DNA of 64,000 nt, from contig JBDWKL010000012.1 of the NCBI GenBank assembly GCA_039973685.1, positions 62,001-126,000 of the forward strand. The letters are read 5' to 3'. Position 1 is the first letter of the stretch. Every line of letters starts with the position of its first letter. This DNA comes from Hyphomicrobiales bacterium (GTDB lineage: Bacteria; Pseudomonadota; Alphaproteobacteria; Rhizobiales; JACESI01). Positions 1-64,000 of the stretch are shown in pieces. A model generated the notes under the pieces. That model saw only the letters and a program-made list of their open reading frames with translations. It did no database searches and was not told where the DNA came from. Both the position numbers and the translations under genes were made by a program.

Positions 1-734
1 TGTTTTTCGACATGCTACAACGGGTTGCTTCTCCCTATGACCTAAACCCGTTGAACATCAATCCGTTCAAGACGCTACTCGAAGAGCATATTGATTTTGA
101 GAAGGTGCGCGGGTGCGCTGATTTGGATATTTTCGTGTCAGCAACCAATGTAGAGACAGGGCTTGGACGAGTGTTTGACCGCAGTGAGATCACAATCGAT
201 GTGATCCTTGCCTCCGCCTGCCTCCCGTTCATCTATCAAGCTGTTGAAATAGACGGCGAACATTACTGGGACGGCGGATATATGGGCAACCCTCCCCTTG
301 TGCCGTTCTTTCACAACAAAGAATGCGACGACATTCTCGTGGTTCAAATCAATCCGATGAAACGGCAGGGCATTCCAAAATCAGCACGCGAAATTCTAAA
401 TCGCGTCAATGAAATCACCTTCAATTCTTCCCTCATTCATGAGCTTCGCGGTATTGATTACATCAATCAATTGCTGGAAAACGGGCAAATTTCTCCAAAA
501 GAACATCGCAAAATGAATATTCACATTATGGGTGGTGGAGAGAACATGGAAGCGCTCGATGCATCTTCAAAACTAAACACTGACTGGAATTTCCTGCAGT
601 TTTTGTTCGAAAAAGGCAGAACAGTTGCGGAAGCTTGGTTGGTGGAAAATTTCGACCAAATTGGCGAAAACTCAACAGTTGACGTCTGTAAAATGTTCGA
701 AACTGTTGGCACTTTGCCCAGCAGAAAAACATAA
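1..734 (+). CDS. Patatin-like phospholipase, C-terminal part (cut by window edge)
   Basis: The reading frame is open to the left edge (first complete codon at base 3), so the N-terminal half with the GxSxG nucleophile lies outside the window. Visible are the SATNV strand, ASACLPFIY, and the DGG motif in YWDGGYMGNPPL that supplies the catalytic aspartate of the patatin Ser-Asp dyad. The opening SPYDLNPLNINP and the C-terminal ITFNSSLIHELRGI and ASSKLNTDW segments match the DUF3734-type tail of a patatin subgroup common in Alphaproteobacteria. The predicted role is lipid acyl hydrolysis; the substrate cannot be told. A weak stem (742-746 with 754-758) follows the stop. No operon partner is visible, since the next gene is a pilus protein after a 150-base gap. 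Confidence 0.88.
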   Translation, partial: FFDMLQRVASPYDLNPLNINPFKTLLEEHIDFEKVRGCADLDIFVSATNVETGLGRVFDRSEITIDVILASACLPFIYQAVEIDGEHYWDGGYMGNPPLVPFFHNKECDDILVVQINPMKRQGIPKSAREILNRVNEITFNSSLIHELRGIDYINQLLENGQISPKEHRKMNIHIMGGGENMEALDASSKLNTDWNFLQFLFEKGRTVAEAWLVENFDQIGENSTVDVCKMFETVGTLPSRKT

Positions 735-884
735 GAAAACTGAGGTGAAATAAACCTCTAATCTTATTTATGAATATTAATGATGAACGAAGAATTACCA
801 AGAAGGTGAGCTTTTCGTGCCATTTATCAACCTAATTTTTATAAAGATACGTTATAGTACCCATCGAATGAGTATGGGTGTAAA

Positions 885-1424
885 ATGTTTACTTCAAACA
901 GTTTCAGGAAGTTTCTGCGGAATGAACGGGGATCAAATGCAGTAGAGTTCGCTCTATTAGCTTTGCCATTTTTTGGTTTGATTTTGGGTATAATTCAGCT
1001 TGGTCTTGTTTTCCTAGCTAACCAATCCTTAGATTCAGCAGTCGATACGGTAGCGCGTGAAATTAGAACGGGGCAGATCCGTTCTAACGCTATTGGGATA
1101 GACACATTCCGAGCTTCAATATGCGATAATGCTCCAATCATAATCGGCTGCGAAGGTGTTCTCGAAATTTCGGTTCAATCTTTCCCATCGATTGAAGACA
1201 CGACAACAACAACATTGTTCGTCGACAATTCACCTATCATTACGGGTGACTATGAAACCGGTAACGGTGGTGACGTGGTTGTGATCAGTGCTGCCGTATC
1301 TATTCCGATCATAGCGGGCAGTTTGTTCGGCGCTGGCGACGGCAGCGGGCGATCACGATTGACAGCAAGTCTTGTATTCACAAATGAAAACTTTGCTGAC
1401 CTTGCATCAGCAAATGGCGGGTAA
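885..1424 (+). CDS. TadE-like pilus assembly protein
   Basis: A 179-residue TadE-family protein. The N-terminus has the class-IV pseudopilin pattern: basic residues, then RGSNAVEFALLALPFF with the conserved Glu at residue 21, then one hydrophobic helix (about residues 19-47). The rest is a periplasmic, Thr/Ile-rich beta domain. TadE proteins are minor pseudopilins of the Tad/Flp pilus machine, processed by a TadV-type prepilin peptidase. The gene is separated from the next TadG-like gene by two bases, so the two are almost certainly co-translated. The rest of the tad locus (cpa/tad ATPase and secretin genes) is not in the window, so this is either a satellite pair or the end of a tad locus elsewhere. 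Confidence 0.85.
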   Translation: MFTSNSFRKFLRNERGSNAVEFALLALPFFGLILGIIQLGLVFLANQSLDSAVDTVAREIRTGQIRSNAIGIDTFRASICDNAPIIIGCEGVLEISVQSFPSIEDTTTTTLFVDNSPIITGDYETGNGGDVVVISAAVSIPIIAGSLFGAGDGSGRSRLTASLVFTNENFADLASANGG

Positions 1425-1426
1425 AA

Positions 1427-2068
1427 ATGGAAAAGACAGGCGTTTTTAAACCTTTGAATAAACTGAGTGCTATTGGTCAATCACGAACGGGCGTGGCTGC
1501 AGTGGAATTTGCACTGGTCATTCCGTTTATCATCGTTCTATTTTTGGCAAGTGTCGATGCCGTATTCGCACTAACAGCGAAACGCAAAGTGGCTGTTGCG
1601 ACCCATTCTATTGCAGACCTATCAGCCCGCGCACAAAACCTCGCTGATGATCAGATTTCTGCCATCGCAGATTTGGGTCGCCTGATTCTAACGCCATTCG
1701 ACGCGTCGCAAGCTCGCATTTTAATTACCGGTGCTGAAGTGTTACCTACTGGTAATCAAGCTATCGTGCGCTGGAGTCGTCTCTCTATAGACCCAAATGC
1801 TACTAACAGCTCACAGAGTATTGGGGGAACCATTGTTCCGACTGGGGCAAGCAACTCCTTGAGCGCATTAAATGATGATGAGATCATCAATCTGGATGCA
1901 AACCTTAGCCCGGGAACGTTTTTGGTCCAAACAGCGATTGAATTGCCTTACAGCACGTTCTTCCAGTTTTTGGAGCGTCAGTTTAACGATGGAATGCTCT
2001 TTACTTTAAGCGATCGAGCCTATTCACAATCGAGATCAGGAACAGAAATTACCAATCTGGACCTTTAA
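1427..2068 (+). CDS. TadE/TadG-like pilus protein
   Basis: A 213-residue second pseudopilin-like protein starting two bases after the preceding TadE stop. It has the same signature: a basic N-terminus, then SRTGVAAVEFALVIPFIIVLFLA with Glu27 at the head of a single transmembrane helix (about residues 25-48), then AVATHSIADLSARAQNL, typical of TadG-type proteins of Alphaproteobacteria. It lacks the vWA domain of full-length TadG and is closer to the short TadE/G form. The last 20 bases overlap the 3' end of the convergent PhnD-like gene. Probable role: a minor pilin of the Flp/Tad pilus in the inner membrane and periplasm. Confidence 0.82.
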   Translation: MEKTGVFKPLNKLSAIGQSRTGVAAVEFALVIPFIIVLFLASVDAVFALTAKRKVAVATHSIADLSARAQNLADDQISAIADLGRLILTPFDASQARILITGAEVLPTGNQAIVRWSRLSIDPNATNSSQSIGGTIVPTGASNSLSALNDDEIINLDANLSPGTFLVQTAIELPYSTFFQFLERQFNDGMLFTLSDRAYSQSRSGTEITNLDL

Positions 2069-3116
2069 GCGGACTATCATCTTTGTCGATTTCAGGCAGA
2101 GCCAATCGCGTCAAAGCATAATAATCTTTGTCTGAAATTGCGGCGAAGCCACCGGATAAACGCGGGGACACGGCATCATAGGCGTACGTGTTTTTCTCGT
2201 GTACGGACAAGAGAAAGTCATTGAGTAATTTTTTCAATTCTGTTGGTGCATCACTTCGAATGGTATGCGGGCCATGTGGCACCAAATCAGATTGCCATAT
2301 CACGCGCACGTCCGTGCTTTTAGCAAGCCCCGTCTGATTGAATAAATGGTCCAGTGTGCCGCCTGAATAACCAACCTGAAAATCACCTTGAAGCGTCGAC
2401 CAACCAATAACCGCATCAGCTTCTTGCGCCTGTATCTTTTGCCACCCAGCAATAGGGTGATCAACGTCGATTACAGTGCCAAGGTCACCTTCTTTATCGA
2501 AACCCGACTCCTTTAGCTTTTTAAATGGCAACATCCGCGTAATGGTTGCAGGTGCTTTGGGCACGGCAAGGCGGCGCCCTTTTAAATCATTCAATCCACG
2601 CACGTCACCATCATAAGGAGCAAGAATAACGGCATAAACACCGCGCGCACCTTGCCAGTCGGTTGGTGCCGCAATTGGCTCTAAGCATTTGCAGCGCACT
2701 TGTGTGGACACATAAGAAGATGCGGAATGCATCGCATATTGAATGCGGCGACTAATCTGCATGGTTATAAGCTGTTCCAGCGTTTTGGCCGGACGAAAGA
2801 GGACACGCAGTCCCGTTGCACGCTCAAGGGCGCGCCTGAATGCTTCCATTTTACGGCGTTGACGTTGCTGATCTCCTTGAATGAGATAGCCGACAGTCAA
2901 AACCCCGAATGAATCACGCCAATTGCTGATAACCTCAATGCTTGAGGTGGTTTCACTATCAATAATTGTCTGATCATCCACACCATCGCTGGTGATCACT
3001 TCGATCGTGTCTGTTAGCGCCTTGCTTTGAGGCTCATTGAGAGTTTGCGCCAAGCTTGATCCGCTTGTCACCAAGCATGATGCAACAAGGAGAGAAAGAA
3101 GGCGACTAGGTATCAT
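2049..3116 (-). CDS. PhnD/SsuA-type periplasmic substrate-binding protein
   Basis: A 355-residue protein with a clear Sec signal peptide (MIPSRLLSLLVASCLVTSGS, cleavage probably near SLAQ, residue 24). The mature part has the phosphate/phosphonate-binding (PhnD, type 2 periplasmic fold) pattern: GYLIQGDQQRQRRKMEAFRR near the start, LNDLKGRRLAVPKAPATITR at the hinge, DADAVIGWSTLQGDFQVGY, and RVIWQSDLVPHGPHTIRSDA late. No ABC permease or ATPase gene is adjacent, so it may be an orphan binding protein or a sensor-input protein. The ligand is unknown. The start ATG is preceded by AAAGG at usual distance. It overlaps the convergent TadG-like gene by 20 bases at its 3' end. Confidence 0.8.
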   Translation of the reverse strand: MIPSRLLSLLVASCLVTSGSSLAQTLNEPQSKALTDTIEVITSDGVDDQTIIDSETTSSIEVISNWRDSFGVLTVGYLIQGDQQRQRRKMEAFRRALERATGLRVLFRPAKTLEQLITMQISRRIQYAMHSASSYVSTQVRCKCLEPIAAPTDWQGARGVYAVILAPYDGDVRGLNDLKGRRLAVPKAPATITRMLPFKKLKESGFDKEGDLGTVIDVDHPIAGWQKIQAQEADAVIGWSTLQGDFQVGYSGGTLDHLFNQTGLAKSTDVRVIWQSDLVPHGPHTIRSDAPTELKKLLNDFLLSVHEKNTYAYDAVSPRLSGGFAAISDKDYYALTRLALPEIDKDDSPLKGPDW

Positions 3117-3166
3117 GTGAGCAAAAAGCCTTTTCAGATCAAGCAGTCAAAACAAAGAGAGTTTGA

Positions 3167-4666
3167 CTAGATTGTCTGATTGTAGTCGCCAACGCCATCA
3201 TTTTCTCGCAAAACATCATCAACCACATGGAACATTTCGCGCATGCGAGCCTCTGATACCGGGCTTTCGACAACAACAACCAATTCTGGCTTGTTTGAAG
3301 AAGCTCGCAAAAGGCCCCAAGTACCGTCTTCTGCCACAACGCGAACACCATTGACCGTGATCAAATCGACAATGTTTTGTCCGTTGATCTTGTCTCCATT
3401 GGCCTTCATCGCTTCAAAGCGAGCAACCACCTTATCGACCACACCATATTTCGTCTCATCAGCGCACTTAGGCGACATTGTTGGTGAGCCCCATGTCTTT
3501 GGCAAAGCGCGGCGCATGTCAGCCATGGATTTATCTGGGTTACGATCAAGCATATCCAAGATTGCAATGGCAGAAACCAGACCATCGTCATAGCCGCGAC
3601 CAATCGGTGCATTGAAGAAATAGTGGCCCGATTTTTCAAAACCTGCCAAAGCCTGCAGTTCATTCACGCGGCGTTTAATGTAAGAGTGGCCAGTTTTCCA
3701 GTAATCAGCTGTTACGTTGTTTTCAATCAATACAGGATCGGTTTTGAACAAACCCGTTGATTTAACATCAACCACAAAGGTGGCATCCTCATGGATTGCA
3801 GAAAGATCGCGGGCCAGCATAACACCAACCTTATCAGCAAAAATTTCTTCACCCTCATTATCAACCACGCCGCAGCGGTCGCCATCGCCATCAAAACCGA
3901 GACCAACTTCTGCGTCGTTTTCAAGCACCGCATCGCGGATTGCATGAAGCATTTGCAAGTCTTCAGGGTTCGGGTTGTAGCGAGGGAAGGTGTGGTCGAG
4001 CTCGGCATCAAGCGGGATTACTTCCGCGCCCAAATCTGCCAAGATTTGTGGAGCGAAAGCGCCTGCCGTACCATTACCGCAGGCCGCAACGATCTTAATT
4101 GGACGGGATAATTTAGCACGGCTAGTGAGGTCTTTAGCATAGCGTTCTTGGAAATTTTGAACGATCTCAAGTGAACCGCCGCCCTTGAGGTTCAATTTGT
4201 TTTGCAACACAACATCACGCAAACGGCTCATTTCGTCTGGCCCAAATGTAAGCGGACGATTAACGCCCATTTTCACACCTGTCCAGCCATTTTCATTGTG
4301 TGAGGCAGTGACCATGGCGACAGCTGCCACATCAAGTTCAAACTGTGCGAAGTAAGCCATCGGTGAGAGGGCAAGACCGATGTCATAGACTTTGATGCCT
4401 GCTGCCATAAGGCCGCTGGTTAGTGCAATTTTGATGGAGGCTGAATACCCGCGAAAATCATGACCTGTAACGATTTCCGGTTTCACGCCCATTTCGTGCA
4501 TAACAGTCCCGATACCAGCGCCAAGCGCTTGAATACCCATAATGTTGATTTCATCGCCAAACAACCAACGCGCGTCATATTCGCGGAAACCAGTCGGTTT
4601 CACTAATGGGGTTGTTTCATATTCAAAAGTATTAGAACGAAGCTGAGGGACAGGGTTTGGAAACAT
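3167..4666 (-). CDS. Phosphomannomutase/phosphoglucomutase
   Basis: A 499-residue alpha-D-phosphohexomutase (AlgC/ManB-like), interconverting hexose 6-phosphate and 1-phosphate for exopolysaccharide or LPS precursors. The active-site phosphoserine loop TASHNENGWTGVK has Ser at about residue 122. The metal-binding loop DGDGDR lies at residues 259-264, and the sugar-recognition segment EKSGHYFF and the C-terminal phosphate-binding region LLRASSNKPELVVVVES follow. I prefer the ATG at 4666 (MFPNPVPQLR) to an in-frame upstream codon at 4693 because AAAGGC precedes it. It appears monocistronic; the PhnD-like gene follows on the same strand after about 50 bases. Confidence 0.92.
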   Translation of the reverse strand: MFPNPVPQLRSNTFEYETTPLVKPTGFREYDARWLFGDEINIMGIQALGAGIGTVMHEMGVKPEIVTGHDFRGYSASIKIALTSGLMAAGIKVYDIGLALSPMAYFAQFELDVAAVAMVTASHNENGWTGVKMGVNRPLTFGPDEMSRLRDVVLQNKLNLKGGGSLEIVQNFQERYAKDLTSRAKLSRPIKIVAACGNGTAGAFAPQILADLGAEVIPLDAELDHTFPRYNPNPEDLQMLHAIRDAVLENDAEVGLGFDGDGDRCGVVDNEGEEIFADKVGVMLARDLSAIHEDATFVVDVKSTGLFKTDPVLIENNVTADYWKTGHSYIKRRVNELQALAGFEKSGHYFFNAPIGRGYDDGLVSAIAILDMLDRNPDKSMADMRRALPKTWGSPTMSPKCADETKYGVVDKVVARFEAMKANGDKINGQNIVDLITVNGVRVVAEDGTWGLLRASSNKPELVVVVESPVSEARMREMFHVVDDVLRENDGVGDYNQTI

Positions 4667-4760
4667 TAGGTTTGCCTTTGCAATCAGAATCAATTTCGAA
4701 CACTTCTACAGTGCGAAAATGACAAAACCCCTAACAAACGCATCTATTACATGAAATTGA

Positions 4761-5306
4761 CTATGGCAGCATAATAAGTTTACCGCGCTCGATACGAAAC
4801 TCACGCAACTTGCTCAAAAACGAATTACCAAGCAGGCTGTGGCCAGAAAGGGCGCCTTTGGGCATGACAAATGCTCTAATATTGTGAAGCCGAATGGTTT
4901 CATAACGAATGGTATCTAGCGTAACTGGAGCTGCCGCAATAACACCGTTCGCCGTGTTCACTCGAACCGTGTAATCTTCTTGCGATAGATCCAAACCAGC
5001 ATCCCGACCTGCTTCATGGCTTAGGGCAACGGCTGATGCGCCCGTATCAATTAAAAACGGAATAGTGGAGCCGTTTACTTTTGCATCGATAAAGAAATGG
5101 CCATTGCGGCCAGCATCAACTTCTACAGCCCGCTCTGGCAGAGGGTCTTCAATATCTTCATACTTTGCGACAAATTCGGATGATTCGCCTTCTTCAGTCA
5201 CAGCCAATTTGTGAGCAGTTTTTTGCTCTACAAAATAATCCAAACCCAACTGAGCGACGATTGCAAACGCCGCCAACATAAATGTCCATCTGACAATCTG
5301 TTCCAT
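4761..5306 (-). CDS. Membrane-anchored retropepsin-like aspartic protease (TIGR02281 type)
   Basis: A 181-residue protein with one N-terminal membrane helix (residues about 5-22), a charged linker, and a single-domain clan-AA aspartic protease. The catalytic motif is FLIDTGASAVALS (Asp88), with a flap region around DYTVRVNTANGVI and the second hydrophobic Gly segment SLLGNSFLSKL. This matches a widely conserved proteobacterial family of periplasm-facing, probably dimeric, retropepsin-like proteases; no physiological substrate is known to me. The ATG at 5306 is chosen because an AGGTGG Shine-Dalgarno sits 5 bases upstream; the GTG at 5315 would overlap that site. Confidence 0.82.
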   Translation of the reverse strand: MEQIVRWTFMLAAFAIVAQLGLDYFVEQKTAHKLAVTEEGESSEFVAKYEDIEDPLPERAVEVDAGRNGHFFIDAKVNGSTIPFLIDTGASAVALSHEAGRDAGLDLSQEDYTVRVNTANGVIAAAPVTLDTIRYETIRLHNIRAFVMPKGALSGHSLLGNSFLSKLREFRIERGKLIMLP

Positions 5307-5588
5307 CAATCCCACCTAAAAATTATTTCGCGGGATTGTGTAGGAAAAACATCTAAAGAGTCTTAGGAGCCGCTTCCAAATTAAATCTATACTTAAGCCA
5401 AACTTAAAGTGGATAGCCCAGAGTGTTCGAAGTGTTAGGCCATATCTTAGCCCCTTAAATCCGTGCCATTGTTTTATTTAGTTCAGGAATATTTTGATTG
5501 TTTCGTAAAATCAAAAACGCGAAGACCTGTTTGTGAACCGGAAAAAACAGCGTTATGGTGTGCTTTGTCCAAATGATAGAACCATCTT

Positions 5589-6248
5589 ATGTCTTCGTCT
5601 GAAAAAATATCGTCAAAACCGCTAAAACCAGCACTCAATCAAGACCCACACAAGGTTGATGATGAACGGGAAAAGGTGCTTGAGATCGCAATTGGGCGCG
5701 AGGTTCGATTAGCGCGCAAGCAGCATGACATCACCGTTGCTGAATTGGCCGCAATGACCGGCCTTTCAAACGGTATGTTGTCGAAGATCGAGAACGGCCA
5801 AATTTCGCCCTCCCTCACAACACTGCAAACATTGGCCAACGCGCTTAGTATGCCAATCACGTCCTTCTTTCGTGGTTTTGAAGAAACCAAACAGGTCGTG
5901 CATGTGAAGGCAGGCCAAGGGGCGGAAGCTGAGCGGCGTGGCACAAGAGCGGGTCATCAATACAACCTGCTTGGACATTTAGGCGCCAACCAATCAGGCG
6001 TAGTGGTGGAGCCTTATCTCATTACGCTAACGGAAGAATCTGACACCTTCCCCGATTTTCAACATGAGGGTATTGAGCTGATTTATATGCTCGATGGTGT
6101 GGTGGAATATCGCCACGGCGACGAGACTTTTATGCTGGAGGCGGGCGATAGTCTTTTCTTTGATGCTGATGCACCACATGGGCCAAAAGCGCATGTTCAA
6201 TTGCCTGCCCGATATCTCTCCATCATTTCCTACCCGCAGCAAAGTTAA
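5589..6248 (+). CDS. XRE-family regulator with C-terminal cupin domain
   Basis: A 219-residue regulator. Residues about 36-92 form a Cro/C1-type helix-turn-helix (ITVAELAAMTGLSNGMLSKIENGQISPS), and residues about 145-215 form a small cupin (EGIELIYMLDGVVEYRHGDE, then LEAGDSLFFDADAPHGPK). This architecture is used by PuuR-like regulators of amine and amino-acid metabolism, where the cupin binds a small ligand. It lies 88 bases upstream of, and in the same direction as, the glxB-glxC-glxD-glnT cluster and is its likely regulator (inference). A 280-base non-coding stretch upstream would hold its promoter. Confidence 0.88.
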   Translation: MSSSEKISSKPLKPALNQDPHKVDDEREKVLEIAIGREVRLARKQHDITVAELAAMTGLSNGMLSKIENGQISPSLTTLQTLANALSMPITSFFRGFEETKQVVHVKAGQGAEAERRGTRAGHQYNLLGHLGANQSGVVVEPYLITLTEESDTFPDFQHEGIELIYMLDGVVEYRHGDETFMLEAGDSLFFDADAPHGPKAHVQLPARYLSIISYPQQS

Positions 6249-6335
6249 TTTTCTTCTCAGGAATATTAGTTTCTTCTCTATTGATAGAGATTGAACTTCT
6301 GTGCTAGCGTCCCCTGCTCAATACGGGAGAATGCT

Positions 6336-7226
6336 ATGTGTGGAATTGTTGGCCTGTTTTTAAAAGACAAAGCGCTGGAGCCAAAGCTCGGTGATTTATT
6401 GTCTGATATGCTGATTACAATGTCAGACCGTGGACCAGATAGTGCTGGGATTGCGATTTATTCTCCCTCTGATCAATCTAAGCTCACCGTGCAATCCGAT
6501 CATGCGGACACGGCCTTCCCTGCCCTCGCGGATGATTTAGCAAATGTTCTAGGTGCAAAGCCTGCGCTCACAATTCGCGATACTCATGCCGTGTTCAATG
6601 TGGCGGCTGATAAAGTGCAAGAGGTACGCGGTCGTATCAGCGAACAGCATCCAGACATTCGCGTGATGAGCAGCGGCGAGATGGTGGAAATTTATAAAGA
6701 AGTAGGTCTTCCAGCAGATGTGGTCGACCGCTTTGATATTCGCGACATGCAGGGAACCCACGGTGTCGGTCATACCCGCATGGCAACAGAGTCTGCTGTA
6801 ACCACACTTGGCGCGCACCCGTTTTCGACCGATGAAGACCAGTGCCTCGTACATAACGGGTCACTCTCCAATCACAATTCACTACGCCGTAAATTGGTGC
6901 GTGAAGGCATGACCTTTGAGACTGAAAACGATACCGAAGTGGGTGCTGCTTATATCGCCAACAAAATGCAAAACGGCGCAAACCTTGGCGATGCCTTGGA
7001 AGAAAGCCTGAACGATCTGGACGGCTTCTACACATTCGTCATCGGCACACGTGACGGGTTCGGTGTGTTGCGTGACCCAATCGCGTGCAAGCCTGCGGTT
7101 CTGGCTGAAACCGATCAATATGTCGCCTTCGGTTCTGAATATCGAGCACTGGTGAACCTGCCAGGCATTGAAGATGCCAAAGTCTGGGAACCAGAGCCTG
7201 CAACCGTCTATTTCTGGGAGCGCTAA
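6336..7226 (+). CDS. glxB: Class II glutamine amidotransferase (GlxB/MgsA-like)
   Basis: A 296-residue Ntn-type glutaminase corresponding to the amidotransferase domain of glutamate synthase. The start must be the ATG at 6336, because processing leaves Cys2 as nucleophile (MCGIVGLF); the longer frame from 6291 is not real. Also seen are GHTRMATES, VHNGSLSNHNSLRRKL and ENDTEVGAAYI, which are glutamine and ammonia-channel elements of class II enzymes. It is the first of three genes that together mimic a split GltB; the next starts three bases after its stop. Homologous sets are glxBCD of Sinorhizobium and mgsABC (N-methylglutamate synthase) of methylamine users. No mgdABCD genes are present here, so I favour the glx name. 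Confidence 0.85.
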   Translation: MCGIVGLFLKDKALEPKLGDLLSDMLITMSDRGPDSAGIAIYSPSDQSKLTVQSDHADTAFPALADDLANVLGAKPALTIRDTHAVFNVAADKVQEVRGRISEQHPDIRVMSSGEMVEIYKEVGLPADVVDRFDIRDMQGTHGVGHTRMATESAVTTLGAHPFSTDEDQCLVHNGSLSNHNSLRRKLVREGMTFETENDTEVGAAYIANKMQNGANLGDALEESLNDLDGFYTFVIGTRDGFGVLRDPIACKPAVLAETDQYVAFGSEYRALVNLPGIEDAKVWEPEPATVYFWER

Positions 7227-7229
7227 GTC

Positions 7230-7916
7230 ATGAATACGATTGATTTGTCCACTATTGAGTTACGTGAATTAAACGCCACGCTTCAAGATCAAAAACAAGG
7301 ATCAAACGAGACCGTATGGGAAGTGCTTAACCCACGGGGTGCGCATGCGATCGCGGTGGGTCTTGATGGTCCAATGAAAGTCTCAATCAAAGGGTCAACC
7401 GGATATTATTGTGGTGGCATGAACAAAGAAGCCGACATTCATGTGCTCGGTTCTGCTGGTCCTGGTGTTGCAGAAAACATGATGTCTGGCACTGTGGTGA
7501 TCGAGGGTGACGCCAGCCAATATGCAGGTGCTACAGGCCACGGCGGCACGTTGGTTGTGAAGGGTAACGCCTCTTCACGGTGCGGTATTTCCATGAAGGG
7601 CATTGATATTGTTGTCCACGGCAATGTCGGACATATGTCTGCCTTCATGGCGCAATCTGGCAATCTTGTTGTGTGCGGTGATGCTGGTGATGCGCTGGGC
7701 GATAGTCTTTATGAAGCACAGCTTTTTGTGCGTGGTTCCGTGAAGTCCTTGGGTGCCGATTGCGTTGAAAAAGAAATGCGTACTGAACACCTAGAGATCT
7801 TAGCCGACCTATTAGAGCGCGGCGAAGTATCCGATGCAAAGCCCGAAGATTTCCGCCGCTATGGTTCAGCGCGAGAACTCTATCACTTCAATATCGACAA
7901 CGTAGGCGCTTACTAG
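7230..7916 (+). CDS. glxC: GltB C-terminal (GXGXG) domain protein, GlxC/MgsB-like
   Basis: A 228-residue protein equivalent to the GXGXG right-handed beta-helix domain at the C-terminus of glutamate synthase. The regular repeats are visible: GSAGPGVAENMMSGTVVIEG, then GATGHGGTLVVKGNA, then GISMKGIDIVVHGNVGHMSA, then GDAGDALGDSLYEAQLFVRG. In GltB this domain is structural and lines the ammonia tunnel; it has no catalysis of its own. It is tightly coupled to glxB (3-base gap) and followed 30 bases later by glxD, consistent with one multi-subunit enzyme. Note its order: the C-terminal GltB domain is encoded before the FMN domain. Confidence 0.85.
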   Translation: MNTIDLSTIELRELNATLQDQKQGSNETVWEVLNPRGAHAIAVGLDGPMKVSIKGSTGYYCGGMNKEADIHVLGSAGPGVAENMMSGTVVIEGDASQYAGATGHGGTLVVKGNASSRCGISMKGIDIVVHGNVGHMSAFMAQSGNLVVCGDAGDALGDSLYEAQLFVRGSVKSLGADCVEKEMRTEHLEILADLLERGEVSDAKPEDFRRYGSARELYHFNIDNVGAY

Positions 7917-7946
7917 GGTCCACCCTAGGCTGGAAGGAACGAGAGT

Positions 7947-9266
7947 ATGACAAATCCCCCAACCCATCCGCGTCAACCGTGGGCTTTTGACGAATACACC
8001 AATTCAGAAATTCGAAGAGCCGCCGCAACTGGCATTTATGATATTCGCGGTGGCGGCGCAAAACGCCATGTGCCTAATTTTGATGATCTGCTTTTCTTGG
8101 GCGCCTCCATGTCGCGCTACCCACTGGAAGGCTACCGTGAAGCCTGCAACACCAAAGTGTCGCTTGGCACGCGCTATGCGAAAAACCCAATCGAGCTTGA
8201 TATCCCTATCACCATTGCGGGCATGAGTTTTGGCGCATTGTCTGGTCCAGCAAAAGAAGCTCTGGGCCGTGGGGCTTCCGCCTCTGGCACATCAACCACC
8301 ACAGGTGACGGCGGCATGACGCCGGAAGAGCGTGGGCAATCGTCAAAACTCGTCTATCAACTTTTGCCGTCTCGTTATGGCATGAACCCTGATGATCTAC
8401 GCAAAGCCGACGCCGTAGAAGTGGTGATTGGGCAAGGCGCAAAACCGGGCGGTGGCGGCATGCTGCTTGGTCAGAAAATTTCTGACCGTGTTGCTGGCAT
8501 GCGTAATTTGCCAGCGGGTATCGACCAACGTTCTGCCTGTCGCCACCCTGACTGGACGGGGCCGGATGATTTAGAAATCAAAATCCTTGAACTGCGTGAA
8601 ATCACGGGTTGGAAAGTGCCAATCTATATCAAGGTTGCAGGTTCGCGCCCTTACTATGATGTTGCCCTCGCCGTGAAAGCAGGTGCAGACGTGGTGGTCC
8701 TTGATGGGATGCAAGGCGGCACAGCGGCCACACAAGAAGTCTTCATTGAACATGTGGGTCAGCCGACCCTTGCTTGTATCCGTCCTGCGGTTCAAGCGCT
8801 GCAAGACCTTGGTGTTCACCGTGAAGTGCAATTGGTGCTTTCAGGCGGTATTCGTAATGGTGCAGATGTGGCGAAAGCCATAGCGCTTGGTGCGGATGCT
8901 GTTGCGATTGGTGCTGCTGCCCTTATTGCAATTGGCGACAACGATCCAAAATGGGCCGCAGAATATGAGGCACTTGGGTCAAAAGCTGGCGCTTATGATG
9001 ACTGGCATGAAGGCCAAGACCCCGCTGGCATTACCACACAAGACGCGGACCTCATGAAGCGACTTGATCCGGTGGCGGCAGGAAAACGACTTGCCAATTA
9101 TTTGAAAGTGATGACACTGGAAGCACAAACAATCGCACGGGCTTGCGGCAAGAATGATATTCGCAATCTCGAGCCTGAGGATTTGGTGGCGCTAACTGTG
9201 GAAGCCGCCGCCATGGCGCAGGTGCCTCTTTCAGGCACAAATTGGATACCGGGCCAAGGATACTAG
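7947..9266 (+). CDS. glxD: GltB-like FMN-binding synthase subunit, GlxD/MgsC-like
   Basis: A 439-residue protein matching the FMN-binding synthase domain of glutamate synthase. Key segments are IAGMSFGALSGPAKEALGRG, TTTGDGGMTPEERG, the loop IGQGAKPGGGGMLLG, IYIKVAGSRPYYDVALA, VVVLDGMQGGTAA and LVLSGGIRNGADVAKAIALG. In GltB the 3Fe-4S cysteines sit just before the CPVGIATQ-like loop. Here that place reads DPAGITTQD and no clustered cysteines are visible, so this subunit probably has FMN but no Fe-S centre. The Shine-Dalgarno GGAAGGAACGAG precedes the ATG. Together with glxB and glxC it should form a glutamine-dependent amino-transfer oxidoreductase; the product is not settled by sequence. Confidence 0.85.
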   Translation: MTNPPTHPRQPWAFDEYTNSEIRRAAATGIYDIRGGGAKRHVPNFDDLLFLGASMSRYPLEGYREACNTKVSLGTRYAKNPIELDIPITIAGMSFGALSGPAKEALGRGASASGTSTTTGDGGMTPEERGQSSKLVYQLLPSRYGMNPDDLRKADAVEVVIGQGAKPGGGGMLLGQKISDRVAGMRNLPAGIDQRSACRHPDWTGPDDLEIKILELREITGWKVPIYIKVAGSRPYYDVALAVKAGADVVVLDGMQGGTAATQEVFIEHVGQPTLACIRPAVQALQDLGVHREVQLVLSGGIRNGADVAKAIALGADAVAIGAAALIAIGDNDPKWAAEYEALGSKAGAYDDWHEGQDPAGITTQDADLMKRLDPVAAGKRLANYLKVMTLEAQTIARACGKNDIRNLEPEDLVALTVEAAAMAQVPLSGTNWIPGQGY

Positions 9267-9307
9267 GCCGCACGATTTATAATAAGAAATCTAGGAGAGC
9301 AATTGGG

Positions 9308-10615
9308 ATGGCAAAAGATTTAGCAAAATTTGCGAAAGAAAACGGCGTCAAATATTTCATGGTGTCTTTCACCGATTTGTTCGGCGGGCAGCGAGCGAAA
9401 CTTGTTCCAGCAGCGGCAATTGCTGACATGCAAGAAGAAGGCGCTGGCTTTGCGGGCTTTGCCACATGGCTCGACATGACGCCCGCCCATCCTGATATGT
9501 TGGCCGTGCCTGATGCTGATAGCGTAATCCAATTGCCTTGGCGTCCTGATGTTGCTTGGGTTGCTGGTGACTGCGTGATGGAAGGCGAACCTGTCGCCCA
9601 AGCGCCACGCAACACACTAAAACGTCTTATCAAAGAAGCATCTGCAGAAGGCATGCGGGTTAAAACAGGAATTGAAGCTGAGTTCTTTCTCACCAATATG
9701 GACGGGACAGAAATTTCTGATGAATACGACACCGCAGAAAAACCTTGCTACGACCAGCAAGCCGTTATGCGTCGTTATGATGTGATCTCTGAGATTTGTG
9801 ATTACATGCTCGATCTTGGCTGGGGTCCTTATCAAAACGACCACGAAGATGCCAACGGTCAATTTGAAATGAACTTCGAGTTTGACGATGTGCTGGCAAC
9901 AGCAGACAAGCATTCATTCTTCAAGTTCATGGTGAAATCGGTCGCAGAAAAACACGGTCTTCGCGCCACCTTCATGCCGAAGCCATTTGAAGGTCTAACA
10001 GGTAACGGCTGCCACGCTCATATTTCCGTATGGGATGAAGCGGGCAAGAAGAACGTTTTCTCTGATGACAAAGACGACCTTGGCTTGTCTGAGAAGGGGT
10101 ACACCTTCTTAGGCGGCATCATGAAACATGCAACAGGCATGTGCGCGATTACCAACCCAACCGTAAACTCCTATAAGCGCATCAATGCACCCGTTACGCA
10201 TTCCGGTGCAACATGGGCGCCGAACACCGTGACATGGACATCAAATAACCGCACACACATGGTGCGTGTTCCAGGGCCTGGTCGGTTTGAACTTCGTTTG
10301 CCAGATGGCGCGGTGAACCCATATCTCTTGCAGGCAGTCATTGTAGCAGCTGGTCTTTCTGGTGTGCGGGCAAAAGCTGATCCGGGCAAACGCTTAGAGA
10401 TCAACATGTATACAGAAGGTCATAAGGTAAAAGGCGCGCAGAAACTGCCGTTGAACCTTCTTGATGCACTTCGCACCTTTGACAAAAACAAAGAACTGAA
10501 AGAGGCGATGGGTGAAGAATTCTCCGCAGCCTTCTTAAAGTTGAAGGAAAGCGAATGGCATCGCTACACCGCACACTTCTCAAAATGGGAACGTGACAAC
10601 ACGCTCGATATTTAG
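9308..10615 (+). CDS. glnT: Type III-like glutamine synthetase (GlnT)
   Basis: A 435-residue glutamine synthetase fold protein: N-terminal beta-grasp (residues about 15-100), then the ATP/metal catalytic core with TGIEAEFFL, EDANGQFEMNFEFDD, NGCHAHISVWD and GPGRFELRLPDGAVNPYLLQA. It belongs to the GlnT/type III branch that co-occurs with glxBCD; relatives include gamma-glutamylmethylamide synthetase (GmaS). It therefore makes a gamma-glutamyl amide from glutamate, an amine or ammonia, and ATP. The ATG at 9308 follows an AGGAG at usual distance; the frame is also open from 9242, but that would overlap glxD. The stop overlaps the stop of the convergent Lrp gene by 4 bases. Confidence 0.88.
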   Translation: MAKDLAKFAKENGVKYFMVSFTDLFGGQRAKLVPAAAIADMQEEGAGFAGFATWLDMTPAHPDMLAVPDADSVIQLPWRPDVAWVAGDCVMEGEPVAQAPRNTLKRLIKEASAEGMRVKTGIEAEFFLTNMDGTEISDEYDTAEKPCYDQQAVMRRYDVISEICDYMLDLGWGPYQNDHEDANGQFEMNFEFDDVLATADKHSFFKFMVKSVAEKHGLRATFMPKPFEGLTGNGCHAHISVWDEAGKKNVFSDDKDDLGLSEKGYTFLGGIMKHATGMCAITNPTVNSYKRINAPVTHSGATWAPNTVTWTSNNRTHMVRVPGPGRFELRLPDGAVNPYLLQAVIVAAGLSGVRAKADPGKRLEINMYTEGHKVKGAQKLPLNLLDALRTFDKNKELKEAMGEEFSAAFLKLKESEWHRYTAHFSKWERDNTLDI

Positions 10616-11094
10616 GTTTCCAATATGGCGGTCTCTTTGACCGCCTCCATCGAAATATAGCTCGACGTTTGCGCGATATGGGGAAGTCTGGAAATGGCCT
10701 CCCCCAATAGTTTGCGATACTCGGTAATGTTGCGCGTTCTAACTTTCATCAAATAATCAAACCCACCAGCGATCATGTGGCATTGCTCAATCGCGGGTAA
10801 TTTACGCGCCGCCTCATTAAAGCGTTCTAAGGCGCTGGCGCTGGTGTCTGCCAGCTTCACCTCCACAAAAGCAATGTGATCAAGACCAAGCTTTACAGGG
10901 TCGACGATTGCGCGATAGCCTAGGATATACCCCTCTTCCTCCAACCTCTTAAGCCGCATATGGCAGGGGGTTTTAGAAAGACCAACCTGTTTTGAAAGGT
11001 CTGTAACAGAGAGGCGACCGTCGATGCTCACAGCGTCGAGGATTTTCTGATCGTAATCGTCGAGCGGGCTGAGCGAAGATTGTGTTTTAGCCAT
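10612..11094 (-). CDS. putR: Lrp/AsnC-family regulator of putA (PutR-like)
   Basis: A 160-residue Lrp/AsnC protein: N-terminal winged HTH (DYDQKILDAVSIDGRLSVTDLSKQVGLSKTPCHMRLKRL, residues about 12-50) and a C-terminal RAM ligand/oligomerisation domain (FVEVKLADTSASALERF to ITEYRKLLGEAISRLP). It is divergent from putA with about 107 bases between starts. In Agrobacterium, Rhodobacter and relatives the gene in this position encodes PutR, the proline-responsive activator of putA, and I infer the same here. The ATG at 11094 is chosen over a TTG three codons upstream. A 6-3-6 inverted repeat at 11119-11133 in the intergenic region is a plausible binding site. Confidence 0.87.
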   Translation of the reverse strand: MAKTQSSLSPLDDYDQKILDAVSIDGRLSVTDLSKQVGLSKTPCHMRLKRLEEEGYILGYRAIVDPVKLGLDHIAFVEVKLADTSASALERFNEAARKLPAIEQCHMIAGGFDYLMKVRTRNITEYRKLLGEAISRLPHIAQTSSYISMEAVKETAILET

Positions 11095-11118
11095 AATGTC
11101 CAATATACATTCTAAAAA

Positions 11119-11133
11119 AAGTGATTTTCACTT
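11119..11133. promoter_or_regulatory. Inverted repeat between putR-like gene and putA, candidate operator
   Basis: AAGTGA-TTT-TCACTT is a perfect 6-3-6 inverted repeat. It lies 25 bases from the Lrp-type gene start and 69 bases from the putA start. It sits where an autoregulating Lrp-family protein would bind. This is inference from position and symmetry only. Confidence 0.45.
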
Positions 11134-11201
11134 CACAATATCAAAATTACGGAAATAATCACGTATTTTATTTGATACTTTGGGCATAGGAGACCATCAT
11201 C

Positions 11202-14200
11202 ATGCCAAACGTATCTAAGCCCTTTCCAAAACGTGACGAAAAATCCGCGCTAAAGTACCTTTTAAAGAAAAGCACCATTAGTGATGATCTTCGAGATCGC
11301 ATTACCACCAGAGCGATTGAGCTGGTGGAGCGCATTCGCGAAGATAGCCGTCCCGGTATCATGGAGCTGTTTCTGGGTGAGTATGGCCTATCCAGTGATG
11401 AAGGCATTGCGCTTATGTGTTTGGCGGAAGCGCTTTTGCGTGTGCCAGATGGCGCAACGATGGACGCCCTCATTGAAGATAAAATCGCGCCGAGTGCGTG
11501 GGGTCATCACCTCGGTCAATCCCATTCTTCGCTGGTCAATGCTTCCACATGGGCGCTTTATGTCACGGGCAAAGTGCTCAACGACAAAGAAGAAAGCTCT
11601 ATCGCGAAAACTCTACACGGTGCCGTAAAGCGATTGGGTGAACCCGTCATCCGTCAGGCCGTCACCCGTGTGATGAAAGAAATGGGTCGCCAGTTTGTGT
11701 TGGGCGAAACAATCGAAAAGGCCATTAAGCGGGCAGAGGAAAAAGAGCAAGAAGGCTTTACTTATTCCTACGATATGCTCGGCGAAGCAGCTTGCACCGA
11801 CCGTGATGCCCGTCGTTTTCACCTTGCGTATTCTGATGCGATTGGTGAAATTGCGAAGTCTGCAAAATCAGATGACATTCGCGAAAACCCTGGCATCTCG
11901 ATTAAACTATCCGCCCTTCATCCGCGCTATGAAACCATGAACCATAAGCGAGTGATGGAAGAACTGGCCCCTCGTGCCCGCTCCCTTGCTGTGCTCGCTA
12001 AATCGGCGGGCATCGGCCTCAACATAGATGCGGAAGAAGCAGGCCGTTTGGAAATCTCGATTGATGTGATCGAGGCGATTTTCGCGGATCCCGTGTTCAA
12101 CGGCTGGGATGGTTTCGGCGTGGTGGTGCAAGCCTATAGCAAAGCCGCCCCTCATGTGCTCGACAGGCTCTACAAAATGGCTGAAAAATATGATCGCCGC
12201 ATCATGGTGCGTTTGGTGAAGGGTGCTTATTGGGATACGGAAATCAAGCACGCGCAAGTGGAAGGGCATTCAGATTTTCCTGTTTACACCCGCAAGTCGG
12301 CAACCGATGTGAGCTATATTTGTTGCGCCCAAAAATTGCTTGGCATGACCGACCGTATCTACCCACAATTTGCAACACATAACGCGCATACAGTCGCAGC
12401 GATTTTGGAAATGGCCGACGATAAAACAGCCTTTGAATTTCAGCGCCTTCACGGCATGGGCGAAGCCTTGCACGACACTGTGCTTCGTCGCCAAAAAACC
12501 CGTTGCCGGATTTACGCGCCCGTTGGTGCTCACCGTGATTTGCTGGCCTACCTCGTGCGCCGACTTTTGGAAAATGGTGCAAACTCATCCTTCGTCAATC
12601 AGATTGTTGATGAGAATGTGCCAGCAAGTGACGTAGCCGCTGACCCGTTTGCACATGTCTTGCCTATTCTTAGCGACCCACACAATCCAATCATCAAAAA
12701 GCCAGCTGACCTATTCCAACCGTCTCGAGAAAATTCGATGGGCTTCGATCTCGAAGATCCAGAGACGCTCGCTACATTAGACAAAGCAATTTCGAAATTT
12801 CACAAGAAAACTTGGAGCTTTGAGAATGGGTCTGGTGAATGGATAACAATTAGCAATCCCGCCACTGGAACAGAAACGGGCCAAGTGCGGTTTGCTTCTA
12901 TGCAGGATGTTCAACAATCCTGCCAAGATATTGCACCATGGCAGACAAGCTCGCCAAAGGTCCGAGCAGATATTTTACGCAAGATTGCTGACCTTTATGA
13001 AGCCAATGCCCATGAAATATTTGCACTCCTTATGCGTGAAGCAGGTAAGACCTTGCTTGATTGTGTTGGTGAGCTGCGTGAGGCCGTAGACTTCCTTCGC
13101 TTTTATGCAGCAGAAGGCGAAAAGAAAGATGAGCAAGCCGTCGGCGTGTTCACCTGTATTGCGCCGTGGAACTTTCCGCTCGCTATTTATACCGGACAAA
13201 TTGCAGCGGCCCTTGCAGCAGGCAATGGGGTTTTGAGTAAGCCCGCAGAAGCAACGCCGCTGATTGCAAGTTTCGCCACCGAACTCATGTGGCAAGCAGG
13301 TGTGCCGCGCGATGTTTTGAAACTCATTGTAGGTCATGGCCATGATGTTGGGTCCGCTCTCGTTGCCAATTCAAAAGTGGATGGTGTGTGCTTTACAGGG
13401 TCAACGGCAACAGCCAAGCGCATTGATCAAACGATGGCGGCAAACTTAAGCCCCGCAGCACCCCTGATTGCGGAAACGGGCGGGCTTAATGCCATGATCG
13501 TCGATAGCACCGCCTTGCCAGAACAAGCCGTAAAAGACGTGGTCGCCTCCGCTTTCCAATCAGCGGGGCAACGCTGTAGCGCGCTTCGCGTTCTTTATCT
13601 GCAAGAGGATATTGCGGACGGTTTCCTCACCATGCTGTTTGGTGCAATGGACGAGCTAAAACTCGGTGATCCAACCGCATTTGAAACAGACATTGGTCCC
13701 GTCATTGATGAGAAAGCGGCGAGCAAAATTAGAAATCACATTGAGACTGCCCGCAATCAAGGGCGCATCTTGAAGGAAGTTTCTGCGCCCGAACAATCCC
13801 AGTTCATTCCACCAACTGTTTTGCAGGTTGGAAGCATTAGCGACTTAGCAGAAGAAATTTTCGGCCCTGTGCTTCACATCGCAACTTACAAGGCGAGTGA
13901 GTTGGACGCCGTGATTGATGCCATCAACGCGACAGGCTTCGGCCTTACCTTCGGGCTGCACAGCCGGATTGACGATCGCGTGCAGCACATTATTGACCGC
14001 GTGGAAGCGGGTAATCTTTATATCAACAGAAACCAAATCGGCGCAGTCGTCGGGTCTCAGCCCTTTGGTGGCGAAGGCTTGAGCGGCACAGGCCCGAAAG
14101 CGGGCGGTCCGCGTTATTTAAATCGGTTCTTAGAGCAAAGCTCTGCCCGCACTTTAGAGGCAACAAGACAGGAATTACCCGGACCAACAGGTGAATCCAA

Positions 14201-14543
14201 CCAATACAGTCTCAAACCGCGTGGTCGTGTTGCCTGCCTTGGCCCAACCCCAGAAATGGCTCAAGAGCAAAAACGCAAGGCTGAAGCAATCGGCTGTGAG
14301 GCTGTCGTGATCAATGTGGATGCGCTCTCTCAGGATAATAATGTGGATGCCGTGATAAGCTGGAGCAGCAAGGTTGATGAACTAACTGCCATCCGCCAAG
14401 CGCTTGCAGCGCGTGATGGCAAGATTGTCTGGCTTTTGACGAATGTAGATTTTGAAGAATGGTTATTCGTCGAGCGCCACGTTTGTATTGATACAACAGC
14501 GGCTGGTGGTAATGCAGCATTGCTCGGCGGTGAGGCTGCTTAG
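11202..14543 (+). CDS. putA: Bifunctional proline dehydrogenase / P5C dehydrogenase
   Basis: A 1113-residue PutA oxidising proline to glutamate. The proline dehydrogenase TIM barrel (about residues 160-480) shows NPGISIKLSALHPRYE, LNIDAEEAGRLEIS, MVRLVKGAYWDTEIK and ATHNAHTVAA. The aldehyde dehydrogenase domain (about 560-1000) shows CIAPWNFPLAIYTGQ, VCFTGSTATAKRI, AETGGLNAMIVDS and the catalytic Cys in SAGQRCSALRVL near residue 792. The last 110 residues are a divergent tail. There is no N-terminal ribbon-helix-helix repressor domain of the E. coli type, consistent with regulation by the adjacent Lrp protein. A Shine-Dalgarno TAGGAGA precedes the ATG, and a terminator follows at 14601-14628. 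Confidence 0.96.
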   Translation: MPNVSKPFPKRDEKSALKYLLKKSTISDDLRDRITTRAIELVERIREDSRPGIMELFLGEYGLSSDEGIALMCLAEALLRVPDGATMDALIEDKIAPSAWGHHLGQSHSSLVNASTWALYVTGKVLNDKEESSIAKTLHGAVKRLGEPVIRQAVTRVMKEMGRQFVLGETIEKAIKRAEEKEQEGFTYSYDMLGEAACTDRDARRFHLAYSDAIGEIAKSAKSDDIRENPGISIKLSALHPRYETMNHKRVMEELAPRARSLAVLAKSAGIGLNIDAEEAGRLEISIDVIEAIFADPVFNGWDGFGVVVQAYSKAAPHVLDRLYKMAEKYDRRIMVRLVKGAYWDTEIKHAQVEGHSDFPVYTRKSATDVSYICCAQKLLGMTDRIYPQFATHNAHTVAAILEMADDKTAFEFQRLHGMGEALHDTVLRRQKTRCRIYAPVGAHRDLLAYLVRRLLENGANSSFVNQIVDENVPASDVAADPFAHVLPILSDPHNPIIKKPADLFQPSRENSMGFDLEDPETLATLDKAISKFHKKTWSFENGSGEWITISNPATGTETGQVRFASMQDVQQSCQDIAPWQTSSPKVRADILRKIADLYEANAHEIFALLMREAGKTLLDCVGELREAVDFLRFYAAEGEKKDEQAVGVFTCIAPWNFPLAIYTGQIAAALAAGNGVLSKPAEATPLIASFATELMWQAGVPRDVLKLIVGHGHDVGSALVANSKVDGVCFTGSTATAKRIDQTMAANLSPAAPLIAETGGLNAMIVDSTALPEQAVKDVVASAFQSAGQRCSALRVLYLQEDIADGFLTMLFGAMDELKLGDPTAFETDIGPVIDEKAASKIRNHIETARNQGRILKEVSAPEQSQFIPPTVLQVGSISDLAEEIFGPVLHIATYKASELDAVIDAINATGFGLTFGLHSRIDDRVQHIIDRVEAGNLYINRNQIGAVVGSQPFGGEGLSGTGPKAGGPRYLNRFLEQSSARTLEATRQELPGPTGESNQYSLKPRGRVACLGPTPEMAQEQKRKAEAIGCEAVVINVDALSQDNNVDAVISWSSKVDELTAIRQALAARDGKIVWLLTNVDFEEWLFVERHVCIDTTAAGGNAALLGGEAA

Positions 14544-14600
14544 GGTTTAAATTTCGGCCAGCGGTTCAGTACTAAGAGCCAAGCACAAACCAAATCTTCA

Positions 14601-14628
14601 AAGGCGGCGTTTCAAACGTCGTCTTTTT
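14601..14628 (+). terminator. Rho-independent terminator after putA
   Basis: GGCGGCGT and ACGTCGTC pair (with G-U wobbles) around a short TTCAA loop and are followed by five T. It is about 60 bases past the putA stop and 150 bases before the next start. Confidence 0.7.
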
Positions 14629-14776
14629 GCTGTCCAACATTGTAAAATTCGAGCCATCATTCACGTGATTGGGATTTATTGTGGCGTGCCGCAGAGTTTA
14701 GAGTGCTTTCGTGTCGCGAGAAAAGTGCTAGAAGAAGCAGGTGAACTTTAAGCCAACTGCTAAGTGAGATATTTTC

Positions 14777-16009
14777 ATGAGCGATGCGTCAACAACTTCT
14801 AAAACTGTCATCATTGCGGGAGGCGGGCAAGCTGGCTTTTCTTGTGCTTCCAAACTGCGCGAATTTGGCTTTGAAGGCCGCATTGTTATGGTGGCAGAAG
14901 AGAGCCAAGCGCCTTATCAACGCCCGCCATTGTCAAAAACCTACATGACAGGCGAGATGACTTTGGAGCGGATTTTGTTGCGCCCGAATTCATTTTATGA
15001 AGAAAAATCGATTGAGCTGTTAAACGATACGCTGATTGATAGCATCGACACTGACCAGCAAACCGCAACGCTGAGCAATGGCGATGTGCTCTCCTATGAT
15101 AAATTGGTTCTAGCAACCGGCGCCCGCCCGCGCACCTTGCCCGAGGCGATTGGTGGGGAGCTCAACGGCGTGTTGACCATGCGTACCTTAAATGATGCTG
15201 ACCGCATGGCGCCTGAACTTAAAGAAGGCCGCCGCCTGCTGGTGATCGGTGGTGGATATATCGGGCTTGAAGCCGCAGCGGTTGCGCGCAAGTTGGGACT
15301 CGATGTCACCGTAGTTGAAGCAGCTGACCGGATTTTGAAACGGGTCGCCTCTCCAGAAACATCAAACTATTTCCGCGATCTCCATGTCAAAAATGGCGTG
15401 ACCATCTTGGAAGATACAGCGCTTGAATGCCTGCTTGAAAAAGACGGCCATGTGGCAGGTGCAAAACTTCAAAACGGTGATGAGATTGCCGCTGATATTG
15501 CAATTGTCGGGATTGGTGTATTGCCCAATCAAGAAATTGCCGAAGCGGCAGGTATCACCGTTGATAATGGTATTGTTGTCAACGAACATGGCGAGACGAA
15601 TAACGCGAATATTTACGCCATTGGTGACTGTGCTTCTATCCTGCACAAAGATACGAGAATTCGTCTTGAGAGTGTTGGCCATGCGATTGATCATGCCATT
15701 CTTGTTGCTAAAAACATCTGCGGCCAATCAGAAACTTATTTGGCAAAACCGTGGTTTTGGTCAGATCAATATGCGACCAAGCTACAAATTGCAGGCCTCA
15801 ATCTTGGCTATGATGATGTGGTGATCCGAGAACTTGGTGAGGGCTCGCAATCTATTTGGTATTTTAGCGGCGATACGTTGTTGGCCGTCGATGCAATGAA
15901 TGCGCCGCGTGACTATCTGGTGTCTAAACGTATGATTGAGGCAGGGAAATCGCCAAGCAAAGCAGAAGTCTCTGATCCCAATACTGATTTGAAGGCCTTG
16001 TTGAAATAA
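14777..16009 (+). CDS. NAD(P)/FAD-dependent oxidoreductase, ferredoxin-reductase type
   Basis: A 410-residue pyridine-nucleotide disulfide-type flavoprotein of the ferredoxin/rubredoxin/putidaredoxin reductase branch. The FAD site is VIIAGGGQAGFSCASKL at residue 11, AYQRPPLSK-type segment APYQRPPLSK follows, and KLVLATGARPRTLP marks the first domain. The NAD(P) site is LLVIGGGYIGLEAAAVA (about residue 155), the second FAD motif is NIYAIGDCAS (about residue 283), and a C-terminal reductase domain begins at WFWSDQY. It would pass electrons from NADH to a ferredoxin, P450 or Rieske oxygenase partner, none of which is adjacent. It lies alone between the putA terminator and the pca operon. Confidence 0.85.
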   Translation: MSDASTTSKTVIIAGGGQAGFSCASKLREFGFEGRIVMVAEESQAPYQRPPLSKTYMTGEMTLERILLRPNSFYEEKSIELLNDTLIDSIDTDQQTATLSNGDVLSYDKLVLATGARPRTLPEAIGGELNGVLTMRTLNDADRMAPELKEGRRLLVIGGGYIGLEAAAVARKLGLDVTVVEAADRILKRVASPETSNYFRDLHVKNGVTILEDTALECLLEKDGHVAGAKLQNGDEIAADIAIVGIGVLPNQEIAEAAGITVDNGIVVNEHGETNNANIYAIGDCASILHKDTRIRLESVGHAIDHAILVAKNICGQSETYLAKPWFWSDQYATKLQIAGLNLGYDDVVIRELGEGSQSIWYFSGDTLLAVDAMNAPRDYLVSKRMIEAGKSPSKAEVSDPNTDLKALLK

Positions 16010-16103
16010 TCCACCACGATTTAGTCACGCAACTTATGCCTACCAGCCTTGCATAAAATGGCAAAATCGAGTTTGTTGGTGTGCAAATATGTTGGGGCAA
16101 TGA

Positions 16104-17291
16104 ATGACCAAGAGACACAAAACCAAAGTTGGTATTGTGGGCGCTGGCCCCGCAGGTTTGTTGCTCTCTAAATTATTGGCAAATGCTGGCATTGAAAGCA
16201 TTATTGTCGACCGCCAAGACCGTGCTTACATCGAAGGCCGCATTCGCGCTGGCGTCTTGGAATGGGGAAGCGTTGAAGCCATTCGCGAAGCTGGCATTGG
16301 CGAGCGCATGGATCGCGAGGGTCTGCCCCATGATGGTTTTGATATGTGCTTTGATGGCGAGCTTCACCGTATCGACTTAAAGGGTTTGACCGATCAAAAA
16401 GTCATGGTCTATGGCCAGACTGAAATCACCAAAGACTTATTTGAAGCCCATGCCAAACATGGAACAGAATTGGTTTTTTCTGCGGAAGAAACTGAGATCG
16501 TGGATGCAAAGAGCGACCATCCTATCATTCGTTTCAAAAAAGATGGCGAGCTGCATGAAATCGAATGCGATTATGTGGCGGGCTGCGATGGTTTCCATGG
16601 GGCCTCACGAAAGACGATCCCTGCCGATGTCCTGAAAACTTTTGAGCGGATTTATCCGTTTGGTTGGCTCGGCATTTTGGTTGATCAACCGCCCGTTTCA
16701 GATGAATTGATCTATTCAAACCACGCGCGCGGGTTTGCTCTTTGCTCTATGCGATCAGCAAGCCGCAGCCGCTATTACATTCAGTGCGACATGTCTGAGA
16801 AGGCTGAAGACTGGTCAGACGAACGCTTCTTTGATGAGTTAGAAAAAAGGCTTGGTGCGGAGTTGGGTGGCCTTATTAAACGTGGTCCTTCGATTGAAAA
16901 GAGCATTGCGCCGCTTCGCTCCTTTGTGGCGGAACCTATGCGGTACGGTAATTTATTTTTAGCAGGAGACGCCGCCCACATTGTGCCACCAACAGGGGCA
17001 AAGGGTTTGAACCTAGCCATCGCTGATGTGCGCTTGCTCTCTCACGCCTTGGACGAGAAATTTAACAAGAATAATACAGCTTATATCGACAGTTATTCCC
17101 AGCGTTGTTTAAGCCGTGTTTGGAAAGTGGAGCGCTTTTCGTGGTATATGTCCACCATGCTGCACCAGTTCCCAGAACACAGTCCTTTTGAAAAAAGGAT
17201 GCAACGTGCTGAATTTGATTATATCGTCCAATCTGAAGCCGCTTCACGTACTATTGCGGAAAATTATGTTGGACTACCTTTGGAGTTTTAG
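16104..17291 (+). CDS. pobA: 4-hydroxybenzoate 3-monooxygenase
   Basis: A 395-residue class A flavoprotein hydroxylase converting 4-hydroxybenzoate to protocatechuate with NADPH and O2. Visible are the GxGxxG dinucleotide site VGIVGAGPAGLLLSKLL (residues 9-25), the RIRAGVLEWGSVE segment typical of PobA, the DG motif in GCDGFHGASR, and the second FAD motif GDAAHIVPPTGAKGLNLAIAD. Length is as expected for the family. It starts the pca operon: pcaD begins six bases after its stop. No pobR regulator lies next to it, which is unusual because pobA is often divergent from an AraC- or IclR-type gene. Confidence 0.95.
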   Translation: MTKRHKTKVGIVGAGPAGLLLSKLLANAGIESIIVDRQDRAYIEGRIRAGVLEWGSVEAIREAGIGERMDREGLPHDGFDMCFDGELHRIDLKGLTDQKVMVYGQTEITKDLFEAHAKHGTELVFSAEETEIVDAKSDHPIIRFKKDGELHEIECDYVAGCDGFHGASRKTIPADVLKTFERIYPFGWLGILVDQPPVSDELIYSNHARGFALCSMRSASRSRYYIQCDMSEKAEDWSDERFFDELEKRLGAELGGLIKRGPSIEKSIAPLRSFVAEPMRYGNLFLAGDAAHIVPPTGAKGLNLAIADVRLLSHALDEKFNKNNTAYIDSYSQRCLSRVWKVERFSWYMSTMLHQFPEHSPFEKRMQRAEFDYIVQSEAASRTIAENYVGLPLEF

Positions 17292-17297
17292 AAGACC

Positions 17298-18095
17298 ATG
17301 CAATTTGCCAAAATCAACAATGTTAATCTGCACTACCAAGTCATCGGTGCGCCTGAGGGTAAGCCGGTTTTGGTGTTTTCCAATTCGCTTGGAACGGATT
17401 TTCGAATTTGGCGCGATGTGATTGTGCGCATGGTCGGTGATTTTGCCATTGTCGTCTATGACAAACGCGGTCACGGCCTCAGCGATGCACCGGCGGCCCC
17501 TTACCGCATGGCTGATCACATTGCTGATCTTGCGGGCCTGCTCGATCATCTTGAGGTAAAAGACGCGCTTGTCTGCGGCTTGTCTGTTGGTGGCATGATT
17601 GCACAAGGTTTAGCATTAGGACGGCCTGATCTTGTGAAGGCATTGGTTCTTTGTGATACGGGTCATAAAATCGGTACAGAAGCCCTTTGGAATGAACGGA
17701 TCGGTATCGTTGAAAAGAACGGCATTGAATCAATCGCTGAAAACATCATGACCCGCTGGTTCTCGCAAGAATATCGTACGCCGGACAATCCAGAATTCAT
17801 GGGCTACCGCAACATGCTGACCCGCACGCCTTTGCAAGGCTATATCGGCACCTCATGCGCCATCCGCGATGCAGATTATACCCAGCAAGTGCCCACTATA
17901 GATGTTCCAACATTGTGTATTGTCGGCAGCGAAGATGGCTCGACACCACCAGAGCTGGTGAGCGAACTATCAAGCCTTATCCCGGGCGCCTTGTTTGAAA
18001 TGATCGACGGCGCGGGGCATCTTCCTTGCATTGAGAAGCCAGAAGAATTCTCAAATCTGGTGCAGCCATTTTTAAAGAAAGTAGCCTCTGAATGA
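17298..18095 (+). CDS. pcaD: 3-oxoadipate enol-lactonase
   Basis: A 265-residue alpha/beta hydrolase hydrolysing beta-ketoadipate enol-lactone to beta-ketoadipate. The nucleophile elbow is CGLSVGGMIAQ (Ser96). DKRGHGLSDAP gives the oxyanion-side segment, and the acid and His are in the DGSTPPE and DGAGHLPCIEKPEEF regions. The stop overlaps the next start as ATGA, so translation is coupled with pcaC. In many rhizobia the order is likewise pcaD-C-H-G-B. Confidence 0.94.
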   Translation: MQFAKINNVNLHYQVIGAPEGKPVLVFSNSLGTDFRIWRDVIVRMVGDFAIVVYDKRGHGLSDAPAAPYRMADHIADLAGLLDHLEVKDALVCGLSVGGMIAQGLALGRPDLVKALVLCDTGHKIGTEALWNERIGIVEKNGIESIAENIMTRWFSQEYRTPDNPEFMGYRNMLTRTPLQGYIGTSCAIRDADYTQQVPTIDVPTLCIVGSEDGSTPPELVSELSSLIPGALFEMIDGAGHLPCIEKPEEFSNLVQPFLKKVASE

Positions 18096-18478
18096 GTGAA
18101 CGTTTTGATCAAGGCATGAAGGCCCGTCGCTCTGTTTTGGGCGACGAACATGTGGATCGTGCTGAGGCAAACAAGACGCCGTTTGACCAACCGTTTCAAG
18201 AGATGATCACGGAAGGCGCTTGGGGTCATGTTTGGTCTGGTGATCAACTGACCAACCGTGAACGCTCAATCGTCACCATCGCCCTGCTCGCAGCCCTTGG
18301 CCATGACGAAGAAGTTGCCATGCATGTCCGTGCGACTCGCAACACGGGCGCAAGCATGGAGGATATCCGCGAAGCACTGATGCATGTGGCCATCTACGCA
18401 GGTGTACCAGCAGCTAATCATGCAATCAAAATTGCCAAGCAAACTTATGCTGAAATGGATCAAGAGACATCCTCATGA
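18092..18478 (+). CDS. pcaC: 4-carboxymuconolactone decarboxylase
   Basis: A 128-residue AhpD-like all-helical protein, the normal length for a stand-alone PcaC. It decarboxylates gamma-carboxymuconolactone to the enol-lactone used by PcaD. Characteristic segments are GDEHVDRAEANKTPFDQPFQ, WGHVWS, LTNRERSIVTIALLAALG and the HVRATRNTGASMEDIREA helix. It overlaps pcaD by 4 bases upstream and pcaH by 4 bases downstream (both ATGA). Confidence 0.94.
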   Translation: MSERFDQGMKARRSVLGDEHVDRAEANKTPFDQPFQEMITEGAWGHVWSGDQLTNRERSIVTIALLAALGHDEEVAMHVRATRNTGASMEDIREALMHVAIYAGVPAANHAIKIAKQTYAEMDQETSS

Positions 18479-19197
18479 GTGATGCATTTTACCCAAGAGA
18501 TTTGAATTGGCATCCAGCTCCCTATTCACCGAAATATAAATCAACCGCCCTTCGTTCACCGCGCAAACCTTTGCTGGCATTCCCAAACACGCTGACTGAA
18601 AAGAGCGGGCCTGTGTTCGGCCATGATTTGATTGGTGAGGGTGACAATGATCTTGTCCATAATTATGCCAAGGCTGGCGAGAGCGCTATCGGCCCTCGCA
18701 TCATGGTGCATGGGCAAATTTTGGATGAAAACGCAAAGCCCGTTCCCAATGCATTGATTGAGGTTTGGCAGGCCAATGCAGGTGGTCGTTATCGTCATAA
18801 AAATGATAGCTATCTAGCAGCCCTCGATCCAAATTTTGCAGGATGCGGTCGCACCATGAGCGACGCCGAAGGGCGGTATTCGTTCTTTACCGTGCAGCCT
18901 GCCGCCTACCCTTGGCCAAACAGTGAAAACGCGTGGCGGCCAGAGCATATTCACTTCTCACTTTTTGGCTCTGGCTTTGCTCAACGCCTGATTACGCAAA
19001 TGTATTTTGAAGGCGATCCCCTGATTGCCCTTTGTCCCATTGTGCAATCTTTGAGCGATCCAAAAGCCGTTGATCAACTGGTTGCTAAGCTCGATATGGA
19101 TGCTGCCCACACGATGGATCGATTAGCCTATCGTTTTGATATTATCCTGCGTGGTCGCAACTCAACGATGTTTGAAAACAAGCCGGAGGGTAATTGA
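18475..19197 (+). CDS. pcaH: Protocatechuate 3,4-dioxygenase, beta subunit
   Basis: The 240-residue iron-binding subunit of the intradiol dioxygenase that cleaves protocatechuate to 3-carboxy-cis,cis-muconate. Fe(III) ligands can be read directly: Tyr106 in GRYRHKN, Tyr145 in AAYPWPNS, and His158 and His160 in PEHIHFSLFG. The N-terminal extension (FYPRDLNWHPAP) is typical of beta subunits. It overlaps pcaC by 4 bases, and pcaG starts after one intervening base. A 28-base stretch (18754-18781) is identical to part of pcaG. Confidence 0.96.
   Translation: MSDAFYPRDLNWHPAPYSPKYKSTALRSPRKPLLAFPNTLTEKSGPVFGHDLIGEGDNDLVHNYAKAGESAIGPRIMVHGQILDENAKPVPNALIEVWQANAGGRYRHKNDSYLAALDPNFAGCGRTMSDAEGRYSFFTVQPAAYPWPNSENAWRPEHIHFSLFGSGFAQRLITQMYFEGDPLIALCPIVQSLSDPKAVDQLVAKLDMDAAHTMDRLAYRFDIILRGRNSTMFENKPEGN
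18754..18781 (+). repeat. 28-base exact repeat, copy in pcaH (mate at 19406-19433)
   Basis: The stretch coding for LIEVWQANA is identical base for base in pcaH and pcaG over 28 positions, although the two genes are only distantly related overall. The mate is 652 bases downstream in the same orientation. A deletion between the two copies would fuse the subunits in frame. Confidence 0.85.
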
Positions 19198-19198
19198 T

Positions 19199-19768
19199 AT
19201 GCTCAAGAACCTTCCCCACAAAGAAAGCCCATCACAAACCTGCGGCCCCTATGTGCACATTGGGTTGACGCCAAACTTAGTTGATATCAATGGCGTCATT
19301 GACCACGACCTTGGAACGTCCATGATAACCGACACCACCAAGGGTGAGCGCATCACAGTTAAGGGCCAAGTGTTTTCTGGCGATGGCGCTATCATGCCGG
19401 ATGCTTTGATTGAGGTTTGGCAGGCCAATGCAGATGGCGTTTATGATGGCGATGATTTTAAAGGCTGGGGGCGTCATCCCTGCAATCTTGAAACAGGCGT
19501 TTTTGAGTTTGAAACCATCAAACCCGGTTCTGTCGAAGACCAAGCGCCGCACATCGCCTTTTGGTTGGTTGCGCGCGGCATGGGTATGGGCGTTTCAACA
19601 CGGATGTATTTTCCTGAAGAACAAGCCAATGCAGATGATCCTGTGCTCGCTTTGTTGATGGATGATCCGGCGCGACTTAACACGCTGATTGCCAGAAAAG
19701 ACGGCAGCACCTATCATTTCAATATTGTGGTTCAAGGGGAGAACGAAACTGTCTTCTTCGATATCTGA
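19199..19768 (+). CDS. pcaG: Protocatechuate 3,4-dioxygenase, alpha subunit
   Basis: A 189-residue partner of PcaH. It has the shared intradiol core (TTKGERITVKGQVFSGDG, ALIEVWQANADGVYD, PHIAFWLVARGMG) but lacks the Tyr/Tyr/His/His iron ligand set, as expected for the alpha subunit. The ATG at 19199 is one base after the pcaH stop and has a GGAGG Shine-Dalgarno inside the end of pcaH; the frame open from 19136 is not a real extension. The 28-base repeat at 19406-19433 matches pcaH. Confidence 0.94.
   Translation: MLKNLPHKESPSQTCGPYVHIGLTPNLVDINGVIDHDLGTSMITDTTKGERITVKGQVFSGDGAIMPDALIEVWQANADGVYDGDDFKGWGRHPCNLETGVFEFETIKPGSVEDQAPHIAFWLVARGMGMGVSTRMYFPEEQANADDPVLALLMDDPARLNTLIARKDGSTYHFNIVVQGENETVFFDI
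19406..19433 (+). repeat. 28-base exact repeat, copy in pcaG
   Basis: Second copy of the identical 28-base stretch described in pcaH (18754-18781), same strand and same reading frame relative to the protein. Confidence 0.85.
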
Positions 19769-20603
19769 TCATAAGGGTAAACCCTGCATTTTATGCTGCG
19801 CCATCACAGGCTCTGTTCCGCGCAAGGCGGATAACCCTGCCGTTCCAACCACTGTCAATGAGCAGGTGGAAAGTTCTCAAGAAGCCGTTGAAGCAGGCGC
19901 TTCAATTTTGCATTGTCATGTGCGCAACGATGATGAAACGCCGACCTCTGATCCAGACCGTTTCGCGGCACTCAAAGAGGGCTTAGAGAAACATTGCAAA
20001 GGCGCGATCATTCAGTTTTCAACCGGCGGTCGTTCTGGCTCAGGCCGAGAGCGAGGCGGTATGTTGCCTTTGCGCCCTGATATGGCGTCACTCACTGTGG
20101 GTTCAAACAATTTCCCTGCCCGCGTTTATGAAAACTCGCCAGATCTCGTTGAATGGCTTTCAAGCGAAATGCGGACTTATGATGTGATGCCAGAGATTGA
20201 AGCCTTCGATCTTTCCCACATCATTCAAGCCGTGCGCATGTATGAAGCGGGCAAGTTTCCACGGAAGCTCTATGTTCAGTTCGTCATGGGTGTGAAGAAC
20301 GCCATGCCTGTTGATAAGCATGTGTTTGATTTTTACGTTGAGACCATGAACCGCCTTGCGCCTGATGCACCTTGGTGTGCTGCGGGTATTGGCGCGGGAC
20401 AAGTCGTCGTCAATGAATGGGCAATTGCAAATGGCGGCCATACCCGTGCAGGACTTGAAGACAACGTTCGCCTTGACCGCGAAACGCTCGCGCCATCAAA
20501 TGCAGCACTCATTAAACGAGCCGCTGACCTATGCGAGAAATACGAGCGCCCTATCGCCTCCACCACTGAAGCCCGTGAAATTTTAGGGCTGCGCGCCGCT
20601 TAA
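19689..20603 (+). CDS. Beta-keto acid cleavage enzyme (BKACE, DUF849 family)
   Basis: A roughly 280-300 residue BKACE/3-keto-5-aminohexanoate-cleavage family TIM barrel. Seen are CCAITGSVPRKADNPAVP at the N-terminus, the zinc-binding HCHVRNDD, the FSTGGRSGSG strand, and WCAAGIGAGQVVVNEWAIAN followed by GGHTRAGLEDNVRL. The family condenses a beta-keto acid with acetyl-CoA to give acetoacetate and a new acyl-CoA. In this operon the obvious substrate is beta-ketoadipate, giving succinyl-CoA (inference). The start is unclear: no ATG precedes the conserved region. TTG at 19689 or 19725 and CTG at 19749 are in frame, all within pcaG, so initiation is probably coupled to pcaG translation. Confidence 0.85.
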   Translation: MPEKTAAPIISILWFKGRTKLSSSISDHKGKPCILCCAITGSVPRKADNPAVPTTVNEQVESSQEAVEAGASILHCHVRNDDETPTSDPDRFAALKEGLEKHCKGAIIQFSTGGRSGSGRERGGMLPLRPDMASLTVGSNNFPARVYENSPDLVEWLSSEMRTYDVMPEIEAFDLSHIIQAVRMYEAGKFPRKLYVQFVMGVKNAMPVDKHVFDFYVETMNRLAPDAPWCAAGIGAGQVVVNEWAIANGGHTRAGLEDNVRLDRETLAPSNAALIKRAADLCEKYERPIASTTEAREILGLRAA

Positions 20604-20612
20604 AGGGAAACC

Positions 20613-21677
20613 ATGTCTTATACGCCGTTTAATGCTCCGTTCTTGTCTGGCCTTTTGGGCGACATGGAAATTGCTGGAAGCTTTTCTATTAAAGCAGACC
20701 TTGCAGCCATGTTGCGTTTTGAATTGGCCTTGGCAGAAGCGGAAGCAGAAACGGGCGTTATTCCAGCGGATGCCGTTGCTGCTATTAAACAAGCGATTGA
20801 TAGTTTTGAACCCAATATGCCAGCGCTTGCTGAAGGCAGTGCGCGCGATGGAATGGTCGTGCCAGAACTCATCAGCCAGCTTCGTGCCAGTGTTGATGAA
20901 GCCCATCGCCCACATCTGCATTTTGGCTCCACCAGCCAAGATGTGATTGATACAAGCCTTGCCCTGCGCCTAGCCGATGTGAGCAATGTTTTGGCTGCGC
21001 GGCTTAAAGAGGTGATTTCTCATTTAGAGCGATTGGCCAATCAGTTCGGCGAGAACGCGTTGATGGGCCGCACGCGAATGCAAGCAGCCCTTCCCATGAC
21101 GGTCGCTGATCGGTTGGAACACTGGAAGCGCCCGCTTGAACGGCATTTAATGTTGTTGCCCGAGATCAATTATCAAGCCCTATGCGTGCAGTTTGGTGGG
21201 CCCATTGGAACGCTTGATAAACTAAGTGACAAGGCCGATGCGACCCGTGCAGCTCTCGCTGAAAAACTCGGACTGCGTGACCCCGGTTATTGCTGGCACA
21301 CGGAGCGCATGGGCATTGTTGATTATGCGCAGTGGTTGGCTTTTGTAACCGGATCACTTGGCAAGATGGGTCAAGACATTGTGCTGATGGCTCAAAACGA
21401 ATTGGGTGAATTCCAATTTGAAGGCGCGGGCGGATCATCCGCGATGGCGCACAAGCAAAACCCTGTTAAAGCCGAAGCGCTGGTAACACTCGCCCGCTTT
21501 AACGCCACACTTGCAGGTGGCATGCAACACGCGATGATCCACGAACAAGAACGCTCAGGTGCCGCGTGGACATTTGAATGGATGATGATCCCGCAGTTAT
21601 GCGTGGCAACAGGCGCAAGCCTGCGCAATGCAAGTGCGCTGCTTGAAAGCGCCACCGCTATAGGCACGGCACCTTAA
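20613..21677 (+). CDS. pcaB: 3-carboxy-cis,cis-muconate cycloisomerase
   Basis: A 354-residue fumarase/aspartase superfamily lyase converting 3-carboxymuconate to 4-carboxymuconolactone. Motifs are HFGSTSQDVIDTSLALR, MGRTRMQAALPMTVADR and the signature loop EGAGGSSAMAHKQNPVKAEAL, the GSSxMxxKxNP equivalent. Lengths of 350 to 450 residues are normal. It closes the pca operon, 9 bases after the BKACE gene, and its stop overlaps the end of the convergent soeC by 4 bases. pcaI, pcaJ and pcaF are absent from the window. Confidence 0.95.
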   Translation: MSYTPFNAPFLSGLLGDMEIAGSFSIKADLAAMLRFELALAEAEAETGVIPADAVAAIKQAIDSFEPNMPALAEGSARDGMVVPELISQLRASVDEAHRPHLHFGSTSQDVIDTSLALRLADVSNVLAARLKEVISHLERLANQFGENALMGRTRMQAALPMTVADRLEHWKRPLERHLMLLPEINYQALCVQFGGPIGTLDKLSDKADATRAALAEKLGLRDPGYCWHTERMGIVDYAQWLAFVTGSLGKMGQDIVLMAQNELGEFQFEGAGGSSAMAHKQNPVKAEALVTLARFNATLAGGMQHAMIHEQERSGAAWTFEWMMIPQLCVATGASLRNASALLESATAIGTAP

Positions 21678-22582
21678 TAATAAAGCGATACGGCGTGTTT
21701 TGCTTCGGCGAAAAACAGCCAACGTTCTGCAAACAGACCAGCGATCATAGACAGGAACGCCAGAACCAAGAGGATAGTCGGCGCGCCGATAATCCAGACT
21801 AAGGCCGCGATAATTGCAGGAACCAGACAGCCTAGAACCTTGGCGATCATCCGAAGCTTTTGAGCATGTTTGCGGCCAATTTGGTGGACCATTTCTTTAG
21901 TCAAATAGTTCTCGCCCGTGTGGGGACGCTCCAGCAATTTGACTGAGCCGAGCTCCCCAAGCCCTGTGGCTGTGCCAGTGTCTGAGTTGGTATCAGAAAA
22001 CCCGATAGTGTCAGCCCGTTTCCACCACATATACTTTGCGCACCACGCAAGAATAACAAGGCCAGCAGTAATCATGCCCAAAGCTTCTTTGTTGCCAGTG
22101 GTAAAGGCTGTTGCAAGCAGTAAGCCAGAGGCAAGACCAAAGGCGACATAGCAAAGAGGCGTTAGCCACGTGTTCCAGCTCGGTACTGTTTTAAGCTGCG
22201 CGTAAATCATGGCCGTTGCAAAAATTGTGAGGAGTGCGAGGGCTGCCAACACAAGACCCAACACAAGATGACGCTCGCCATTGAACACCCAATTTGCACC
22301 ATAAAGGGCGAAGACCAGAAGGGTCACAACAGACAAAACACCTTCACGCGAAAGCCATGAAGAGCGCCATTGCGAAAACGCACGCCACGCCCGCTCTGGG
22401 TGGCCTAGGTGAAACGTCGAGGAGATAAGGCCCGCAACGGCAAGGCTTGCTGCCATCACGCAAATCATGAAGGCGAAAACAGGTTCGTCAGGCAAAGGCA
22501 CGCCAAGCCCAAGCATCGCCATCAGCCCAAAGCCAGCACCAGACATGACCGTGAAGAAAATAACGGATACGGCGGGATGCAT
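21674..22582 (-). CDS. soeC: Sulfite dehydrogenase membrane anchor (DmsC-like)
   Basis: A 302-residue integral membrane protein with about eight hydrophobic helices, of the DmsC/anchor type (PAVSVIFFTVMSGAGFGLMA at the start, ISSTFHLGHPERAWRAFSQW, SWLSREGVLSVVTLL). It anchors the molybdoenzyme on the cytoplasmic face and passes electrons to quinone. Its start overlaps the soeB stop by one base. SoeABC is the assigned complex because the catalytic subunit lacks a Tat signal and has the SoeA pattern; a DMSO or other S/N-oxide reductase cannot be fully excluded. Confidence 0.82.
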   Translation of the reverse strand: MHPAVSVIFFTVMSGAGFGLMAMLGLGVPLPDEPVFAFMICVMAASLAVAGLISSTFHLGHPERAWRAFSQWRSSWLSREGVLSVVTLLVFALYGANWVFNGERHLVLGLVLAALALLTIFATAMIYAQLKTVPSWNTWLTPLCYVAFGLASGLLLATAFTTGNKEALGMITAGLVILAWCAKYMWWKRADTIGFSDTNSDTGTATGLGELGSVKLLERPHTGENYLTKEMVHQIGRKHAQKLRMIAKVLGCLVPAIIAALVWIIGAPTILLVLAFLSMIAGLFAERWLFFAEAKHAVSLYY

Positions 22583-23319
22583 TAGAGCGCCTCCAACATT
22601 TTATCGACCCAGCCAAGAAGGCCGCCTTCTGCTTTAACAACAGGGGCAGCTAAAACGGGTGCTTGATCTGGTCGCACTTTTGGCCGTGGTGGCAGGTATT
22701 TGTTGACGGGGTTCGTCCCCATTTCAGGCATCAAATCAAAGCCGCTGCGTTCTCGTGTCATGATGGAGACATCTGAATTCGGGTCAGAAAAATCACCGAA
22801 GTGACGGGCATTGGCAGGGCAGGTACGAACACAGGCCGGAGTGCGGTCTACTTCTTCGAGGTTTTCATTGTAAATGCGATCGACGCAAAGGGTGCACTTC
22901 TTCATCACCTGCTCAACAGGGTCCATCTCGCGGGCGCCATAAGGGCATGACCACGCGCAAAGGCCGCAGCCGATGCATTTGTCTTCTTCAACCAGCACAA
23001 TGCCATCTTCCGAGCGCTTATAACTTGCACCCGTTGGGCAAACTGTCACGCACGGTGCATCATCGCAGTGGAGGCATGATTTTGGGAAATGAACGATAGA
23101 TGCGGGTGCGTCTTCTAGTGTTACTTCAAACGTATGAATGCGGTTAAGCCATGCCCCTGTCGGGTTGCCGCCATAGGGATCTTCATCCGACAAAGGCGCG
23201 CCATAGCCGCCTGTGTTCCACTCTTTGCAATTGACCACGCAGGCATGACAACCAACGCAAACATCAAGATCGATAACAAGACCAAGTTTCTTATTTGTTG
23301 AGGCAGGGAGCGTGGTCAT
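22582..23319 (-). CDS. soeB: Sulfite dehydrogenase iron-sulfur subunit
   Basis: A 245-residue DmsB-like ferredoxin with four [4Fe-4S] binding sets: CVGCHACVVNCKEWN, CLHCDDAPCVTVCPTGA, CIGCGLCAWSCPYGA and CTLC with CVRTCPANA. It wires the Mo-subunit to the membrane anchor. I place the start at the ATG at 23319, whose ATGA overlaps the soeA stop, rather than the GTG at 23328. The C-terminal 50 residues (PPRPKVRPDQAPVL onward) are a proline-rich tail. Confidence 0.86.
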   Translation of the reverse strand: MTTLPASTNKKLGLVIDLDVCVGCHACVVNCKEWNTGGYGAPLSDEDPYGGNPTGAWLNRIHTFEVTLEDAPASIVHFPKSCLHCDDAPCVTVCPTGASYKRSEDGIVLVEEDKCIGCGLCAWSCPYGAREMDPVEQVMKKCTLCVDRIYNENLEEVDRTPACVRTCPANARHFGDFSDPNSDVSIMTRERSGFDLMPEMGTNPVNKYLPPRPKVRPDQAPVLAAPVVKAEGGLLGWVDKMLEAL

Positions 23320-26168
23320 TTCGTCCACTCCTTGCCATAAGACACGGTATCATCGCCGCTGTATCCAGCATTGCCCTGTGCATCAAATTGCGGTTCGGAC
23401 ACTTCGGCTCCTGCTTCCGCTTTTTCGATCTTTACGCGCAAGTCAAACCATGCAGCTTGTCCGGTGATCGGGTCAGAGTTCGACCAGCGAAGCCCGTCGC
23501 CTTTTGGTGGCAATAGCTCGTTGATAAGGTGGTTTAAGAGGAAGCCCTTGGTTGCCTCAGGCGCATCTTTATCAAGGCTCCAAGCACCCTTGCGTTTGCC
23601 AATCGCGTTCCACGTCCACATGGTTTTGCCGTTGACGGCATTCATGCGTTTAACCGGCACTTTGATCTTGCCATGATAAGAGGTGACCCAAGCCCAATCA
23701 CCATCTTCAAGACCTTCTTGGTCACAAATTTCGCCCGGAACATACATCGGGTTATGGCCATGGATTTGACGAAGCCACGCATTTTGTGATCCCCATGAAT
23801 GATACATGGCAGCAGGGCGCTGGGTGAGTGCGTGATAGGGGTATTCTTCTTCACTGATGCCAGTGCCTTCAAACGGCGGATACCAAATTGGCAAGGGATC
23901 AAAACAGGTTTGCACTCGCTCGCGATGGCTCTCAGGTGGTTGCGGTTCCATCTTGCCTTCCGCGCAGAGTTGAAACTTGCGCAGTGGCTCTAGATAAAGC
24001 TGGAACACATTTTCCACGGGACCATCTTGCAGGCCCATCTCGACCGCAAAATCCTGCCAAGCGACATTGGCGTGCTTGTAATAAAGCGCTTCTTTCGGCA
24101 CATGGGTTTCAGAGAAGCCGCCATTTTCTATGTAGCGATTAATTTGATCGGCGTTCGGTTCACCGCGTCCTGTTTGATCACCATTGCCGCGCCATCCAGA
24201 AAGTGGGCCGATGCCCGGTTTGCGTTGGTGGTTGGTGATGTAGTCGGCATAATCTTGATAACGAGCGCTACCATCATCATTGACCATACCGGGCAGGCCA
24301 AGGCGCGCACCCAGATCAAGCAGTACGGATTGGAAACCACGCACATCACGATCTGGCGGAAGCACTGGCCAGCGAATTGCATCACACATGGCCTCTGGTT
24401 CTGAGATCGGGCGATCAAGCAGTGAAATCGCATCGTGACGTTCTAGATAGGTGGTGTCAGGCAAAATCAAATCGGCATAAGCCACCATCTCAGATGAATA
24501 AGCATCGGAATAAATGATCTTCGGGATCACATAATCGCCGTTCTCATCTTTATCGGTTAGCATCTTCATGACGCCCGCCGAATTCATCGACGAGTTCCAC
24601 GACATATTCGCCATATACATGAACAGCACATCAATGCCGTATGGCTCGCGCGCATGAGCGTTTGAAATCACCATATGCATGAGGCCATGGGATGACATGG
24701 GCGCGTCCCACGAAAAAGCGCGGTCAATGCGTTGTGGTGTTACGCCATCCTCTTCAAGCAATAAATCTTCTGGGCCACGCAAGAAACCAAGATGAGGGCC
24801 TGCAAGCGGTGCATCTGGTCTGCACCCACCATGGGGTTTTGGCTGAGCCGCAATTGGCCGTGGATAAGGCGGCTTAAAGCGGAACCCGCCCGGTGCATCA
24901 ATGGAGCCAAGCAGAATTTGCAGCATGTGAATAGAGCGGCAGGTTTGGAAACCGTTGGAATGGGCAGAAATCCCGCGCATGGCATGAAAAGCCACGGGGC
25001 GACCAACCATCTTGTCGTGCTTCTCGCCTTTCATGTCAGTCCATGGCTGATCAACAACCACTTCGCTCTTAAAGGCCGCATCGGCAATTTCTTGTGCCAA
25101 GCGCTTTATCTGATTGGCAGAAACACCCGTGCGCTCAGAGACGTTTTCTGGCGCATATTCATCAGCCAAGTATTTCTCAGCCAACAGTTCAAATGAAGGG
25201 CGTGCGGTTTTGCCTTTGGCAAGTTTTACCTCACCCTTCAAATGTGGCTTCACGTCCTTTTTGTTATAGGCAACCACCTCACCACTATCGCGGTCAAGCA
25301 CAAGCGCGTTGCCGTCTTCGTCGCGGGCAATCAGGCCATGGTCATCCCCATCAGGATTATTGATCACAAGCCACGGCGCGTTGGTGTAGCGAATGAGGTA
25401 ATCCACATCCACGTAACCAGCTTTTAAAAGTTCATGCACCAGCGATAAAACGAACAAGCCGTCTGTGCCAGGTGTGATGGAAACCCATTCGTCTGCAATG
25501 GCGTTATAGCCCGTGCGCACGGGGTTCACGCCGACAATTTTCTTGCCGCGTTCTTTTAGTTTTGAAAGGCCGATTTTAATCGGGTTGGAATCGTGATCTT
25601 CCGCCACGCCAAAGATCATGAAGAATTCAGACTTCTCCCAATCCGGTGCACCAAATTCCCAGAAGGCACCGCCAAAAGTGTAAATGCCACCCGCCGCCAT
25701 ATTGACGGAACAAAACCCACCATGGGCTGCAAAATTTGGCGTGCCATATTGCTGCGCCCACCAGCCCGTGAAAGATTGCGATTGGTCACGGCCTGTGAAG
25801 AATGCAAGACGCTTAGGGTCATCTTTGCGAATGGCAGCAAGCCAATCTTGCGCCATGCCAAGCGCTTCGTCCCATTCGATCTCTTCAAACTTGCCTTCAC
25901 CGCGCTCACCAACCCGCTTCAACGGCTTCTTCAACCGTGAGGGCGCATAATGCTGCATGATGCCCGCAGAACCCTTGGCGCATAAAACACCTTTGTTGAT
26001 CGGGTGATCGCGATTTCCTTCAATGTAGCGAATTTTCGGCTTACCATCCGCACCATTACGCAGGTGAACATTGATGCCGCAACGACACGCACACATATAA
26101 CAAGTGGTCTTACGCACTTCATCTGACACATGAGGTGATTTTTCTAAAATTGGGTCGTTGACCACCAA
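23316..26168 (-). CDS. soeA: Sulfite dehydrogenase molybdopterin catalytic subunit
   Basis: A 950-residue DMSO-reductase-family molybdoenzyme. The N-terminal [4Fe-4S] site is Cys23, Cys26, Cys30 and Cys63 (CYMCACRCG and GVLCAKGSAG). A candidate Mo ligand is Cys153 in HGGFCSVNMAAG. Further cofactor contacts lie in FGVAEDHDSNP, VGVNPVRTGYN, RGISAHSNGFQ and the C-terminal TQRPAAMYHSWGSQNAWLRQ. There is no Tat signal, so it faces the cytoplasm, as known for SoeA of Allochromatium and roseobacters, which oxidises sulfite to sulfate. Initiation is at TTG 26168 or GTG 26165, both after GAAGGAAAG. It is the first gene of soeABC. Confidence 0.84.
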   Translation of the reverse strand: MVVNDPILEKSPHVSDEVRKTTCYMCACRCGINVHLRNGADGKPKIRYIEGNRDHPINKGVLCAKGSAGIMQHYAPSRLKKPLKRVGERGEGKFEEIEWDEALGMAQDWLAAIRKDDPKRLAFFTGRDQSQSFTGWWAQQYGTPNFAAHGGFCSVNMAAGGIYTFGGAFWEFGAPDWEKSEFFMIFGVAEDHDSNPIKIGLSKLKERGKKIVGVNPVRTGYNAIADEWVSITPGTDGLFVLSLVHELLKAGYVDVDYLIRYTNAPWLVINNPDGDDHGLIARDEDGNALVLDRDSGEVVAYNKKDVKPHLKGEVKLAKGKTARPSFELLAEKYLADEYAPENVSERTGVSANQIKRLAQEIADAAFKSEVVVDQPWTDMKGEKHDKMVGRPVAFHAMRGISAHSNGFQTCRSIHMLQILLGSIDAPGGFRFKPPYPRPIAAQPKPHGGCRPDAPLAGPHLGFLRGPEDLLLEEDGVTPQRIDRAFSWDAPMSSHGLMHMVISNAHAREPYGIDVLFMYMANMSWNSSMNSAGVMKMLTDKDENGDYVIPKIIYSDAYSSEMVAYADLILPDTTYLERHDAISLLDRPISEPEAMCDAIRWPVLPPDRDVRGFQSVLLDLGARLGLPGMVNDDGSARYQDYADYITNHQRKPGIGPLSGWRGNGDQTGRGEPNADQINRYIENGGFSETHVPKEALYYKHANVAWQDFAVEMGLQDGPVENVFQLYLEPLRKFQLCAEGKMEPQPPESHRERVQTCFDPLPIWYPPFEGTGISEEEYPYHALTQRPAAMYHSWGSQNAWLRQIHGHNPMYVPGEICDQEGLEDGDWAWVTSYHGKIKVPVKRMNAVNGKTMWTWNAIGKRKGAWSLDKDAPEATKGFLLNHLINELLPPKGDGLRWSNSDPITGQAAWFDLRVKIEKAEAGAEVSEPQFDAQGNAGYSGDDTVSYGKEWTK

Positions 26169-26341
26169 AACTTTCCTTCATTTTTGAAGAATCTAGCACA
26201 GAAATAGCACTTTATGACTTTTCGCAAAAAAAGAGGAGCTTTATCTACAGACCAGATGAAGAAAGGTGATGAGCCAGATGGCGAGAGTGTTAAGGGTCAG
26301 AAGGGGTTCTGCGCTTATTGACAGAAATAGGGCGCCCCTAC

Positions 26342-27034
26342 TTAGCGCTTAAACTGCCCTTGTTGAATGAAATGGGCTGCTTGGCTGATTACCTTCGGAT
26401 TGTTCATCATGAAGGTATGGGTGGCAGACAAGACGATATGGTCTTTCATGCCGTCAACCTTGGTGCTTTCAATCGTCACCGCCCCATCATCTGGACCCTC
26501 TAAAAGATATGAACCGACCGGATTAACCGAGCGCTTACCCGCGATCACGCCGAGTTCGAATTTTACGGCAGGAAGCTTACCCGGCTTGCCTTGCTCACCC
26601 GTTGTGAGGGCAAGAAGAGCGGGGCCAGAGAGTTTCTTGAAAAGCTTCGTCTTGCCGAGCTTATCGACAATCGCGGAGCCATCATTGGGCGGCGCAAGCA
26701 TGACGATGCGGCCTAGGCGGTCGATTGACTGACGCGCAAAATAATCCCGCACCAAAATCCCGCCGAGCGAATGGGTAACAAAATGAATATTGCCAGCCTT
26801 CCCCTCACAACGCTCAACCGCTTCCGGAACGGCGATGTCGGCAAGTTCTGAAATTTCCAGCTCTTTGGACGGATAGCCAACCTTGGTGGTGTCAAAACCC
26901 TTATGCTGAAACACCTTCTCCATCACCGAAAACGAAGCTGGAGAACGGGCATAGCCATGGAGGAAGACCACACAATCAGCCATCGCGACTGTTGGGGCGA
27001 GAGTGAGAAGAGCTGTGAGAAGCAAGCGTTTCAT
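26342..27034 (-). CDS. Exported alpha/beta hydrolase (class 2 lipase/PGAP1-like)
   Basis: A 230-residue protein with a Sec signal peptide (MKRLLLTALLTLAPTVAMA, cleavage before DC) and an alpha/beta hydrolase fold. The oxyanion strand is CVVFLHGYARSPASF. The nucleophile elbow is HFVTHSLGGILVRDYFA (Ser in HSLGG), with GRIVMLAPPNDGS after it, an Asp in GPDDGAVTIEST and the His near LSATHTFMMN. This family includes small periplasmic or secreted lipases and esterases; the substrate is unknown. It is followed by unrelated soeA on the same strand with a 170-base gap. Confidence 0.8.
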   Translation of the reverse strand: MKRLLLTALLTLAPTVAMADCVVFLHGYARSPASFSVMEKVFQHKGFDTTKVGYPSKELEISELADIAVPEAVERCEGKAGNIHFVTHSLGGILVRDYFARQSIDRLGRIVMLAPPNDGSAIVDKLGKTKLFKKLSGPALLALTTGEQGKPGKLPAVKFELGVIAGKRSVNPVGSYLLEGPDDGAVTIESTKVDGMKDHIVLSATHTFMMNNPKVISQAAHFIQQGQFKR

Positions 27035-27100
27035 AAGGGGTTATGTGGGGATGGGGTGAAAGGGATTCAAGGTTGGGGGTGTGGAGTGTAGTTCCAATGC

Positions 27101-28021
27101 TTAACGTGAAGAGAAATCGGGATAAAGCCGCGCGATCACCTCATGCTTCATTGCTTGGGCAAGTGGGTCGTGGAAAATATCCAATGCTCTTGCCGCTTCC
27201 GCTTCAGATAACCACCCAGTATCTAACCGCCAATTGCGATAGAAAATCCAATCTAAACTATTAGATCTTTGAAACTCGAGACTTTTGCGGATGCTTTTGG
27301 CATCGGTTGAACCGCCAATGCGTGCTTTTGGGCCATATTTCTCACGTAGTTCTTTTATTTCCTTTTTCATTGTGACAATGGCTGCATCCACATCTTCGTT
27401 CGTAATCGTCACTGTTGCTTTGATTTCTGCCCTTATGTGGTCAGGCATCTTTTCGACAGCATAATTGGCGGCATTTTCAAATCGTGGGTCTGCCCTAACA
27501 TCCAATTGCCATTCTTTTGGTTGTTCGCGCCAAAGCACAGTTTCAGCGCGAGCAGTCCATAAGCCATTATCAGTAAGGCCTAGTGCTAATAATAACGAAA
27601 GAAGCTCATCTTTAGCATGGGCATAGCCTAATCTGTTTTTTGGCTGGATGTTGGGAATGGGTTCTGGTCTTTTATGTTCCGATTGGACACGAAAGCCCTT
27701 CACAGCCAATCGGTCAGGCGCCATCGAACCATCTTTATAGCGATAATTGATCAAGCCGTTTTGTCGAGCAACAACTAATACTGCGAAGCACACGTCATCC
27801 CAACGAGGAAGAATTGTTGGTACTTTAGGGCTCTCTATTCGATAAACTCTAGCGTCTTCTTCATATGCTTGTCCCAGCTCAATTAGCGCCATACACCCCA
27901 TTTGATAGGCAGAAATAAAAACGTGATCCCAACCACTATTGTCGTCAAGCCTTCGAATGTTGCTAGAGAGAAACGCGATGACTTCATTTGTCCATCCATC
28001 ATCGGGGCCGTCGGCAGACAT
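27101..28021 (-). CDS. Protein of unknown function
   Basis: A 306-residue protein I do not recognise. The coding character is good: a clear ATG, no internal breaks, and AT-richer composition than its neighbours. It has no signal peptide or membrane helix. Visible features are an N-terminal helical part (SAYQMGCMALIELGQAYEED), a middle part (WDDVCFAVLVVARQNGLINYR, then LGYAHAKDELLSLLLALGLTD) that could be winged-helix-like, and a charged helix MKKEIKELREKYGPKARIGG (about residues 210-235), possibly coiled coil. It sits alone between a hydrolase and fumC and could be a recent acquisition. No function is proposed. Confidence 0.6.
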   Translation of the reverse strand: MSADGPDDGWTNEVIAFLSSNIRRLDDNSGWDHVFISAYQMGCMALIELGQAYEEDARVYRIESPKVPTILPRWDDVCFAVLVVARQNGLINYRYKDGSMAPDRLAVKGFRVQSEHKRPEPIPNIQPKNRLGYAHAKDELLSLLLALGLTDNGLWTARAETVLWREQPKEWQLDVRADPRFENAANYAVEKMPDHIRAEIKATVTITNEDVDAAIVTMKKEIKELREKYGPKARIGGSTDAKSIRKSLEFQRSNSLDWIFYRNWRLDTGWLSEAEAARALDIFHDPLAQAMKHEVIARLYPDFSSR

Positions 28022-28203
28022 CTAGTAAACCTCAGTTGTGAAGTATTGTAGCGTTAGCAATTGAGAGTAATGCTCAATTTTTTTTATGCAACTCTTAGAT
28101 AACGTCGATCTCCTTTTGAAAGTCAAACTCCCCCCACCCTTGCCTCGCCCAAAAATCCCGCTATTGTGCGCTGCAAATCCAGTCCATTTTGCGGAGAGTT
28201 TCC

Positions 28204-29604
28204 ATGTCTAAAATACCTGCACGCCAAGAGAGCGATAGTTTCGGTTCCCTCGATATTCCTGAAGGCATGTATTATGGGGCGCAGACGGCGCGTTCTATTA
28301 TGAATTTCCCGATCGGTGGCGAGACGCAGCCGACGCCTTTGATCCATGCGCTTGGCATCGTCAAACAGGCCGCTGCCCGCGTAAACAACAAGATGGGCAA
28401 GCTTGATGATGACCGCGCGAAGGCGATGGAACAGGCATCTTCCGAAGTTGCCTCCGGCGCGTTGGATGGCCATTTCCCCCTCGTGGTTTGGCAGACGGGT
28501 TCAGGCACTCAATCGAACATGAACACCAATGAAGTGATCGCCAACCGCGCGATTGAAATTATGGGTGGTGTTATCGGTTCTAAAGAACCAGTTCACCCGA
28601 ACGATCATTGCAACATGGGTCAGTCATCAAATGACACCTTCCCAACAGCGATGCACATTGCCGCAGCGCGTGAAATCAACGATGTGCTTTTGCCGGGTTT
28701 GAAGCATTTGCATAAAGCGCTTGAAGCCAAGCAGAACGAATTTAAAGACATCATCAAAATTGGCCGCACGCACACACAAGACGCGACGCCGCTCACATTG
28801 GGCCAAGAGTTTTCAGGCTACACCCACCAAGTTGCCATGGGCATTAAGCGCGTGGAAGAAGTGCTGGACGGTCTTTATGAATTGGCGCAAGGCGGCACGG
28901 CTGTTGGTACGGGTTTGAATTCTAAAGTTGGTTTTGATAGCGATTTTGCAGGCGCAGTTTCAGACATTACAGGCCTTCCGTTCCGCACAGCACCCAACAA
29001 ATTCGAAGCACTCGCAGGTCATGACGCCTATGTTTATGCCCACGGTGCCTTGAACACAGTGGCAGCATCGCTGTTTAAGATTGCAAACGATATTCGTCTT
29101 CTGGGTTCTGGCCCGCGTTCTGGTCTTGGTGAATTGTCATTGCCAGAAAATGAGCCAGGTTCTTCCATCATGCCGGGCAAAGTGAACCCGACACAGTGTG
29201 AAGCCATGACCATGGTTTGTGCGCAGGTGATGGGCAACCAAACAACAATTGCGTTTTCAGGTAGCCAAGGCCATTTTGAGCTGAACGTTTATAACCCAGT
29301 GATGAGCTACGCCATGTTGCAGTCGATCAAGCTTCTGGGCGATGCGGCCGTATCCTTCACTGACCGTTGCGTCTCAGGCATCACAGCCAATGAGGACAAC
29401 ATCAAAGCCTTGATGGAACGTTCGCTCATGCTCGTGACAGCGCTGAACCCATATATCGGCTATGACAATGCGACGAAGATCGCCAAAGCGGCCCATAAAA
29501 ACGGCACAACGCTTAAGGAAGAAACCTTGGCGCTTGGTCTGTTGAGCGAAGAAGAGTTCGACAAATATGTACGCCCTGAATTGATGATTGGGCCGAATAA
29601 GTAA
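28204..29604 (+). CDS. fumC: Class II fumarate hydratase
   Basis: A 466-residue fumarase interconverting fumarate and malate. Motifs are [20 protein letters not shown] near the N-terminus, [60 protein letters not shown], and the family signature [17 protein letters not shown]. The ATG at 28204 follows GCGGAGAG; a TTG at 28189 is ignored. Its position directly before gentisate-pathway genes that release fumarate suggests functional linkage, though fumC is also a housekeeping gene. A short G/C hairpin, without a T-run, lies after the stop. Confidence 0.96.
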
Positions 29605-29687
29605 GCTCGATTATTTTGGGGGGAGACCCCCATTGCTGAAATCAACTTCCCGCGCTACCGTTTGATGGAAATGCGCGGGAGGAATTC

Positions 29688-30731
29688 ATGGCAGGCACCA
29701 CCCCTGAAAACAACACAGAGCGACAAGCTTTCTATGACGCCATAGAACCAGAAAGCATGCGCGCCCTTTGGTCCGTGATGGCGGGCATCATCACGCCAGA
29801 GCCTAAAAGCAATTGCGTGCCGTATCTGTGGCGTTACACCCAAGTGCGCGAACGATTGATTGAAGCCTCCAGCCTCATCTCCGCCAAAGAAGCAGAACGC
29901 CGCGTTCTCATTTTAGAAAATCCGGGCCTTAAAGGGACATCGAAAGTCACCACCTCGCTTTATTGCGGTGTGCAATGCGTGATGCCCGATGAAGTCGCCC
30001 CCGCTCACCGTCACACGCAATCAGCGCTTCGGTTCGTGCTTGAAGCATCCGGCGGGTTCACCGCTGTGGGTGGCGAAAAGACTGAGCTGCATTTCGGCGA
30101 CTTCGTCATCACGCCCAACTGGGAATGGCACGACCACGGCAACGATAGCCAAGATCCTGTGTTCTGGCTTGATGGCCTCGACATTCCGTTGGTGCAATTC
30201 TTAGACGCCTCTTTCGCAGAAGGCTTGGGCGAAGACAGTCAGCCAATCACCAAGCCAGATGACGATTCCCTCGCCCGCTTCGGTGCGAATATGTTGCCGC
30301 TTGGCTATGAGAAAGTGGCGGCTACATCGCCGATTTTCAATTACCCCTATGAGCGTTCCCGCGCAGCGTTAGAAATGATGAAGCGCTCCAATGAGTGGGA
30401 CCCTTATCACGGTCTTAAAATGCGTTACGTTAATCCAGTCGATGGCGGCTGGGCGATGCCGACCATTGGCACCTGCTTGCAGCTTCTACCCAAAGGCTTC
30501 AAAACCCTGCCATACCGCTCAACGGACGCGACGGTGTTTGTGGGCGTAGAAGGCTCTGGCTTATCCACCATCAATGGCGAAACCTTTAGCTGGGGACCGC
30601 GCGATGTGTTCGTCGTGCCGAGCTGGTATGACGTTACGCATGAAACAAACGAAGACGCGGTGCTGTTTTCTTATTCTGATCGGCCCGTACAAGAAAAATG
30701 CGGCCTCTGGCGCGAAAAGCGCGGTAATTAA
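29688..30731 (+). CDS. Gentisate 1,2-dioxygenase
   Basis: A 347-residue bicupin extradiol dioxygenase opening gentisate to maleylpyruvate. The N-terminal cupin carries the iron ligand set: EVAPAHRHTQSALRFVLEA gives His-x-His, and NWEWHDHGNDS gives the later His. A second, degenerate cupin follows (YRSTDATVFVGVEGSGLS, then SWGPRDVFVVPSWYDVTHET). Salicylate and 1-hydroxy-2-naphthoate dioxygenases are close relatives, so the ring substrate is not certain. The downstream fumarylpyruvate-type hydrolase supports gentisate. The final 7 codons lie inside a 26-base tandem duplication (30711-30762). Confidence 0.87.
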   Translation: MAGTTPENNTERQAFYDAIEPESMRALWSVMAGIITPEPKSNCVPYLWRYTQVRERLIEASSLISAKEAERRVLILENPGLKGTSKVTTSLYCGVQCVMPDEVAPAHRHTQSALRFVLEASGGFTAVGGEKTELHFGDFVITPNWEWHDHGNDSQDPVFWLDGLDIPLVQFLDASFAEGLGEDSQPITKPDDDSLARFGANMLPLGYEKVAATSPIFNYPYERSRAALEMMKRSNEWDPYHGLKMRYVNPVDGGWAMPTIGTCLQLLPKGFKTLPYRSTDATVFVGVEGSGLSTINGETFSWGPRDVFVVPSWYDVTHETNEDAVLFSYSDRPVQEKCGLWREKRGN

Positions 30732-30762
30732 AGAGCCGCGAAAAGCGCGGTAATTAAAGAGC
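30711..30762. repeat. Perfect 26-base tandem duplication across the dioxygenase stop codon
   Basis: Two adjacent identical 26-base units (30711-30736 and 30737-30762), each beginning CGCGAAAAGC and ending AAAGAGC. The first unit contains the last codons and the stop (TAA) of the dioxygenase; the second is non-coding. It looks like a recent slippage duplication. Confidence 0.92.
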
Positions 30763-30796
30763 GACGTGAGCGCCGTAGCAATGAAAGTAATGTTAA

Positions 30797-31486
30797 ATGA
30801 CAAACTATGTAATCACCCCGCCAGAACAAGCCTCTGTTGCTGTCGCGAATAGCCAAGACCGCTTTCCTGTGCGCCGCATCTTCTGCGTTGGCCGCAACTA
30901 CGCAGCTCACGCCCGCGAAATGGGAAAAGACCCAGACCGCGAGCCACCGTTCTTTTTCACCAAACCAGCTGATGCCGTGGTGGATAGCGGCTCAACCGTG
31001 CCCTACCCGCCTGAAACCTCGAACCTGCACTATGAGATCGAGCTGGTCGTCGCAATCGGCAAAGCAGGCGCAAACATCGCGCAAGACGACGTCTATGATC
31101 ATATTTGGGGGGCTGGTGTTGGTATTGATCTTACCCGTCGCGACCTTCAAGGCGTTGCCAAAGAAATGGGTCGCCCGTGGGATTTAGGTAAAGGCTTCGA
31201 TCAATCAGCACCCATGGCAGCGCTCACAAAGCTCTCAGATTTCTCAACCCTAGAGCAAGGCCGCATCTGGTTTTCAGTCAACGGTGAAATGAAGCAGGAC
31301 GCGGATGTGGCCGATATGATTTGGGACGTAAAAGAGCATGTCTCGATTTTATCAAGGTCAGTCGCGCTCGCCCCAGGTGATCTTATCATGACAGGCACAC
31401 CAGCTGGTGTCGGCGCTGTTGTAGCGGGCGATCAACTTGAAGGCGGTGTCGATGGGTTTGAGCCGATCAGCATAACGATCGGATAG
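30797..31486 (+). CDS. Fumarylacetoacetate hydrolase family protein, likely fumarylpyruvate hydrolase
   Basis: A 229-residue single-domain FAH-family C-C hydrolase. Motifs are RIFCVGRNYAAHAREMG, PPFFFTKPADAVVD, the metal ligands in NLHYEIELVVAIGKAG, GVGIDLTRRDLQ, KGFDQSAPMA and ALAPGDLIMTGTPAGVGAV. The short length and the lack of the FAH N-terminal SH3-like domain fit fumarylpyruvate or maleylpyruvate hydrolase (NagK/GenX type), giving fumarate and pyruvate. The gene is 66 bases after the gentisate dioxygenase and probably co-transcribed. No maleylpyruvate isomerase is adjacent. Confidence 0.87.
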   Translation: MTNYVITPPEQASVAVANSQDRFPVRRIFCVGRNYAAHAREMGKDPDREPPFFFTKPADAVVDSGSTVPYPPETSNLHYEIELVVAIGKAGANIAQDDVYDHIWGAGVGIDLTRRDLQGVAKEMGRPWDLGKGFDQSAPMAALTKLSDFSTLEQGRIWFSVNGEMKQDADVADMIWDVKEHVSILSRSVALAPGDLIMTGTPAGVGAVVAGDQLEGGVDGFEPISITIG

Positions 31487-31491
31487 AAGGG

Positions 31492-31812
31492 CTAGGTAGT
31501 GAAGCCCTCTTTCTTTTTCTTCTTGCGACCGATCAAACAGAAAAACAATCCAAAGCCTGCCAATACGGCGGCTGTTGGCTGAAGCAATAAGTTTTGAACG
31601 ACATTGTCCCAAAACCAAATCAAGCCAAGGTGCTCTTGCAGCGCGAATTGAAACTGGTTGAGCGATGCAGGAGCAAGGTCTGTCCACGTTTTACCAGCAA
31701 TAACAGGCTTGAATTCACCCGTTGCAAGAAACGCCACCCCATCCAAAATCAACGCAATGAATGCGACTGCCAAAAGCAAATATCCGATATAGCGAAAAAA
31801 AGCACGGATCAT
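31492..31812 (-). CDS. Small conserved membrane protein
   Basis: A 106-residue protein with two hydrophobic helices (MIRAFFRYIGYLLLAVAFIA and TAAVLAGFGLFFCLIG) and a basic C-terminal end (RKKKKKEGF). Similar small proteins with an RxxGxxLLAxAFIxLxxDG start are common hypotheticals in Hyphomicrobiales. I use the ATG at 31812 because the recognisable family N-terminus begins there; the frame stays open up to a GTG at 31896 without a clear Shine-Dalgarno for either. Function unknown. It is convergent with the FAH-family gene, five bases between stops. Confidence 0.65.
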   Translation of the reverse strand: MIRAFFRYIGYLLLAVAFIALILDGVAFLATGEFKPVIAGKTWTDLAPASLNQFQFALQEHLGLIWFWDNVVQNLLLQPTAAVLAGFGLFFCLIGRKKKKKEGFTT

Positions 31813-31955
31813 GGGTATATTATCCAGAAGTGAAAAGGGTTTATGAGGGTTAGATAAGCTATTCTCGGCTAAATGCAAATGCCCACTTGCGCTCACGTTA
31901 TTGTTCAGTATATTCCGCCTCTGCTACCAAGGACTTTTTCGCCTTGGTGGTTATT

Positions 31956-31983
31956 GGACAGGTGGCCGAGTGGTCGAAGGCGC
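31956..31983 (+). pseudogene. tRNA-Ser 5' fragment, exact 28-base copy
   Basis: The first 28 bases of the tRNA-Ser at 32071 (acceptor 5' strand and the whole D arm) occur here unchanged, starting exactly at the mature 5' end. Identity stops abruptly after GGCGC, and there is no anticodon, variable or T arm and no acceptor 3' strand, so it cannot be a tRNA. The following 88 bases fold into three hairpins (31987-32005, 32013-32036, 32042-32061). Confidence 0.8.
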
Positions 31984-32070
31984 CCATGCTTTGTTTCTCA
32001 AAGCAGTCCATTTAAGATAGGCGTGCGCTTATCTTAGACCCCACGGGATTTCCAACCCGTGCGTATAGCA

Positions 32071-32160
32071 GGACAGGTGGCCGAGTGGTCGAAGGCGCAC
32101 GCCTGGAAAGTGTGTAGGCGGGTGACCGTCTCCAGGGTTCGAATCCCTGTCTGTCCGCCA
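32071..32160 (+). tRNA. tRNA-Ser (GGA anticodon)
   Basis: A 90-base class II tRNA. Acceptor strand GGACAGG pairs with the 3' end before GCCA; the CCA is encoded. The D arm includes GGCCGAGTGGTCGAAGGC. The anticodon stem CACGC/GTGTG encloses CTGGAAA, giving anticodon GGA (serine). A long variable arm follows, then the T arm with GGTTCGAATCC. A near-perfect copy of its first 28 bases lies 115 bases upstream. Confidence 0.95.
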
Positions 32161-32331
32161 TTTCAAGCTTTTCTACATTCTCCCCATGCACTGCAGACAG
32201 GCGATGTGGGGCTTCGCTGGGAGAGTGATACGCCTAAGCTTCTATCGGCAAGTATTGTTCGTCGTTGGCAATGTCTCATATCGTGAAGATTTCAGCCTGT
32301 GTCATCACGCAATAAGACTACCTAAATATGC

Positions 32332-32364
32332 AAAAACCGCAGGCGCTTAAGAAAGCACCTGCGG
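32332..32364 (-). terminator. Rho-independent terminator of the TRAP operon
   Basis: CCGCAGG and CCTGCGG form a strong interrupted palindrome (arms 32337-32343 and 32358-32364, with an inner GCTT/AAGC pair) and are followed, on the minus strand, by a T-run (A-run at 32332-32336). It lies 46 bases past the DctM stop. Confidence 0.85.
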
Positions 32365-32409
32365 TGACAAGCTCACCTGCGCAATGGAGTGGATGATTTA
32401 CGCACGTAG

Positions 32410-33705
32410 CTAGTTTTCGAGTAAGTTTGGCAAAGTTAGTGAAATTGCCGGAATGAAGGTGATCAGCATGAGGGCGGCGAAAATCGCGATGTAAAACGGC
32501 CAGATCGTTTTCACCGCTTTTTCAATCGGTAACTTCCCAACTGCACAGCCGACAAATAGGCACGTACCCACTGGCGGAGTGCAAAGACCTAAGCCGAGGT
32601 TGACCAACATCATGATACCGAACTGCAACGGGTCCATACCGAGACTGTGGGCCACAGGCAGGAAGATCGGCGTGCAAATTAGGATCAGGGCTGCCATATC
32701 CATAATCATGCCAAGAATAAGCAGCACAACATTGATCATCAGCAAGATCATAATTGGGTTTTCAGTAATGCCAGTTACCAATTCCACAGTTTTGTCAGGA
32801 ACACGGTAGAAGGTCAGCATATAGGCAAAAGCACCAGCACAGGCGATGAGGATCATCACCATGGATGTCGTGCGTACGGAGGATACAACAGCCGTTTTAA
32901 AACCCTGCCAACTGAGGCTGCGATAGGCAAAGACCGTAACCACCAAAGCGTACATCGCACCAAATGCACCAGATTCAGTAACGGTGAAAATACCTGAAAG
33001 AACCCCACCTACAATGATGACCGCGGTCAAAAGGCCTGGTGTAGCAAGCAGGAATGACATCACGAGTGCAGACCAGCCTGGAAACTTTTCAGCCCTGTAG
33101 CCCCGTTTCACCGCAACGACGTAAGCAGCCACTGCAAGACAGAGGCACATCAACACACCCGGCACAACACCAGCAAGAAACAGCTGGGAAATTGATACGG
33201 AGCCCGCCACACCTGCACCTGCTGCAAGAGCATAAATGATCATGTTGTGACTAGGCGGGATGATGATGCCGGCAATGGAAGATGTCACGGTGACGTTCAC
33301 TGCGTAGTCCGCGTCGTAACCCTTATCTTTCATCACAGGAACAAGAATGGAGCCAAGCGCTGAAATGTCAGCAACAGCTGATCCAGAAATGCCGCCAAAC
33401 AACATTGAGGAAAGAACATTCACAATGCCAAGTCCGCCGCGTACAGCGCCAACGGCTGCTTCAGCAAATCGCACTAACCGAATTGCGATACCGCCATGGA
33501 ACATAAGCTCGCCCGCGAAAATGAAGAACGGGATCGCCATGAAAGCATAAACATTAATACCAGCAACAACGCGTTGAAAAGCGATAAACAGAGGTAGCCC
33601 TTCAAACCAAAACGCTGAAAGAGCAGCAATACCCAAAGCGAAGGCAACAGGCGTGCCAATGACAACGCAGGTAATGAAAACGGTTAAAAGAAGCAAAATC
33701 CCCAT
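32410..33705 (-). CDS. TRAP transporter large permease (DctM)
   Basis: A 431-residue, very hydrophobic protein with about a dozen helices, the DctM/ion-transporter superfamily large subunit of a tripartite ATP-independent periplasmic transporter. Typical segments are VAFALGIAALSAFW, MAIPFFIFAGELMFHGGIA, LFGGISGSAVADISALGSI, IIPPSHNMIIYALAAGAGV and LGLCTPPVGTCLFVGCAVG. It uses a Na+ or H+ gradient to import the ligand caught by the DctP partner. It starts eight bases after dctQ. The substrate is unknown; the SDR gene upstream hints at a polyol, sugar acid or hydroxy acid. Confidence 0.92.
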   Translation of the reverse strand: MGILLLLTVFITCVVIGTPVAFALGIAALSAFWFEGLPLFIAFQRVVAGINVYAFMAIPFFIFAGELMFHGGIAIRLVRFAEAAVGAVRGGLGIVNVLSSMLFGGISGSAVADISALGSILVPVMKDKGYDADYAVNVTVTSSIAGIIIPPSHNMIIYALAAGAGVAGSVSISQLFLAGVVPGVLMCLCLAVAAYVVAVKRGYRAEKFPGWSALVMSFLLATPGLLTAVIIVGGVLSGIFTVTESGAFGAMYALVVTVFAYRSLSWQGFKTAVVSSVRTTSMVMILIACAGAFAYMLTFYRVPDKTVELVTGITENPIMILLMINVVLLILGMIMDMAALILICTPIFLPVAHSLGMDPLQFGIMMLVNLGLGLCTPPVGTCLFVGCAVGKLPIEKAVKTIWPFYIAIFAALMLITFIPAISLTLPNLLEN

Positions 33706-33713
33706 ATTCGTCT

Positions 33714-34241
33714 CTACTCAATAGTGTCTTCACGCTGATCATGCCCAAGAAACAAGCGGATCAGGTGGCCAGCGGAAAATAAGAAAACAAACAACCCACA
33801 AAGTGTCAGTGGTAGTGATCGCAGTCCTTCTGGGAGATTGATCAACGGGATAAGTGTGCCCCATTTAAATTGGGTAAGTTGAATACCGTACCAAAACATC
33901 ATGCCACCAAAGACCATCATGGCTGTATCGGTTGCGATGACAAATATGGTGCGCAACCAAGCGGGTACGATGCTGCGGAAAATGTTGACGGACAAGTGCG
34001 TATTATTATTGACGCCTGCTGCTGCGCCTAAAAATGCGATGACCATGATGAGGAGAAGGGAAACCTGCTCTACCCAAGTTGGCGTATCATTCAATACGTA
34101 ACGGCCAAATACCAACCATGCAAAAATCACAGTCATCACGACGATTGCAGTGCCTGCTAAAAAAACACAGACACGAGAAATGACATCATATACCGCATTC
34201 ATTTTTTGCAAAAAAACCGGTGGTTCTTCTGATTTGTGCAT
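33714..34241 (-). CDS. TRAP transporter small permease (DctQ)
   Basis: A 175-residue protein with four hydrophobic helices and the DctQ pattern: ISRVCVFLAGTAIVVMTVIF, VFGRYVLNDTPTWVEQVSLL and GAAAGVNNNTHLSVNIF. It pairs with the large permease directly downstream. A Shine-Dalgarno GGAG lies upstream of the ATG. Between it and the DctP gene is a terminator-like hairpin, so its expression is probably lower than that of the binding protein. Confidence 0.88.
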   Translation of the reverse strand: MHKSEEPPVFLQKMNAVYDVISRVCVFLAGTAIVVMTVIFAWLVFGRYVLNDTPTWVEQVSLLLIMVIAFLGAAAGVNNNTHLSVNIFRSIVPAWLRTIFVIATDTAMMVFGGMMFWYGIQLTQFKWGTLIPLINLPEGLRSLPLTLCGLFVFLFSAGHLIRLFLGHDQREDTIE

Positions 34242-34255
34242 TTGTTTTCTCCGTC

Positions 34256-34287
34256 AAAAAAGCCCGGCATCTTGGATGACGCCGGGC
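34256..34287 (-). terminator. Intercistronic terminator/attenuator between dctP and dctQM
   Basis: On the minus strand GCCCGGC and GCCGGGC (34281-34287 and 34262-34268) pair perfectly around a 12-base loop and are followed by six T. It lies inside the presumed operon after the binding-protein gene. Confidence 0.78.
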
Positions 34288-34313
34288 ACTTTTAATCTAG
34301 CCTAGACTACAGG

Positions 34314-35294
34314 TTATTTTGTCGCCTTTGCGAGATCGACAAGTTTCTGCATATCTGGGTTCGCTTTTAAATATTCTGCATAAACTGAATCCATTGCATT
34401 TTGGAATGGAGCCTTGTCAGCAATTTCGTTCACTTTGATGCCTGCAGCTTCAACGTCTTGACGAGCTTGCTTAGACTGAACTGACCACAACTCACGCTGG
34501 TAAAGGGCGGCTTTTTGAGCTGCCTCTTTTACAGCCGCTTGAAGGTCCGCTGACAATGCATTGTATTTTGCAGTGTTTACGCAAATACACTCAGGAATGA
34601 TAAGGTGCTCACTCAGTGAGTAGTTTTTAGTGACTTCGAAGTGACCAACGTTTTTGAAGGATGGGAAGTTGTTTTCCGCACCATCAACAACACCGGTTTT
34701 AAGCGCTTGTTGAACTTCAGAAAAAGCCATTGGTGATGGATTACCACCCATTGCTGAGATCATCGCTGTATACAGGTTATTGTTCATCACTCTGATTTTC
34801 AGACCTTGGACATCTGCAGGCGTTTCAATTGCTTTTTGCGCGTAGAATGAACGCGCACCAGCATCAAACCAGGCAAGGGGTAGAAGACCAGCGTCAGCCA
34901 TGCCTTTTGCTACGATTTCACCAGCTTCACCGTCAAGGACGCGGAACATGTGTGGGACGCTTTTGAAGATGAAAGGCAGTGACACAAGGTTTGCTTCTTT
35001 AACGATCGGGCCGATTGGGCCAAGGTTAAAGTTACCAGCTTCGATTGCACCAATGCGAACCTGCTCCAAAGCGTCAGGCTGATTGCCGAGAACGCCGCCA
35101 TGGAATATTTGAAGGCTAACTTCGCCTTTAGTGCCGGCATTGACGAGCTCTGCAAACCGATCCATCGCTGCTGTGTTTGGGTGACCGTCGTTGTGGATAT
35201 TCCATGCACGCCAGTCAGCAGCAGTGGCCATGCCTGTCAGCAATGACAAGGCCGTCGCTGCGCCTAATAATTTGGCTGAAAGTTTCTTGTACAT
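34314..35294 (-). CDS. TRAP transporter periplasmic binding protein (DctP)
   Basis: A 326-residue DctP-family protein with signal peptide MYKKLSAKLLGAATALSLLT ending near ATAADW. Family segments are WNIHNDGHPNTAAMDRFAEL, GEVSLQIFHGGVLGN, ALEQVRIGAIEAGNF, the ligand-carboxylate-binding Arg in LKIRVMNNNLYTAMISAMGG, and ALKTGVVDGAENNFPSF. Its N-terminal DGHPNTAAMDRFA resembles sugar-acid or hydroxy-acid binders, but the ligand cannot be fixed. The ATG at 35294 is preceded by GGAGG at 7 bases; a codon at 35309 lies upstream of that site. Confidence 0.92.
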   Translation of the reverse strand: MYKKLSAKLLGAATALSLLTGMATAADWRAWNIHNDGHPNTAAMDRFAELVNAGTKGEVSLQIFHGGVLGNQPDALEQVRIGAIEAGNFNLGPIGPIVKEANLVSLPFIFKSVPHMFRVLDGEAGEIVAKGMADAGLLPLAWFDAGARSFYAQKAIETPADVQGLKIRVMNNNLYTAMISAMGGNPSPMAFSEVQQALKTGVVDGAENNFPSFKNVGHFEVTKNYSLSEHLIIPECICVNTAKYNALSADLQAAVKEAAQKAALYQRELWSVQSKQARQDVEAAGIKVNEIADKAPFQNAMDSVYAEYLKANPDMQKLVDLAKATK

Positions 35295-35348
35295 CTTAAT
35301 TCCTCCCATGGATGATGTCGTTGGACTTAGTAGAACAGCTATAGCTGA

Positions 35349-36125
35349 TCAGGAAAACAGCATGCCCCCATTGATGTCAATGTTGGCGCCTGTAATGAAA
35401 GATGCTTCGTCCGATGCTAGATAAACCGTCAAATTTGCGACGTCTTCTGGCGTACCCTCACGTTTTAGCGGAGTGACATTGGCAACATGCGAACGCACTT
35501 CGGGCTTCGTGAAAGTGTTATGAAAATCTGTATCAATCATGCCAGGGCATATAGAATTAACTCGAATATTGGGGCCAAGCTCCTTGGCTAGCCCACGCGT
35601 AAAGGTCATCACAGCACCCTTAGATGCTGCATATGCACTCGCACCAGGTCCGCCACCATCACGCCCAGCTTGACTTGCAAAACCAACGATAGAGCCACCG
35701 TTTTTCATATGAGGTACGACCGCTTTGGCAGTACGCATAAATGATGTCGCATTAAGAGCCATCACATAGTCCCAGTGATCAACATCCATCTCTGCTAATG
35801 TTTTGCGAGCAACCAGCCCGCCAGTAACATGCACCAGCATATCAATTTGATCGCCGAATGTTTCAGCCGTTTTTGCAATCAGTGCATCAACATCAGCTTG
35901 GGATGTCATGTCGCCCTGCATCGCGAATGCTTTGCCACCTGCTGCTGTAATTTCGCTGACAGCACTGTCTGCGCCGTCTGATGAACTATGATAATTGATT
36001 GCGACTGCAGCGCCGTTGGCTGCCAATTTCATTGCACATGCGCGGCCAATATCTCTGCCTCCGCCTGTAACGATGGCAATTTTTCCAACGAGATTATTAG
36101 ACGCTGATTCAGAATTAGACGACAT
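35349..36125 (-). CDS. SDR-family oxidoreductase
   Basis: A 258-residue classical short-chain dehydrogenase. The cofactor site is [20 protein letters not shown] (about residues 17-36), catalytic Tyr and Lys are in [15 protein letters not shown], the Ser is in [12 protein letters not shown], and the C-terminal pattern is [12 protein letters not shown]. The Asn-Tyr after the first fold ([14 protein letters not shown]) suggests NADP(H) or NAD(H) use without a clear choice. It is the first gene of the TRAP operon (54 bases before dctP), so it probably oxidises the imported compound. The ATG at 36125 is preceded by AAGG. Regulation is probably by the divergent GntR protein. Confidence 0.88.
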
Positions 36126-36175
36126 ACACTCAACCTTATTGCTCAAAAACTTTATGCTGTTGAATGCAAGTGAAG

Positions 36176-36189
36176 ACTAGTATACTAGT
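36176..36189. promoter_or_regulatory. Perfect palindrome, candidate GntR operator
   Basis: ACTAGTATACTAGT is a 14-base perfect palindrome with the GTATAC core favoured by many FadR-subfamily GntR proteins. It is 51 bases upstream of the SDR start and 155 bases from the divergent GntR start, in the only intergenic space between them. Confidence 0.6.
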
Positions 36190-36343
36190 ATTGTCAATAG
36201 CTATTTTTTCAGCTAGGTTGTACAAAACTATCGTTACAAGCACGCTTGAGACGTCAGCAATTATGCTAGCAGATTGAGATTGTTTGTGTTTCTAGAGAAT
36301 ATAGAGTTGATCGCTTGATCACGGTCTAAATGAAAGAAGACTG

Positions 36344-37024
36344 ATGAGGAAATGGACTGAAAAATCGCCGAGACGCACAACAACCGATGTTGTGTTTGAA
36401 AAATTGCATGAAGAAATCTCATCACTAGCCATCCTACCCGGATCAAAATTGTCTGAAGCTGATATTGCGCAACGCTTTGGCGTTTCGCGCCAGCCTGTCC
36501 GCGATGCATTTAACCGTTTGGAACACCTCGATCTACTCCTTATCCGCCCTCAGCGGGCCACGGAAGTGCGTGGATTTTCCATGCAGAGAATTGCCCACGC
36601 ACGGTTTGTTCGCCTTGCGGTGGAGCTTGAGGTCGTTCAGCGAGCCTGCGCCATCTGGGACGCGGAACGTGCTCAAGCTCTAGATGAAAATTTACAACAA
36701 CAACAACAAGCCCTATCAAACGCGCAGGCGGACCAGTTTCACCTACTCGACTACTACTTTCACAAACTGATATGCGACCTTGGTGATTGCGCGACGGCAT
36801 TTGATACGATTGAAGAATGTAAGAACAAGATGGACCGCTTATGCCTTCTCAGTTTGGATAGAAAAGACGAGTCTGCAACCCTTTTTGACGACCATCAAAA
36901 GCTGGCCAAAGCACTCAAGGATGGCTCGGTCAAAGAGGCAACAACCGTTGCTCGACAGCATTTCGCCCGCTTAGATAGCGTAATAACAGACGTACACAAC
37001 AAACACTCGGAGTATTTTGAATGA
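36344..37024 (+). CDS. GntR-family (FCD domain) transcriptional regulator
   Basis: A 226-residue GntR/FadR-type regulator. The N-terminal winged HTH is TTDVVFEKLHEEISSLAILP with LSEADIAQRFGVSRQPVRDAFNRLE (residues about 10-65). The C-terminal FCD domain (residues about 78-215) has RFVRLAVELEVVQRACA, the metal-ligand region DYYFHKLICDLG, and ARQHFARLDSVITDVH. The usual metal set of Asp and three His can be partly matched. It is divergent from the SDR-TRAP operon and probably controls it through the palindrome at 36176. The stop overlaps the next start as ATGA. Confidence 0.88.
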   Translation: MRKWTEKSPRRTTTDVVFEKLHEEISSLAILPGSKLSEADIAQRFGVSRQPVRDAFNRLEHLDLLLIRPQRATEVRGFSMQRIAHARFVRLAVELEVVQRACAIWDAERAQALDENLQQQQQALSNAQADQFHLLDYYFHKLICDLGDCATAFDTIEECKNKMDRLCLLSLDRKDESATLFDDHQKLAKALKDGSVKEATTVARQHFARLDSVITDVHNKHSEYFE

Positions 37025-37539
37025 CAACTGCAAAGCCAAATGTTGGTGCCCAAATCGCACCCACTAGCTTCCCATCAGTGGCAGGCGGGGACAACATTGC
37101 AATTGGTGAACCTAAAGACCGTTGGACAATGCTGGTTGTCTATCGCGGCAAACATTGTCCGCGTTGCAAACGTTACTTGAACAAGCTCAATGCCGCTTTG
37201 ACCTCATGGACCGAGGTTATGGATATTGTGGTAGTGTCTGCTGATACCAAAGAAAAAGCGCTCGCAGACCAAGCAGAATTCGGTTGGAATTTTGATCTTT
37301 GCTACGGCATGACAGAAGCTCAAATGCGTTCTTTGGGTGTTTATGTTTCTGAGCCTTTGTCGGACGCAGAAACCGACAGCCTATTTGCTGAACCAGGTAC
37401 ATTTGCAATTCGTCCAGATGGATCGCTCATGCTTGTTGATATCTCAAACGGCCCTGCATCACGCCCTGATTTAGAAGAGCTGCTGGATGGCATGAAATTC
37501 AACATCGAAAACAACCGCCCAGTTCGCGGCACCGCATAA
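37021..37539 (+). CDS. Thioredoxin-fold peroxiredoxin-like protein
   Basis: A 172-residue AhpC/TSA-like protein with LVVYRGKHCPRCKRYLNKLN at about residues 38-57, carrying a CxxC (CPRC) at the end of the first strand as in thioredoxin-like peroxiredoxins. VVVSADTKEKALADQAEFGW and GTFAIRPDGSLMLVDISNGP follow, the latter with the cis-Pro-type segment. There is no signal peptide, so it is cytosolic. It overlaps the GntR regulator by 4 bases, which makes co-expression almost certain; why a redox protein is coupled to this regulator is not evident. A strong hairpin follows at 37563. Confidence 0.8.
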   Translation: MTTAKPNVGAQIAPTSFPSVAGGDNIAIGEPKDRWTMLVVYRGKHCPRCKRYLNKLNAALTSWTEVMDIVVVSADTKEKALADQAEFGWNFDLCYGMTEAQMRSLGVYVSEPLSDAETDSLFAEPGTFAIRPDGSLMLVDISNGPASRPDLEELLDGMKFNIENNRPVRGTA

Positions 37540-37562
37540 TAAAATATGCATAACAAGTTTCT

Positions 37563-37588
37563 AGAACCGCGCTCCCCCGCGCGGTTCT
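37563..37588. terminator. Strong hairpin, terminator-like
   Basis: AGAACCGCGC and GCGCGGTTCT pair perfectly over 10 bases around TCCCCC. It lies 24 bases after the peroxiredoxin-like stop. It has no T-run directly adjacent on the plus strand, so termination is likely but not textbook. It also marks the left border of the AT-rich island. Confidence 0.6.
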
Positions 37589-38019
37589 ACTAAAAAACCA
37601 CTCTTTGACCGTGTAGCGGCAAGCGAGCTCATTACGGATGATAAAGGTGAATTGAGCCGCGCAAGCTCCTCCATTTTTGAACGGAATTTGTCCCAAAAAA
37701 TTGGAGTCGATTAAAGAGCTTCCTTCCTTTCGCCTTTCCATTGGAGGCCATGCCATTCGCAATTTGTGTGTGCGCATTATCTCGAATAGCTCACCGTTCA
37801 AGCAGCCTAATTTCAGGGTGTGAGCATTAAAATTAGGGGCAGCACCCCCATCCTCAGCCCTTTTTATATCAGGTGTTTCCAAACCAAGTTGGATTGCATT
37901 GGACAAAAATAGTCCCCGCCACACTGTGATTAACTATCTATCTAATTGTTATTAAATTATAAAATATAATTCGATTTACAATATACCCCCAATTATACCC
38001 CAAAATGTGATTCTTGCTC
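37589..38019. other. Non-coding stretch at left border of the accessory island
   Basis: About 430 bases without a convincing gene. A minus-strand frame of 141 codons (37499-37924) covers most of it but runs through the hairpin at 37563 and into the peroxiredoxin gene, has no recognisable domain, and is probably a remnant or chance. From about 37920 the sequence becomes strongly AT-rich (TAAATTATAAAATATAATTC), and this seems to be the transition into the island. I found no copy of the tRNA-Leu 3' end here. Confidence 0.5.
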
Positions 38020-38937
38020 TTATTCAGCTTCGAAATAGCCATCATCTAATTTCTTCAAATGAAGAACCTCTTCACTTTGACACCCTATACTATAGCGGAT
38101 CATTAACTTGCTTAGTTGCTCACCATCAATCAATACAATGCGAGTACCAAGATCATTTGCCGTTTGGATTGCTGAAGTGCTGAATTTGGAAGTTGTGACA
38201 AAAATACCCTTTGTCGCCTTCTTTAGGCTTAATGCACCAAAAAAATCACGCATGGCACCAGAACCAACATTATTCCCATGCGCATATCTTTTGGCTTGCA
38301 AATAGATTTGGTCAACACCCAGTGGGTCTTGATCGATTACTCCATCTATCCCATCATCACCAGATTTTCCAAGTGCCTGACCAGCATTGTATGATGTTCC
38401 GCCGTATCCCATCGAAATCAATAGGTCGATTATTAATTGCTCGAAAAATGCAGGATTAGCTTCTCTTATTTTTGTTAGCAACTCGTTTGCAAGTGCGCGG
38501 TTTATTTCAGCGTGGGCATTTCGCAGTATTTCATCGGGTGTAACTTCTTTTATAGTTGTATCCGATGGCAACTGGTCATTATTTCCTCCTGGTCCTTTCC
38601 CTCGTTTTTGAAAAGCTTGAAATTCCTCAAACTGGCTAAGAAATGCGTTGTTTATTTCAAGATCCGACTGAGCTAATGCTTCTTTTCCACGGTCTGTTAT
38701 TTCAAAAAATCCACGCCTAGGATTTTTCACTAAACCAGCCATTTTAAGATAGCTTCGAGCCCATTGGACTCTATTACTAAATGTGGTTTGCTTGCCACTT
38801 GGTAAAAGCTGGTTCCGTTCAACTTCACTTAAGTTTAATTTGTCTGCTAGCTTAGTTACTACGTCAGCAACACTTACTTCATTAGGCTCAGCACATTCAA
38901 GAACTGGTCGCATTAAGCTTTGATAATCTGGGATCAA
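38020..38937 (-). CDS. Mrr-type restriction endonuclease
   Basis: A 305-residue Mrr-family protein. Residues about 1-95 form an N-terminal winged-helix (Mrr_N) domain (QWARSYLKMAGLVKNPRRGF, then EITDRGKEAL). Residues about 160-290 form the PD-(D/E)xK catalytic domain, with Glu166 in FEQLIIDLL, Asp198 in GDDGIDGVI, and the QAK variant at 214-216 in IYLQAKRYAHG. Mrr enzymes cut DNA carrying foreign methylation. It starts three bases after res ends, as the third gene of a mod-res-mrr operon, which is not the usual two-gene type III layout. Confidence 0.88.
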   Translation of the reverse strand: MIPDYQSLMRPVLECAEPNEVSVADVVTKLADKLNLSEVERNQLLPSGKQTTFSNRVQWARSYLKMAGLVKNPRRGFFEITDRGKEALAQSDLEINNAFLSQFEEFQAFQKRGKGPGGNNDQLPSDTTIKEVTPDEILRNAHAEINRALANELLTKIREANPAFFEQLIIDLLISMGYGGTSYNAGQALGKSGDDGIDGVIDQDPLGVDQIYLQAKRYAHGNNVGSGAMRDFFGALSLKKATKGIFVTTSKFSTSAIQTANDLGTRIVLIDGEQLSKLMIRYSIGCQSEEVLHLKKLDDGYFEAE

Positions 38938-38940
38938 AAT

Positions 38941-41829
38941 TTACCCTCTAACTTCCTTGATAATAGAAAGCATCTTATCGCTACTAAGTTGGCGATGGAA
39001 ATGCACTTTTGTTCCATGTTTGAGATCAGCAAAAAACGAATTGGCATGTTCTATTTTTTTCTTTTCCAACTCCGATAAATCGAGTTCATTCTTACCTTTG
39101 GTTTCCACGACCAAGTTGATATCAGATTTGCCATCACGTCCTTTAATTACATAGGCAAAATCAGGTGAATATGTACCACCACCTACTAGCGGTATCCTGA
39201 TAGAATTTTTAGGTATCTTGGAATAAACGATTATTTCGTCAATTTCTTCCTTGATGTTTTGTAGCTCCAATTCGCCATCATAAAAAATTTCATCAAACAG
39301 GTAATCTTTTGGTGCAAGTCCATCTTCAAACATGGTGCCAACGTCATTGCTGGCAATATTTTCATGCGGGGTTCCATCTTTGGTTGTGAACTTTGTTGGA
39401 TGAATTTTATTGCTGGTTTTTTGGTAACTGATTTGAAATTTGCCATAGGCATTTTGCATCAGATAATCATTGAAGCCGGACTTCAGCTTTCGAATGGTTG
39501 ACTGGCTTAAGTAATGGTCTATTTCTAATTTCTTATTCTGCTTAAGCAATAAAAAGACTTCATGAAGCGAATGAATGTTTAGTGAAAGTGCAATTGCAAG
39601 GCCTTGCAAAAACTCTTTGTAAGTCATGAGTTTGAAGGGTAGAACTTTGCTTTCGGAAATACCTTTTGATTGGCCTACGCGATTGCTTTCAACCGTAATT
39701 TTAGTAGTGACCGTCTTTGAACCAGTTGCTTCAAAATCATCAAGCGCATTGGAAATATAGTCTTGGAAAAGTGCTTTGAAGCCGCTTTCATCCTTAACTT
39801 GATATTCAAGCACAACCTTCTGGTTGATTTGCTCCCAAAGCTGTTTTAGCTCTTCATATTTACCCTTGCGGATAGTTGCTTTAGGTTTATCGCTTCCCGA
39901 TTTTTTAATTTTTCCTTTTTTCAAACCTGTATCAAAAGCTGCTGGAAACAATTCGCGCAATTGGTCAAAGCCGCCTGCTTTATATTCGTTCTTTCTATTT
40001 ATTATCCCCTTATCATCCAAAAATTCCAACAAGGCTTCATCATCTGCGTACTCATTGTAGTGCTGCAAAATAGAGGTAATTAGTTCATCTATAAGTTTGT
40101 CTTGGTTAAGCGTAGCGCTTCCCTGTTCATTGATTTCATTGACCAGTTTTGCAACAAAATCTGTCTCCGTGAAGTCTACAAAATAGTGTAGTGAGTGGCT
40201 TTTGGATTTATCACGTGTCATGTACTCTGTGACGGGCAAGCGTAGGCCACGACCTACTTCCTGCAGCTTTGATGTTTCGCTGCCTGATGATCTTAATTTG
40301 CAGATTGTGAAGACATTTGGATTGTCCCAGCCTTCACGTAATGTCCATTTAGAAAAGATGAAACGTCGTGGATTATTGAAATCCAAAAGGGTTTCCTTGT
40401 CATGAAGTATCTCAAGGGTTTCCTTTTCAATTTTCTCATCTTTACCGGAGTTATCTGCTGAAAAATACCCGCCGTGAAGGGCTGAAAGGTCTTTCAAGGC
40501 TGATTGCAAATGGGCCTTGTAATCAGCATTTACTTCCTTGTTGATAAGATGCGCAACATGGGCCTTTACCATCGCTTCAAATTGCATACGTAACGCACCA
40601 TTTTTTTCACGATAGCTTTTTATATTATCTATGAAGAAAAGTGTCAGGGGTTTAATTCGTGGGCTTTGCAAGAACAATTCCCGTTCATTTTCAAAATGCT
40701 GGCTGATTGCATTTTGGATCATTTTTTCCTGCAAGGTTTCGGCATAGGAATACGGGTTCAGTCTATCGCCTTTTTTCAATTCCATACCGTTGGAAAGAAC
40801 GGTTTTTGATTTATTCATTGCCTCAATATGAAGTCCCTGCATTTCAGGGTGAACGCTTTCAAAGCTTGCTTTGCTGGTAAGACGGTGTCGGCTTTTATTT
40901 CCTGCATCAATGAGCTCAAAGCTGGCTTCTTTCCCGTCTAGTTCAATCAACCTCAAAACAGTATTTTGTGCCTCCGGAAATTCTTCAACATGCGCTGTTA
41001 CACCTTTAACCAAGTCCTGATTGAAGGCTTCTATGGCATTCAGTTGATATACAAGATTGACCAAATCATCATCGAAGGTAGCGCCATATCTCAGGGTGAA
41101 TTGTGGCTTGAAACGCATCAGGTTTTTATAAGTGGAATTACCACGTTTAAACATATGAGGTTCATCAATGATCAAACCAGGTTTGGTATTAGCAATCGCT
41201 TCATGAGGTATGCCAAATTCATCAAATAAGGCCACGTCAAAAGACTTCTCCATTGTCTTCGAGTTGATCATACCTGCATTGATGACCAGCACATGTATGG
41301 CGTTTTTATTGAGGTTGCTATCTGCACGACAAAAATCGGCGATGGCTTGTGGAAGGCGTTCTTTTTTGGATTTTGATTTTTGCTGACTTTGCACCTCATG
41401 CACCTTAATTTCAGAACCATAGTCATGCCTGAAATGGTCTCTTGCTGCATCGGATTTTAGAAAGCTTACTGTGCCAGCCTTAATTGCTACACGGGGTACT
41501 GCTATGATGAACTTATGCAAGCCAGTTTGTTTGTGAAGCTCAAACATGGTCTTGGTATAGGCGTATGTTTTGCCCGTGCCAGTTTCCATGGAAATATCAA
41601 ATATTAGTTCACTGATGTCATCGGTCTTTATGAGCGATTCCCAACCACCGTATTTTTGTAAATCAACGATGCTTCGACGCAAGTTTTTTTGTTCGTCTAA
41701 AAACTGCAACAATGGGTTTTGAGTGCTGAATGTATCACGGAAAACGGATATGCCTTCCAACGCGTCCATAACACCGTTTACGGCTGCTAGTTGATGGGGC
41801 AAATTCCGTTCAAAGACAAAACCGGACAT
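38941..41829 (-). CDS. Type III restriction enzyme, helicase-nuclease subunit (Res)
   Basis: A 962-residue SF2 helicase/translocase with nuclease. Walker A is METGTGKTYAYTKTM (GTGKT at 84-88), the DExH-type box is LIIDEPHMFKRG near residue 220, and motif V/VI-type segments are FSKWTLREGWDNPNVFTICK and EVGRGLRLPV. The C-terminal PD-ExK nuclease is YSPDFAYVIKG (about 890) with VVETKGKNELD (about 907). Length is typical for Res subunits (900-1000). It cleaves only with the Mod partner, encoded three bases upstream. All motifs look intact. Confidence 0.94.
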   Translation of the reverse strand: MSGFVFERNLPHQLAAVNGVMDALEGISVFRDTFSTQNPLLQFLDEQKNLRRSIVDLQKYGGWESLIKTDDISELIFDISMETGTGKTYAYTKTMFELHKQTGLHKFIIAVPRVAIKAGTVSFLKSDAARDHFRHDYGSEIKVHEVQSQQKSKSKKERLPQAIADFCRADSNLNKNAIHVLVINAGMINSKTMEKSFDVALFDEFGIPHEAIANTKPGLIIDEPHMFKRGNSTYKNLMRFKPQFTLRYGATFDDDLVNLVYQLNAIEAFNQDLVKGVTAHVEEFPEAQNTVLRLIELDGKEASFELIDAGNKSRHRLTSKASFESVHPEMQGLHIEAMNKSKTVLSNGMELKKGDRLNPYSYAETLQEKMIQNAISQHFENERELFLQSPRIKPLTLFFIDNIKSYREKNGALRMQFEAMVKAHVAHLINKEVNADYKAHLQSALKDLSALHGGYFSADNSGKDEKIEKETLEILHDKETLLDFNNPRRFIFSKWTLREGWDNPNVFTICKLRSSGSETSKLQEVGRGLRLPVTEYMTRDKSKSHSLHYFVDFTETDFVAKLVNEINEQGSATLNQDKLIDELITSILQHYNEYADDEALLEFLDDKGIINRKNEYKAGGFDQLRELFPAAFDTGLKKGKIKKSGSDKPKATIRKGKYEELKQLWEQINQKVVLEYQVKDESGFKALFQDYISNALDDFEATGSKTVTTKITVESNRVGQSKGISESKVLPFKLMTYKEFLQGLAIALSLNIHSLHEVFLLLKQNKKLEIDHYLSQSTIRKLKSGFNDYLMQNAYGKFQISYQKTSNKIHPTKFTTKDGTPHENIASNDVGTMFEDGLAPKDYLFDEIFYDGELELQNIKEEIDEIIVYSKIPKNSIRIPLVGGGTYSPDFAYVIKGRDGKSDINLVVETKGKNELDLSELEKKKIEHANSFFADLKHGTKVHFHRQLSSDKMLSIIKEVRG

Positions 41830-41832
41830 AAC

Positions 41833-43704
41833 CTAAAACCTGATATCAAGGGTGAGTTCAATGCCCTTACGATTGTTATAGGAATGAATGGCCTCACTGA
41901 TTTCGCGTTGTGCTTTGCTGGTGAGCAATTGACCTAATATAATCAGCTTGCGCGGTGCAAAATCCTTGTCGTGATCAATACGCTCCAAGAGTTCAACAAT
42001 GTGCTTTAGCTCAAGCCCCTGATCCATGAAGTAAAGCAGTTCATTGCCCTGATGCGCCACGTAGCCTGCCAGCTGAATAGAGGTTAGCTCCAAATGCAAA
42101 GGCAACCCATCATAAACCTGCCATGTGAGCATGAGTTGTCTACGCTCTTCTTCACTCAGTTTTTCAGCCTCAAATGCTTCATATTGTTCTAGTGTTTCCG
42201 CCTCATCAAGATAGCCATCAAAAGGGGAAATAGTTTTGAATTCCTTGAAGCCAAAATCACATTTAGCTTCTGGATTTTCTTCTTTTATTTTCGTTGCTGC
42301 CCGTTTGATGCGTTCACGGGTAATTTCAAAGATGGTGTTATAGCCCACCTTATAAGCTTCTGATTTTGGATCGGTTGGCTCATCCAGCTGTACTGATATG
42401 CATTTGCGATTGCCCCCATCTTCTGAATTAAGTGCCATCACTGCATGTGCGGTGGTGCCAGAGCCTGAAAAGAAATCTAGAGTTAAATCACTAGTCTCTG
42501 TGACTTGAAGTGTTAGTGTATGCAGCAAGCTCAATGGTTTCGAATATTCAAAAATATTACCGGTTAACAAACTTTGCATCGCTTTTGTAGCTTCACTATT
42601 GAGCCCAACATGGTTCATCATAAGAGTGGAGTACGGGTTAAATTGTGTTTTTAATTCCCCTTTGAAACGTTTTTGCATCGGTCGTTTTGAATTATCTGAG
42701 GGGAAAAGTATTCGCCCTTCCAAGATCATCCGATCCATTGTTTCTGGTATAAAGGCCCAAACCCTATTTGGATTATGAGGGTAGGATATGCCTGTTTCTG
42801 GGTCGAGCAAATCATAAGCTTGATTTGGCCTCATTGCGGCTGACATGCCTACAGTTAAATTATCCGATATCCAGTCACCACGTGGGTCATTATCGGGATT
42901 TTTGTAATTTTTAAAATTTTTTGCAATTCCCCGAAATCCTTCAAATTCAGATTTCTTGTAACAGATCACTCCTTCATGGTCAGTTGATAAATTGCTTTCA
43001 TCAAGTGCACTACTCACCCTACGCTTCCACATAAGATGTCCGACAAAATTTTCTTCCCCAAAAACTTCATCGCAAAGTAGTTTGAGTTGTGCCTGTTCAT
43101 TGTCATCAATTGAAATGAAAATCACACCATCTTCACGCAAGAGTTCGCGAGCAATATAGAGCCTTGGAAACATGAAAGTTAGCCATGCGCTATGGCTATT
43201 AGATTTGCTTTGGGTGAACTCCAATATGCGTTTGGCTTCATCGTCTTCAATGCCTGCCAGTTGTGACAATTGCTCAACCGTGAATTTGCGATCATCTGCG
43301 TAAACAAAGCCATCCGAACCCGTGTTATAAGGCGGGTCGATATAGATCATCTTGACCTTTTCACGATAGGCGTTTTTGAGGTGTTTCAGGACTTCAAGAT
43401 TATCACCTTGAATGAGCAAGTTTTCTGAATTTGCATTTTCCGGTTTTGAATTGTGCTCTTCATTGGCCGCGAGTAGCGTTCTGACATTTTCGTTGGCCAA
43501 AAGCCGTGCATAAGACTTGCCAAGCCAATTGAGCGTATAGCCTTCACGGGTAATATCAGAGCCCGATGCCTTTACCAGTTCTTCCAACTTATGAGGTTGA
43601 AAAGCGCCATCCTTATCAAAGCAATTTGGAAAATGCTCTTTCAGCACGTCAATTTGTTTGCTGTTAGCCGTAATGTTGGCGTTCTCTGATATTTCTTTTT
43701 TCAT
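41833..43704 (-). CDS. Type III DNA adenine methyltransferase (Mod)
   Basis: A 623-residue N6-adenine methyltransferase of the beta arrangement. The catalytic motif IV is MIYIDPPYNTGSDGF (DPPY at about 123-126), and the AdoMet motif I is LDFFSGSGTTAHAVMAL near residue 410. Between them lies the target-recognition region (about 200-400), including LMWKRRVSSALDES and SDNLTVGMSAAMR. Mod alone methylates one strand of an asymmetric site and gives specificity to Res. It is the first gene of the operon. No simple-sequence repeat that would make it phase-variable is visible in the coding region. Confidence 0.94.
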   Translation of the reverse strand: MKKEISENANITANSKQIDVLKEHFPNCFDKDGAFQPHKLEELVKASGSDITREGYTLNWLGKSYARLLANENVRTLLAANEEHNSKPENANSENLLIQGDNLEVLKHLKNAYREKVKMIYIDPPYNTGSDGFVYADDRKFTVEQLSQLAGIEDDEAKRILEFTQSKSNSHSAWLTFMFPRLYIARELLREDGVIFISIDDNEQAQLKLLCDEVFGEENFVGHLMWKRRVSSALDESNLSTDHEGVICYKKSEFEGFRGIAKNFKNYKNPDNDPRGDWISDNLTVGMSAAMRPNQAYDLLDPETGISYPHNPNRVWAFIPETMDRMILEGRILFPSDNSKRPMQKRFKGELKTQFNPYSTLMMNHVGLNSEATKAMQSLLTGNIFEYSKPLSLLHTLTLQVTETSDLTLDFFSGSGTTAHAVMALNSEDGGNRKCISVQLDEPTDPKSEAYKVGYNTIFEITRERIKRAATKIKEENPEAKCDFGFKEFKTISPFDGYLDEAETLEQYEAFEAEKLSEEERRQLMLTWQVYDGLPLHLELTSIQLAGYVAHQGNELLYFMDQGLELKHIVELLERIDHDKDFAPRKLIILGQLLTSKAQREISEAIHSYNNRKGIELTLDIRF

Positions 43705-43774
43705 GCTTGCGTATCAATCTTTTATTTTCGCAATACTATTAAAGAAAATAACCTTTCGATCAATTGCTAAGTCA

Positions 43775-44791
43775 TCAGTTAAAAGCAATTTCAGTTATGG
43801 TGCGCCTCTGATCTAATTCCGACAATTGCCCATAACTACTTAACGTTGTGTCTATCGAACTATGTCCCAGATTTTGCCTCACAGCATTCAAGAACTGCGG
43901 ACTTTGGGTTTGTGCATAACGAGCGATGGTTTTGCGGAATGAATGCGGATTGAGATATTCGAAACCTGCTTTGACAAAACATGCTTTGAAAATGTTCCGA
44001 ATTGTAGTGTCAGACTTTATGCCATCTGATTTCAATTTGTCTTCGAACAAGTTTCGTTCGTTAAAGTTACGAGTGGTGGCCGGGAACAGCGGATCATTTG
44101 GTTTAAAGCCAATCTCTATCAACCTATCCCGCCATCCAATGACATTGCCGATAATATCCTTAGGCAAGGGAACAAATACAACTTGTCGGGTCTTTGCAAA
44201 CTTCACATGCATGTTTTTGGGTGAAACGTGAATAAAGTAAGCTCCGTCTTCTTCAATCAAGTTTTGAAGCTTAACGGTCCTGAGTTCTGAAATTCGCAAT
44301 GCACATAGAGCTTGGAGCGACACCATCGCTTTTTCCCTCATCCCTCTATCCGTATCAGAGGGCATGTTGCGAATGGCCGCTATGATTTGCTCATAGCTAT
44401 ACGATTTTTGATAAAGACCTGACTTCGCCTCTCGGCGTTGGTTTCTAGAAATATTTAGATAATCGATGTGATTGTAATCGATCTTACTACGGTAACCCCG
44501 CTGGCGTTCCAGCCAATTCAGAAAGTCTTTGAGAGCGCGAATATTGTCTGTGATGTAGGATAGGGACAATTCAGCATTGAACATGCCTTGAATATATTTA
44601 TCCGCCACATCCGCATTGAAGCATTCAAAGCCTTTGAATTTAACAAAGAGCTCAAAATCACGAATGTGCTTCAGATTGGCAAGGACAGTCTTTTCATCCT
44701 TCTGTCCAATGCATCGCAAGTGCTGACGGTATTTACATTTGATACGCTCGTTCGCGGCACAAAAACGCTCTGGCTTCCTATCAACTTTCAT
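43775..44791 (-). CDS. Tyrosine recombinase / site-specific integrase
   Basis: A 338-residue integrase with the full catalytic set: Arg166 in CALRISELRTVK, His283 and Arg286 in NPHSFRKTIARYA, His310 in RQNLGHSSIDTT, and nucleophile Tyr320 in LSSYGQLSEL. Residues 35-100 form the SAM-like core-binding domain. The N-terminus has cysteines (CAANERIKCKYRQHLRC) that may bind metal. The ATG at 44791 has AAGGGGAC upstream; a GTG at 44818 would also be in frame. It overlaps the HTH/zinc-ribbon gene by 11 bases, so the two are translationally coupled. It presumably mobilises this island. Confidence 0.92.
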   Translation of the reverse strand: MKVDRKPERFCAANERIKCKYRQHLRCIGQKDEKTVLANLKHIRDFELFVKFKGFECFNADVADKYIQGMFNAELSLSYITDNIRALKDFLNWLERQRGYRSKIDYNHIDYLNISRNQRREAKSGLYQKSYSYEQIIAAIRNMPSDTDRGMREKAMVSLQALCALRISELRTVKLQNLIEEDGAYFIHVSPKNMHVKFAKTRQVVFVPLPKDIIGNVIGWRDRLIEIGFKPNDPLFPATTRNFNERNLFEDKLKSDGIKSDTTIRNIFKACFVKAGFEYLNPHSFRKTIARYAQTQSPQFLNAVRQNLGHSSIDTTLSSYGQLSELDQRRTITEIAFN

Positions 44792-45305
44792 AGAACAAGT
44801 CCCCTTGCAATGACTCACTTGTGCCTTGTTTGTCCTGTGCAGCTATGTGAGTCTTACTGGTGGGTTTTGCGTCATCATATAATTGCGAAACATCAACCAG
44901 CTTGAATATATTTTTGAGGTCTGCCAAATCAGCCATTTTATAGTTCTTGAACATGCTCGTCTTGCACACTCGGCATATTCCTTGAACCTTCACGAATTGG
45001 GCTTTCTGGGTTGCGGAAACCTCGCTTCTATAAACGGGCCTTGCATCCTGGCAACGCATACAAAAAAACTCATCAAATGCTGTTTTGCATTTGTTGGTCT
45101 GGTTGTTCTTCTTCAGGAAGGCGATGAAGTTTTGACCGTAGATCAAAGCAGGCTTGCCTGCATCAATTGTACTAAGGCCGTTCTTAATCCACTTACGAAT
45201 GGTTTGCGGGTGCAAGCCTAAATCAGCGAACAGAGCGCAAATTTCGTCAAGATCATAAGTATACCAATATCGCACCCGATTATGAGGGTACAAGCGCCTA
45301 GACAT
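44781..45305 (-). CDS. Integrase-coupled HTH / zinc-ribbon protein
   Basis: A 174-residue protein. The N-terminal half looks like a MerR/HTH-17-type DNA-binding unit (YTYDLDEICALFADLGLHPQ, then TIRKWIKNGL, residues 16-45), with a strand-like continuation (KPALIYGQNFIAFLKK). Residues 82-114 hold a zinc-ribbon-like CxxC-x25-CxxC set (Cys82, Cys85, Cys111, Cys114). Similar proteins accompany integrases in alphaproteobacterial islands as far as I recall, but I know no assigned function. The 11-base overlap with the integrase start suggests it acts with the integrase, for example as a directionality or target-site factor (inference). Confidence 0.75.
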   Translation of the reverse strand: MSRRLYPHNRVRYWYTYDLDEICALFADLGLHPQTIRKWIKNGLSTIDAGKPALIYGQNFIAFLKKNNQTNKCKTAFDEFFCMRCQDARPVYRSEVSATQKAQFVKVQGICRVCKTSMFKNYKMADLADLKNIFKLVDVSQLYDDAKPTSKTHIAAQDKQGTSESLQGDLFYES

Positions 45306-45308
45306 GAC

Positions 45309-45491
45309 TTAACCCTGCGTTGATGCGATGAGGGTGCGAATATCTTCAACACGCCACGCCGTCATTTTGGGGCCAAGTTTTAAAGGCTGCGGGTAATGCC
45401 CTTCTTTCACGCCCGCCCACCAAGTTGACTTGGATACAGGAAAGATGACCATTGGTGAAAATTTGAACGCTACGAAAGTCGCAGCGTTCAA
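45309..45491 (-). CDS. AlpA-like regulatory protein
   Basis: A 60-residue AlpA/Xis-like winged helix. The diagnostic part is FPVSKSTWWAGVKEGHYPQP followed by KLGPKMTAWRVEDIRTLIA. The first 13 residues are poorly conserved, and initiation would be at TTG 45491 or ATG 45452, neither with a clear Shine-Dalgarno, so the N-terminus may be partly decayed. AlpA proteins control excision of prophage-like elements (CP4-57 is the model). It is followed three bases later by the integrase-coupled protein on the same strand. Confidence 0.72.
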   Translation of the reverse strand: MNAATFVAFKFSPMVIFPVSKSTWWAGVKEGHYPQPLKLGPKMTAWRVEDIRTLIASTQG

Positions 45492-45496
45492 ATAAG

Positions 45497-45688
45497 TTAA
45501 ATTAGTTTTGCTGGTGCGATTTCGGCGTAGATTCTGCCGTATTTCAAATCAGAACAGCGCCCTTGATTGAAACGAAAATCAGAGGCAATTTCGTGATATA
45601 CGTCACCACGCAAAATCCGGGCTTTGATGATGGCAATTTCTGCTTTTGACAAGTGTTTCAAAATTAATCCTTTCACTAAGATTTTCAT
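45497..45688 (-). CDS. Small HTH protein of mobile islands
   Basis: A 63-residue protein (MKILVKGLILKHLSKAEIAI start) with the pattern AEIAIIKARILRGDVYHEIA followed by SDFRFNQGRCSDLKYGR. This form recurs in small HTH proteins of alphaproteobacterial phages and islands that look like sigma-factor or Trp-repressor-like helix-turn-helix units. The open frame continues upstream to 45718, but the ATG at 45688 gives a normal family start. It is in line with alpA, the zinc-ribbon gene and the integrase, apparently one transcription unit. Exact role unknown. Confidence 0.6.
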   Translation of the reverse strand: MKILVKGLILKHLSKAEIAIIKARILRGDVYHEIASDFRFNQGRCSDLKYGRIYAEIAPAKLI

Positions 45689-46094
45689 AAAAGACCGACC
45701 GGTTTTCAACCTCTGCACTGTTCCTATTTGTGCCTCAAGTAGAGAAATTCACAGATAAGGGCGTATACATTCCCGCAAGCACTTGAAGGCTAAGAGAATA
45801 ATTTTTGCATCCTCTCATACTCCCCCACAAACGGACATTTATGCCTTAATTCGTCGGTCAACTCGTGATGGCCATCACACGTTTGAACATATGTCTAAAA
45901 CATCCCGCTGCAAGCGATAACAATCGCAGAAGACCGCTGTTCTAAGCAAAACATTGCGATATTTCAGCGGTTTAAAATTCATAAGGCAATGTTTCGTGTC
46001 AACCAGGACAGTTTTGCCATATTTGAATAACGTATTTGACAACAATCAACTCTCAGCTAACCGTTAGTCAGAACTCTCTCAAGCGGTTTAATTA

Positions 46095-46114
46095 GTGGAC
46101 GGGAATCGAACCTC
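46095..46114 (-). other. tRNA T-arm-like remnant
   Basis: Read on the minus strand this gives GAGGTTCGATTCCCGTCCAC, which looks like the T loop and acceptor 3' strand of a tRNA. Eleven bases (46102-46112) are identical to the T-loop part of the nearby tRNA-Leu (47654-47664). There is no rest of a tRNA around it. It may be a scar of an earlier tRNA-site integration. Confidence 0.35.
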
Positions 46115-46192
46115 ATTAGAATTAATTGATTTTAATATAGCCGTGGGACACTCAAAGGACATAAATGCCATTTTTGATGCTACACTTCAAAC

Positions 46193-46212
46193 TGAATGAA
46201 TTGGTTCATTCA
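46193..46212. repeat. Perfect inverted repeat 8-4-8
   Basis: TGAATGAA-TTGG-TTCATTCA lies 23 bases past the 3' end of the integrase-like gene. It could be a weak, AT-rich terminator for that gene or a protein-binding site. Confidence 0.5.
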
Positions 46213-46235
46213 TCTATCGAGTGCTCGGCTAATAT

Positions 46236-47585
46236 CTAATTCCTACCAAATGGCGCTGGCAATACCGATGCCGCCTCTTCGTTTGTTCCTATGTTCCTCC
46301 ATCGGTGGAATGGTTTTTGACTGCGATATAGTTTGGTGAATTTTGCAAAGGATATAGGCGGCCAATTAAGCTCCATTAGAATCGATTTCCAATGGCGCGT
46401 GATGTTCTGAATTGCATAGTCAGGCCTATGGGCACTAGGAAACCAAAAATCAGAAACAATGCCTTCATCACTTGCAGCTTTTGCCGTCTCTTTTAAATAG
46501 CTGAGTAATTGAGGCCCAATGTACTCAAATTTCCGTTGCCATTTTCCATTGTCTTCGGGCGCGTAAGGCACCCAACGGTCTGCGACAATTTCTGACCACC
46601 GCCCCTTCAAAATACGATTAACTGGCGTATCTATTTCTAAGCATATCAAAATAAAGAATTTGGTCCTCCATTTAGTAATACTAGTTACACAAGCCAAAAA
46701 TCGTTCTTTGTCAGCGCCAGATAACTTGGCATAAAATTTATCATCGAGCTTGGAAAGCTCATGCGTCTCCAACCAATGAGGACGTCTAGGGAATGTTATG
46801 ATTTTGCGTGGTCCACCCAGTTCCTCAACATTAGTGAACGTAATATTCAAAAGAGTGCGCAGGTCTTTAAGTGTTCCGCGAGATAACTGCGCTTCCTTTA
46901 TCCAACGCCATATAGTCTCACGTTCTAAATCACGAACTCTTACCAGCCGCTTTTCTCCTGCGGGATCAAAACGATCAAACGCGTTTCGAAGCCTATCTGC
47001 ATATTTGTGATCTCGACCAATTTCAAACTTTAAAGGGTCATAATAATTGCAAACAATTTCAACGAGACGACCAAAAACCATATTTCCAAGAGCTGCCCCG
47101 TGTCGCTGTTTCATTTGTTGATATTCAGCTTCTATGAGAGTTTCGTTTTCATCTGCCAGTTCTCGCGTGATATGGCGTTTAAGAATCGCAATTTCTTTTT
47201 CAGCCCAATTGCGAGCATGTTGAAGATGTCCAGCTAGGCGAAAGAATTCATCTGAGAATTGCCTTCCGTCATCCCAACTCCAAGAAAAGAATTTATCCAA
47301 ATTTTCGTGCGTTCTGTATGTAAGGCGTTTAGCACTACCTGCATAATCTTTCGTTCTAATGCAAAATGAAACATGGCCAGTAGATTGAATTCGAAGGCCA
47401 AACCCACGAATTTCTGTGTCAGCAATCCAGACTTCACCAACACTAGGTATAGTTATGGTTGCTAAAAATTCCTGAGTAATTTTTCTTCTTTGCGCCAATA
47501 TGTCATCACTCGGTAGAGTAGAACAAACAAAGAGTATCAGATAATCACATTTACTACACTGCCGCGCAGCTTTGCTGCTTGGCAT
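46236..47585 (-). CDS. Degenerate integrase-like protein
   Basis: A 449-residue protein abutting tRNA-Leu. The first 100 residues resemble the arm-binding (DUF4102-like) domain of island integrases (EVWIADTEIRGFGLRIQSTG, then SFCIRTKDYAGSAKRLTY). Residues about 165-270 look like a core-binding domain (YADRLRNAFDRFDPAGEKRL, then TLKDLRTLLNITFTNVEEL). In the catalytic half, the place of box I reads LEIDTPVNRILKGRWSEI, with no Arg where TGxRRxE is expected. No HxxR, LGH or nucleophile-Tyr segment follows (PFHRWRNIGTNEEA ends the protein). It is therefore probably an inactive or repurposed recombinase. The frame is intact. Confidence 0.65.
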   Translation of the reverse strand: MPSSKAARQCSKCDYLILFVCSTLPSDDILAQRRKITQEFLATITIPSVGEVWIADTEIRGFGLRIQSTGHVSFCIRTKDYAGSAKRLTYRTHENLDKFFSWSWDDGRQFSDEFFRLAGHLQHARNWAEKEIAILKRHITRELADENETLIEAEYQQMKQRHGAALGNMVFGRLVEIVCNYYDPLKFEIGRDHKYADRLRNAFDRFDPAGEKRLVRVRDLERETIWRWIKEAQLSRGTLKDLRTLLNITFTNVEELGGPRKIITFPRRPHWLETHELSKLDDKFYAKLSGADKERFLACVTSITKWRTKFFILICLEIDTPVNRILKGRWSEIVADRWVPYAPEDNGKWQRKFEYIGPQLLSYLKETAKAASDEGIVSDFWFPSAHRPDYAIQNITRHWKSILMELNWPPISFAKFTKLYRSQKPFHRWRNIGTNEEAASVLPAPFGRN

Positions 47586-47639
47586 GATTTTCTAAAATTG
47601 ATTCACGGGATCAATATTTCAGCTCTTTCACCGAAAAAA

Positions 47640-47724
47640 TGGTGCCCCCCGCCGGAATCGAACCGGCACTCCTTGCGGAACGGGATTTTGAATCCCGCGC
47701 GTCTACCAGTTCCGCCAGGGGGGC
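47640..47724 (-). tRNA. tRNA-Leu (CAA anticodon)
   Basis: An 85-base class II tRNA on the minus strand. Acceptor GCCCCCC pairs with GGGGGGC before ACCA (CCA encoded), the D arm includes TGGCGGAACTGGTAGACGC, the anticodon loop TTCAAAA gives CAA (leucine), a variable arm follows, and the T arm has GGTTCGATTCC. Its 3' end faces the accessory island, the usual geometry for integrase target sites. Confidence 0.96.
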
Positions 47725-47918
47725 GTTCTTGGGTGGGGGAAACTTGCCGCCACCGAAGGTCTGGAATTTGCGCGATCATATGGTTGTTTTTGCTCACGTC
47801 AAGGTGGCAAATGCTGCTATTTGCAAATTAGTCATAAAAATTCAAAAAGCACCTCTTATCTCAAGGCCGCGATTCTGATATCGCCTCATAAGAACCAACA
47901 ATTTCTGCAAGGCATATT

Positions 47919-48563
47919 GTGATGACAGACACTCAACAAACTGAGCCTCAAAGCCCTAACACCCCCTCTGGTGAGAAGGTTACCTGGTTGCGGCGCATGT
48001 ATGATTGGTTGTTGGCGCTTGCAGGCACGAAGAAGGCAACGCCCGCCCTCGCAAGTGTTTCCTTCATCGAAAGCTCATTCTTTCCCATTCCGCCCGATGT
48101 GCTTCTCATCCCGATGGTGCTGGCGAAAAAACATCGCTGGGTGTTCTTTGCTTTTATCTGCACGGTCGCTTCCGTGCTTGGGGCGTTTTTGGGTTATGCG
48201 ATTGGCGCGTTTTTATATGAGGCGGTGGCAGAGCCGATCTTGAGCTTTTACGGTAAGGCGGAAAAATTTGATCAAGTGGCCGAGTGGTACAACGAATATG
48301 GTGGCTGGGGCGTGTTCTTTGCGGCCGTCACGCCGTTTCCTTATAAGGTGTTGACGATCTTCTCAGGCGCAACAGGGCTTGATCTGCTTACCTTTGCGGT
48401 GGTCAGTGTTATTGGTCGCGGGTTGCGGTTTTTCTTGGTGGCTGGTCTTGTGCGGGCTTTTGGGCCGCCTATCCAAGCCTTTATCGAAAAACGTCTTGGT
48501 CTTGCGCTCACGGTTGGTATGGTGCTTCTTATTGGCGGTTTTGCCTTGATAAAACTAATCTAA
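47919..48563 (+). CDS. VTT/DedA-family membrane protein (YqaA-like)
   Basis: A 214-residue integral membrane protein with the SNARE-associated/VTT pattern: FIESSFFPIPPDVLLIPMVL with the conserved Glu and Pro residues, VLGAFLGYAIGAFLYEAVAE, and FFAAVTPFPYKVLTIFSGAT with the re-entrant-loop motif. The family acts in lipid scrambling or flipping and membrane homeostasis; a specific role is not known here. It is eleven bases ahead of dsbB on the same strand and probably co-transcribed, an arrangement seen in other rhizobia as far as I recall. Confidence 0.88.
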   Translation: MMTDTQQTEPQSPNTPSGEKVTWLRRMYDWLLALAGTKKATPALASVSFIESSFFPIPPDVLLIPMVLAKKHRWVFFAFICTVASVLGAFLGYAIGAFLYEAVAEPILSFYGKAEKFDQVAEWYNEYGGWGVFFAAVTPFPYKVLTIFSGATGLDLLTFAVVSVIGRGLRFFLVAGLVRAFGPPIQAFIEKRLGLALTVGMVLLIGGFALIKLI

Positions 48564-48573
48564 GGAGACATTG

Positions 48574-49062
48574 ATGAGCAGTCGATTAAACGCCCTGTTT
48601 ATTCTTGTATTTGCAAGTTTGGTTCTGGCAGGCGCATGGGCGTTTCAACTGATTGGCGGCTATCAACCTTGTGCGCTTTGTTTGCAGCAACGCCTTCCTT
48701 ATTATCTCGGTATTCCGGTCGCACTTTTGTTGGTGCTTGGCACGGGTGGCTTCTTATCCCCAAAGGTACAGCGCCTATTGTTTGTTGCGCTCGCGCTCAT
48801 TTTTGCGGTCAGCTTATTCTTCGCGGTTCGCCATGCAGGCGTGGAATGGAAATGGTGGCTGGGTCCGGCAGGCTGCGGTGCGGGCGACTTAACATCGACC
48901 ATTGCGCCACTTGGTAGCGTTGAGGCTGACCCAGACCAGATACCCGTCTTTTGCGATGAAGCAGCTCTTCGGGTGCTAGGGCTGTCTTTTGCAGGCTGGA
49001 ATGCGGTTGCATCCCTCGCCTTGCTTGTCACCGCGATAAAGGGCGCGCTTCAAAGAGCTTAA
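48574..49062 (+). CDS. dsbB: Disulfide bond formation protein B
   Basis: A 162-residue, four-helix membrane protein that reoxidises DsbA and passes electrons to quinone. The first periplasmic redox pair is CALC in GYQPCALCLQQRLPYYLGIP, and the second pair is in GPAGCGAGDL and PVFCDEAA. The ATG at 48574 is preceded by AAGGAGACATTG; an in-frame TTG one codon upstream is unlikely. It is convergent with the CorC/HlyC-type gene (7 bases between stops). Confidence 0.92.
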   Translation: MSSRLNALFILVFASLVLAGAWAFQLIGGYQPCALCLQQRLPYYLGIPVALLLVLGTGGFLSPKVQRLLFVALALIFAVSLFFAVRHAGVEWKWWLGPAGCGAGDLTSTIAPLGSVEADPDQIPVFCDEAALRVLGLSFAGWNAVASLALLVTAIKGALQRA

Positions 49063-49069
49063 AGCCACT

Positions 49070-50362
49070 TTATTTTGCTGGCTGTGTTGGCACCAGCTTC
49101 AACGATGTTAAGCGGTTGCGCTCTTTCTTAAGAACTAAGAAGCGAAGCCCATGAAAAGTGAACTGCTGATTTTGCTCAGGTATCGTGCGGGCTTCATGGA
49201 TCACCAATCCGGCAATCGTGGTCGCCTCATCATCTGGCAAAGACCAGTCCATCGCCCGATTAATATCACGGACCGACACACCACCATCGACAATCAATGA
49301 GCCATCTGGCTGCGGCTCAACACCTTTAAGGTCAATATCGTGCTCGTCTGAAATGTCGCCAACAATCTCTTCGATAATATCTTCAAGGGTGACCAAACCT
49401 TCCACTTCGCCATATTCATCAAGCACGATGGCCAGATGCGATTGGCGGCGCAGGAATTGGTTCAGCTGCACCTGTAATGAGGTTGTAACCGGCACGAACC
49501 ATGGTTTTTGAGCAATCTCCATCAAGTCCACTTTGGACGCATCGTTGCCAACTTCTGATAAGGCACGAAAGAGCGATTTGGCATGGATGATGCCGACAAT
49601 GTTTTCCTGCTCACCATCATAAAGCGGAATGCGGGTATAGGCGCTTTGCAGGATGCGTGAAATCAGCTCTTCATTGTCGAGATTAATGTCCACGCTTTCC
49701 ATTTCGGTGCGGTGAACCATCACATCTTCAACTTCAAGATCATGCAAATCGAGCACGCCACCCACACGGTCGCGGTCTGATTTGATAACGGCACCTTCTT
49801 CGTGCATCAAATCGAGCGTGCCGCGTAGCTCGTCAGCACCTGATAAAACACTTTGGTCTTCCAAAACATTGATGCCGAAACGCGCCAATAGCCACCGAAC
49901 AAAGGCGGATATTATGCTGGTGATCGGCGCGAATATGCCGACGATTACGCGAACGACAGGTGCGATTGCGAGTGCGAAACGTTCTGGGTTTGATATTGCC
50001 CATGTTTTGGGAAGAACTTCAGCAAAAATCACCACGATCAATGTCATAACAATCGTTGCAATGGCTACGCCCGCTTCTCCAAAGAGACTTAAGAACAGGC
50101 TGGTTGCCAGCGCTGACGCGAGAATATTGACGAGGTTATTGCCAAGCAAAAGCGCGCCGATCAATCGTTCTTTCGAGCGGATCAAAATGCCGACGATACC
50201 TGCGCGGCTTGCAACTTTATCTTTGGATTTTTCCAACTGGTTGATACGTGCTCGCGATGTAGCCGTAAGTGCTGTTTCAGAACCGGAAAAGAAACCGGAT
50301 ATAATAATCAGCACAGCAATCGCAAAAATAAGCAACCATTGATCAGGTGTTAGACCAAACAT
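49070..50362 (-). CDS. CNNM/CorC/HlyC-type membrane protein
   Basis: A 430-residue protein: N-terminal DUF21/CNNM transmembrane domain (about residues 1-180; FFSGSETALTATSRARINQL, then ALLLGNNLVNILASALATS), a CBS pair (about 205-335; EDVMVHRTEMESVDI, then HLAIVLDEYGEVEGLVTLED), and a C-terminal CorC_HlyC transporter-associated domain (RDINRAMDWSLPDDEATTIA). The family handles Mg2+ or Co2+ efflux or homeostasis; older hemolysin names are misleading. Its start overlaps the stop of aroB by one base, so the two are coupled. Confidence 0.92.
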   Translation of the reverse strand: MFGLTPDQWLLIFAIAVLIIISGFFSGSETALTATSRARINQLEKSKDKVASRAGIVGILIRSKERLIGALLLGNNLVNILASALATSLFLSLFGEAGVAIATIVMTLIVVIFAEVLPKTWAISNPERFALAIAPVVRVIVGIFAPITSIISAFVRWLLARFGINVLEDQSVLSGADELRGTLDLMHEEGAVIKSDRDRVGGVLDLHDLEVEDVMVHRTEMESVDINLDNEELISRILQSAYTRIPLYDGEQENIVGIIHAKSLFRALSEVGNDASKVDLMEIAQKPWFVPVTTSLQVQLNQFLRRQSHLAIVLDEYGEVEGLVTLEDIIEEIVGDISDEHDIDLKGVEPQPDGSLIVDGGVSVRDINRAMDWSLPDDEATTIAGLVIHEARTIPEQNQQFTFHGLRFLVLKKERNRLTSLKLVPTQPAK

Positions 50363-51495
50363 TAGGCAAGCTCCTTGCTCTCAGCGAGAAAGCTCTTCAC
50401 TTCGCTAGGCGGCACATCATTGGCGATGAATGCTTTACCAATGCCATTGGTTAAAATGAAGGTTAGTGCGCCACGGCTTACTTTTTTGTCTTGTGCAATA
50501 TGGTCCATCAGTTCGTCTTCAGAGAAAGGGTCACCTGGTATATGGGAAAGCTCTGTCGGTAATCCAACAGAATTAAAATGGGCTTTCACGCGATTAACGT
50601 CATCCATTGAGGCTAAGTTCATACGGCACGAAAAGCGATGGGCAAGCACCATGCCGATGGAAATGGCTTCACCGTGCACCAATCGGTCTGAATAACCTGT
50701 GGCGCGTTCAAACGCATGGCCGAACGTATGACCGAGATTAAGAAGAGCGCGTTCGCCGGCTTCTTTTTCGTCAGCGGCGACAACGGCGGCTTTCGCGCGG
50801 CACGATGTAGCAACAGCATGGCGACGGGCATCGCCGCCTTTCAGCACATCACTCCAGTTTTCTTCTAGCCAAGAGAAAAAGGCGTCATCATTGATGAGGC
50901 CATATTTAGCGACTTCTGCATATCCAGCCCGCATGTGACGGTCACTCAAAGTGTCCAAAGCGCTGGTATCAGCAAGCACGAGACCTGGTTGATGGAAAGC
51001 ACCGATTAGGTTTTTACCGTGGGGGGCATTTACGCCGGTTTTACCGCCAACGGAGGAATCGACCTGTGCCAAAAGACTTGTCGGAATTTGCACAAACGCC
51101 ATACCGCGACGCACGATGCTGGCTGCAAAACCTGCAAGATCACCGATCACACCACCACCAAGCGCGAGAACAAGATCACCGCGCTCAAGTTTGGCGGATA
51201 AAATACCGTGAACAACCGTTTCAAGCACCTGCCAATTTTTGGAAGCTTCACCGGGTGCAACAACGATTTTAGTTGCTTTAAGCCCAGCCTCTTCAAGTGC
51301 TTGGATAAGCGGGGCCATGTGATGGCTTGCCACATTATCATCACTCACCACAGCAACATTAACTTGACCAAATCGCGCCAAGATTTCTTCACCGGCTGAT
51401 TGAATAAGATTGTCGCCGATCAAAATATCATAAGAGCGATCGCCAAGGGCAACGTTGACGGTTTCGATAGGAGATGGGTCGAGCACTTCAGACAC
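50362..51495 (-). CDS. aroB: 3-dehydroquinate synthase
   Basis: A 377-residue NAD- and metal-dependent enzyme turning DAHP into 3-dehydroquinate in the shikimate pathway. Motifs are VVAPGEASKNWQVLETV, ALGGGVIGDLAGFAASIVRR, IPTSLLAQVDSSVGGKTGVN, HGKNLIGAFHQPG, and the zinc ligands in GHTFGHAFE and VHGEAISIGMVLAH. The start is the GTG at 51495. It lies 172 bases after aroK on the same strand; the gap holds a hairpin (51523-51547). Confidence 0.96.
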   Translation of the reverse strand: MSEVLDPSPIETVNVALGDRSYDILIGDNLIQSAGEEILARFGQVNVAVVSDDNVASHHMAPLIQALEEAGLKATKIVVAPGEASKNWQVLETVVHGILSAKLERGDLVLALGGGVIGDLAGFAASIVRRGMAFVQIPTSLLAQVDSSVGGKTGVNAPHGKNLIGAFHQPGLVLADTSALDTLSDRHMRAGYAEVAKYGLINDDAFFSWLEENWSDVLKGGDARRHAVATSCRAKAAVVAADEKEAGERALLNLGHTFGHAFERATGYSDRLVHGEAISIGMVLAHRFSCRMNLASMDDVNRVKAHFNSVGLPTELSHIPGDPFSEDELMDHIAQDKKVSRGALTFILTNGIGKAFIANDVPPSEVKSFLAESKELA

Positions 51496-51522
51496 ACAGG
51501 CCTCATTTATATAACGGTTACC

Positions 51523-51547
51523 CCTTGGTATTTATTCAAAACCAAGG
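51523..51547. other. Hairpin between aroK and aroB
   Basis: CCTTGGT and ACCAAGG pair over 7 bases around an AT-rich 11-base loop. There is no adjacent T-run in either direction. It may be an RNA-processing or attenuation element in the aroK-aroB transcript. Confidence 0.4.
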
Positions 51548-51667
51548 ACGGTTACCAGCTTTAATGTGCGAATTACCGTTTTCGAAATGACGTTTAAAGA
51601 CGAAATGTATCTGCCGGTGGGGCTGTGAAGCACTAGGCCTTTAAGCTTTACTGGCTAATTGTTCGTT

Positions 51668-52237
51668 CTAATTTTGCATTTCAGCAAGCAAGCTTTCGGC
51701 CACAGCTTCAACAACACTTTCGTGGGATTCATTGCGCGATTCGACGACGACGTTGGCCAAGCTATAAAACGGTTCGCGTTCTTTGAGCAGATTACCCATT
51801 ATTTCCTCTGGGTCGCCTGATTTAAGGAGCGGTCGGTTATCTTTGCGCTTTACCCGCTGCACAAGCGTTTCCAAATCAGCTTTGAGCCAAATTGAAATGG
51901 CGTTAGATGTAATGAGCTCGCGGGTTTCATCATTCATAAACGCACCGCCGCCTGTCGATAAGATCATCGGGCCTTCTGCCATCAGCCGAGCAATCACTTT
52001 TCGTTCGCCCTGTCTGAAGTGATCTTCACCAAAGCAATCAAAAATATCTGGGATAGACATACCAGCCGCCGCTTCAATTTCATTATCAGCATCCATGAAA
52101 GGCAAATCTAAGTTGGCAGCAAGTCGCTTACCAATTGCAGATTTTCCGGACCCCATCATACCGACAAAGACGATATTGCGTCCTTTGAGATTCGTGCGAA
52201 TTTGGTAGGCGTCATTGGGTGAAATGCATTTTTTCAT
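51668..52237 (-). CDS. aroK: Shikimate kinase
   Basis: A 189-residue P-loop kinase phosphorylating shikimate. Walker A is FVGMMGSGKSAIGKRLA (about residues 25-41), the shikimate-binding Asp is in DLPFMDADNEIE, the Gly loop is ILSTGGGAFMNDETR, and the lid region is VKRKDNRPLLKSGDPEE. It has a short N-terminal extension before the Walker motif. With aroB and the CorC-type gene downstream, it forms the arrangement usual in Hyphomicrobiales, convergent/divergent with xerD. Confidence 0.95.
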   Translation of the reverse strand: MKKCISPNDAYQIRTNLKGRNIVFVGMMGSGKSAIGKRLAANLDLPFMDADNEIEAAAGMSIPDIFDCFGEDHFRQGERKVIARLMAEGPMILSTGGGAFMNDETRELITSNAISIWLKADLETLVQRVKRKDNRPLLKSGDPEEIMGNLLKEREPFYSLANVVVESRNESHESVVEAVAESLLAEMQN

Positions 52238-52491
52238 GGAGAATTGCGAACTGATTTATTGAAATTAGAGATGGTAGGCACGGTGCTCGATGCAAGCTTT
52301 ACGGTAAGTATTTGCGGAATAAACCCGTTGCAATACCCCTAACCACATCAAAAACACTGCGTTTTTTCATTTGTTGTTAGCTCGCTATTTCACAAAAAGC
52401 CATCTTAAGCAATTGTATTGACGTCCACATCATGCGAAAACCCATGTGAATCAACAAAAAAACGTTTTTCAAAGCTACATTAAACACTCAC

Positions 52492-52635
52492 ATGCCAAGC
52501 TTATTTAAATTCATATTTATTATTTTGATCCTTGGTGCCATTGGCTACGGCAGCATGATTGCGCTTGCCTTTTTAGTAGAACCCAATGAGCGCAAGATGA
52601 CAATTTCTGTTCCATCCAAAAAACTAAACAATTAA
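52492..52635 (+). CDS. Small membrane protein upstream of xerD
   Basis: A 47-residue protein (MPSLFKFIFIILILGAIGYG start) with one membrane helix (about residues 5-29) and a short charged tail, EPNERKMTISVPSKKL. I recall similar 45-55 residue proteins with the VEPxxRxMTxxxP tail in the same place before xerD in other rhizobia, which argues for a real gene. It ends 10 bases before the xerD GTG, so the two are probably co-transcribed. Function unknown. Confidence 0.65.
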   Translation: MPSLFKFIFIILILGAIGYGSMIALAFLVEPNERKMTISVPSKKLNN

Positions 52636-52645
52636 GAGCGGCGCC

Positions 52646-53569
52646 GTGAGCGATAGTGGGCGCATCGAATATTTTTTGGAAATGTTGAGCGCAGAACGAG
52701 GCGCTGCATTAAACACTCTTGATAGTTATGCCCGTGATCTCAGCTTTTATAGCGCGCACTTAAAAGCGCGACGCTCGACGATCGACAAAGCGACAACTGA
52801 TGATATTCGTGATTTTCTTGCTTCTTCCTCAAAAGACGGCCTAGCCGCGTCATCTTTAGCAAGACGCCTGTCTGCTGTTCGCCAGCTTCATAAGTTTTTA
52901 TTTGCTGAAGGTTTGCGCACAGATGATCCGAGCGGGCCGATTGAAGCGCCGAAACAAAAGCGCGCTTTGCCAAAAGTTTTAAGCGAAGAAGAGGTGACAA
53001 CACTTATTGAGGCCGCCCAGTCGCTTGCTAGCCGATCCATCGGAACGAAAGCCGAAAAACTTCGCAATGCTCGGCTTTATACAATGATTGAACTGATTTA
53101 CGCGACGGGCCTGCGTGTGACCGAACTTGTAAGCTTGCCCGCCCGCTCCGTTGGTCAAGAACATCGGTTTTTGTCTGTTATCGGCAAAGGCTCAAAAGAG
53201 CGCATGGTGCCTTTAAGCGATGCCGCTCGCGACGCCATGGCGCATTATCTATCCCTTGCTGAAGGTTATTACGGCAAAGCATCACGCTGGCTGTTTCCCT
53301 CTTCAGGCAAAGAAGGCCACTTCACCCGCCAAGCTTTTGGTCGCGATTTAAAAGACCTCGCCGTGCAAGCAGGCATCGACCCTGCGAAAGTTTCTCCACA
53401 CGTCATGCGCCACGCCTTTGCCAGCCATCTACTGCACCACGGCGCTGACTTGCGGGCTGTGCAACAATTGCTTGGGCATGCGGATATTTCAACGACACAG
53501 ATTTACACTCATGTGCTGGATGAAAGATTGCGAGCGCTGGTCGAAGGGCATCATCCGCTCAATGATTGA
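52646..53569 (+). CDS. xerD: Tyrosine recombinase XerD
   Basis: A 307-residue XerC/D recombinase resolving chromosome dimers at dif. Catalytic residues can be read: Arg157 in YATGLRVTELVSL, Lys181 in VIGKGSKERMVPL, His252 and Arg255 in PHVMRHAFASHLL, His278 in LLGHADISTT, and Tyr287 in QIYTHV. The SAM-like N-terminal domain spans residues 5-90. The start is GTG at 52646. This is the housekeeping enzyme, distinct from the island integrase at 43.8 kb. It is convergent with the EEP-family gene, 4 bases apart. Confidence 0.94.
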   Translation: MSDSGRIEYFLEMLSAERGAALNTLDSYARDLSFYSAHLKARRSTIDKATTDDIRDFLASSSKDGLAASSLARRLSAVRQLHKFLFAEGLRTDDPSGPIEAPKQKRALPKVLSEEEVTTLIEAAQSLASRSIGTKAEKLRNARLYTMIELIYATGLRVTELVSLPARSVGQEHRFLSVIGKGSKERMVPLSDAARDAMAHYLSLAEGYYGKASRWLFPSSGKEGHFTRQAFGRDLKDLAVQAGIDPAKVSPHVMRHAFASHLLHHGADLRAVQQLLGHADISTTQIYTHVLDERLRALVEGHHPLND

Positions 53570-53573
53570 GGGG

Positions 53574-54425
53574 TTAAAGCCCTAAATCTGCAACTAACCC
53601 TGAATGGTCTGAACCAAGCAGTGGGCGCTTTTGCGTGCTGCCACCATTAGGCGAAAATGCTAAGTCTATCGGCAGCGGAACATGGCGATAAACAAGCGTA
53701 AAACGCGACGGGCCTGCTGCTTGCGTTTTGGAGATCGCGGTCATTCTCTTGATACGGCTGGTCCAAGGGAAAATATTAAAATCACCCGCCATGACAATCT
53801 TACCTGTTAGGCTTTGAAGCAAGCTTTCAGCCGCGGCTTCATTCTTGCTACTGTCCCATGGCCAAGGCCACGGAATATGAGCAGAAACGAGCCAAAGCCC
53901 TTCGCCGCTCACATTAATTTGGACAGCGGCAAGAGCGCGCGACGTTGAGCATCTAGGCTCTGCAACTGGTGGCTTTTTGCTTGCGACCACAATACCGCTC
54001 CAATTTGAAAATCGGCACAAATGCTGATGTGGGAACTCTTCACGAAGAAGATCAAGTACATGGCGGTTCTGGTCGGACACTTCTTGCAGCATGACTGCAT
54101 CCACATTCGCGTGTTTTATATCAGCCACCAATTCAGACAACTGGTCGTTAGCAAACCAAAGGTTCTTTGAATAAACGCGAATATCACCACCTGGTTTTTG
54201 TGGGATGAAAAACACGATGACCGAGGCGAACGCTGCAATTGAAATCGAGAAGAAGACAAAACGCGATAGCGGTTTTCTGGCCACAAAAACACCCAACAAA
54301 CAGCCGATACAAAGCGCGGGCCTAACCATCGCCAATGCATCAAAACTGCGGTGGATATTTCCTGCAAAACTGCCGCCGATGAGAAAGGCCGAGAAAAAGG
54401 CAATAAGGAGAAAAAACCATTTCAT
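53574..54425 (-). CDS. Membrane-anchored endonuclease/exonuclease/phosphatase family protein
   Basis: A 283-residue protein with two to three N-terminal hydrophobic helices (WFFLLIAFFSAFLIGGSFAG, LCIGCLLGVFVA, FFSISIAAFASVIVFF) and a C-terminal EEP fold. Motifs are RVYSKNLWFANDQLSELVAD, VDAVMLQEVSDQN with the catalytic Glu, SAHIPWPWPWDSS, KIVMAGDFNIFPWTS with Asp/Asn, and GSDHSGLVADLGL with the final Asp-His. The membrane-anchored group is often annotated as hypothetical endonuclease or sphingomyelinase-like; the substrate is unknown. Confidence 0.82.
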   Translation of the reverse strand: MKWFFLLIAFFSAFLIGGSFAGNIHRSFDALAMVRPALCIGCLLGVFVARKPLSRFVFFSISIAAFASVIVFFIPQKPGGDIRVYSKNLWFANDQLSELVADIKHANVDAVMLQEVSDQNRHVLDLLREEFPHQHLCRFSNWSGIVVASKKPPVAEPRCSTSRALAAVQINVSGEGLWLVSAHIPWPWPWDSSKNEAAAESLLQSLTGKIVMAGDFNIFPWTSRIKRMTAISKTQAAGPSRFTLVYRHVPLPIDLAFSPNGGSTQKRPLLGSDHSGLVADLGL

Positions 54426-54688
54426 GAATACTAACCACCCAACACATTTATCTCAAAGACTCCCTAGGCATTTGCACGACCACCCTCGTTTTGGCAAGCA
54501 ACACCCCCAAGCCCGCATCAACATAAGAAATAAAGCCTCATTTCCCCCCTCATTTTCCCTGTGTTTTTAACTATATCGCCGTTTCACAATGTTTCTTGCC
54601 ACAATTTCTTGACATGCTTGGCCTGCCCTGAGAATAAACGCGCGACCTTTCTTGACGTGAGAGCGTTGAAACCCTGTGAGAGTTGATC

Positions 54689-55642
54689 ATGATGAAATAC
54701 CTAGAGTTTGAAAAACCTGTTGCTGACCTTGCTGGCAAAATTCAGGAATTGCGAGCGCTGGGTGATGATGGTTCTGCCGTCGGCATCAATGATGAAATTG
54801 CAAAGCTTGAAACAAAAGCCGACCAAGCGCTGGCGGATGTTTATGCAAAACTCAATCCATGGGAAAGAACGCAAGTCGCTCGCCATCCAGACAGACCACA
54901 CTTCACCCATTATGTTGAACACATGATTGATGACTTTGTGCCACTTGCAGGTGATCGCAAATTCTCAGAAGACGAAGCCATTATTGCAGGCTTTGGCCGC
55001 TTCCGTGGACAACCTGTTGCTGTCATGGGCCATGAGCGCGGACACGACACAGAATCCCGCATTCGCCATAATTTCGGTTCTGCCCGCCCAGAAGGCTACC
55101 GTAAAGCGGTTCGTATTATGGAAATGGCCGATCGCTTTTCACTGCCGGTGATTTCGCTGGTTGATACAGCAGGCGCTTACCCAGGTGTTGGCGCAGAAGA
55201 ACGCGGCCAAGCAGAAGCGATTGCTCGTTCAACAGATGCTTGTCTTTCACTCAGCACGCCCAATGTGGCTGTGATTGTAGGTGAAGGCGGTTCTGGTGGC
55301 GCAATTGCACTTGCAACTTGTAACCGTGTGATGATGCTAGAAAATGCAATCTACAGCGTGATTTCACCTGAAGGGGCGGCTTCCATCTTGTGGCGCGATT
55401 CAGCTCGAGCAAAAGACGCAGCAAGCACCATGAAAATCACAGCGCAGGATTTGCTAAACCTTGGCGTCATTGATGAAATCATCTCAGAACCTATCGGTGG
55501 CGCGCACCGTGAGCCAGTTCAGACCATTCACCAAGTGGGCAATGCGATTGAAGCCTCATTGAAAGAGCTGACAGGCCTATCAACGGAAGAAGTGAAACAA
55601 AACCGCCGCGATCGCTTCCTTGATATTGGTAAAAACCTCTAA
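54689..55642 (+). CDS. accA: Acetyl-CoA carboxylase carboxyltransferase subunit alpha
   Basis: A 317-residue AccA, half of the carboxyltransferase that makes malonyl-CoA for fatty acid synthesis. Motifs are MKYLEFEKPVADLAGKIQEL at the start, RHPDRPHFTHYVEHMIDDFV, VAVMGHERGHDT, ISLVDTAGAYPGVGAEERGQ, VIVGEGGSGGAIALA and YSVISPEGAASILWRD. Start is ATG 54689 or the next codon at 54692; the TTG at 54683 is unlikely. accD is not adjacent, as usual in Alphaproteobacteria. Confidence 0.96.
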   Translation: MMKYLEFEKPVADLAGKIQELRALGDDGSAVGINDEIAKLETKADQALADVYAKLNPWERTQVARHPDRPHFTHYVEHMIDDFVPLAGDRKFSEDEAIIAGFGRFRGQPVAVMGHERGHDTESRIRHNFGSARPEGYRKAVRIMEMADRFSLPVISLVDTAGAYPGVGAEERGQAEAIARSTDACLSLSTPNVAVIVGEGGSGGAIALATCNRVMMLENAIYSVISPEGAASILWRDSARAKDAASTMKITAQDLLNLGVIDEIISEPIGGAHREPVQTIHQVGNAIEASLKELTGLSTEEVKQNRRDRFLDIGKNL

Positions 55643-55667
55643 GAAGCCACCACTTAATCTATAAAGA

Positions 55668-56888
55668 CTAGTCGGTTGAACTGGCTGCCGCTTCTAGAGC
55701 AGATCGCTCGCGCACGGCTAAACGTTCGCTCTCAGATTTCAATTGACCGCAAGCTGCTAAAATATCGCTGCCACGTGGGGTTCTAATCGGTGAGGCATAA
55801 CCGCCGTGATTGACCACATCAGCAAATGTTTCAATCTGTTCCCAATCTGAGCATTCATACTGCGTATCTGGCCACGGATTAAACGGGATGAGATTGATCT
55901 TTGCCGGAATGCCTTTCAGCATTTTGACAAGCGCTTTCGCGTCATCAAGGCTGTCATTCACACCCTTAAGCATCACATATTCAAAGGTAATGCGTCGCGC
56001 ATTGGAAACACCTGGATAATTGCGGCACGCATCCAGCAATTCTTTAATTGGGTATTTCTTGTTGATTGGCACCAACACATCACGCAATTCATCATTGACC
56101 GCGTGCAGTGAAATCGCCAGAGACACGCCAGTCTCCTCGCCAATTTGTGCAATTTGCGGCACAACGCCTGATGTGGAAAGCGTGATACGGCGCTTTGATA
56201 GGCTGATGCCTTCGCCGTCGGCCATAATCAACATGGCATCGCGCACATTATCATAATTATAAAGCGGTTCGCCCATGCCCATCATGACCACGTTGGATAC
56301 CGCGCGGCCTTCTTTAGGAACAATCGCCCCCTTGGTGATCGCCATATCTGGAATATCACCCAAACGTTCGCGGGCAATCAGTACCTGACTAACAATTTCA
56401 CCTGCGGTCAGATTCCTGACCATTTTCTGCGTACCCGTGTGACAGAATGTACATGTGAGCGTGCACCCAACTTGGCTTGATACACAAAGTGTGCCGCGCC
56501 CTTCTTCAGGGATATAGACCGTTTCAATATCAACAGGCTTACCCGCACCACGGGATGGAAAACGAAACAGCCATTTGCGTGTGCCATCGCTTGAGACCTG
56601 TTCGGAAATCAATTCTGGACGATCTGTGGTGAAATGCTCGCTCATTTTAGCGCGCAGGTCTTTGGAGATGTTGGTCATCTCTTCAAAGCCAGTCGCTCCG
56701 CGCACATAAAGCCAATACCAAAGTTGGTTCGCGCGCATTTTGCACTGCTTTTGCGGCACGCCAATTTCGGCCAACGCGTCGATGAGTGCCTCACGTGTTA
56801 GCCCCACGATTGGAATACGATTGTCCGTGCCCACCGCCTTTGGGCGCTCAGCAGGGTCCATATCCACAAGGTTCAGCGTTGCTGTCAT
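55668..56888 (-). CDS. rlmN: 23S rRNA (adenine-2503-C2)-methyltransferase / tRNA A37 methyltransferase
   Basis: A roughly 406-residue radical-SAM enzyme adding a methyl group to A2503 of 23S rRNA and A37 of some tRNAs. The cluster motif is [13 protein letters not shown] (CxxxCxxC), with [12 protein letters not shown] preceded by LCVSSQVG. The second-half sequences [25 protein letters not shown], and the methylated Cys near AACGQL at the C-terminus are present. I start at ATG 56888; a GTG at 56900 is an in-frame alternative with no better ribosome site. It is convergent with accA. Confidence 0.95.
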
Positions 56889-56960
56889 TGGTACATTCAC
56901 GTTTCTATTAGGGGCTTTAGGTGACGGGCTATACCAGCCAAGGGCGTTTGACGCAAAGAA

Positions 56961-56994
56961 AAAGCCGCGCCCTTCATATGAAGAACGCGGCTTT
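56961..56994 (-). terminator. Rho-independent terminator after the IalB-family gene
   Basis: AAAGCCGCG (56961-56969) and CGCGGCTTT (56986-56994) pair over 9 bases; the middle CTTCATATGAAG is itself self-complementary. On the minus strand a T-rich run follows. It lies 23 bases past the stop of the IalB-family gene and before rlmN. Confidence 0.82.
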
Positions 56995-57016
56995 AATCAA
57001 AATCTATAAGTCAGCC

Positions 57017-57526
57017 TTAGCCGCAAGCAGCAGCAATTTTATTCAGCGCTGCTGTGATACCGCTCAATGAATAAGTATCAACTGTGTTAGTGCCACGGCG
57101 CGAACGACCTTTGATCGTCATCTTGCTTCCGGCTTTCATTGCTGCAACCAAACGGTTTTCTTCAGCAACGTTTTCCATCCAAGCACCGTCACCTTTGGTG
57201 AACATTGTAAAGCTTGCACCATCAATCTCTGTTGAGACTTTAGAATTCTCAGCAAACGGATACCCAATGATCACGCTGGCTTCATTGCGAACGCCGCGGC
57301 CTTGCCAATGAGAAATCATGAAGAAAACTGGATCACGATTCGCCCCTGCTGGCTGCTGATCTTTTGGCTGTGATGCCACATAGCAAACTTTACCATTTGC
57401 GCCGCTCACAGAGTAAGCCGCCCAATCTTTGAAAGCTTCTATAAGAGCTGGTGTTTGAGCGACTGCCGCGCTCGAAGTTGCCAGTGCAAGCCCTAAGGCC
57501 AATGCCGATGTAGCTAAAAAACGCAT
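57017..57526 (-). CDS. Invasion-associated locus B (IalB) family protein
   Basis: A 169-residue periplasmic protein with a signal peptide (MRFLATSALALGLALATSSA, cleavage near AVAQ). The IalB-like pattern is DWAAYSVSGANGKVCYVASQ, PVFFMISHWQGRGVRNEASV, IGYPFAENSKVSTEIDG, AWMENVAEENRLVAAMKAGS and TIKGRSRRGTNTVDTYSLSG. Two cysteines (CYVA and the terminal AACG) could form a disulfide. Named after Bartonella IalB, but the family is widespread in non-pathogenic rhizobia with no settled role. The ATG at 57526 follows GGAAAG; the longer frame to 57553 is less likely. Confidence 0.88.
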   Translation of the reverse strand: MRFLATSALALGLALATSSAAVAQTPALIEAFKDWAAYSVSGANGKVCYVASQPKDQQPAGANRDPVFFMISHWQGRGVRNEASVIIGYPFAENSKVSTEIDGASFTMFTKGDGAWMENVAEENRLVAAMKAGSKMTIKGRSRRGTNTVDTYSLSGITAALNKIAAACG

Positions 57527-57879
57527 GTTCTCATCTTTCCTTACCCGATGCATCCATTGAGTTGATAGTTGTTAACGCCATCTCACTCCATGAACCGCTC
57601 ATAAACAGTTAATGTTAACCCTAGCTAAACTGGATTACTAAAATATGAATCACCCCATTGTATCCGCTTTCAAAGAGACCTGAAATACGGATATGGTTAA
57701 CGATTTGTTGACTGCGAAAAAAGGCGATATTTTGATCATATTCACAAAAAGTGATCAGATGTGGACTGTTCAAATTATCCAGACCGACAAAAAGGCTTAC
57801 TTGGCCTTGTGAACAACCCCTATCTGTTAATGACATGTCTGCCTGCGCGCCTTAGATTGCCGCCTAACAGGAGTGCCGA
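57527..57879. other. Divergent intergenic region between ialB-like gene and polA
   Basis: About 350 bases, AT-rich, with no gene I can support. It should hold the two divergent promoters. One stretch, TTAACCCTAGCTAAA (57615-57629), resembles a CtrA half-pair (TTAA-N7-TTAA with one mismatch), which is only suggestive. The polA Shine-Dalgarno CAGGAG is just before 57880. Confidence 0.5.
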
Positions 57880-60828
57880 ATGTCAGACAATCATATCTTT
57901 CTCATCGATGGGTCCGCCTATATCTTCAGAGCTTACCATGCGCTCCCGCCTTTAACTCGCAAATCAGACGGTTTGCCTGTTGGCGCCGTATCGGGTTTTT
58001 GCAACATGATGTGGAAGTTGTTCAATCAAGCCAAAGATGGTGAGCTTGGACCACCGGCCACCCATTTTGGTGTGATCTTCGATTATTCATCGAAAACATT
58101 CCGCAATGAAATTTATCCTGAGTATAAAGCTAACCGCGATGCACCGCCGGAAGATCTACGCCCACAATTCGGTTTAATCCGCAAAGCCACCCAAGCTTTC
58201 AACATGCCATGCGTTGAGCAAGAAGGATTTGAGGCGGATGATCTCATCGCCACCTACGCCCGCATCGCCAATGAGCGCGGTGATAAGGTAACGATTGTTT
58301 CTTCTGATAAAGACTTGATGCAGTTAGTGACAGATAATGTCAGCATGTACGATCAGATGAAGGACAAGCACATCTCGATCCTTGAGGTGCACGAAAAATT
58401 CGGCGTCGGTCCTGAGAAAATGATTGATCTGCAAGCGCTGGCTGGCGACAGCACAGACAATGTGCCGGGTGTGCCAGGCATTGGTGCAAAAACTGCCGCA
58501 CAATTGCTGCTTGAATATGGCGACCTTGATACGTTGCTTGAGCGTGCGGGTGAAATTAAACAGAACAAGCGCCGCGAAAACCTGATCGAATTTGCAGACC
58601 AAGCCCGCATTTCCCGTGAACTCGTGAAGCTCGATGTGAATATGGACCTTAATGTGCCGCTCGATGATTTAAGCCTCATTGAAGTGGAAGGCGGCAAGCT
58701 GCTTTCGTTCTTAAAAGGCATGCAGTTCACTAGCCTTACCAAGCGGGTGGCCGATATTTTTGAGGCTGATATTAGTGCAATTGATGCCGATGACATTCAG
58801 GTGGATGGCTATGAAGCCCAACGCGGTCCAGACCTGGATGCAAGTGGCGAAGAAGGCGGCGCACCATCTGGCGATTGGACCCCACAATCCCATGCATCAA
58901 ATCGCGCAAGCCAGTTAAACGGCCTTGCTGTCGATCATGGCGACTATCAGCTGATCACCGAACTTGATGACCTAGATCAGTGGTGTGCCACCGCTCGTGA
59001 TCGTGGTTATATCGCGGTGGACACAGAAACCACATCACTTGATGCAATGGTCGCAGACCTCGTTGGCGTATCGCTCGCCTTCGCACCGGGCAAAGCCTGT
59101 TACATTCCACTCGCGCACAAAGACCCTGAAGAAGTGAGCGGTGATCTGTTCGGTGATCCTGTTGGCAGCACAAGTGCAGAACTAAAAGGCCCCGACGGGA
59201 AACCCATCAAGCAACTCGCCATGAGTGATGTAATCCCACGCCTCAAAGCCTTGTTTGAAGACCCATCGGTTTTGAAAATCGCGCAAAACCTAAAATATGA
59301 TTGGCTCGTTCTGTCACGCTACAACATTGAGGTCGCCCCCTTTGATGACACGATGTTGCTCTCATATGCACTTGATGCGGGCGTTTCTGGCGGTCACGGT
59401 ATGGATGCCCTCTCCGAACGTTGGCTCGATCATTCTCCAATCCCGTTCAAAGAAGTATGTGGGTCTGGCAAATCTCAAATCACCTTTGACAAAGTGCCCC
59501 TTGATAAAGCGCTTGCTTACGCTGCTGAAGATGCCGACGTGACGCTGCGCCTATGGATGCTGTTAAAACCGCGTTTGGCAGCTGAGAATATGACGGTCGT
59601 CTATGAACGCTTAGAACGCCAAATGGTGCCGACGCTTGCCCGCATGGAAAAGCGCGGTATCAGCGTTGATCGTCAAATGCTCTCACGGCTTTCTGGCGAG
59701 TTCGCGCAAAAAGCAGCGGGCATTGAGGCTGAGATTTTTGAGCTGGCTGGTGAAAACTTCAATGTCGGCTCCCCCAAACAATTGGGCGAAATTTTATTCG
59801 ACAAGATGAATTTGCCCGGCGGTAAGAAGACCAAAACAGGCGCATGGCAAACAGGCGCGCAAGTGCTGGATGACCTCGCTGCAGAAGGCCATGAACTGCC
59901 TTCAAAAATCGTGGACTGGCGTCAGCTTTCAAAACTGAAATCCACCTATACAGACGCAATCCCGAATTACATCAACCGCGAAACAAGCCGCGTTCATACA
60001 TCCTATTCACTGGCGAGCACCTCAACGGGTCGCCTGTCATCGTCAGAACCAAACTTGCAGAATATTCCAATTCGCACGGAATCGGGTCGCAAGATAAGAC
60101 AAGCTTTTGTGGCCGCTAGCGGTCGCAAGCTCTTATCTGCCGATTACAGCCAGATCGAATTGCGTGTACTCGCACATATGGCTGACATCCCGCAGCTCAA
60201 GCAGGCGTTTGAAGACGGTCTTGATATTCACGCCATGACTGCAAGTGAAATGTTTGGCGAACCGATCGAAGGCATGGACCCGATGGTGCGCCGTCGTGCG
60301 AAAGCGATCAACTTCGGCATTATCTACGGCATTTCAGCCTTTGGCCTTGCCAATCAATTGAGCATTGGTCGCGGTGAGGCGAAGGATTATATCGACAAAT
60401 ATTTCGAGCGCTTCCCAGGCATTCAAGACTACATGGAAGAGACGAAAAAGTTCGTCCATGCCAATGGCTATGTGGAAACCATTTTCGGGCGTCGGGTACA
60501 TTACCCAGACATCAACACGAAAAACCCGAACATGCGCAACTTCTATGAACGCGCCGCCATCAACGCGCCAATCCAAGGTTCCGCCGCCGACATTATCCGC
60601 CGCGCGATGATCCGCATGGAAGACGCGTTGGATGAGGCGAAGTTGAGCGCACAAATGTTGCTACAAGTGCATGATGAATTAATCTTTGAGTTGCCAGACG
60701 AAGAAGTGGACGCCACCACCAAGCTTGTTCAATCCGTCATGGAAAACGCAACCATGCCCGCCATGTCACTCTCCGTTCCGTTGCAGGTAGATGCGAGAGC
60801 GGCGGATAATTGGGATGAGGCGCACTAG
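57880..60828 (+). CDS. polA: DNA polymerase I
   Basis: A 982-residue family A polymerase with all three domains. The 5'-3' exonuclease (residues 1-290) shows LIDGSAYIFRAYHALPP, EGFEADDLIATYA, TIVSSDKDLMQLV and PGVPGIGAKTAAQLL. The 3'-5' exonuclease (about 360-560) keeps the metal-binding DxE in AVDTETTSLDAM, plus NLKYDWLVLSRY and YAAEDADVTLRLW, so proofreading is probably active. The polymerase (about 580-982) has motif A LSADYSQIELRVLAHMA, the O-helix RRRAKAINFGIIYGISAFGL and motif C LLQVHDELIFELP. It works in repair and Okazaki-fragment processing. Confidence 0.97.
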   Translation: MSDNHIFLIDGSAYIFRAYHALPPLTRKSDGLPVGAVSGFCNMMWKLFNQAKDGELGPPATHFGVIFDYSSKTFRNEIYPEYKANRDAPPEDLRPQFGLIRKATQAFNMPCVEQEGFEADDLIATYARIANERGDKVTIVSSDKDLMQLVTDNVSMYDQMKDKHISILEVHEKFGVGPEKMIDLQALAGDSTDNVPGVPGIGAKTAAQLLLEYGDLDTLLERAGEIKQNKRRENLIEFADQARISRELVKLDVNMDLNVPLDDLSLIEVEGGKLLSFLKGMQFTSLTKRVADIFEADISAIDADDIQVDGYEAQRGPDLDASGEEGGAPSGDWTPQSHASNRASQLNGLAVDHGDYQLITELDDLDQWCATARDRGYIAVDTETTSLDAMVADLVGVSLAFAPGKACYIPLAHKDPEEVSGDLFGDPVGSTSAELKGPDGKPIKQLAMSDVIPRLKALFEDPSVLKIAQNLKYDWLVLSRYNIEVAPFDDTMLLSYALDAGVSGGHGMDALSERWLDHSPIPFKEVCGSGKSQITFDKVPLDKALAYAAEDADVTLRLWMLLKPRLAAENMTVVYERLERQMVPTLARMEKRGISVDRQMLSRLSGEFAQKAAGIEAEIFELAGENFNVGSPKQLGEILFDKMNLPGGKKTKTGAWQTGAQVLDDLAAEGHELPSKIVDWRQLSKLKSTYTDAIPNYINRETSRVHTSYSLASTSTGRLSSSEPNLQNIPIRTESGRKIRQAFVAASGRKLLSADYSQIELRVLAHMADIPQLKQAFEDGLDIHAMTASEMFGEPIEGMDPMVRRRAKAINFGIIYGISAFGLANQLSIGRGEAKDYIDKYFERFPGIQDYMEETKKFVHANGYVETIFGRRVHYPDINTKNPNMRNFYERAAINAPIQGSAADIIRRAMIRMEDALDEAKLSAQMLLQVHDELIFELPDEEVDATTKLVQSVMENATMPAMSLSVPLQVDARAADNWDEAH

Positions 60829-60886
60829 AATAATCCCGTCCGCACGGTTGACTAAATAATATACCAGCCTGATATTATTCAGCATT

Positions 60887-61381
60887 ATGGTTATGATTTC
60901 TGACAACCCAATTTCAAGCGACAATAACATTCCCAAAGCAGCCCTTATACTTGGGCTTGCGGGTGTGCTGCCGTTTGTCGTTTTCGGCTTGCTCGCGATA
61001 ACCCTTGGCGGCGAAATTGTGACGCCAAAGCTCGCAGACACACTGTTGATCGGTTATGGCGCGGTTATTTTGTCGTTTACCGCGGGTGTTCGGTGGGGAC
61101 TGGCGCTTACCGTGCCCAATGAAAATGATCAAGCGCTTCAATTAACAGTATCCACTGTACCATCAATAATTGCTTGGGCTGCTTGCTTCATGCCCTTTGC
61201 TTATGGCCTGCCGCTGCTTGCCTTTACCCATGCTGCCCTTGCCGTTTGGGATATTCGAGGCATGTACAACGGGCGCGGGCCAATATGGTACGGCAAACTG
61301 CGCATGATATTAGCCATCATTGTCGTTGGTATTTTGGTTGTCGTGGGGTTAGTGCGCTACTTTATGCTTCTTAATGGCTAA
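60887..61381 (+). CDS. DUF3429 family membrane protein
   Basis: A 164-residue protein with five hydrophobic helices. The pattern ALILGLAGVLPFVVFGLLAI, LLIGYGAVILSFTAGVRWGL and GMYNGRGPIWYGKLRMILAI matches the DUF3429 family. Function unknown. It is 58 bases downstream of polA on the same strand and convergent with pdeM. An alternative start codon lies two codons downstream (60893). Confidence 0.82.
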   Translation: MVMISDNPISSDNNIPKAALILGLAGVLPFVVFGLLAITLGGEIVTPKLADTLLIGYGAVILSFTAGVRWGLALTVPNENDQALQLTVSTVPSIIAWAACFMPFAYGLPLLAFTHAALAVWDIRGMYNGRGPIWYGKLRMILAIIVVGILVVVGLVRYFMLLNG

Positions 61382-61397
61382 GCTCCAACTCGACTAA

Positions 61398-62114
61398 TTA
61401 GCCAGGTAGGCAAGACGAATTGGCAATTGGAAAAAGCTTCTTACTGCCCAGCACATAAGCATGATATTGCCCACCGGGGAACAAGCCATCGAATGCTCCA
61501 TCACGCACATTCAACCCGCCTGTAAATGCGCCAAAGGCTGGCATAATTAGGCGTGAACTACTCGCAACAAAACACCGACTTCTAATCGTGCGCCCTCGCC
61601 CGCGAATACGAGCGCATGGGTGAAGGTGACCTGCAACCTCAGAGCTCGTCGGGTTTTTAGTAGGTTCATGGCGAAACGTGATGCCGCTTATCTTAATCTC
61701 ATCCATAACGCTGCCACCAAGATGATCAGGCAAATCTGGGTCGTGATTACCCGAAATCCAAATCCATTCCGCACCCGTAACGAGTGTTGTTAAAATAAGT
61801 TGGTCTTTTGTGGAAAGCCTGTCGGGTGCCGCGCCATCATGAAAGCTATCCCCCAAAGCAATGACACGCTGAGGTTCAAACGCTTTGATGAGACGGCTTA
61901 ATTGATCGAGCGTCGCGGCGGTGTCATAGGGAGGTAAGAAAACTTGCTTGGCGGCGAACGACGAACCTTTTTCAAGATGTAGGTCTGAAACAATCAAGGT
62001 TTCCTGATCCTGCCAATAAAGCACACCTGCGGCATGGGCGAACAAGGTTTGATCACCCAACTGAAGAGGAAGGCCCGCTGAGGCGTCAATTGGCTCGCCG
62101 TCTTTCGCATCCAT
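61398..62114 (-). CDS. pdeM: Ligase-associated DNA damage response endonuclease PdeM
   Basis: A 238-residue calcineurin-like metallophosphoesterase. Metal motifs in order are LIVSDLHLEKGSSFA (DxH), VIALGDSFHDG (GDxxHD), WIWISGNHDPDLP (GNHD), and EVAGHLHPCARI (GHLH). These proteins form a set with an Lhr-like helicase, an exonuclease and a DNA ligase, thought to act in DNA repair. The ATG at 62114 begins one base after the helicase stop, so translation is coupled; the frame remains open to 62189 inside the helicase but that is not needed. The ligase and exonuclease genes would lie beyond the right edge. Confidence 0.92.
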   Translation of the reverse strand: MDAKDGEPIDASAGLPLQLGDQTLFAHAAGVLYWQDQETLIVSDLHLEKGSSFAAKQVFLPPYDTAATLDQLSRLIKAFEPQRVIALGDSFHDGAAPDRLSTKDQLILTTLVTGAEWIWISGNHDPDLPDHLGGSVMDEIKISGITFRHEPTKNPTSSEVAGHLHPCARIRGRGRTIRSRCFVASSSRLIMPAFGAFTGGLNVRDGAFDGLFPGGQYHAYVLGSKKLFPIANSSCLPG

Positions 62115-62115
62115 T

Positions 62116-64000
62116 TTAGCCACGAGGCTTGCGTTCACGTTTCTTCTCCTCTTGGCGATTACGCACAGCCTTTGCCGTTTCAAAATCACCCATGGCTTCC
62201 GCTATTATTGCGTCTGATGCTTCAGCCAAAATCGTGTCGTTGGCTTCCCCGATGATGGGTTCCTTGCCGATCTCCAGCATAATGGGAACTGCAAGCGGGG
62301 AAATTCTCTCAAGGGAATTATGCATGATTCTCCCTGAAATGCGCGATAACATATCTGACAACCGCCGAACATCGAGCAATCCACGCGCGGCATCTGCCCA
62401 TGTTGCCTGCATGAGCAAGTGGTCCGGTTCATGGTCACGCAGTACGTCGTAGATCAAATCAGTCGACATAGTAACTTGCCGCCCCGTCTTTTCCTTGCCC
62501 AAATAATTCTTTTCAATCAGGCCAGAAATGAGGGCGCAGTATCGGAAGGTTCTTTTCAGGAGCACTGAATCCGCCAACCAATCCTCTAAATCATCACCCA
62601 GCATATCTTCATGAAACAGAGCATCCATATCCATGCCCTTCATGTCCTTGAGGCCCCAAACGCCAATTGCATAATCGGTTGCGACAAAACCGAGCGGGCG
62701 CATGCGTAACCGTTCCAAACGGCGAGTGAGCAACATGCCGAGCGTTTGGTGTGCTAGCCGCCCCTCAAACGGATAGGCCATCAGATAGAAACGATCATTA
62801 CGCGGGAAGGTTTCAATGAGCAGCTGATCTCGCTTTGGGAGAATAGAAACAGCCTGCTGCATGGTGAGCCATTCTTGCACCTGATCTGGTAATATCTTCC
62901 AAGTTTCAGGATCCGCCAACATGGAGCGCACCCGATCAGCCAGATAAGTTGAGAGCGGGAATTTACCCCCTGCATAAGCGGGAACCTTCGGTTCTTTCGC
63001 GCTGGTTTTAGAGACAAAGGCATCTGCTTCGCGCACGCCTTCCAGCTTTAGTATCTGCCCTGCAAAAAGAAATGTGTCGCCGGGCGCAAGTGTATCAACG
63101 AAATATTCTTCCACCTGCCCAAGCACCCGCCCGCCGCGTGTGTTCGTGCCGCGCTTGGCAGAGGTGAGGCGCACATTAAGCAGGGGCATTTCAACGATGG
63201 TGCCGATGTTCATTCGGTATTGTTGCCCAATCTTCGGGTGCGACAATCGCCATGTGCCATCTGCGGTGAGTTTGATCTTCGCGTAACGCTCGTAAGCTTT
63301 GAGAGCGTAACCACCTGTCGCGACAAAATCGACGGCCTTATCAAAGGTCGCACGGGTGAGGTTTCGATAGGGGAAGCATTGGCGAATTTCGAGATAAAGT
63401 TCGTCCGCCCTAAACGGACCAAAACAAGCAACGCCCAGAATGTGTTGAGCCAAAACATCAAGCGCGCCATCCACGATCGGTGGCGTGTCTTGATCGCCGA
63501 TGTAATTGGCATCAAGGGCGGCGCGGCATTCCATCACCTCAAACCGATTGGCGGGCACAAGCAGGGCTTTTGATGGTTCATCCATCCGGTGGTTCGCGCG
63601 GCCAATACGCTGCGCCAATCGGCTTGCCCCCTTAGGCGCACCAACGGTGATAACGAGATCAACGTCACCCCAATCAATACCCATATCAAGGGTCGCAGTA
63701 CAAACAACAGCCCGCAATGTGCCGTCCACCATTGCGCTTTCAACACGGCGGCGTTGGCTTACATCGAGGGACCCATGATGTAAGGCAATGGCGAGATTAT
63801 CGTCGTTGATATGCCAAAGTTGCTGAAACACCATTTCCGCCTGCGAGCGTGTGTTGACGAAAACCAGCGTTGTGTTGTGGTCTTTGATTTGGTCATAAAT
63901 ATCGCCCATGGCATGACGAGCAGAATGGCCAGACCACGGCAGGCGTTCTTCAGATGTTAAAATTGAAATATCCGGCTGTGCACCACCATCCGCAACAATC
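62116..64000 (-). CDS. Ligase-associated Lhr-like DEXH helicase, C-terminal part (cut by window edge)
   Basis: A helicase whose N-terminus lies beyond the window. The frame stays open from 63909 to the edge, reading LPWSGHSARHAMGDIYDQIK. Visible are the second RecA domain (TLVFVNTRSQAEMVFQQLW, CTATLDMGIDWGDVDLVITV, RLAQRIGRANHRM), then a winged-helix and Lhr-core region (RADELYLEIRQCFPYRNLTR), a beta-barrel part (EEYFVDTLAPGDTFLFAGQI), and a basic tail (RNRQEEKKRERKPRG). This is the DNA-ligase-associated form of about 800 residues. It is coupled to pdeM. Confidence 0.93.
   Translation of the reverse strand, partial: IVADGGAQPDISILTSEERLPWSGHSARHAMGDIYDQIKDHNTTLVFVNTRSQAEMVFQQLWHINDDNLAIALHHGSLDVSQRRRVESAMVDGTLRAVVCTATLDMGIDWGDVDLVITVGAPKGASRLAQRIGRANHRMDEPSKALLVPANRFEVMECRAALDANYIGDQDTPPIVDGALDVLAQHILGVACFGPFRADELYLEIRQCFPYRNLTRATFDKAVDFVATGGYALKAYERYAKIKLTADGTWRLSHPKIGQQYRMNIGTIVEMPLLNVRLTSAKRGTNTRGGRVLGQVEEYFVDTLAPGDTFLFAGQILKLEGVREADAFVSKTSAKEPKVPAYAGGKFPLSTYLADRVRSMLADPETWKILPDQVQEWLTMQQAVSILPKRDQLLIETFPRNDRFYLMAYPFEGRLAHQTLGMLLTRRLERLRMRPLGFVATDYAIGVWGLKDMKGMDMDALFHEDMLGDDLEDWLADSVLLKRTFRYCALISGLIEKNYLGKEKTGRQVTMSTDLIYDVLRDHEPDHLLMQATWADAARGLLDVRRLSDMLSRISGRIMHNSLERISPLAVPIMLEIGKEPIIGEANDTILAEASDAIIAEAMGDFETAKAVRNRQEEKKRERKPRG

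Follow-up and report, generated by a model that had tools for sequence, protein, structure and literature searches.

A BKACE gene within a protocatechuate operon: a probable replacement for PcaIJ and PcaF at the end of the beta-ketoadipate pathway

How might an operon for protocatechuate degradation complete the pathway when pcaI, pcaJ and pcaF are not beside it? The window (the whole 64-kb stretch of DNA analysed here) contains seven closely packed genes, all on the + strand between 16104 and 21677, with a BKACE gene between pcaG and pcaB. An earlier note on this DNA had given the order as pobA-pcaD-pcaC-pcaH-pcaG-BKACE-pcaB with tight spacing, and this is borne out by the coordinates, gaps and family models. 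The note had also reported pcaI, pcaJ and pcaF to be missing from the window; searches of the 64 kb with PcaI, PcaJ and PcaF references gave no match at E 1e-4. The genes are as follows.

16104..17291, + strand: pobA, 4-hydroxybenzoate 3-monooxygenase (TIGR02360, 615.6 bits, cut-off 538.7)
17298..18095, + strand: pcaD, 3-oxoadipate enol-lactonase, beta-ketoadipate-forming (TIGR02427, 332.2 bits, cut-off 255.85)
18092..18478, + strand: pcaC, 4-carboxymuconolactone decarboxylase (TIGR02425, 199.9 bits, cut-off 155.7)
18475..19197, + strand: pcaH (TIGR02422, 342.9 bits, cut-off 296.4)
19199..19768, + strand: pcaG, protocatechuate 3,4-dioxygenase alpha, ATG at 19199 (TIGR02423, 194.1 bits, cut-off 126.25)
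19749..20603, + strand: BKACE, predicted 3-oxoadipate:acetyl-CoA acetyltransferase, from a proposed CTG start (NF053568, PF05853)
20613..21677, + strand: pcaB (NF004631, 504.9 bits, cut-off 371; TIGR02426, 368 bits, cut-off 355.75)

PobA, PcaD, PcaC, PcaH, PcaG and PcaB all exceed curated NCBIfam cut-offs. Six bases separate pobA from pcaD, one base pcaH from pcaG and nine bases BKACE from pcaB, while pcaD and pcaC, and likewise pcaC and pcaH, overlap by four bases; given the CTG start, BKACE would overlap pcaG by 20.

The best reading of the sequence, to which we give a probability of roughly 80%, is that BKACE carries out the last step of this operon for the degradation of plant-derived aromatic acids, replacing PcaIJ and PcaF. 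PobA, PcaGH, PcaB, PcaC and PcaD would convert 4-hydroxybenzoate to beta-ketoadipate. BKACE, a zinc-dependent TIM-barrel enzyme, would then move the acetyl end from beta-ketoadipate onto acetyl-CoA, yielding acetoacetate and succinyl-CoA. The acetoacetate would be activated with succinyl-CoA by a SCOT-type (succinyl-CoA:acetoacetate) transferase, ScoAB, and the acetoacetyl-CoA cleaved by a thiolase to two molecules of acetyl-CoA, both enzymes being encoded outside the operon. The net conversion, beta-ketoadipate and CoA to succinate and acetyl-CoA, would equal that of PcaIJ plus PcaF, but it would proceed through BKACE, SCOT and thiolase, and no PcaI-type enzyme was found among the family-I transferases of the genome. 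The substrate and products of BKACE, the flux and the co-regulation are what we infer; the operon, the family membership, the conserved catalytic residues, the SCOT and thiolase genes and the lack of a PcaI-type match can be read from the sequence.

The BKACE protein exceeds the gathering score of PF05853 (DUF849; 294.6 bits, cut-off 24.8) and passes the equivalog NF053568, '3-oxoadipate:acetyl-CoA acetyltransferase' (468.6 bits, cut-off 350), over positions 2-273 of 274, so that its predicted activity is the one named by that model. The second BKACE of the genome falls below NF053568 (163.1 bits, cut-off 350). The residues equivalent to H46, H48, E143, R226 and E230 of KCE, which are zinc-binding and catalytic positions, are all identical in the window protein. 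The family and the catalytic positions are common to both, but the window protein scores below the model for the lysine-fermentation KCE (241.2 bits, cut-off 382) and has a valine at the position of KCE E14, the residue that deals with the amino group. E143 and R226 were equated, through a constant offset of 28, with E171 and R254, the catalytic positions reported for BKACE15 (PMC11961710). Of the 274 residues, 202 (74%) are identical to those of PDB 3chv.

The start of the BKACE gene is uncertain, since the nearest standard in-frame starts, TTG at 19725 and TTG at 19689, both fall inside pcaG. Homology begins at 19779, and there is no ATG, GTG or TTG at the homologous start; an ACG is found where a relative (L022) has its ATG. 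We propose the CTG at 19749, which has GGGGAG seven bases upstream. The missing standard codon might mean that the gene is decaying or unexpressed, but this would seem highly improbable given the 274 open codons, the retention of the named catalytic positions, the motif before the CTG, the TTG codons farther upstream and the intact pcaB downstream.

The whole genome (3.23 Mb in 55 contigs, listed as 100% complete) was searched for the canonical ending and for acetoacetate handling. No PcaI-type transferase was found among the PF01144 (family-I) matches, the sole pair being ScoAB. In a tree of A subunits, ScoA falls together with two ScoA structures (3cdk and 3rrl) and is separated by a 100/100 split from a PcaI-type clade of three A subunits, which were taken as PcaI since pcaF comes next. 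ScoAB supplies the acetoacetate-activating enzyme that a BKACE ending requires; no acetoacetyl-CoA synthetase scored above cut-off in this genome. One thiolase, in a phenylacetate-type cluster, passes the pcaF model (658.6 bits, cut-off 597). The genome thus combines a BKACE inside a pca operon with no PF01144 PcaIJ, and for pcaIJF it offers a pcaF-type thiolase but a SCOT-type A subunit. The earlier note had looked to a complete pcaIJF elsewhere in the genome as evidence against its proposal that BKACE stands in for PcaIJ and PcaF; the transferase half is lacking as a family-I PcaI-type enzyme, but a pcaF-type thiolase does exist. The proposal itself gains support from the NF053568 match, the failure to find PcaI and the presence of the enzymes for acetoacetate.

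A canonical ending might nevertheless be encoded elsewhere, with ScoAB activating beta-ketoadipate, the pcaF/paaJ-type thiolase of the phenylacetate cluster cleaving the product and BKACE being accessory. The families to which ScoAB is assigned are joint ones (pcaI/scoA and pcaJ/scoB), and because the pcaF-type thiolase is present a side activity of ScoAB on beta-ketoadipate is conceivable. We consider this unlikely. ScoA lies in the SCOT clade, and three separate contigs carry scoAB (C43), the thiolase (C27) and the pca operon (C12). In addition, two genomes of one genus (G098 and G236) that contain pcaH and BKACE, together with a strong acetoacetyl-CoA synthetase, have no PF01144 match at E 1e-10. 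Mutants of Roseovarius nubinhibens can be read either way: on 4-hydroxybenzoate the gene assigned as 'pcaI' is essential, while pcaF is dispensable, its single loss having no visible effect on growth, and the authors retain the canonical route with several thiolases and interpret the result as thiolase crosstalk (PMC12442348). The R. nubinhibens transferase called pcaI (ISM_RS03130) is predicted to be of the SCOT type and the organism is predicted to carry a BKACE, and a BKACE-type ending may explain the published pattern. It offers a testable re-interpretation of these roseobacter mutants. More widely, bacteria of this kind would be annotated as lacking a full protocatechuate pathway wherever pcaIJF is the criterion. 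Should the frequency of the BKACE ending among these loci be representative, models of the breakdown of lignin and of marine aromatics would need to pass carbon through acetoacetate, with SCOT or acetoacetyl-CoA synthetase becoming essential.

To what extent does BKACE belong with the pca genes? In the 80 best BKACE loci of a genome collection, which were picked by BKACE similarity alone, a pcaG match ends 2-105 bases before the BKACE match in 49. The adjacency is therefore not due to chance. In Rhodobacter sp. CZR27 the order is benABCD-transporter-pcaD-BKACE (the first benA-like gene being cut), and as BKACE follows either pcaG or a benABCD-transporter-pcaD cluster, the link common to these contexts is the production of beta-ketoadipate. 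A further cluster (L029) reads pcaD-C-H-G-BKACE-scoA-scoB. The earlier note had taken BKACE to be a built-in part of the pathway and not a chance neighbour, which holds for the family at large but not for the window protein's own clade of seven, where the six other sampled members all stand alone; the enzyme is therefore not tied to a pca operon. Its nearest relatives (L016-L020, 80-86% identical, and that of G291) are all outside pca operons and PcaH had no match in G291, which is of the same genus as the window, so the clade has an additional role. BKACE could act on another cellular beta-keto acid and share only a promoter with the pca genes: BKACEs have been described as promiscuous (PMC4922564), close relatives stand alone and at 23 of the 80 loci no pca gene is visible. 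The repeated placement of BKACE directly after pcaG and, in one benzoate cluster, after pcaD, together with the equivalog match, make this even less probable than a canonical ending encoded elsewhere.

Across 67 PcaH-positive genomes, with counts read by hand, PcaI occurs in two of the 12 with BKACE and 17 of the 55 without by a strict score criterion (p 0.49), and in 2/12 against 29/55 by a looser, hand-read one (p 0.028, with no phylogenetic correction); PF01144 matches were listed down to about 87 bits, and a third transferase gene in each of G115, G183 and G219 stands outside the placement. A simple anti-correlation is thus absent under the strict criterion and moderate under the looser, and BKACE and PcaI are not clearly mutually exclusive. 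With co-occurrence weak, more weight falls on the single genome, the tree and the operons. All 12 BKACE-positive genomes have either a SCOT-type gene (nine, placed in the tree) or acetoacetyl-CoA synthetase (the other three), but so do 8 of 10 BKACE-negative genomes selected for comparison, two of which (G029 and G043) were called SCOT on score alone. Acetoacetate activation was dropped as a discriminator and is a necessary condition only.

A BKACE ending has already been proposed in print, and the window is a further case. Cleavage of beta-ketoadipate by COG3246 was proposed in 2019 from a catBCD-COG3246 regulon in Ralstonia eutropha H16 (PMC6449761), which involves the same family but the catechol branch as opposed to the protocatechuate branch. 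For Methylobacterium the ending appeared in 2022 and 2025 (PMC8963497, PMC12379598), and M. extorquens PA1 given pcaHGBL and kce, without pcaIJF, grew on protocatechuate (PMC12379598). There, too, a DUF849/'kce' gene lies between pcaG and pcaB in a cluster without pcaI, pcaJ or pcaF, and the proposed reaction is the same. M. nodulans has pcaL, a fused pcaCD, whereas in the window pcaD and pcaC are separate genes and pobA comes first. A further difference is that the whole genome was searched here and SCOT proposed as the exit for acetoacetate. The literature searched gave no instance of BKACE paired with SCOT for beta-ketoadipate; BKACE has been paired with acetoacetate activation for deoxyribonate (PMC6365646) and in a synthetic cycle (PMC11961710). 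In Ruegeria pomeroyi DSS-3 neither pcaD nor pcaB lies within the 12.8 kb seen, unlike in the window, but the genes run pobA-pcaC-pcaH-pcaG-BKACE, with BKACE in the same position after pcaG. The sequence of PDB 3chv is contained in this BKACE (WP_011241826), which shares the same 202 of 274 residues with the window BKACE.

The claimed order pobA-pcaD-pcaC-pcaH-pcaG-BKACE-pcaB stands: all seven frames lie on the plus strand and every one scores above a curated model. The successive distances between the genes, from pobA to pcaB, are +6, -4, -4, +1, -20 and +9 bases, where the -20 between pcaG and BKACE is the value if BKACE starts at CTG. The absence of pcaI, pcaJ and pcaF was likewise borne out for the 64-kb window, in which the PcaI, PcaJ and PcaF references gave no match at E 1e-4, nor did a PcaQ regulator reference. 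The operon is real and functionally coherent, and the interpretation in the earlier note probably correct. The operon and its surroundings are as follows.

11202-14543: bifunctional PutA (NF008869, 1382.9 bits, cut-off 747)
14777-16009, plus strand, just upstream of pobA: ferredoxin-NAD reductase-like gene, 410 aa, under the HcaD cut-off
16104-21677, plus strand: pobA to pcaB
21674-26168, minus strand, converging on pcaB: three frames, a DmsC-like anchor, a 4Fe-4S ferredoxin-like subunit (as read) and a molybdopterin oxidoreductase-like protein, 950 aa

The 950-aa protein reaches only 189.5 bits to PhsA (cut-off 694), and the three converging frames are possibly a sulfite dehydrogenase (SoeABC).

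The first homologous position of the window BKACE is 19779, its in-frame TTG codons at 19689 and 19725 are both within pcaG, and the homologous start (19743-19751) has no ATG, GTG or TTG. CTG 19749 is the likely start, because the TTG start of the relative L017 aligns with it, GGGGAG lies 7 bases 5' of it, and the ATG of L022, a locus in which BKACE overlaps pcaG in identical phase, is replaced by ACG here.

The window BKACE passes the model for 3-oxoadipate:acetyl-CoA acetyltransferase (NF053568; 468.6 bits, cut-off 350) but, at 241.2 bits, stays under the 382-bit cut-off of the model for lysine fermentation. Among solved structures, those nearest in sequence are 3chv, 3fa5 and 3no5, and the letters of 3chv are contained in a Ruegeria pomeroyi protein encoded in pobA-pcaC-pcaH-pcaG-BKACE. 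The window protein is identical at the positions equivalent to H46, H48, E143, R226 and E230 of the lysine-fermentation relative KCE, and has Val at the position of KCE E14, presumably the amino-group contact. An Arg following STGG is common to the window protein and all three structures, and a Lys in GVKNAM, replaced by Arg in 3fa5, to the window protein, 3chv and 3no5; both are absent from KCE. It is conjecture that either touches the distal carboxylate. With a constant offset of 28, KCE E143 and R226 correspond to E171 and R254 of BKACE15, whose E171 reportedly serves as catalytic base (PMC11961710). The genome's second BKACE (contig C25, L011:8489-9397) has 163.1 bits to NF053568, below the cut-off. 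One small frame on lies what reads as a fusion of a carnitine-dehydrogenase-like part and a thioesterase-like end, and this BKACE is possibly a dehydrocarnitine cleavage enzyme.

We put the probability that the pca pathway of the window ends by the following mechanism at roughly four in five. BKACE would yield acetoacetate and succinyl-CoA, ScoAB would activate the acetoacetate at the expense of succinyl-CoA, and a thiolase, for example that of contig C21, which passes a broad acetyl-CoA C-acyltransferase model, would give two acetyl-CoA. The balance, beta-ketoadipate + CoA to succinate + acetyl-CoA, would be identical to that of PcaIJ and PcaF.

The whole genome (3.23 Mb, 55 contigs, listed 100% complete), in which the window is C12:62001-126000, was checked for the canonical ending. 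A search for the family-I CoA-transferases of PF01144 found two matches only, adjacent on contig C43, a pair that passes the joint pcaI/scoA and pcaJ/scoB models. A 100/100 split in a tree of 24 A subunits separates three proteins, taken as PcaI since their genes are followed by those for subunit B and PcaF (annotation: '3-oxoacid CoA-transferase subunit A'), from two ScoA structures, and the genome's protein falls on the ScoA side. Five thiolases were matched and four scanned, the fifth being a fragment at the end of contig C27; one of the four, likewise on C27, scores 658.6 bits with the pcaF model (cut-off 597), and a pcaF-type gene is therefore missing from the window only. Its surroundings, as read from translations, look like a phenylacetate (paa) cluster. 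No acetoacetyl-CoA synthetase in the genome scores above its cut-off.

Among 290 alphaproteobacterial genomes PcaH was found in 67 at E <= 1e-60 (63 over the cut-off), and 12 of the 67 have a BKACE above the NF053568 cut-off, in 8 cases <=2 kb from pcaH. Judged by score (>= 290 bits with TIGR02429, a threshold picked after the scores were seen), PcaI-type genes occur in 2/12 BKACE-positive and 17/55 BKACE-negative genomes (two-sided p 0.49); with PF01144 genes near pcaF or pcaH added, the latter becomes 29/55 (two-sided p 0.028), both comparisons resting on hand-read counts among the matches listed, with kinship ignored. SCOT or acetoacetyl-CoA synthetase is present in 12/12 BKACE-positive and 8/10 chosen BKACE-negative genomes. 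PF01144 has no match at E 1e-10 in four of the 67: G214 and G274, whose PcaH is under the cut-off, and G098 and G236, of one genus, where BKACE adjoins pcaH and acetoacetyl-CoA synthetase scores 973 and 958 bits. One genome (G283) holds two clusters, pcaHG with pcaIJ and pcaHG with BKACE, and another (G263) has PcaI-type genes plus two BKACEs distant from pcaH.

The view that BKACE is a built-in part of the pathway and not a chance neighbour held in part. In its favour, a pcaG match ends 2-105 bases upstream of BKACE in 49 of the best 80 loci of 225 relatives, with pcaB directly 3' in 9 of these; 4 of the best 80 have other pca genes (in L046 and L094 pcaG at greater distance), in 4 the sequence ends <=1.5 kb upstream, and 23 have no pca gene in the locus. 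Against it stands the window's own clade, seven members in a tree of 96 (99/96), as none of the other six has a pca gene in its locus. Five of them (L016-L020, Rhizobiaceae-group MAGs) carry a lone BKACE flanked, as read from translations, by a comM-like gene (a fragment in L019) and, in 4/5, by a mutS-like gene at its opposite end, which is outside the view in L018; the sixth, G291, from the same genus as the window's bacterium, has no PcaH match. Across this tree, the label for adjacency to pcaG (given to 60 rows, L046 and L094 among them) switches 18 times, at least 12 by the starred branches, with the bootstrap unsettled. Given these clade mates and repeated switches, the gene enters and leaves pca operons and serves more than protocatechuate breakdown.

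The proposal that BKACEs cleave beta-ketoadipate is already in print, and the operon of the window is another example of a kind proposed and partly tested by others. For R. eutropha H16, a COG3246 gene belonging to the catBCD regulon was suggested as a possible beta-ketoadipate cleavage enzyme, its homologues frequently adjoining protocatechuate 3,4-dioxygenase genes (PMC6449761). In Methylobacterium DUF849 is reported between pcaG and pcaB in nearly all examined pcaG-bearing strains, in an operon described as having no pcaIJF (PMC8963497), and M. extorquens PA1 given pcaHGBL+kce of M. nodulans grew on protocatechuate (PMC12379598). For deoxyribonate in Pseudomonas simiae, where BKACE is paired with acetoacetate activation, the thiolase was reported as important, and no single activating gene as being so (PMC6365646). 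As described for Roseovarius nubinhibens, pcaF was dispensable, a double mutant of pcaF and an acyltransferase reached a lower final density, and inactivation of the assigned pcaI stopped growth and severely repressed 4-hydroxybenzoate consumption, though not to nil (PMC12442348). This pattern is as a BKACE-SCOT ending predicts, the BKACE there being hypothetical; however, wild-type cells on 4-hydroxybenzoate had lower rather than higher levels of the acetyl-CoA C-acetyltransferase ISM_RS07170, and pcaI is canonical in the reading of the study's authors (PMC12442348).

Two of the best 80 loci have a transferase or thiolase match >150 bits to the Pca references: L050 (PcaF) and L029. Both the tree and a better match to the pair of the window's genome (71% and 79%) identify the L029 pair as ScoAB, and this uncultured Rhodobacteraceae record reads pcaD-pcaC-pcaH-pcaG-BKACE-scoA-scoB on one strand (5515-10159), bringing BKACE and SCOT together. 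The canonical form, in which pcaIJF adjoins pcaDCHG, is also seen, in Phaeobacter piscinae plasmid records. The BKACE gene of Rhodobacter sp. CZR27 comes after pcaD, within a cluster of benzoate dioxygenase and transporter genes. A record titled Oceanobacillus (L064) carries a pcaC-pcaH-pcaG-BKACE cluster whose BKACE groups among alphaproteobacterial ones, and is likely a mislabelled or contaminated assembly.
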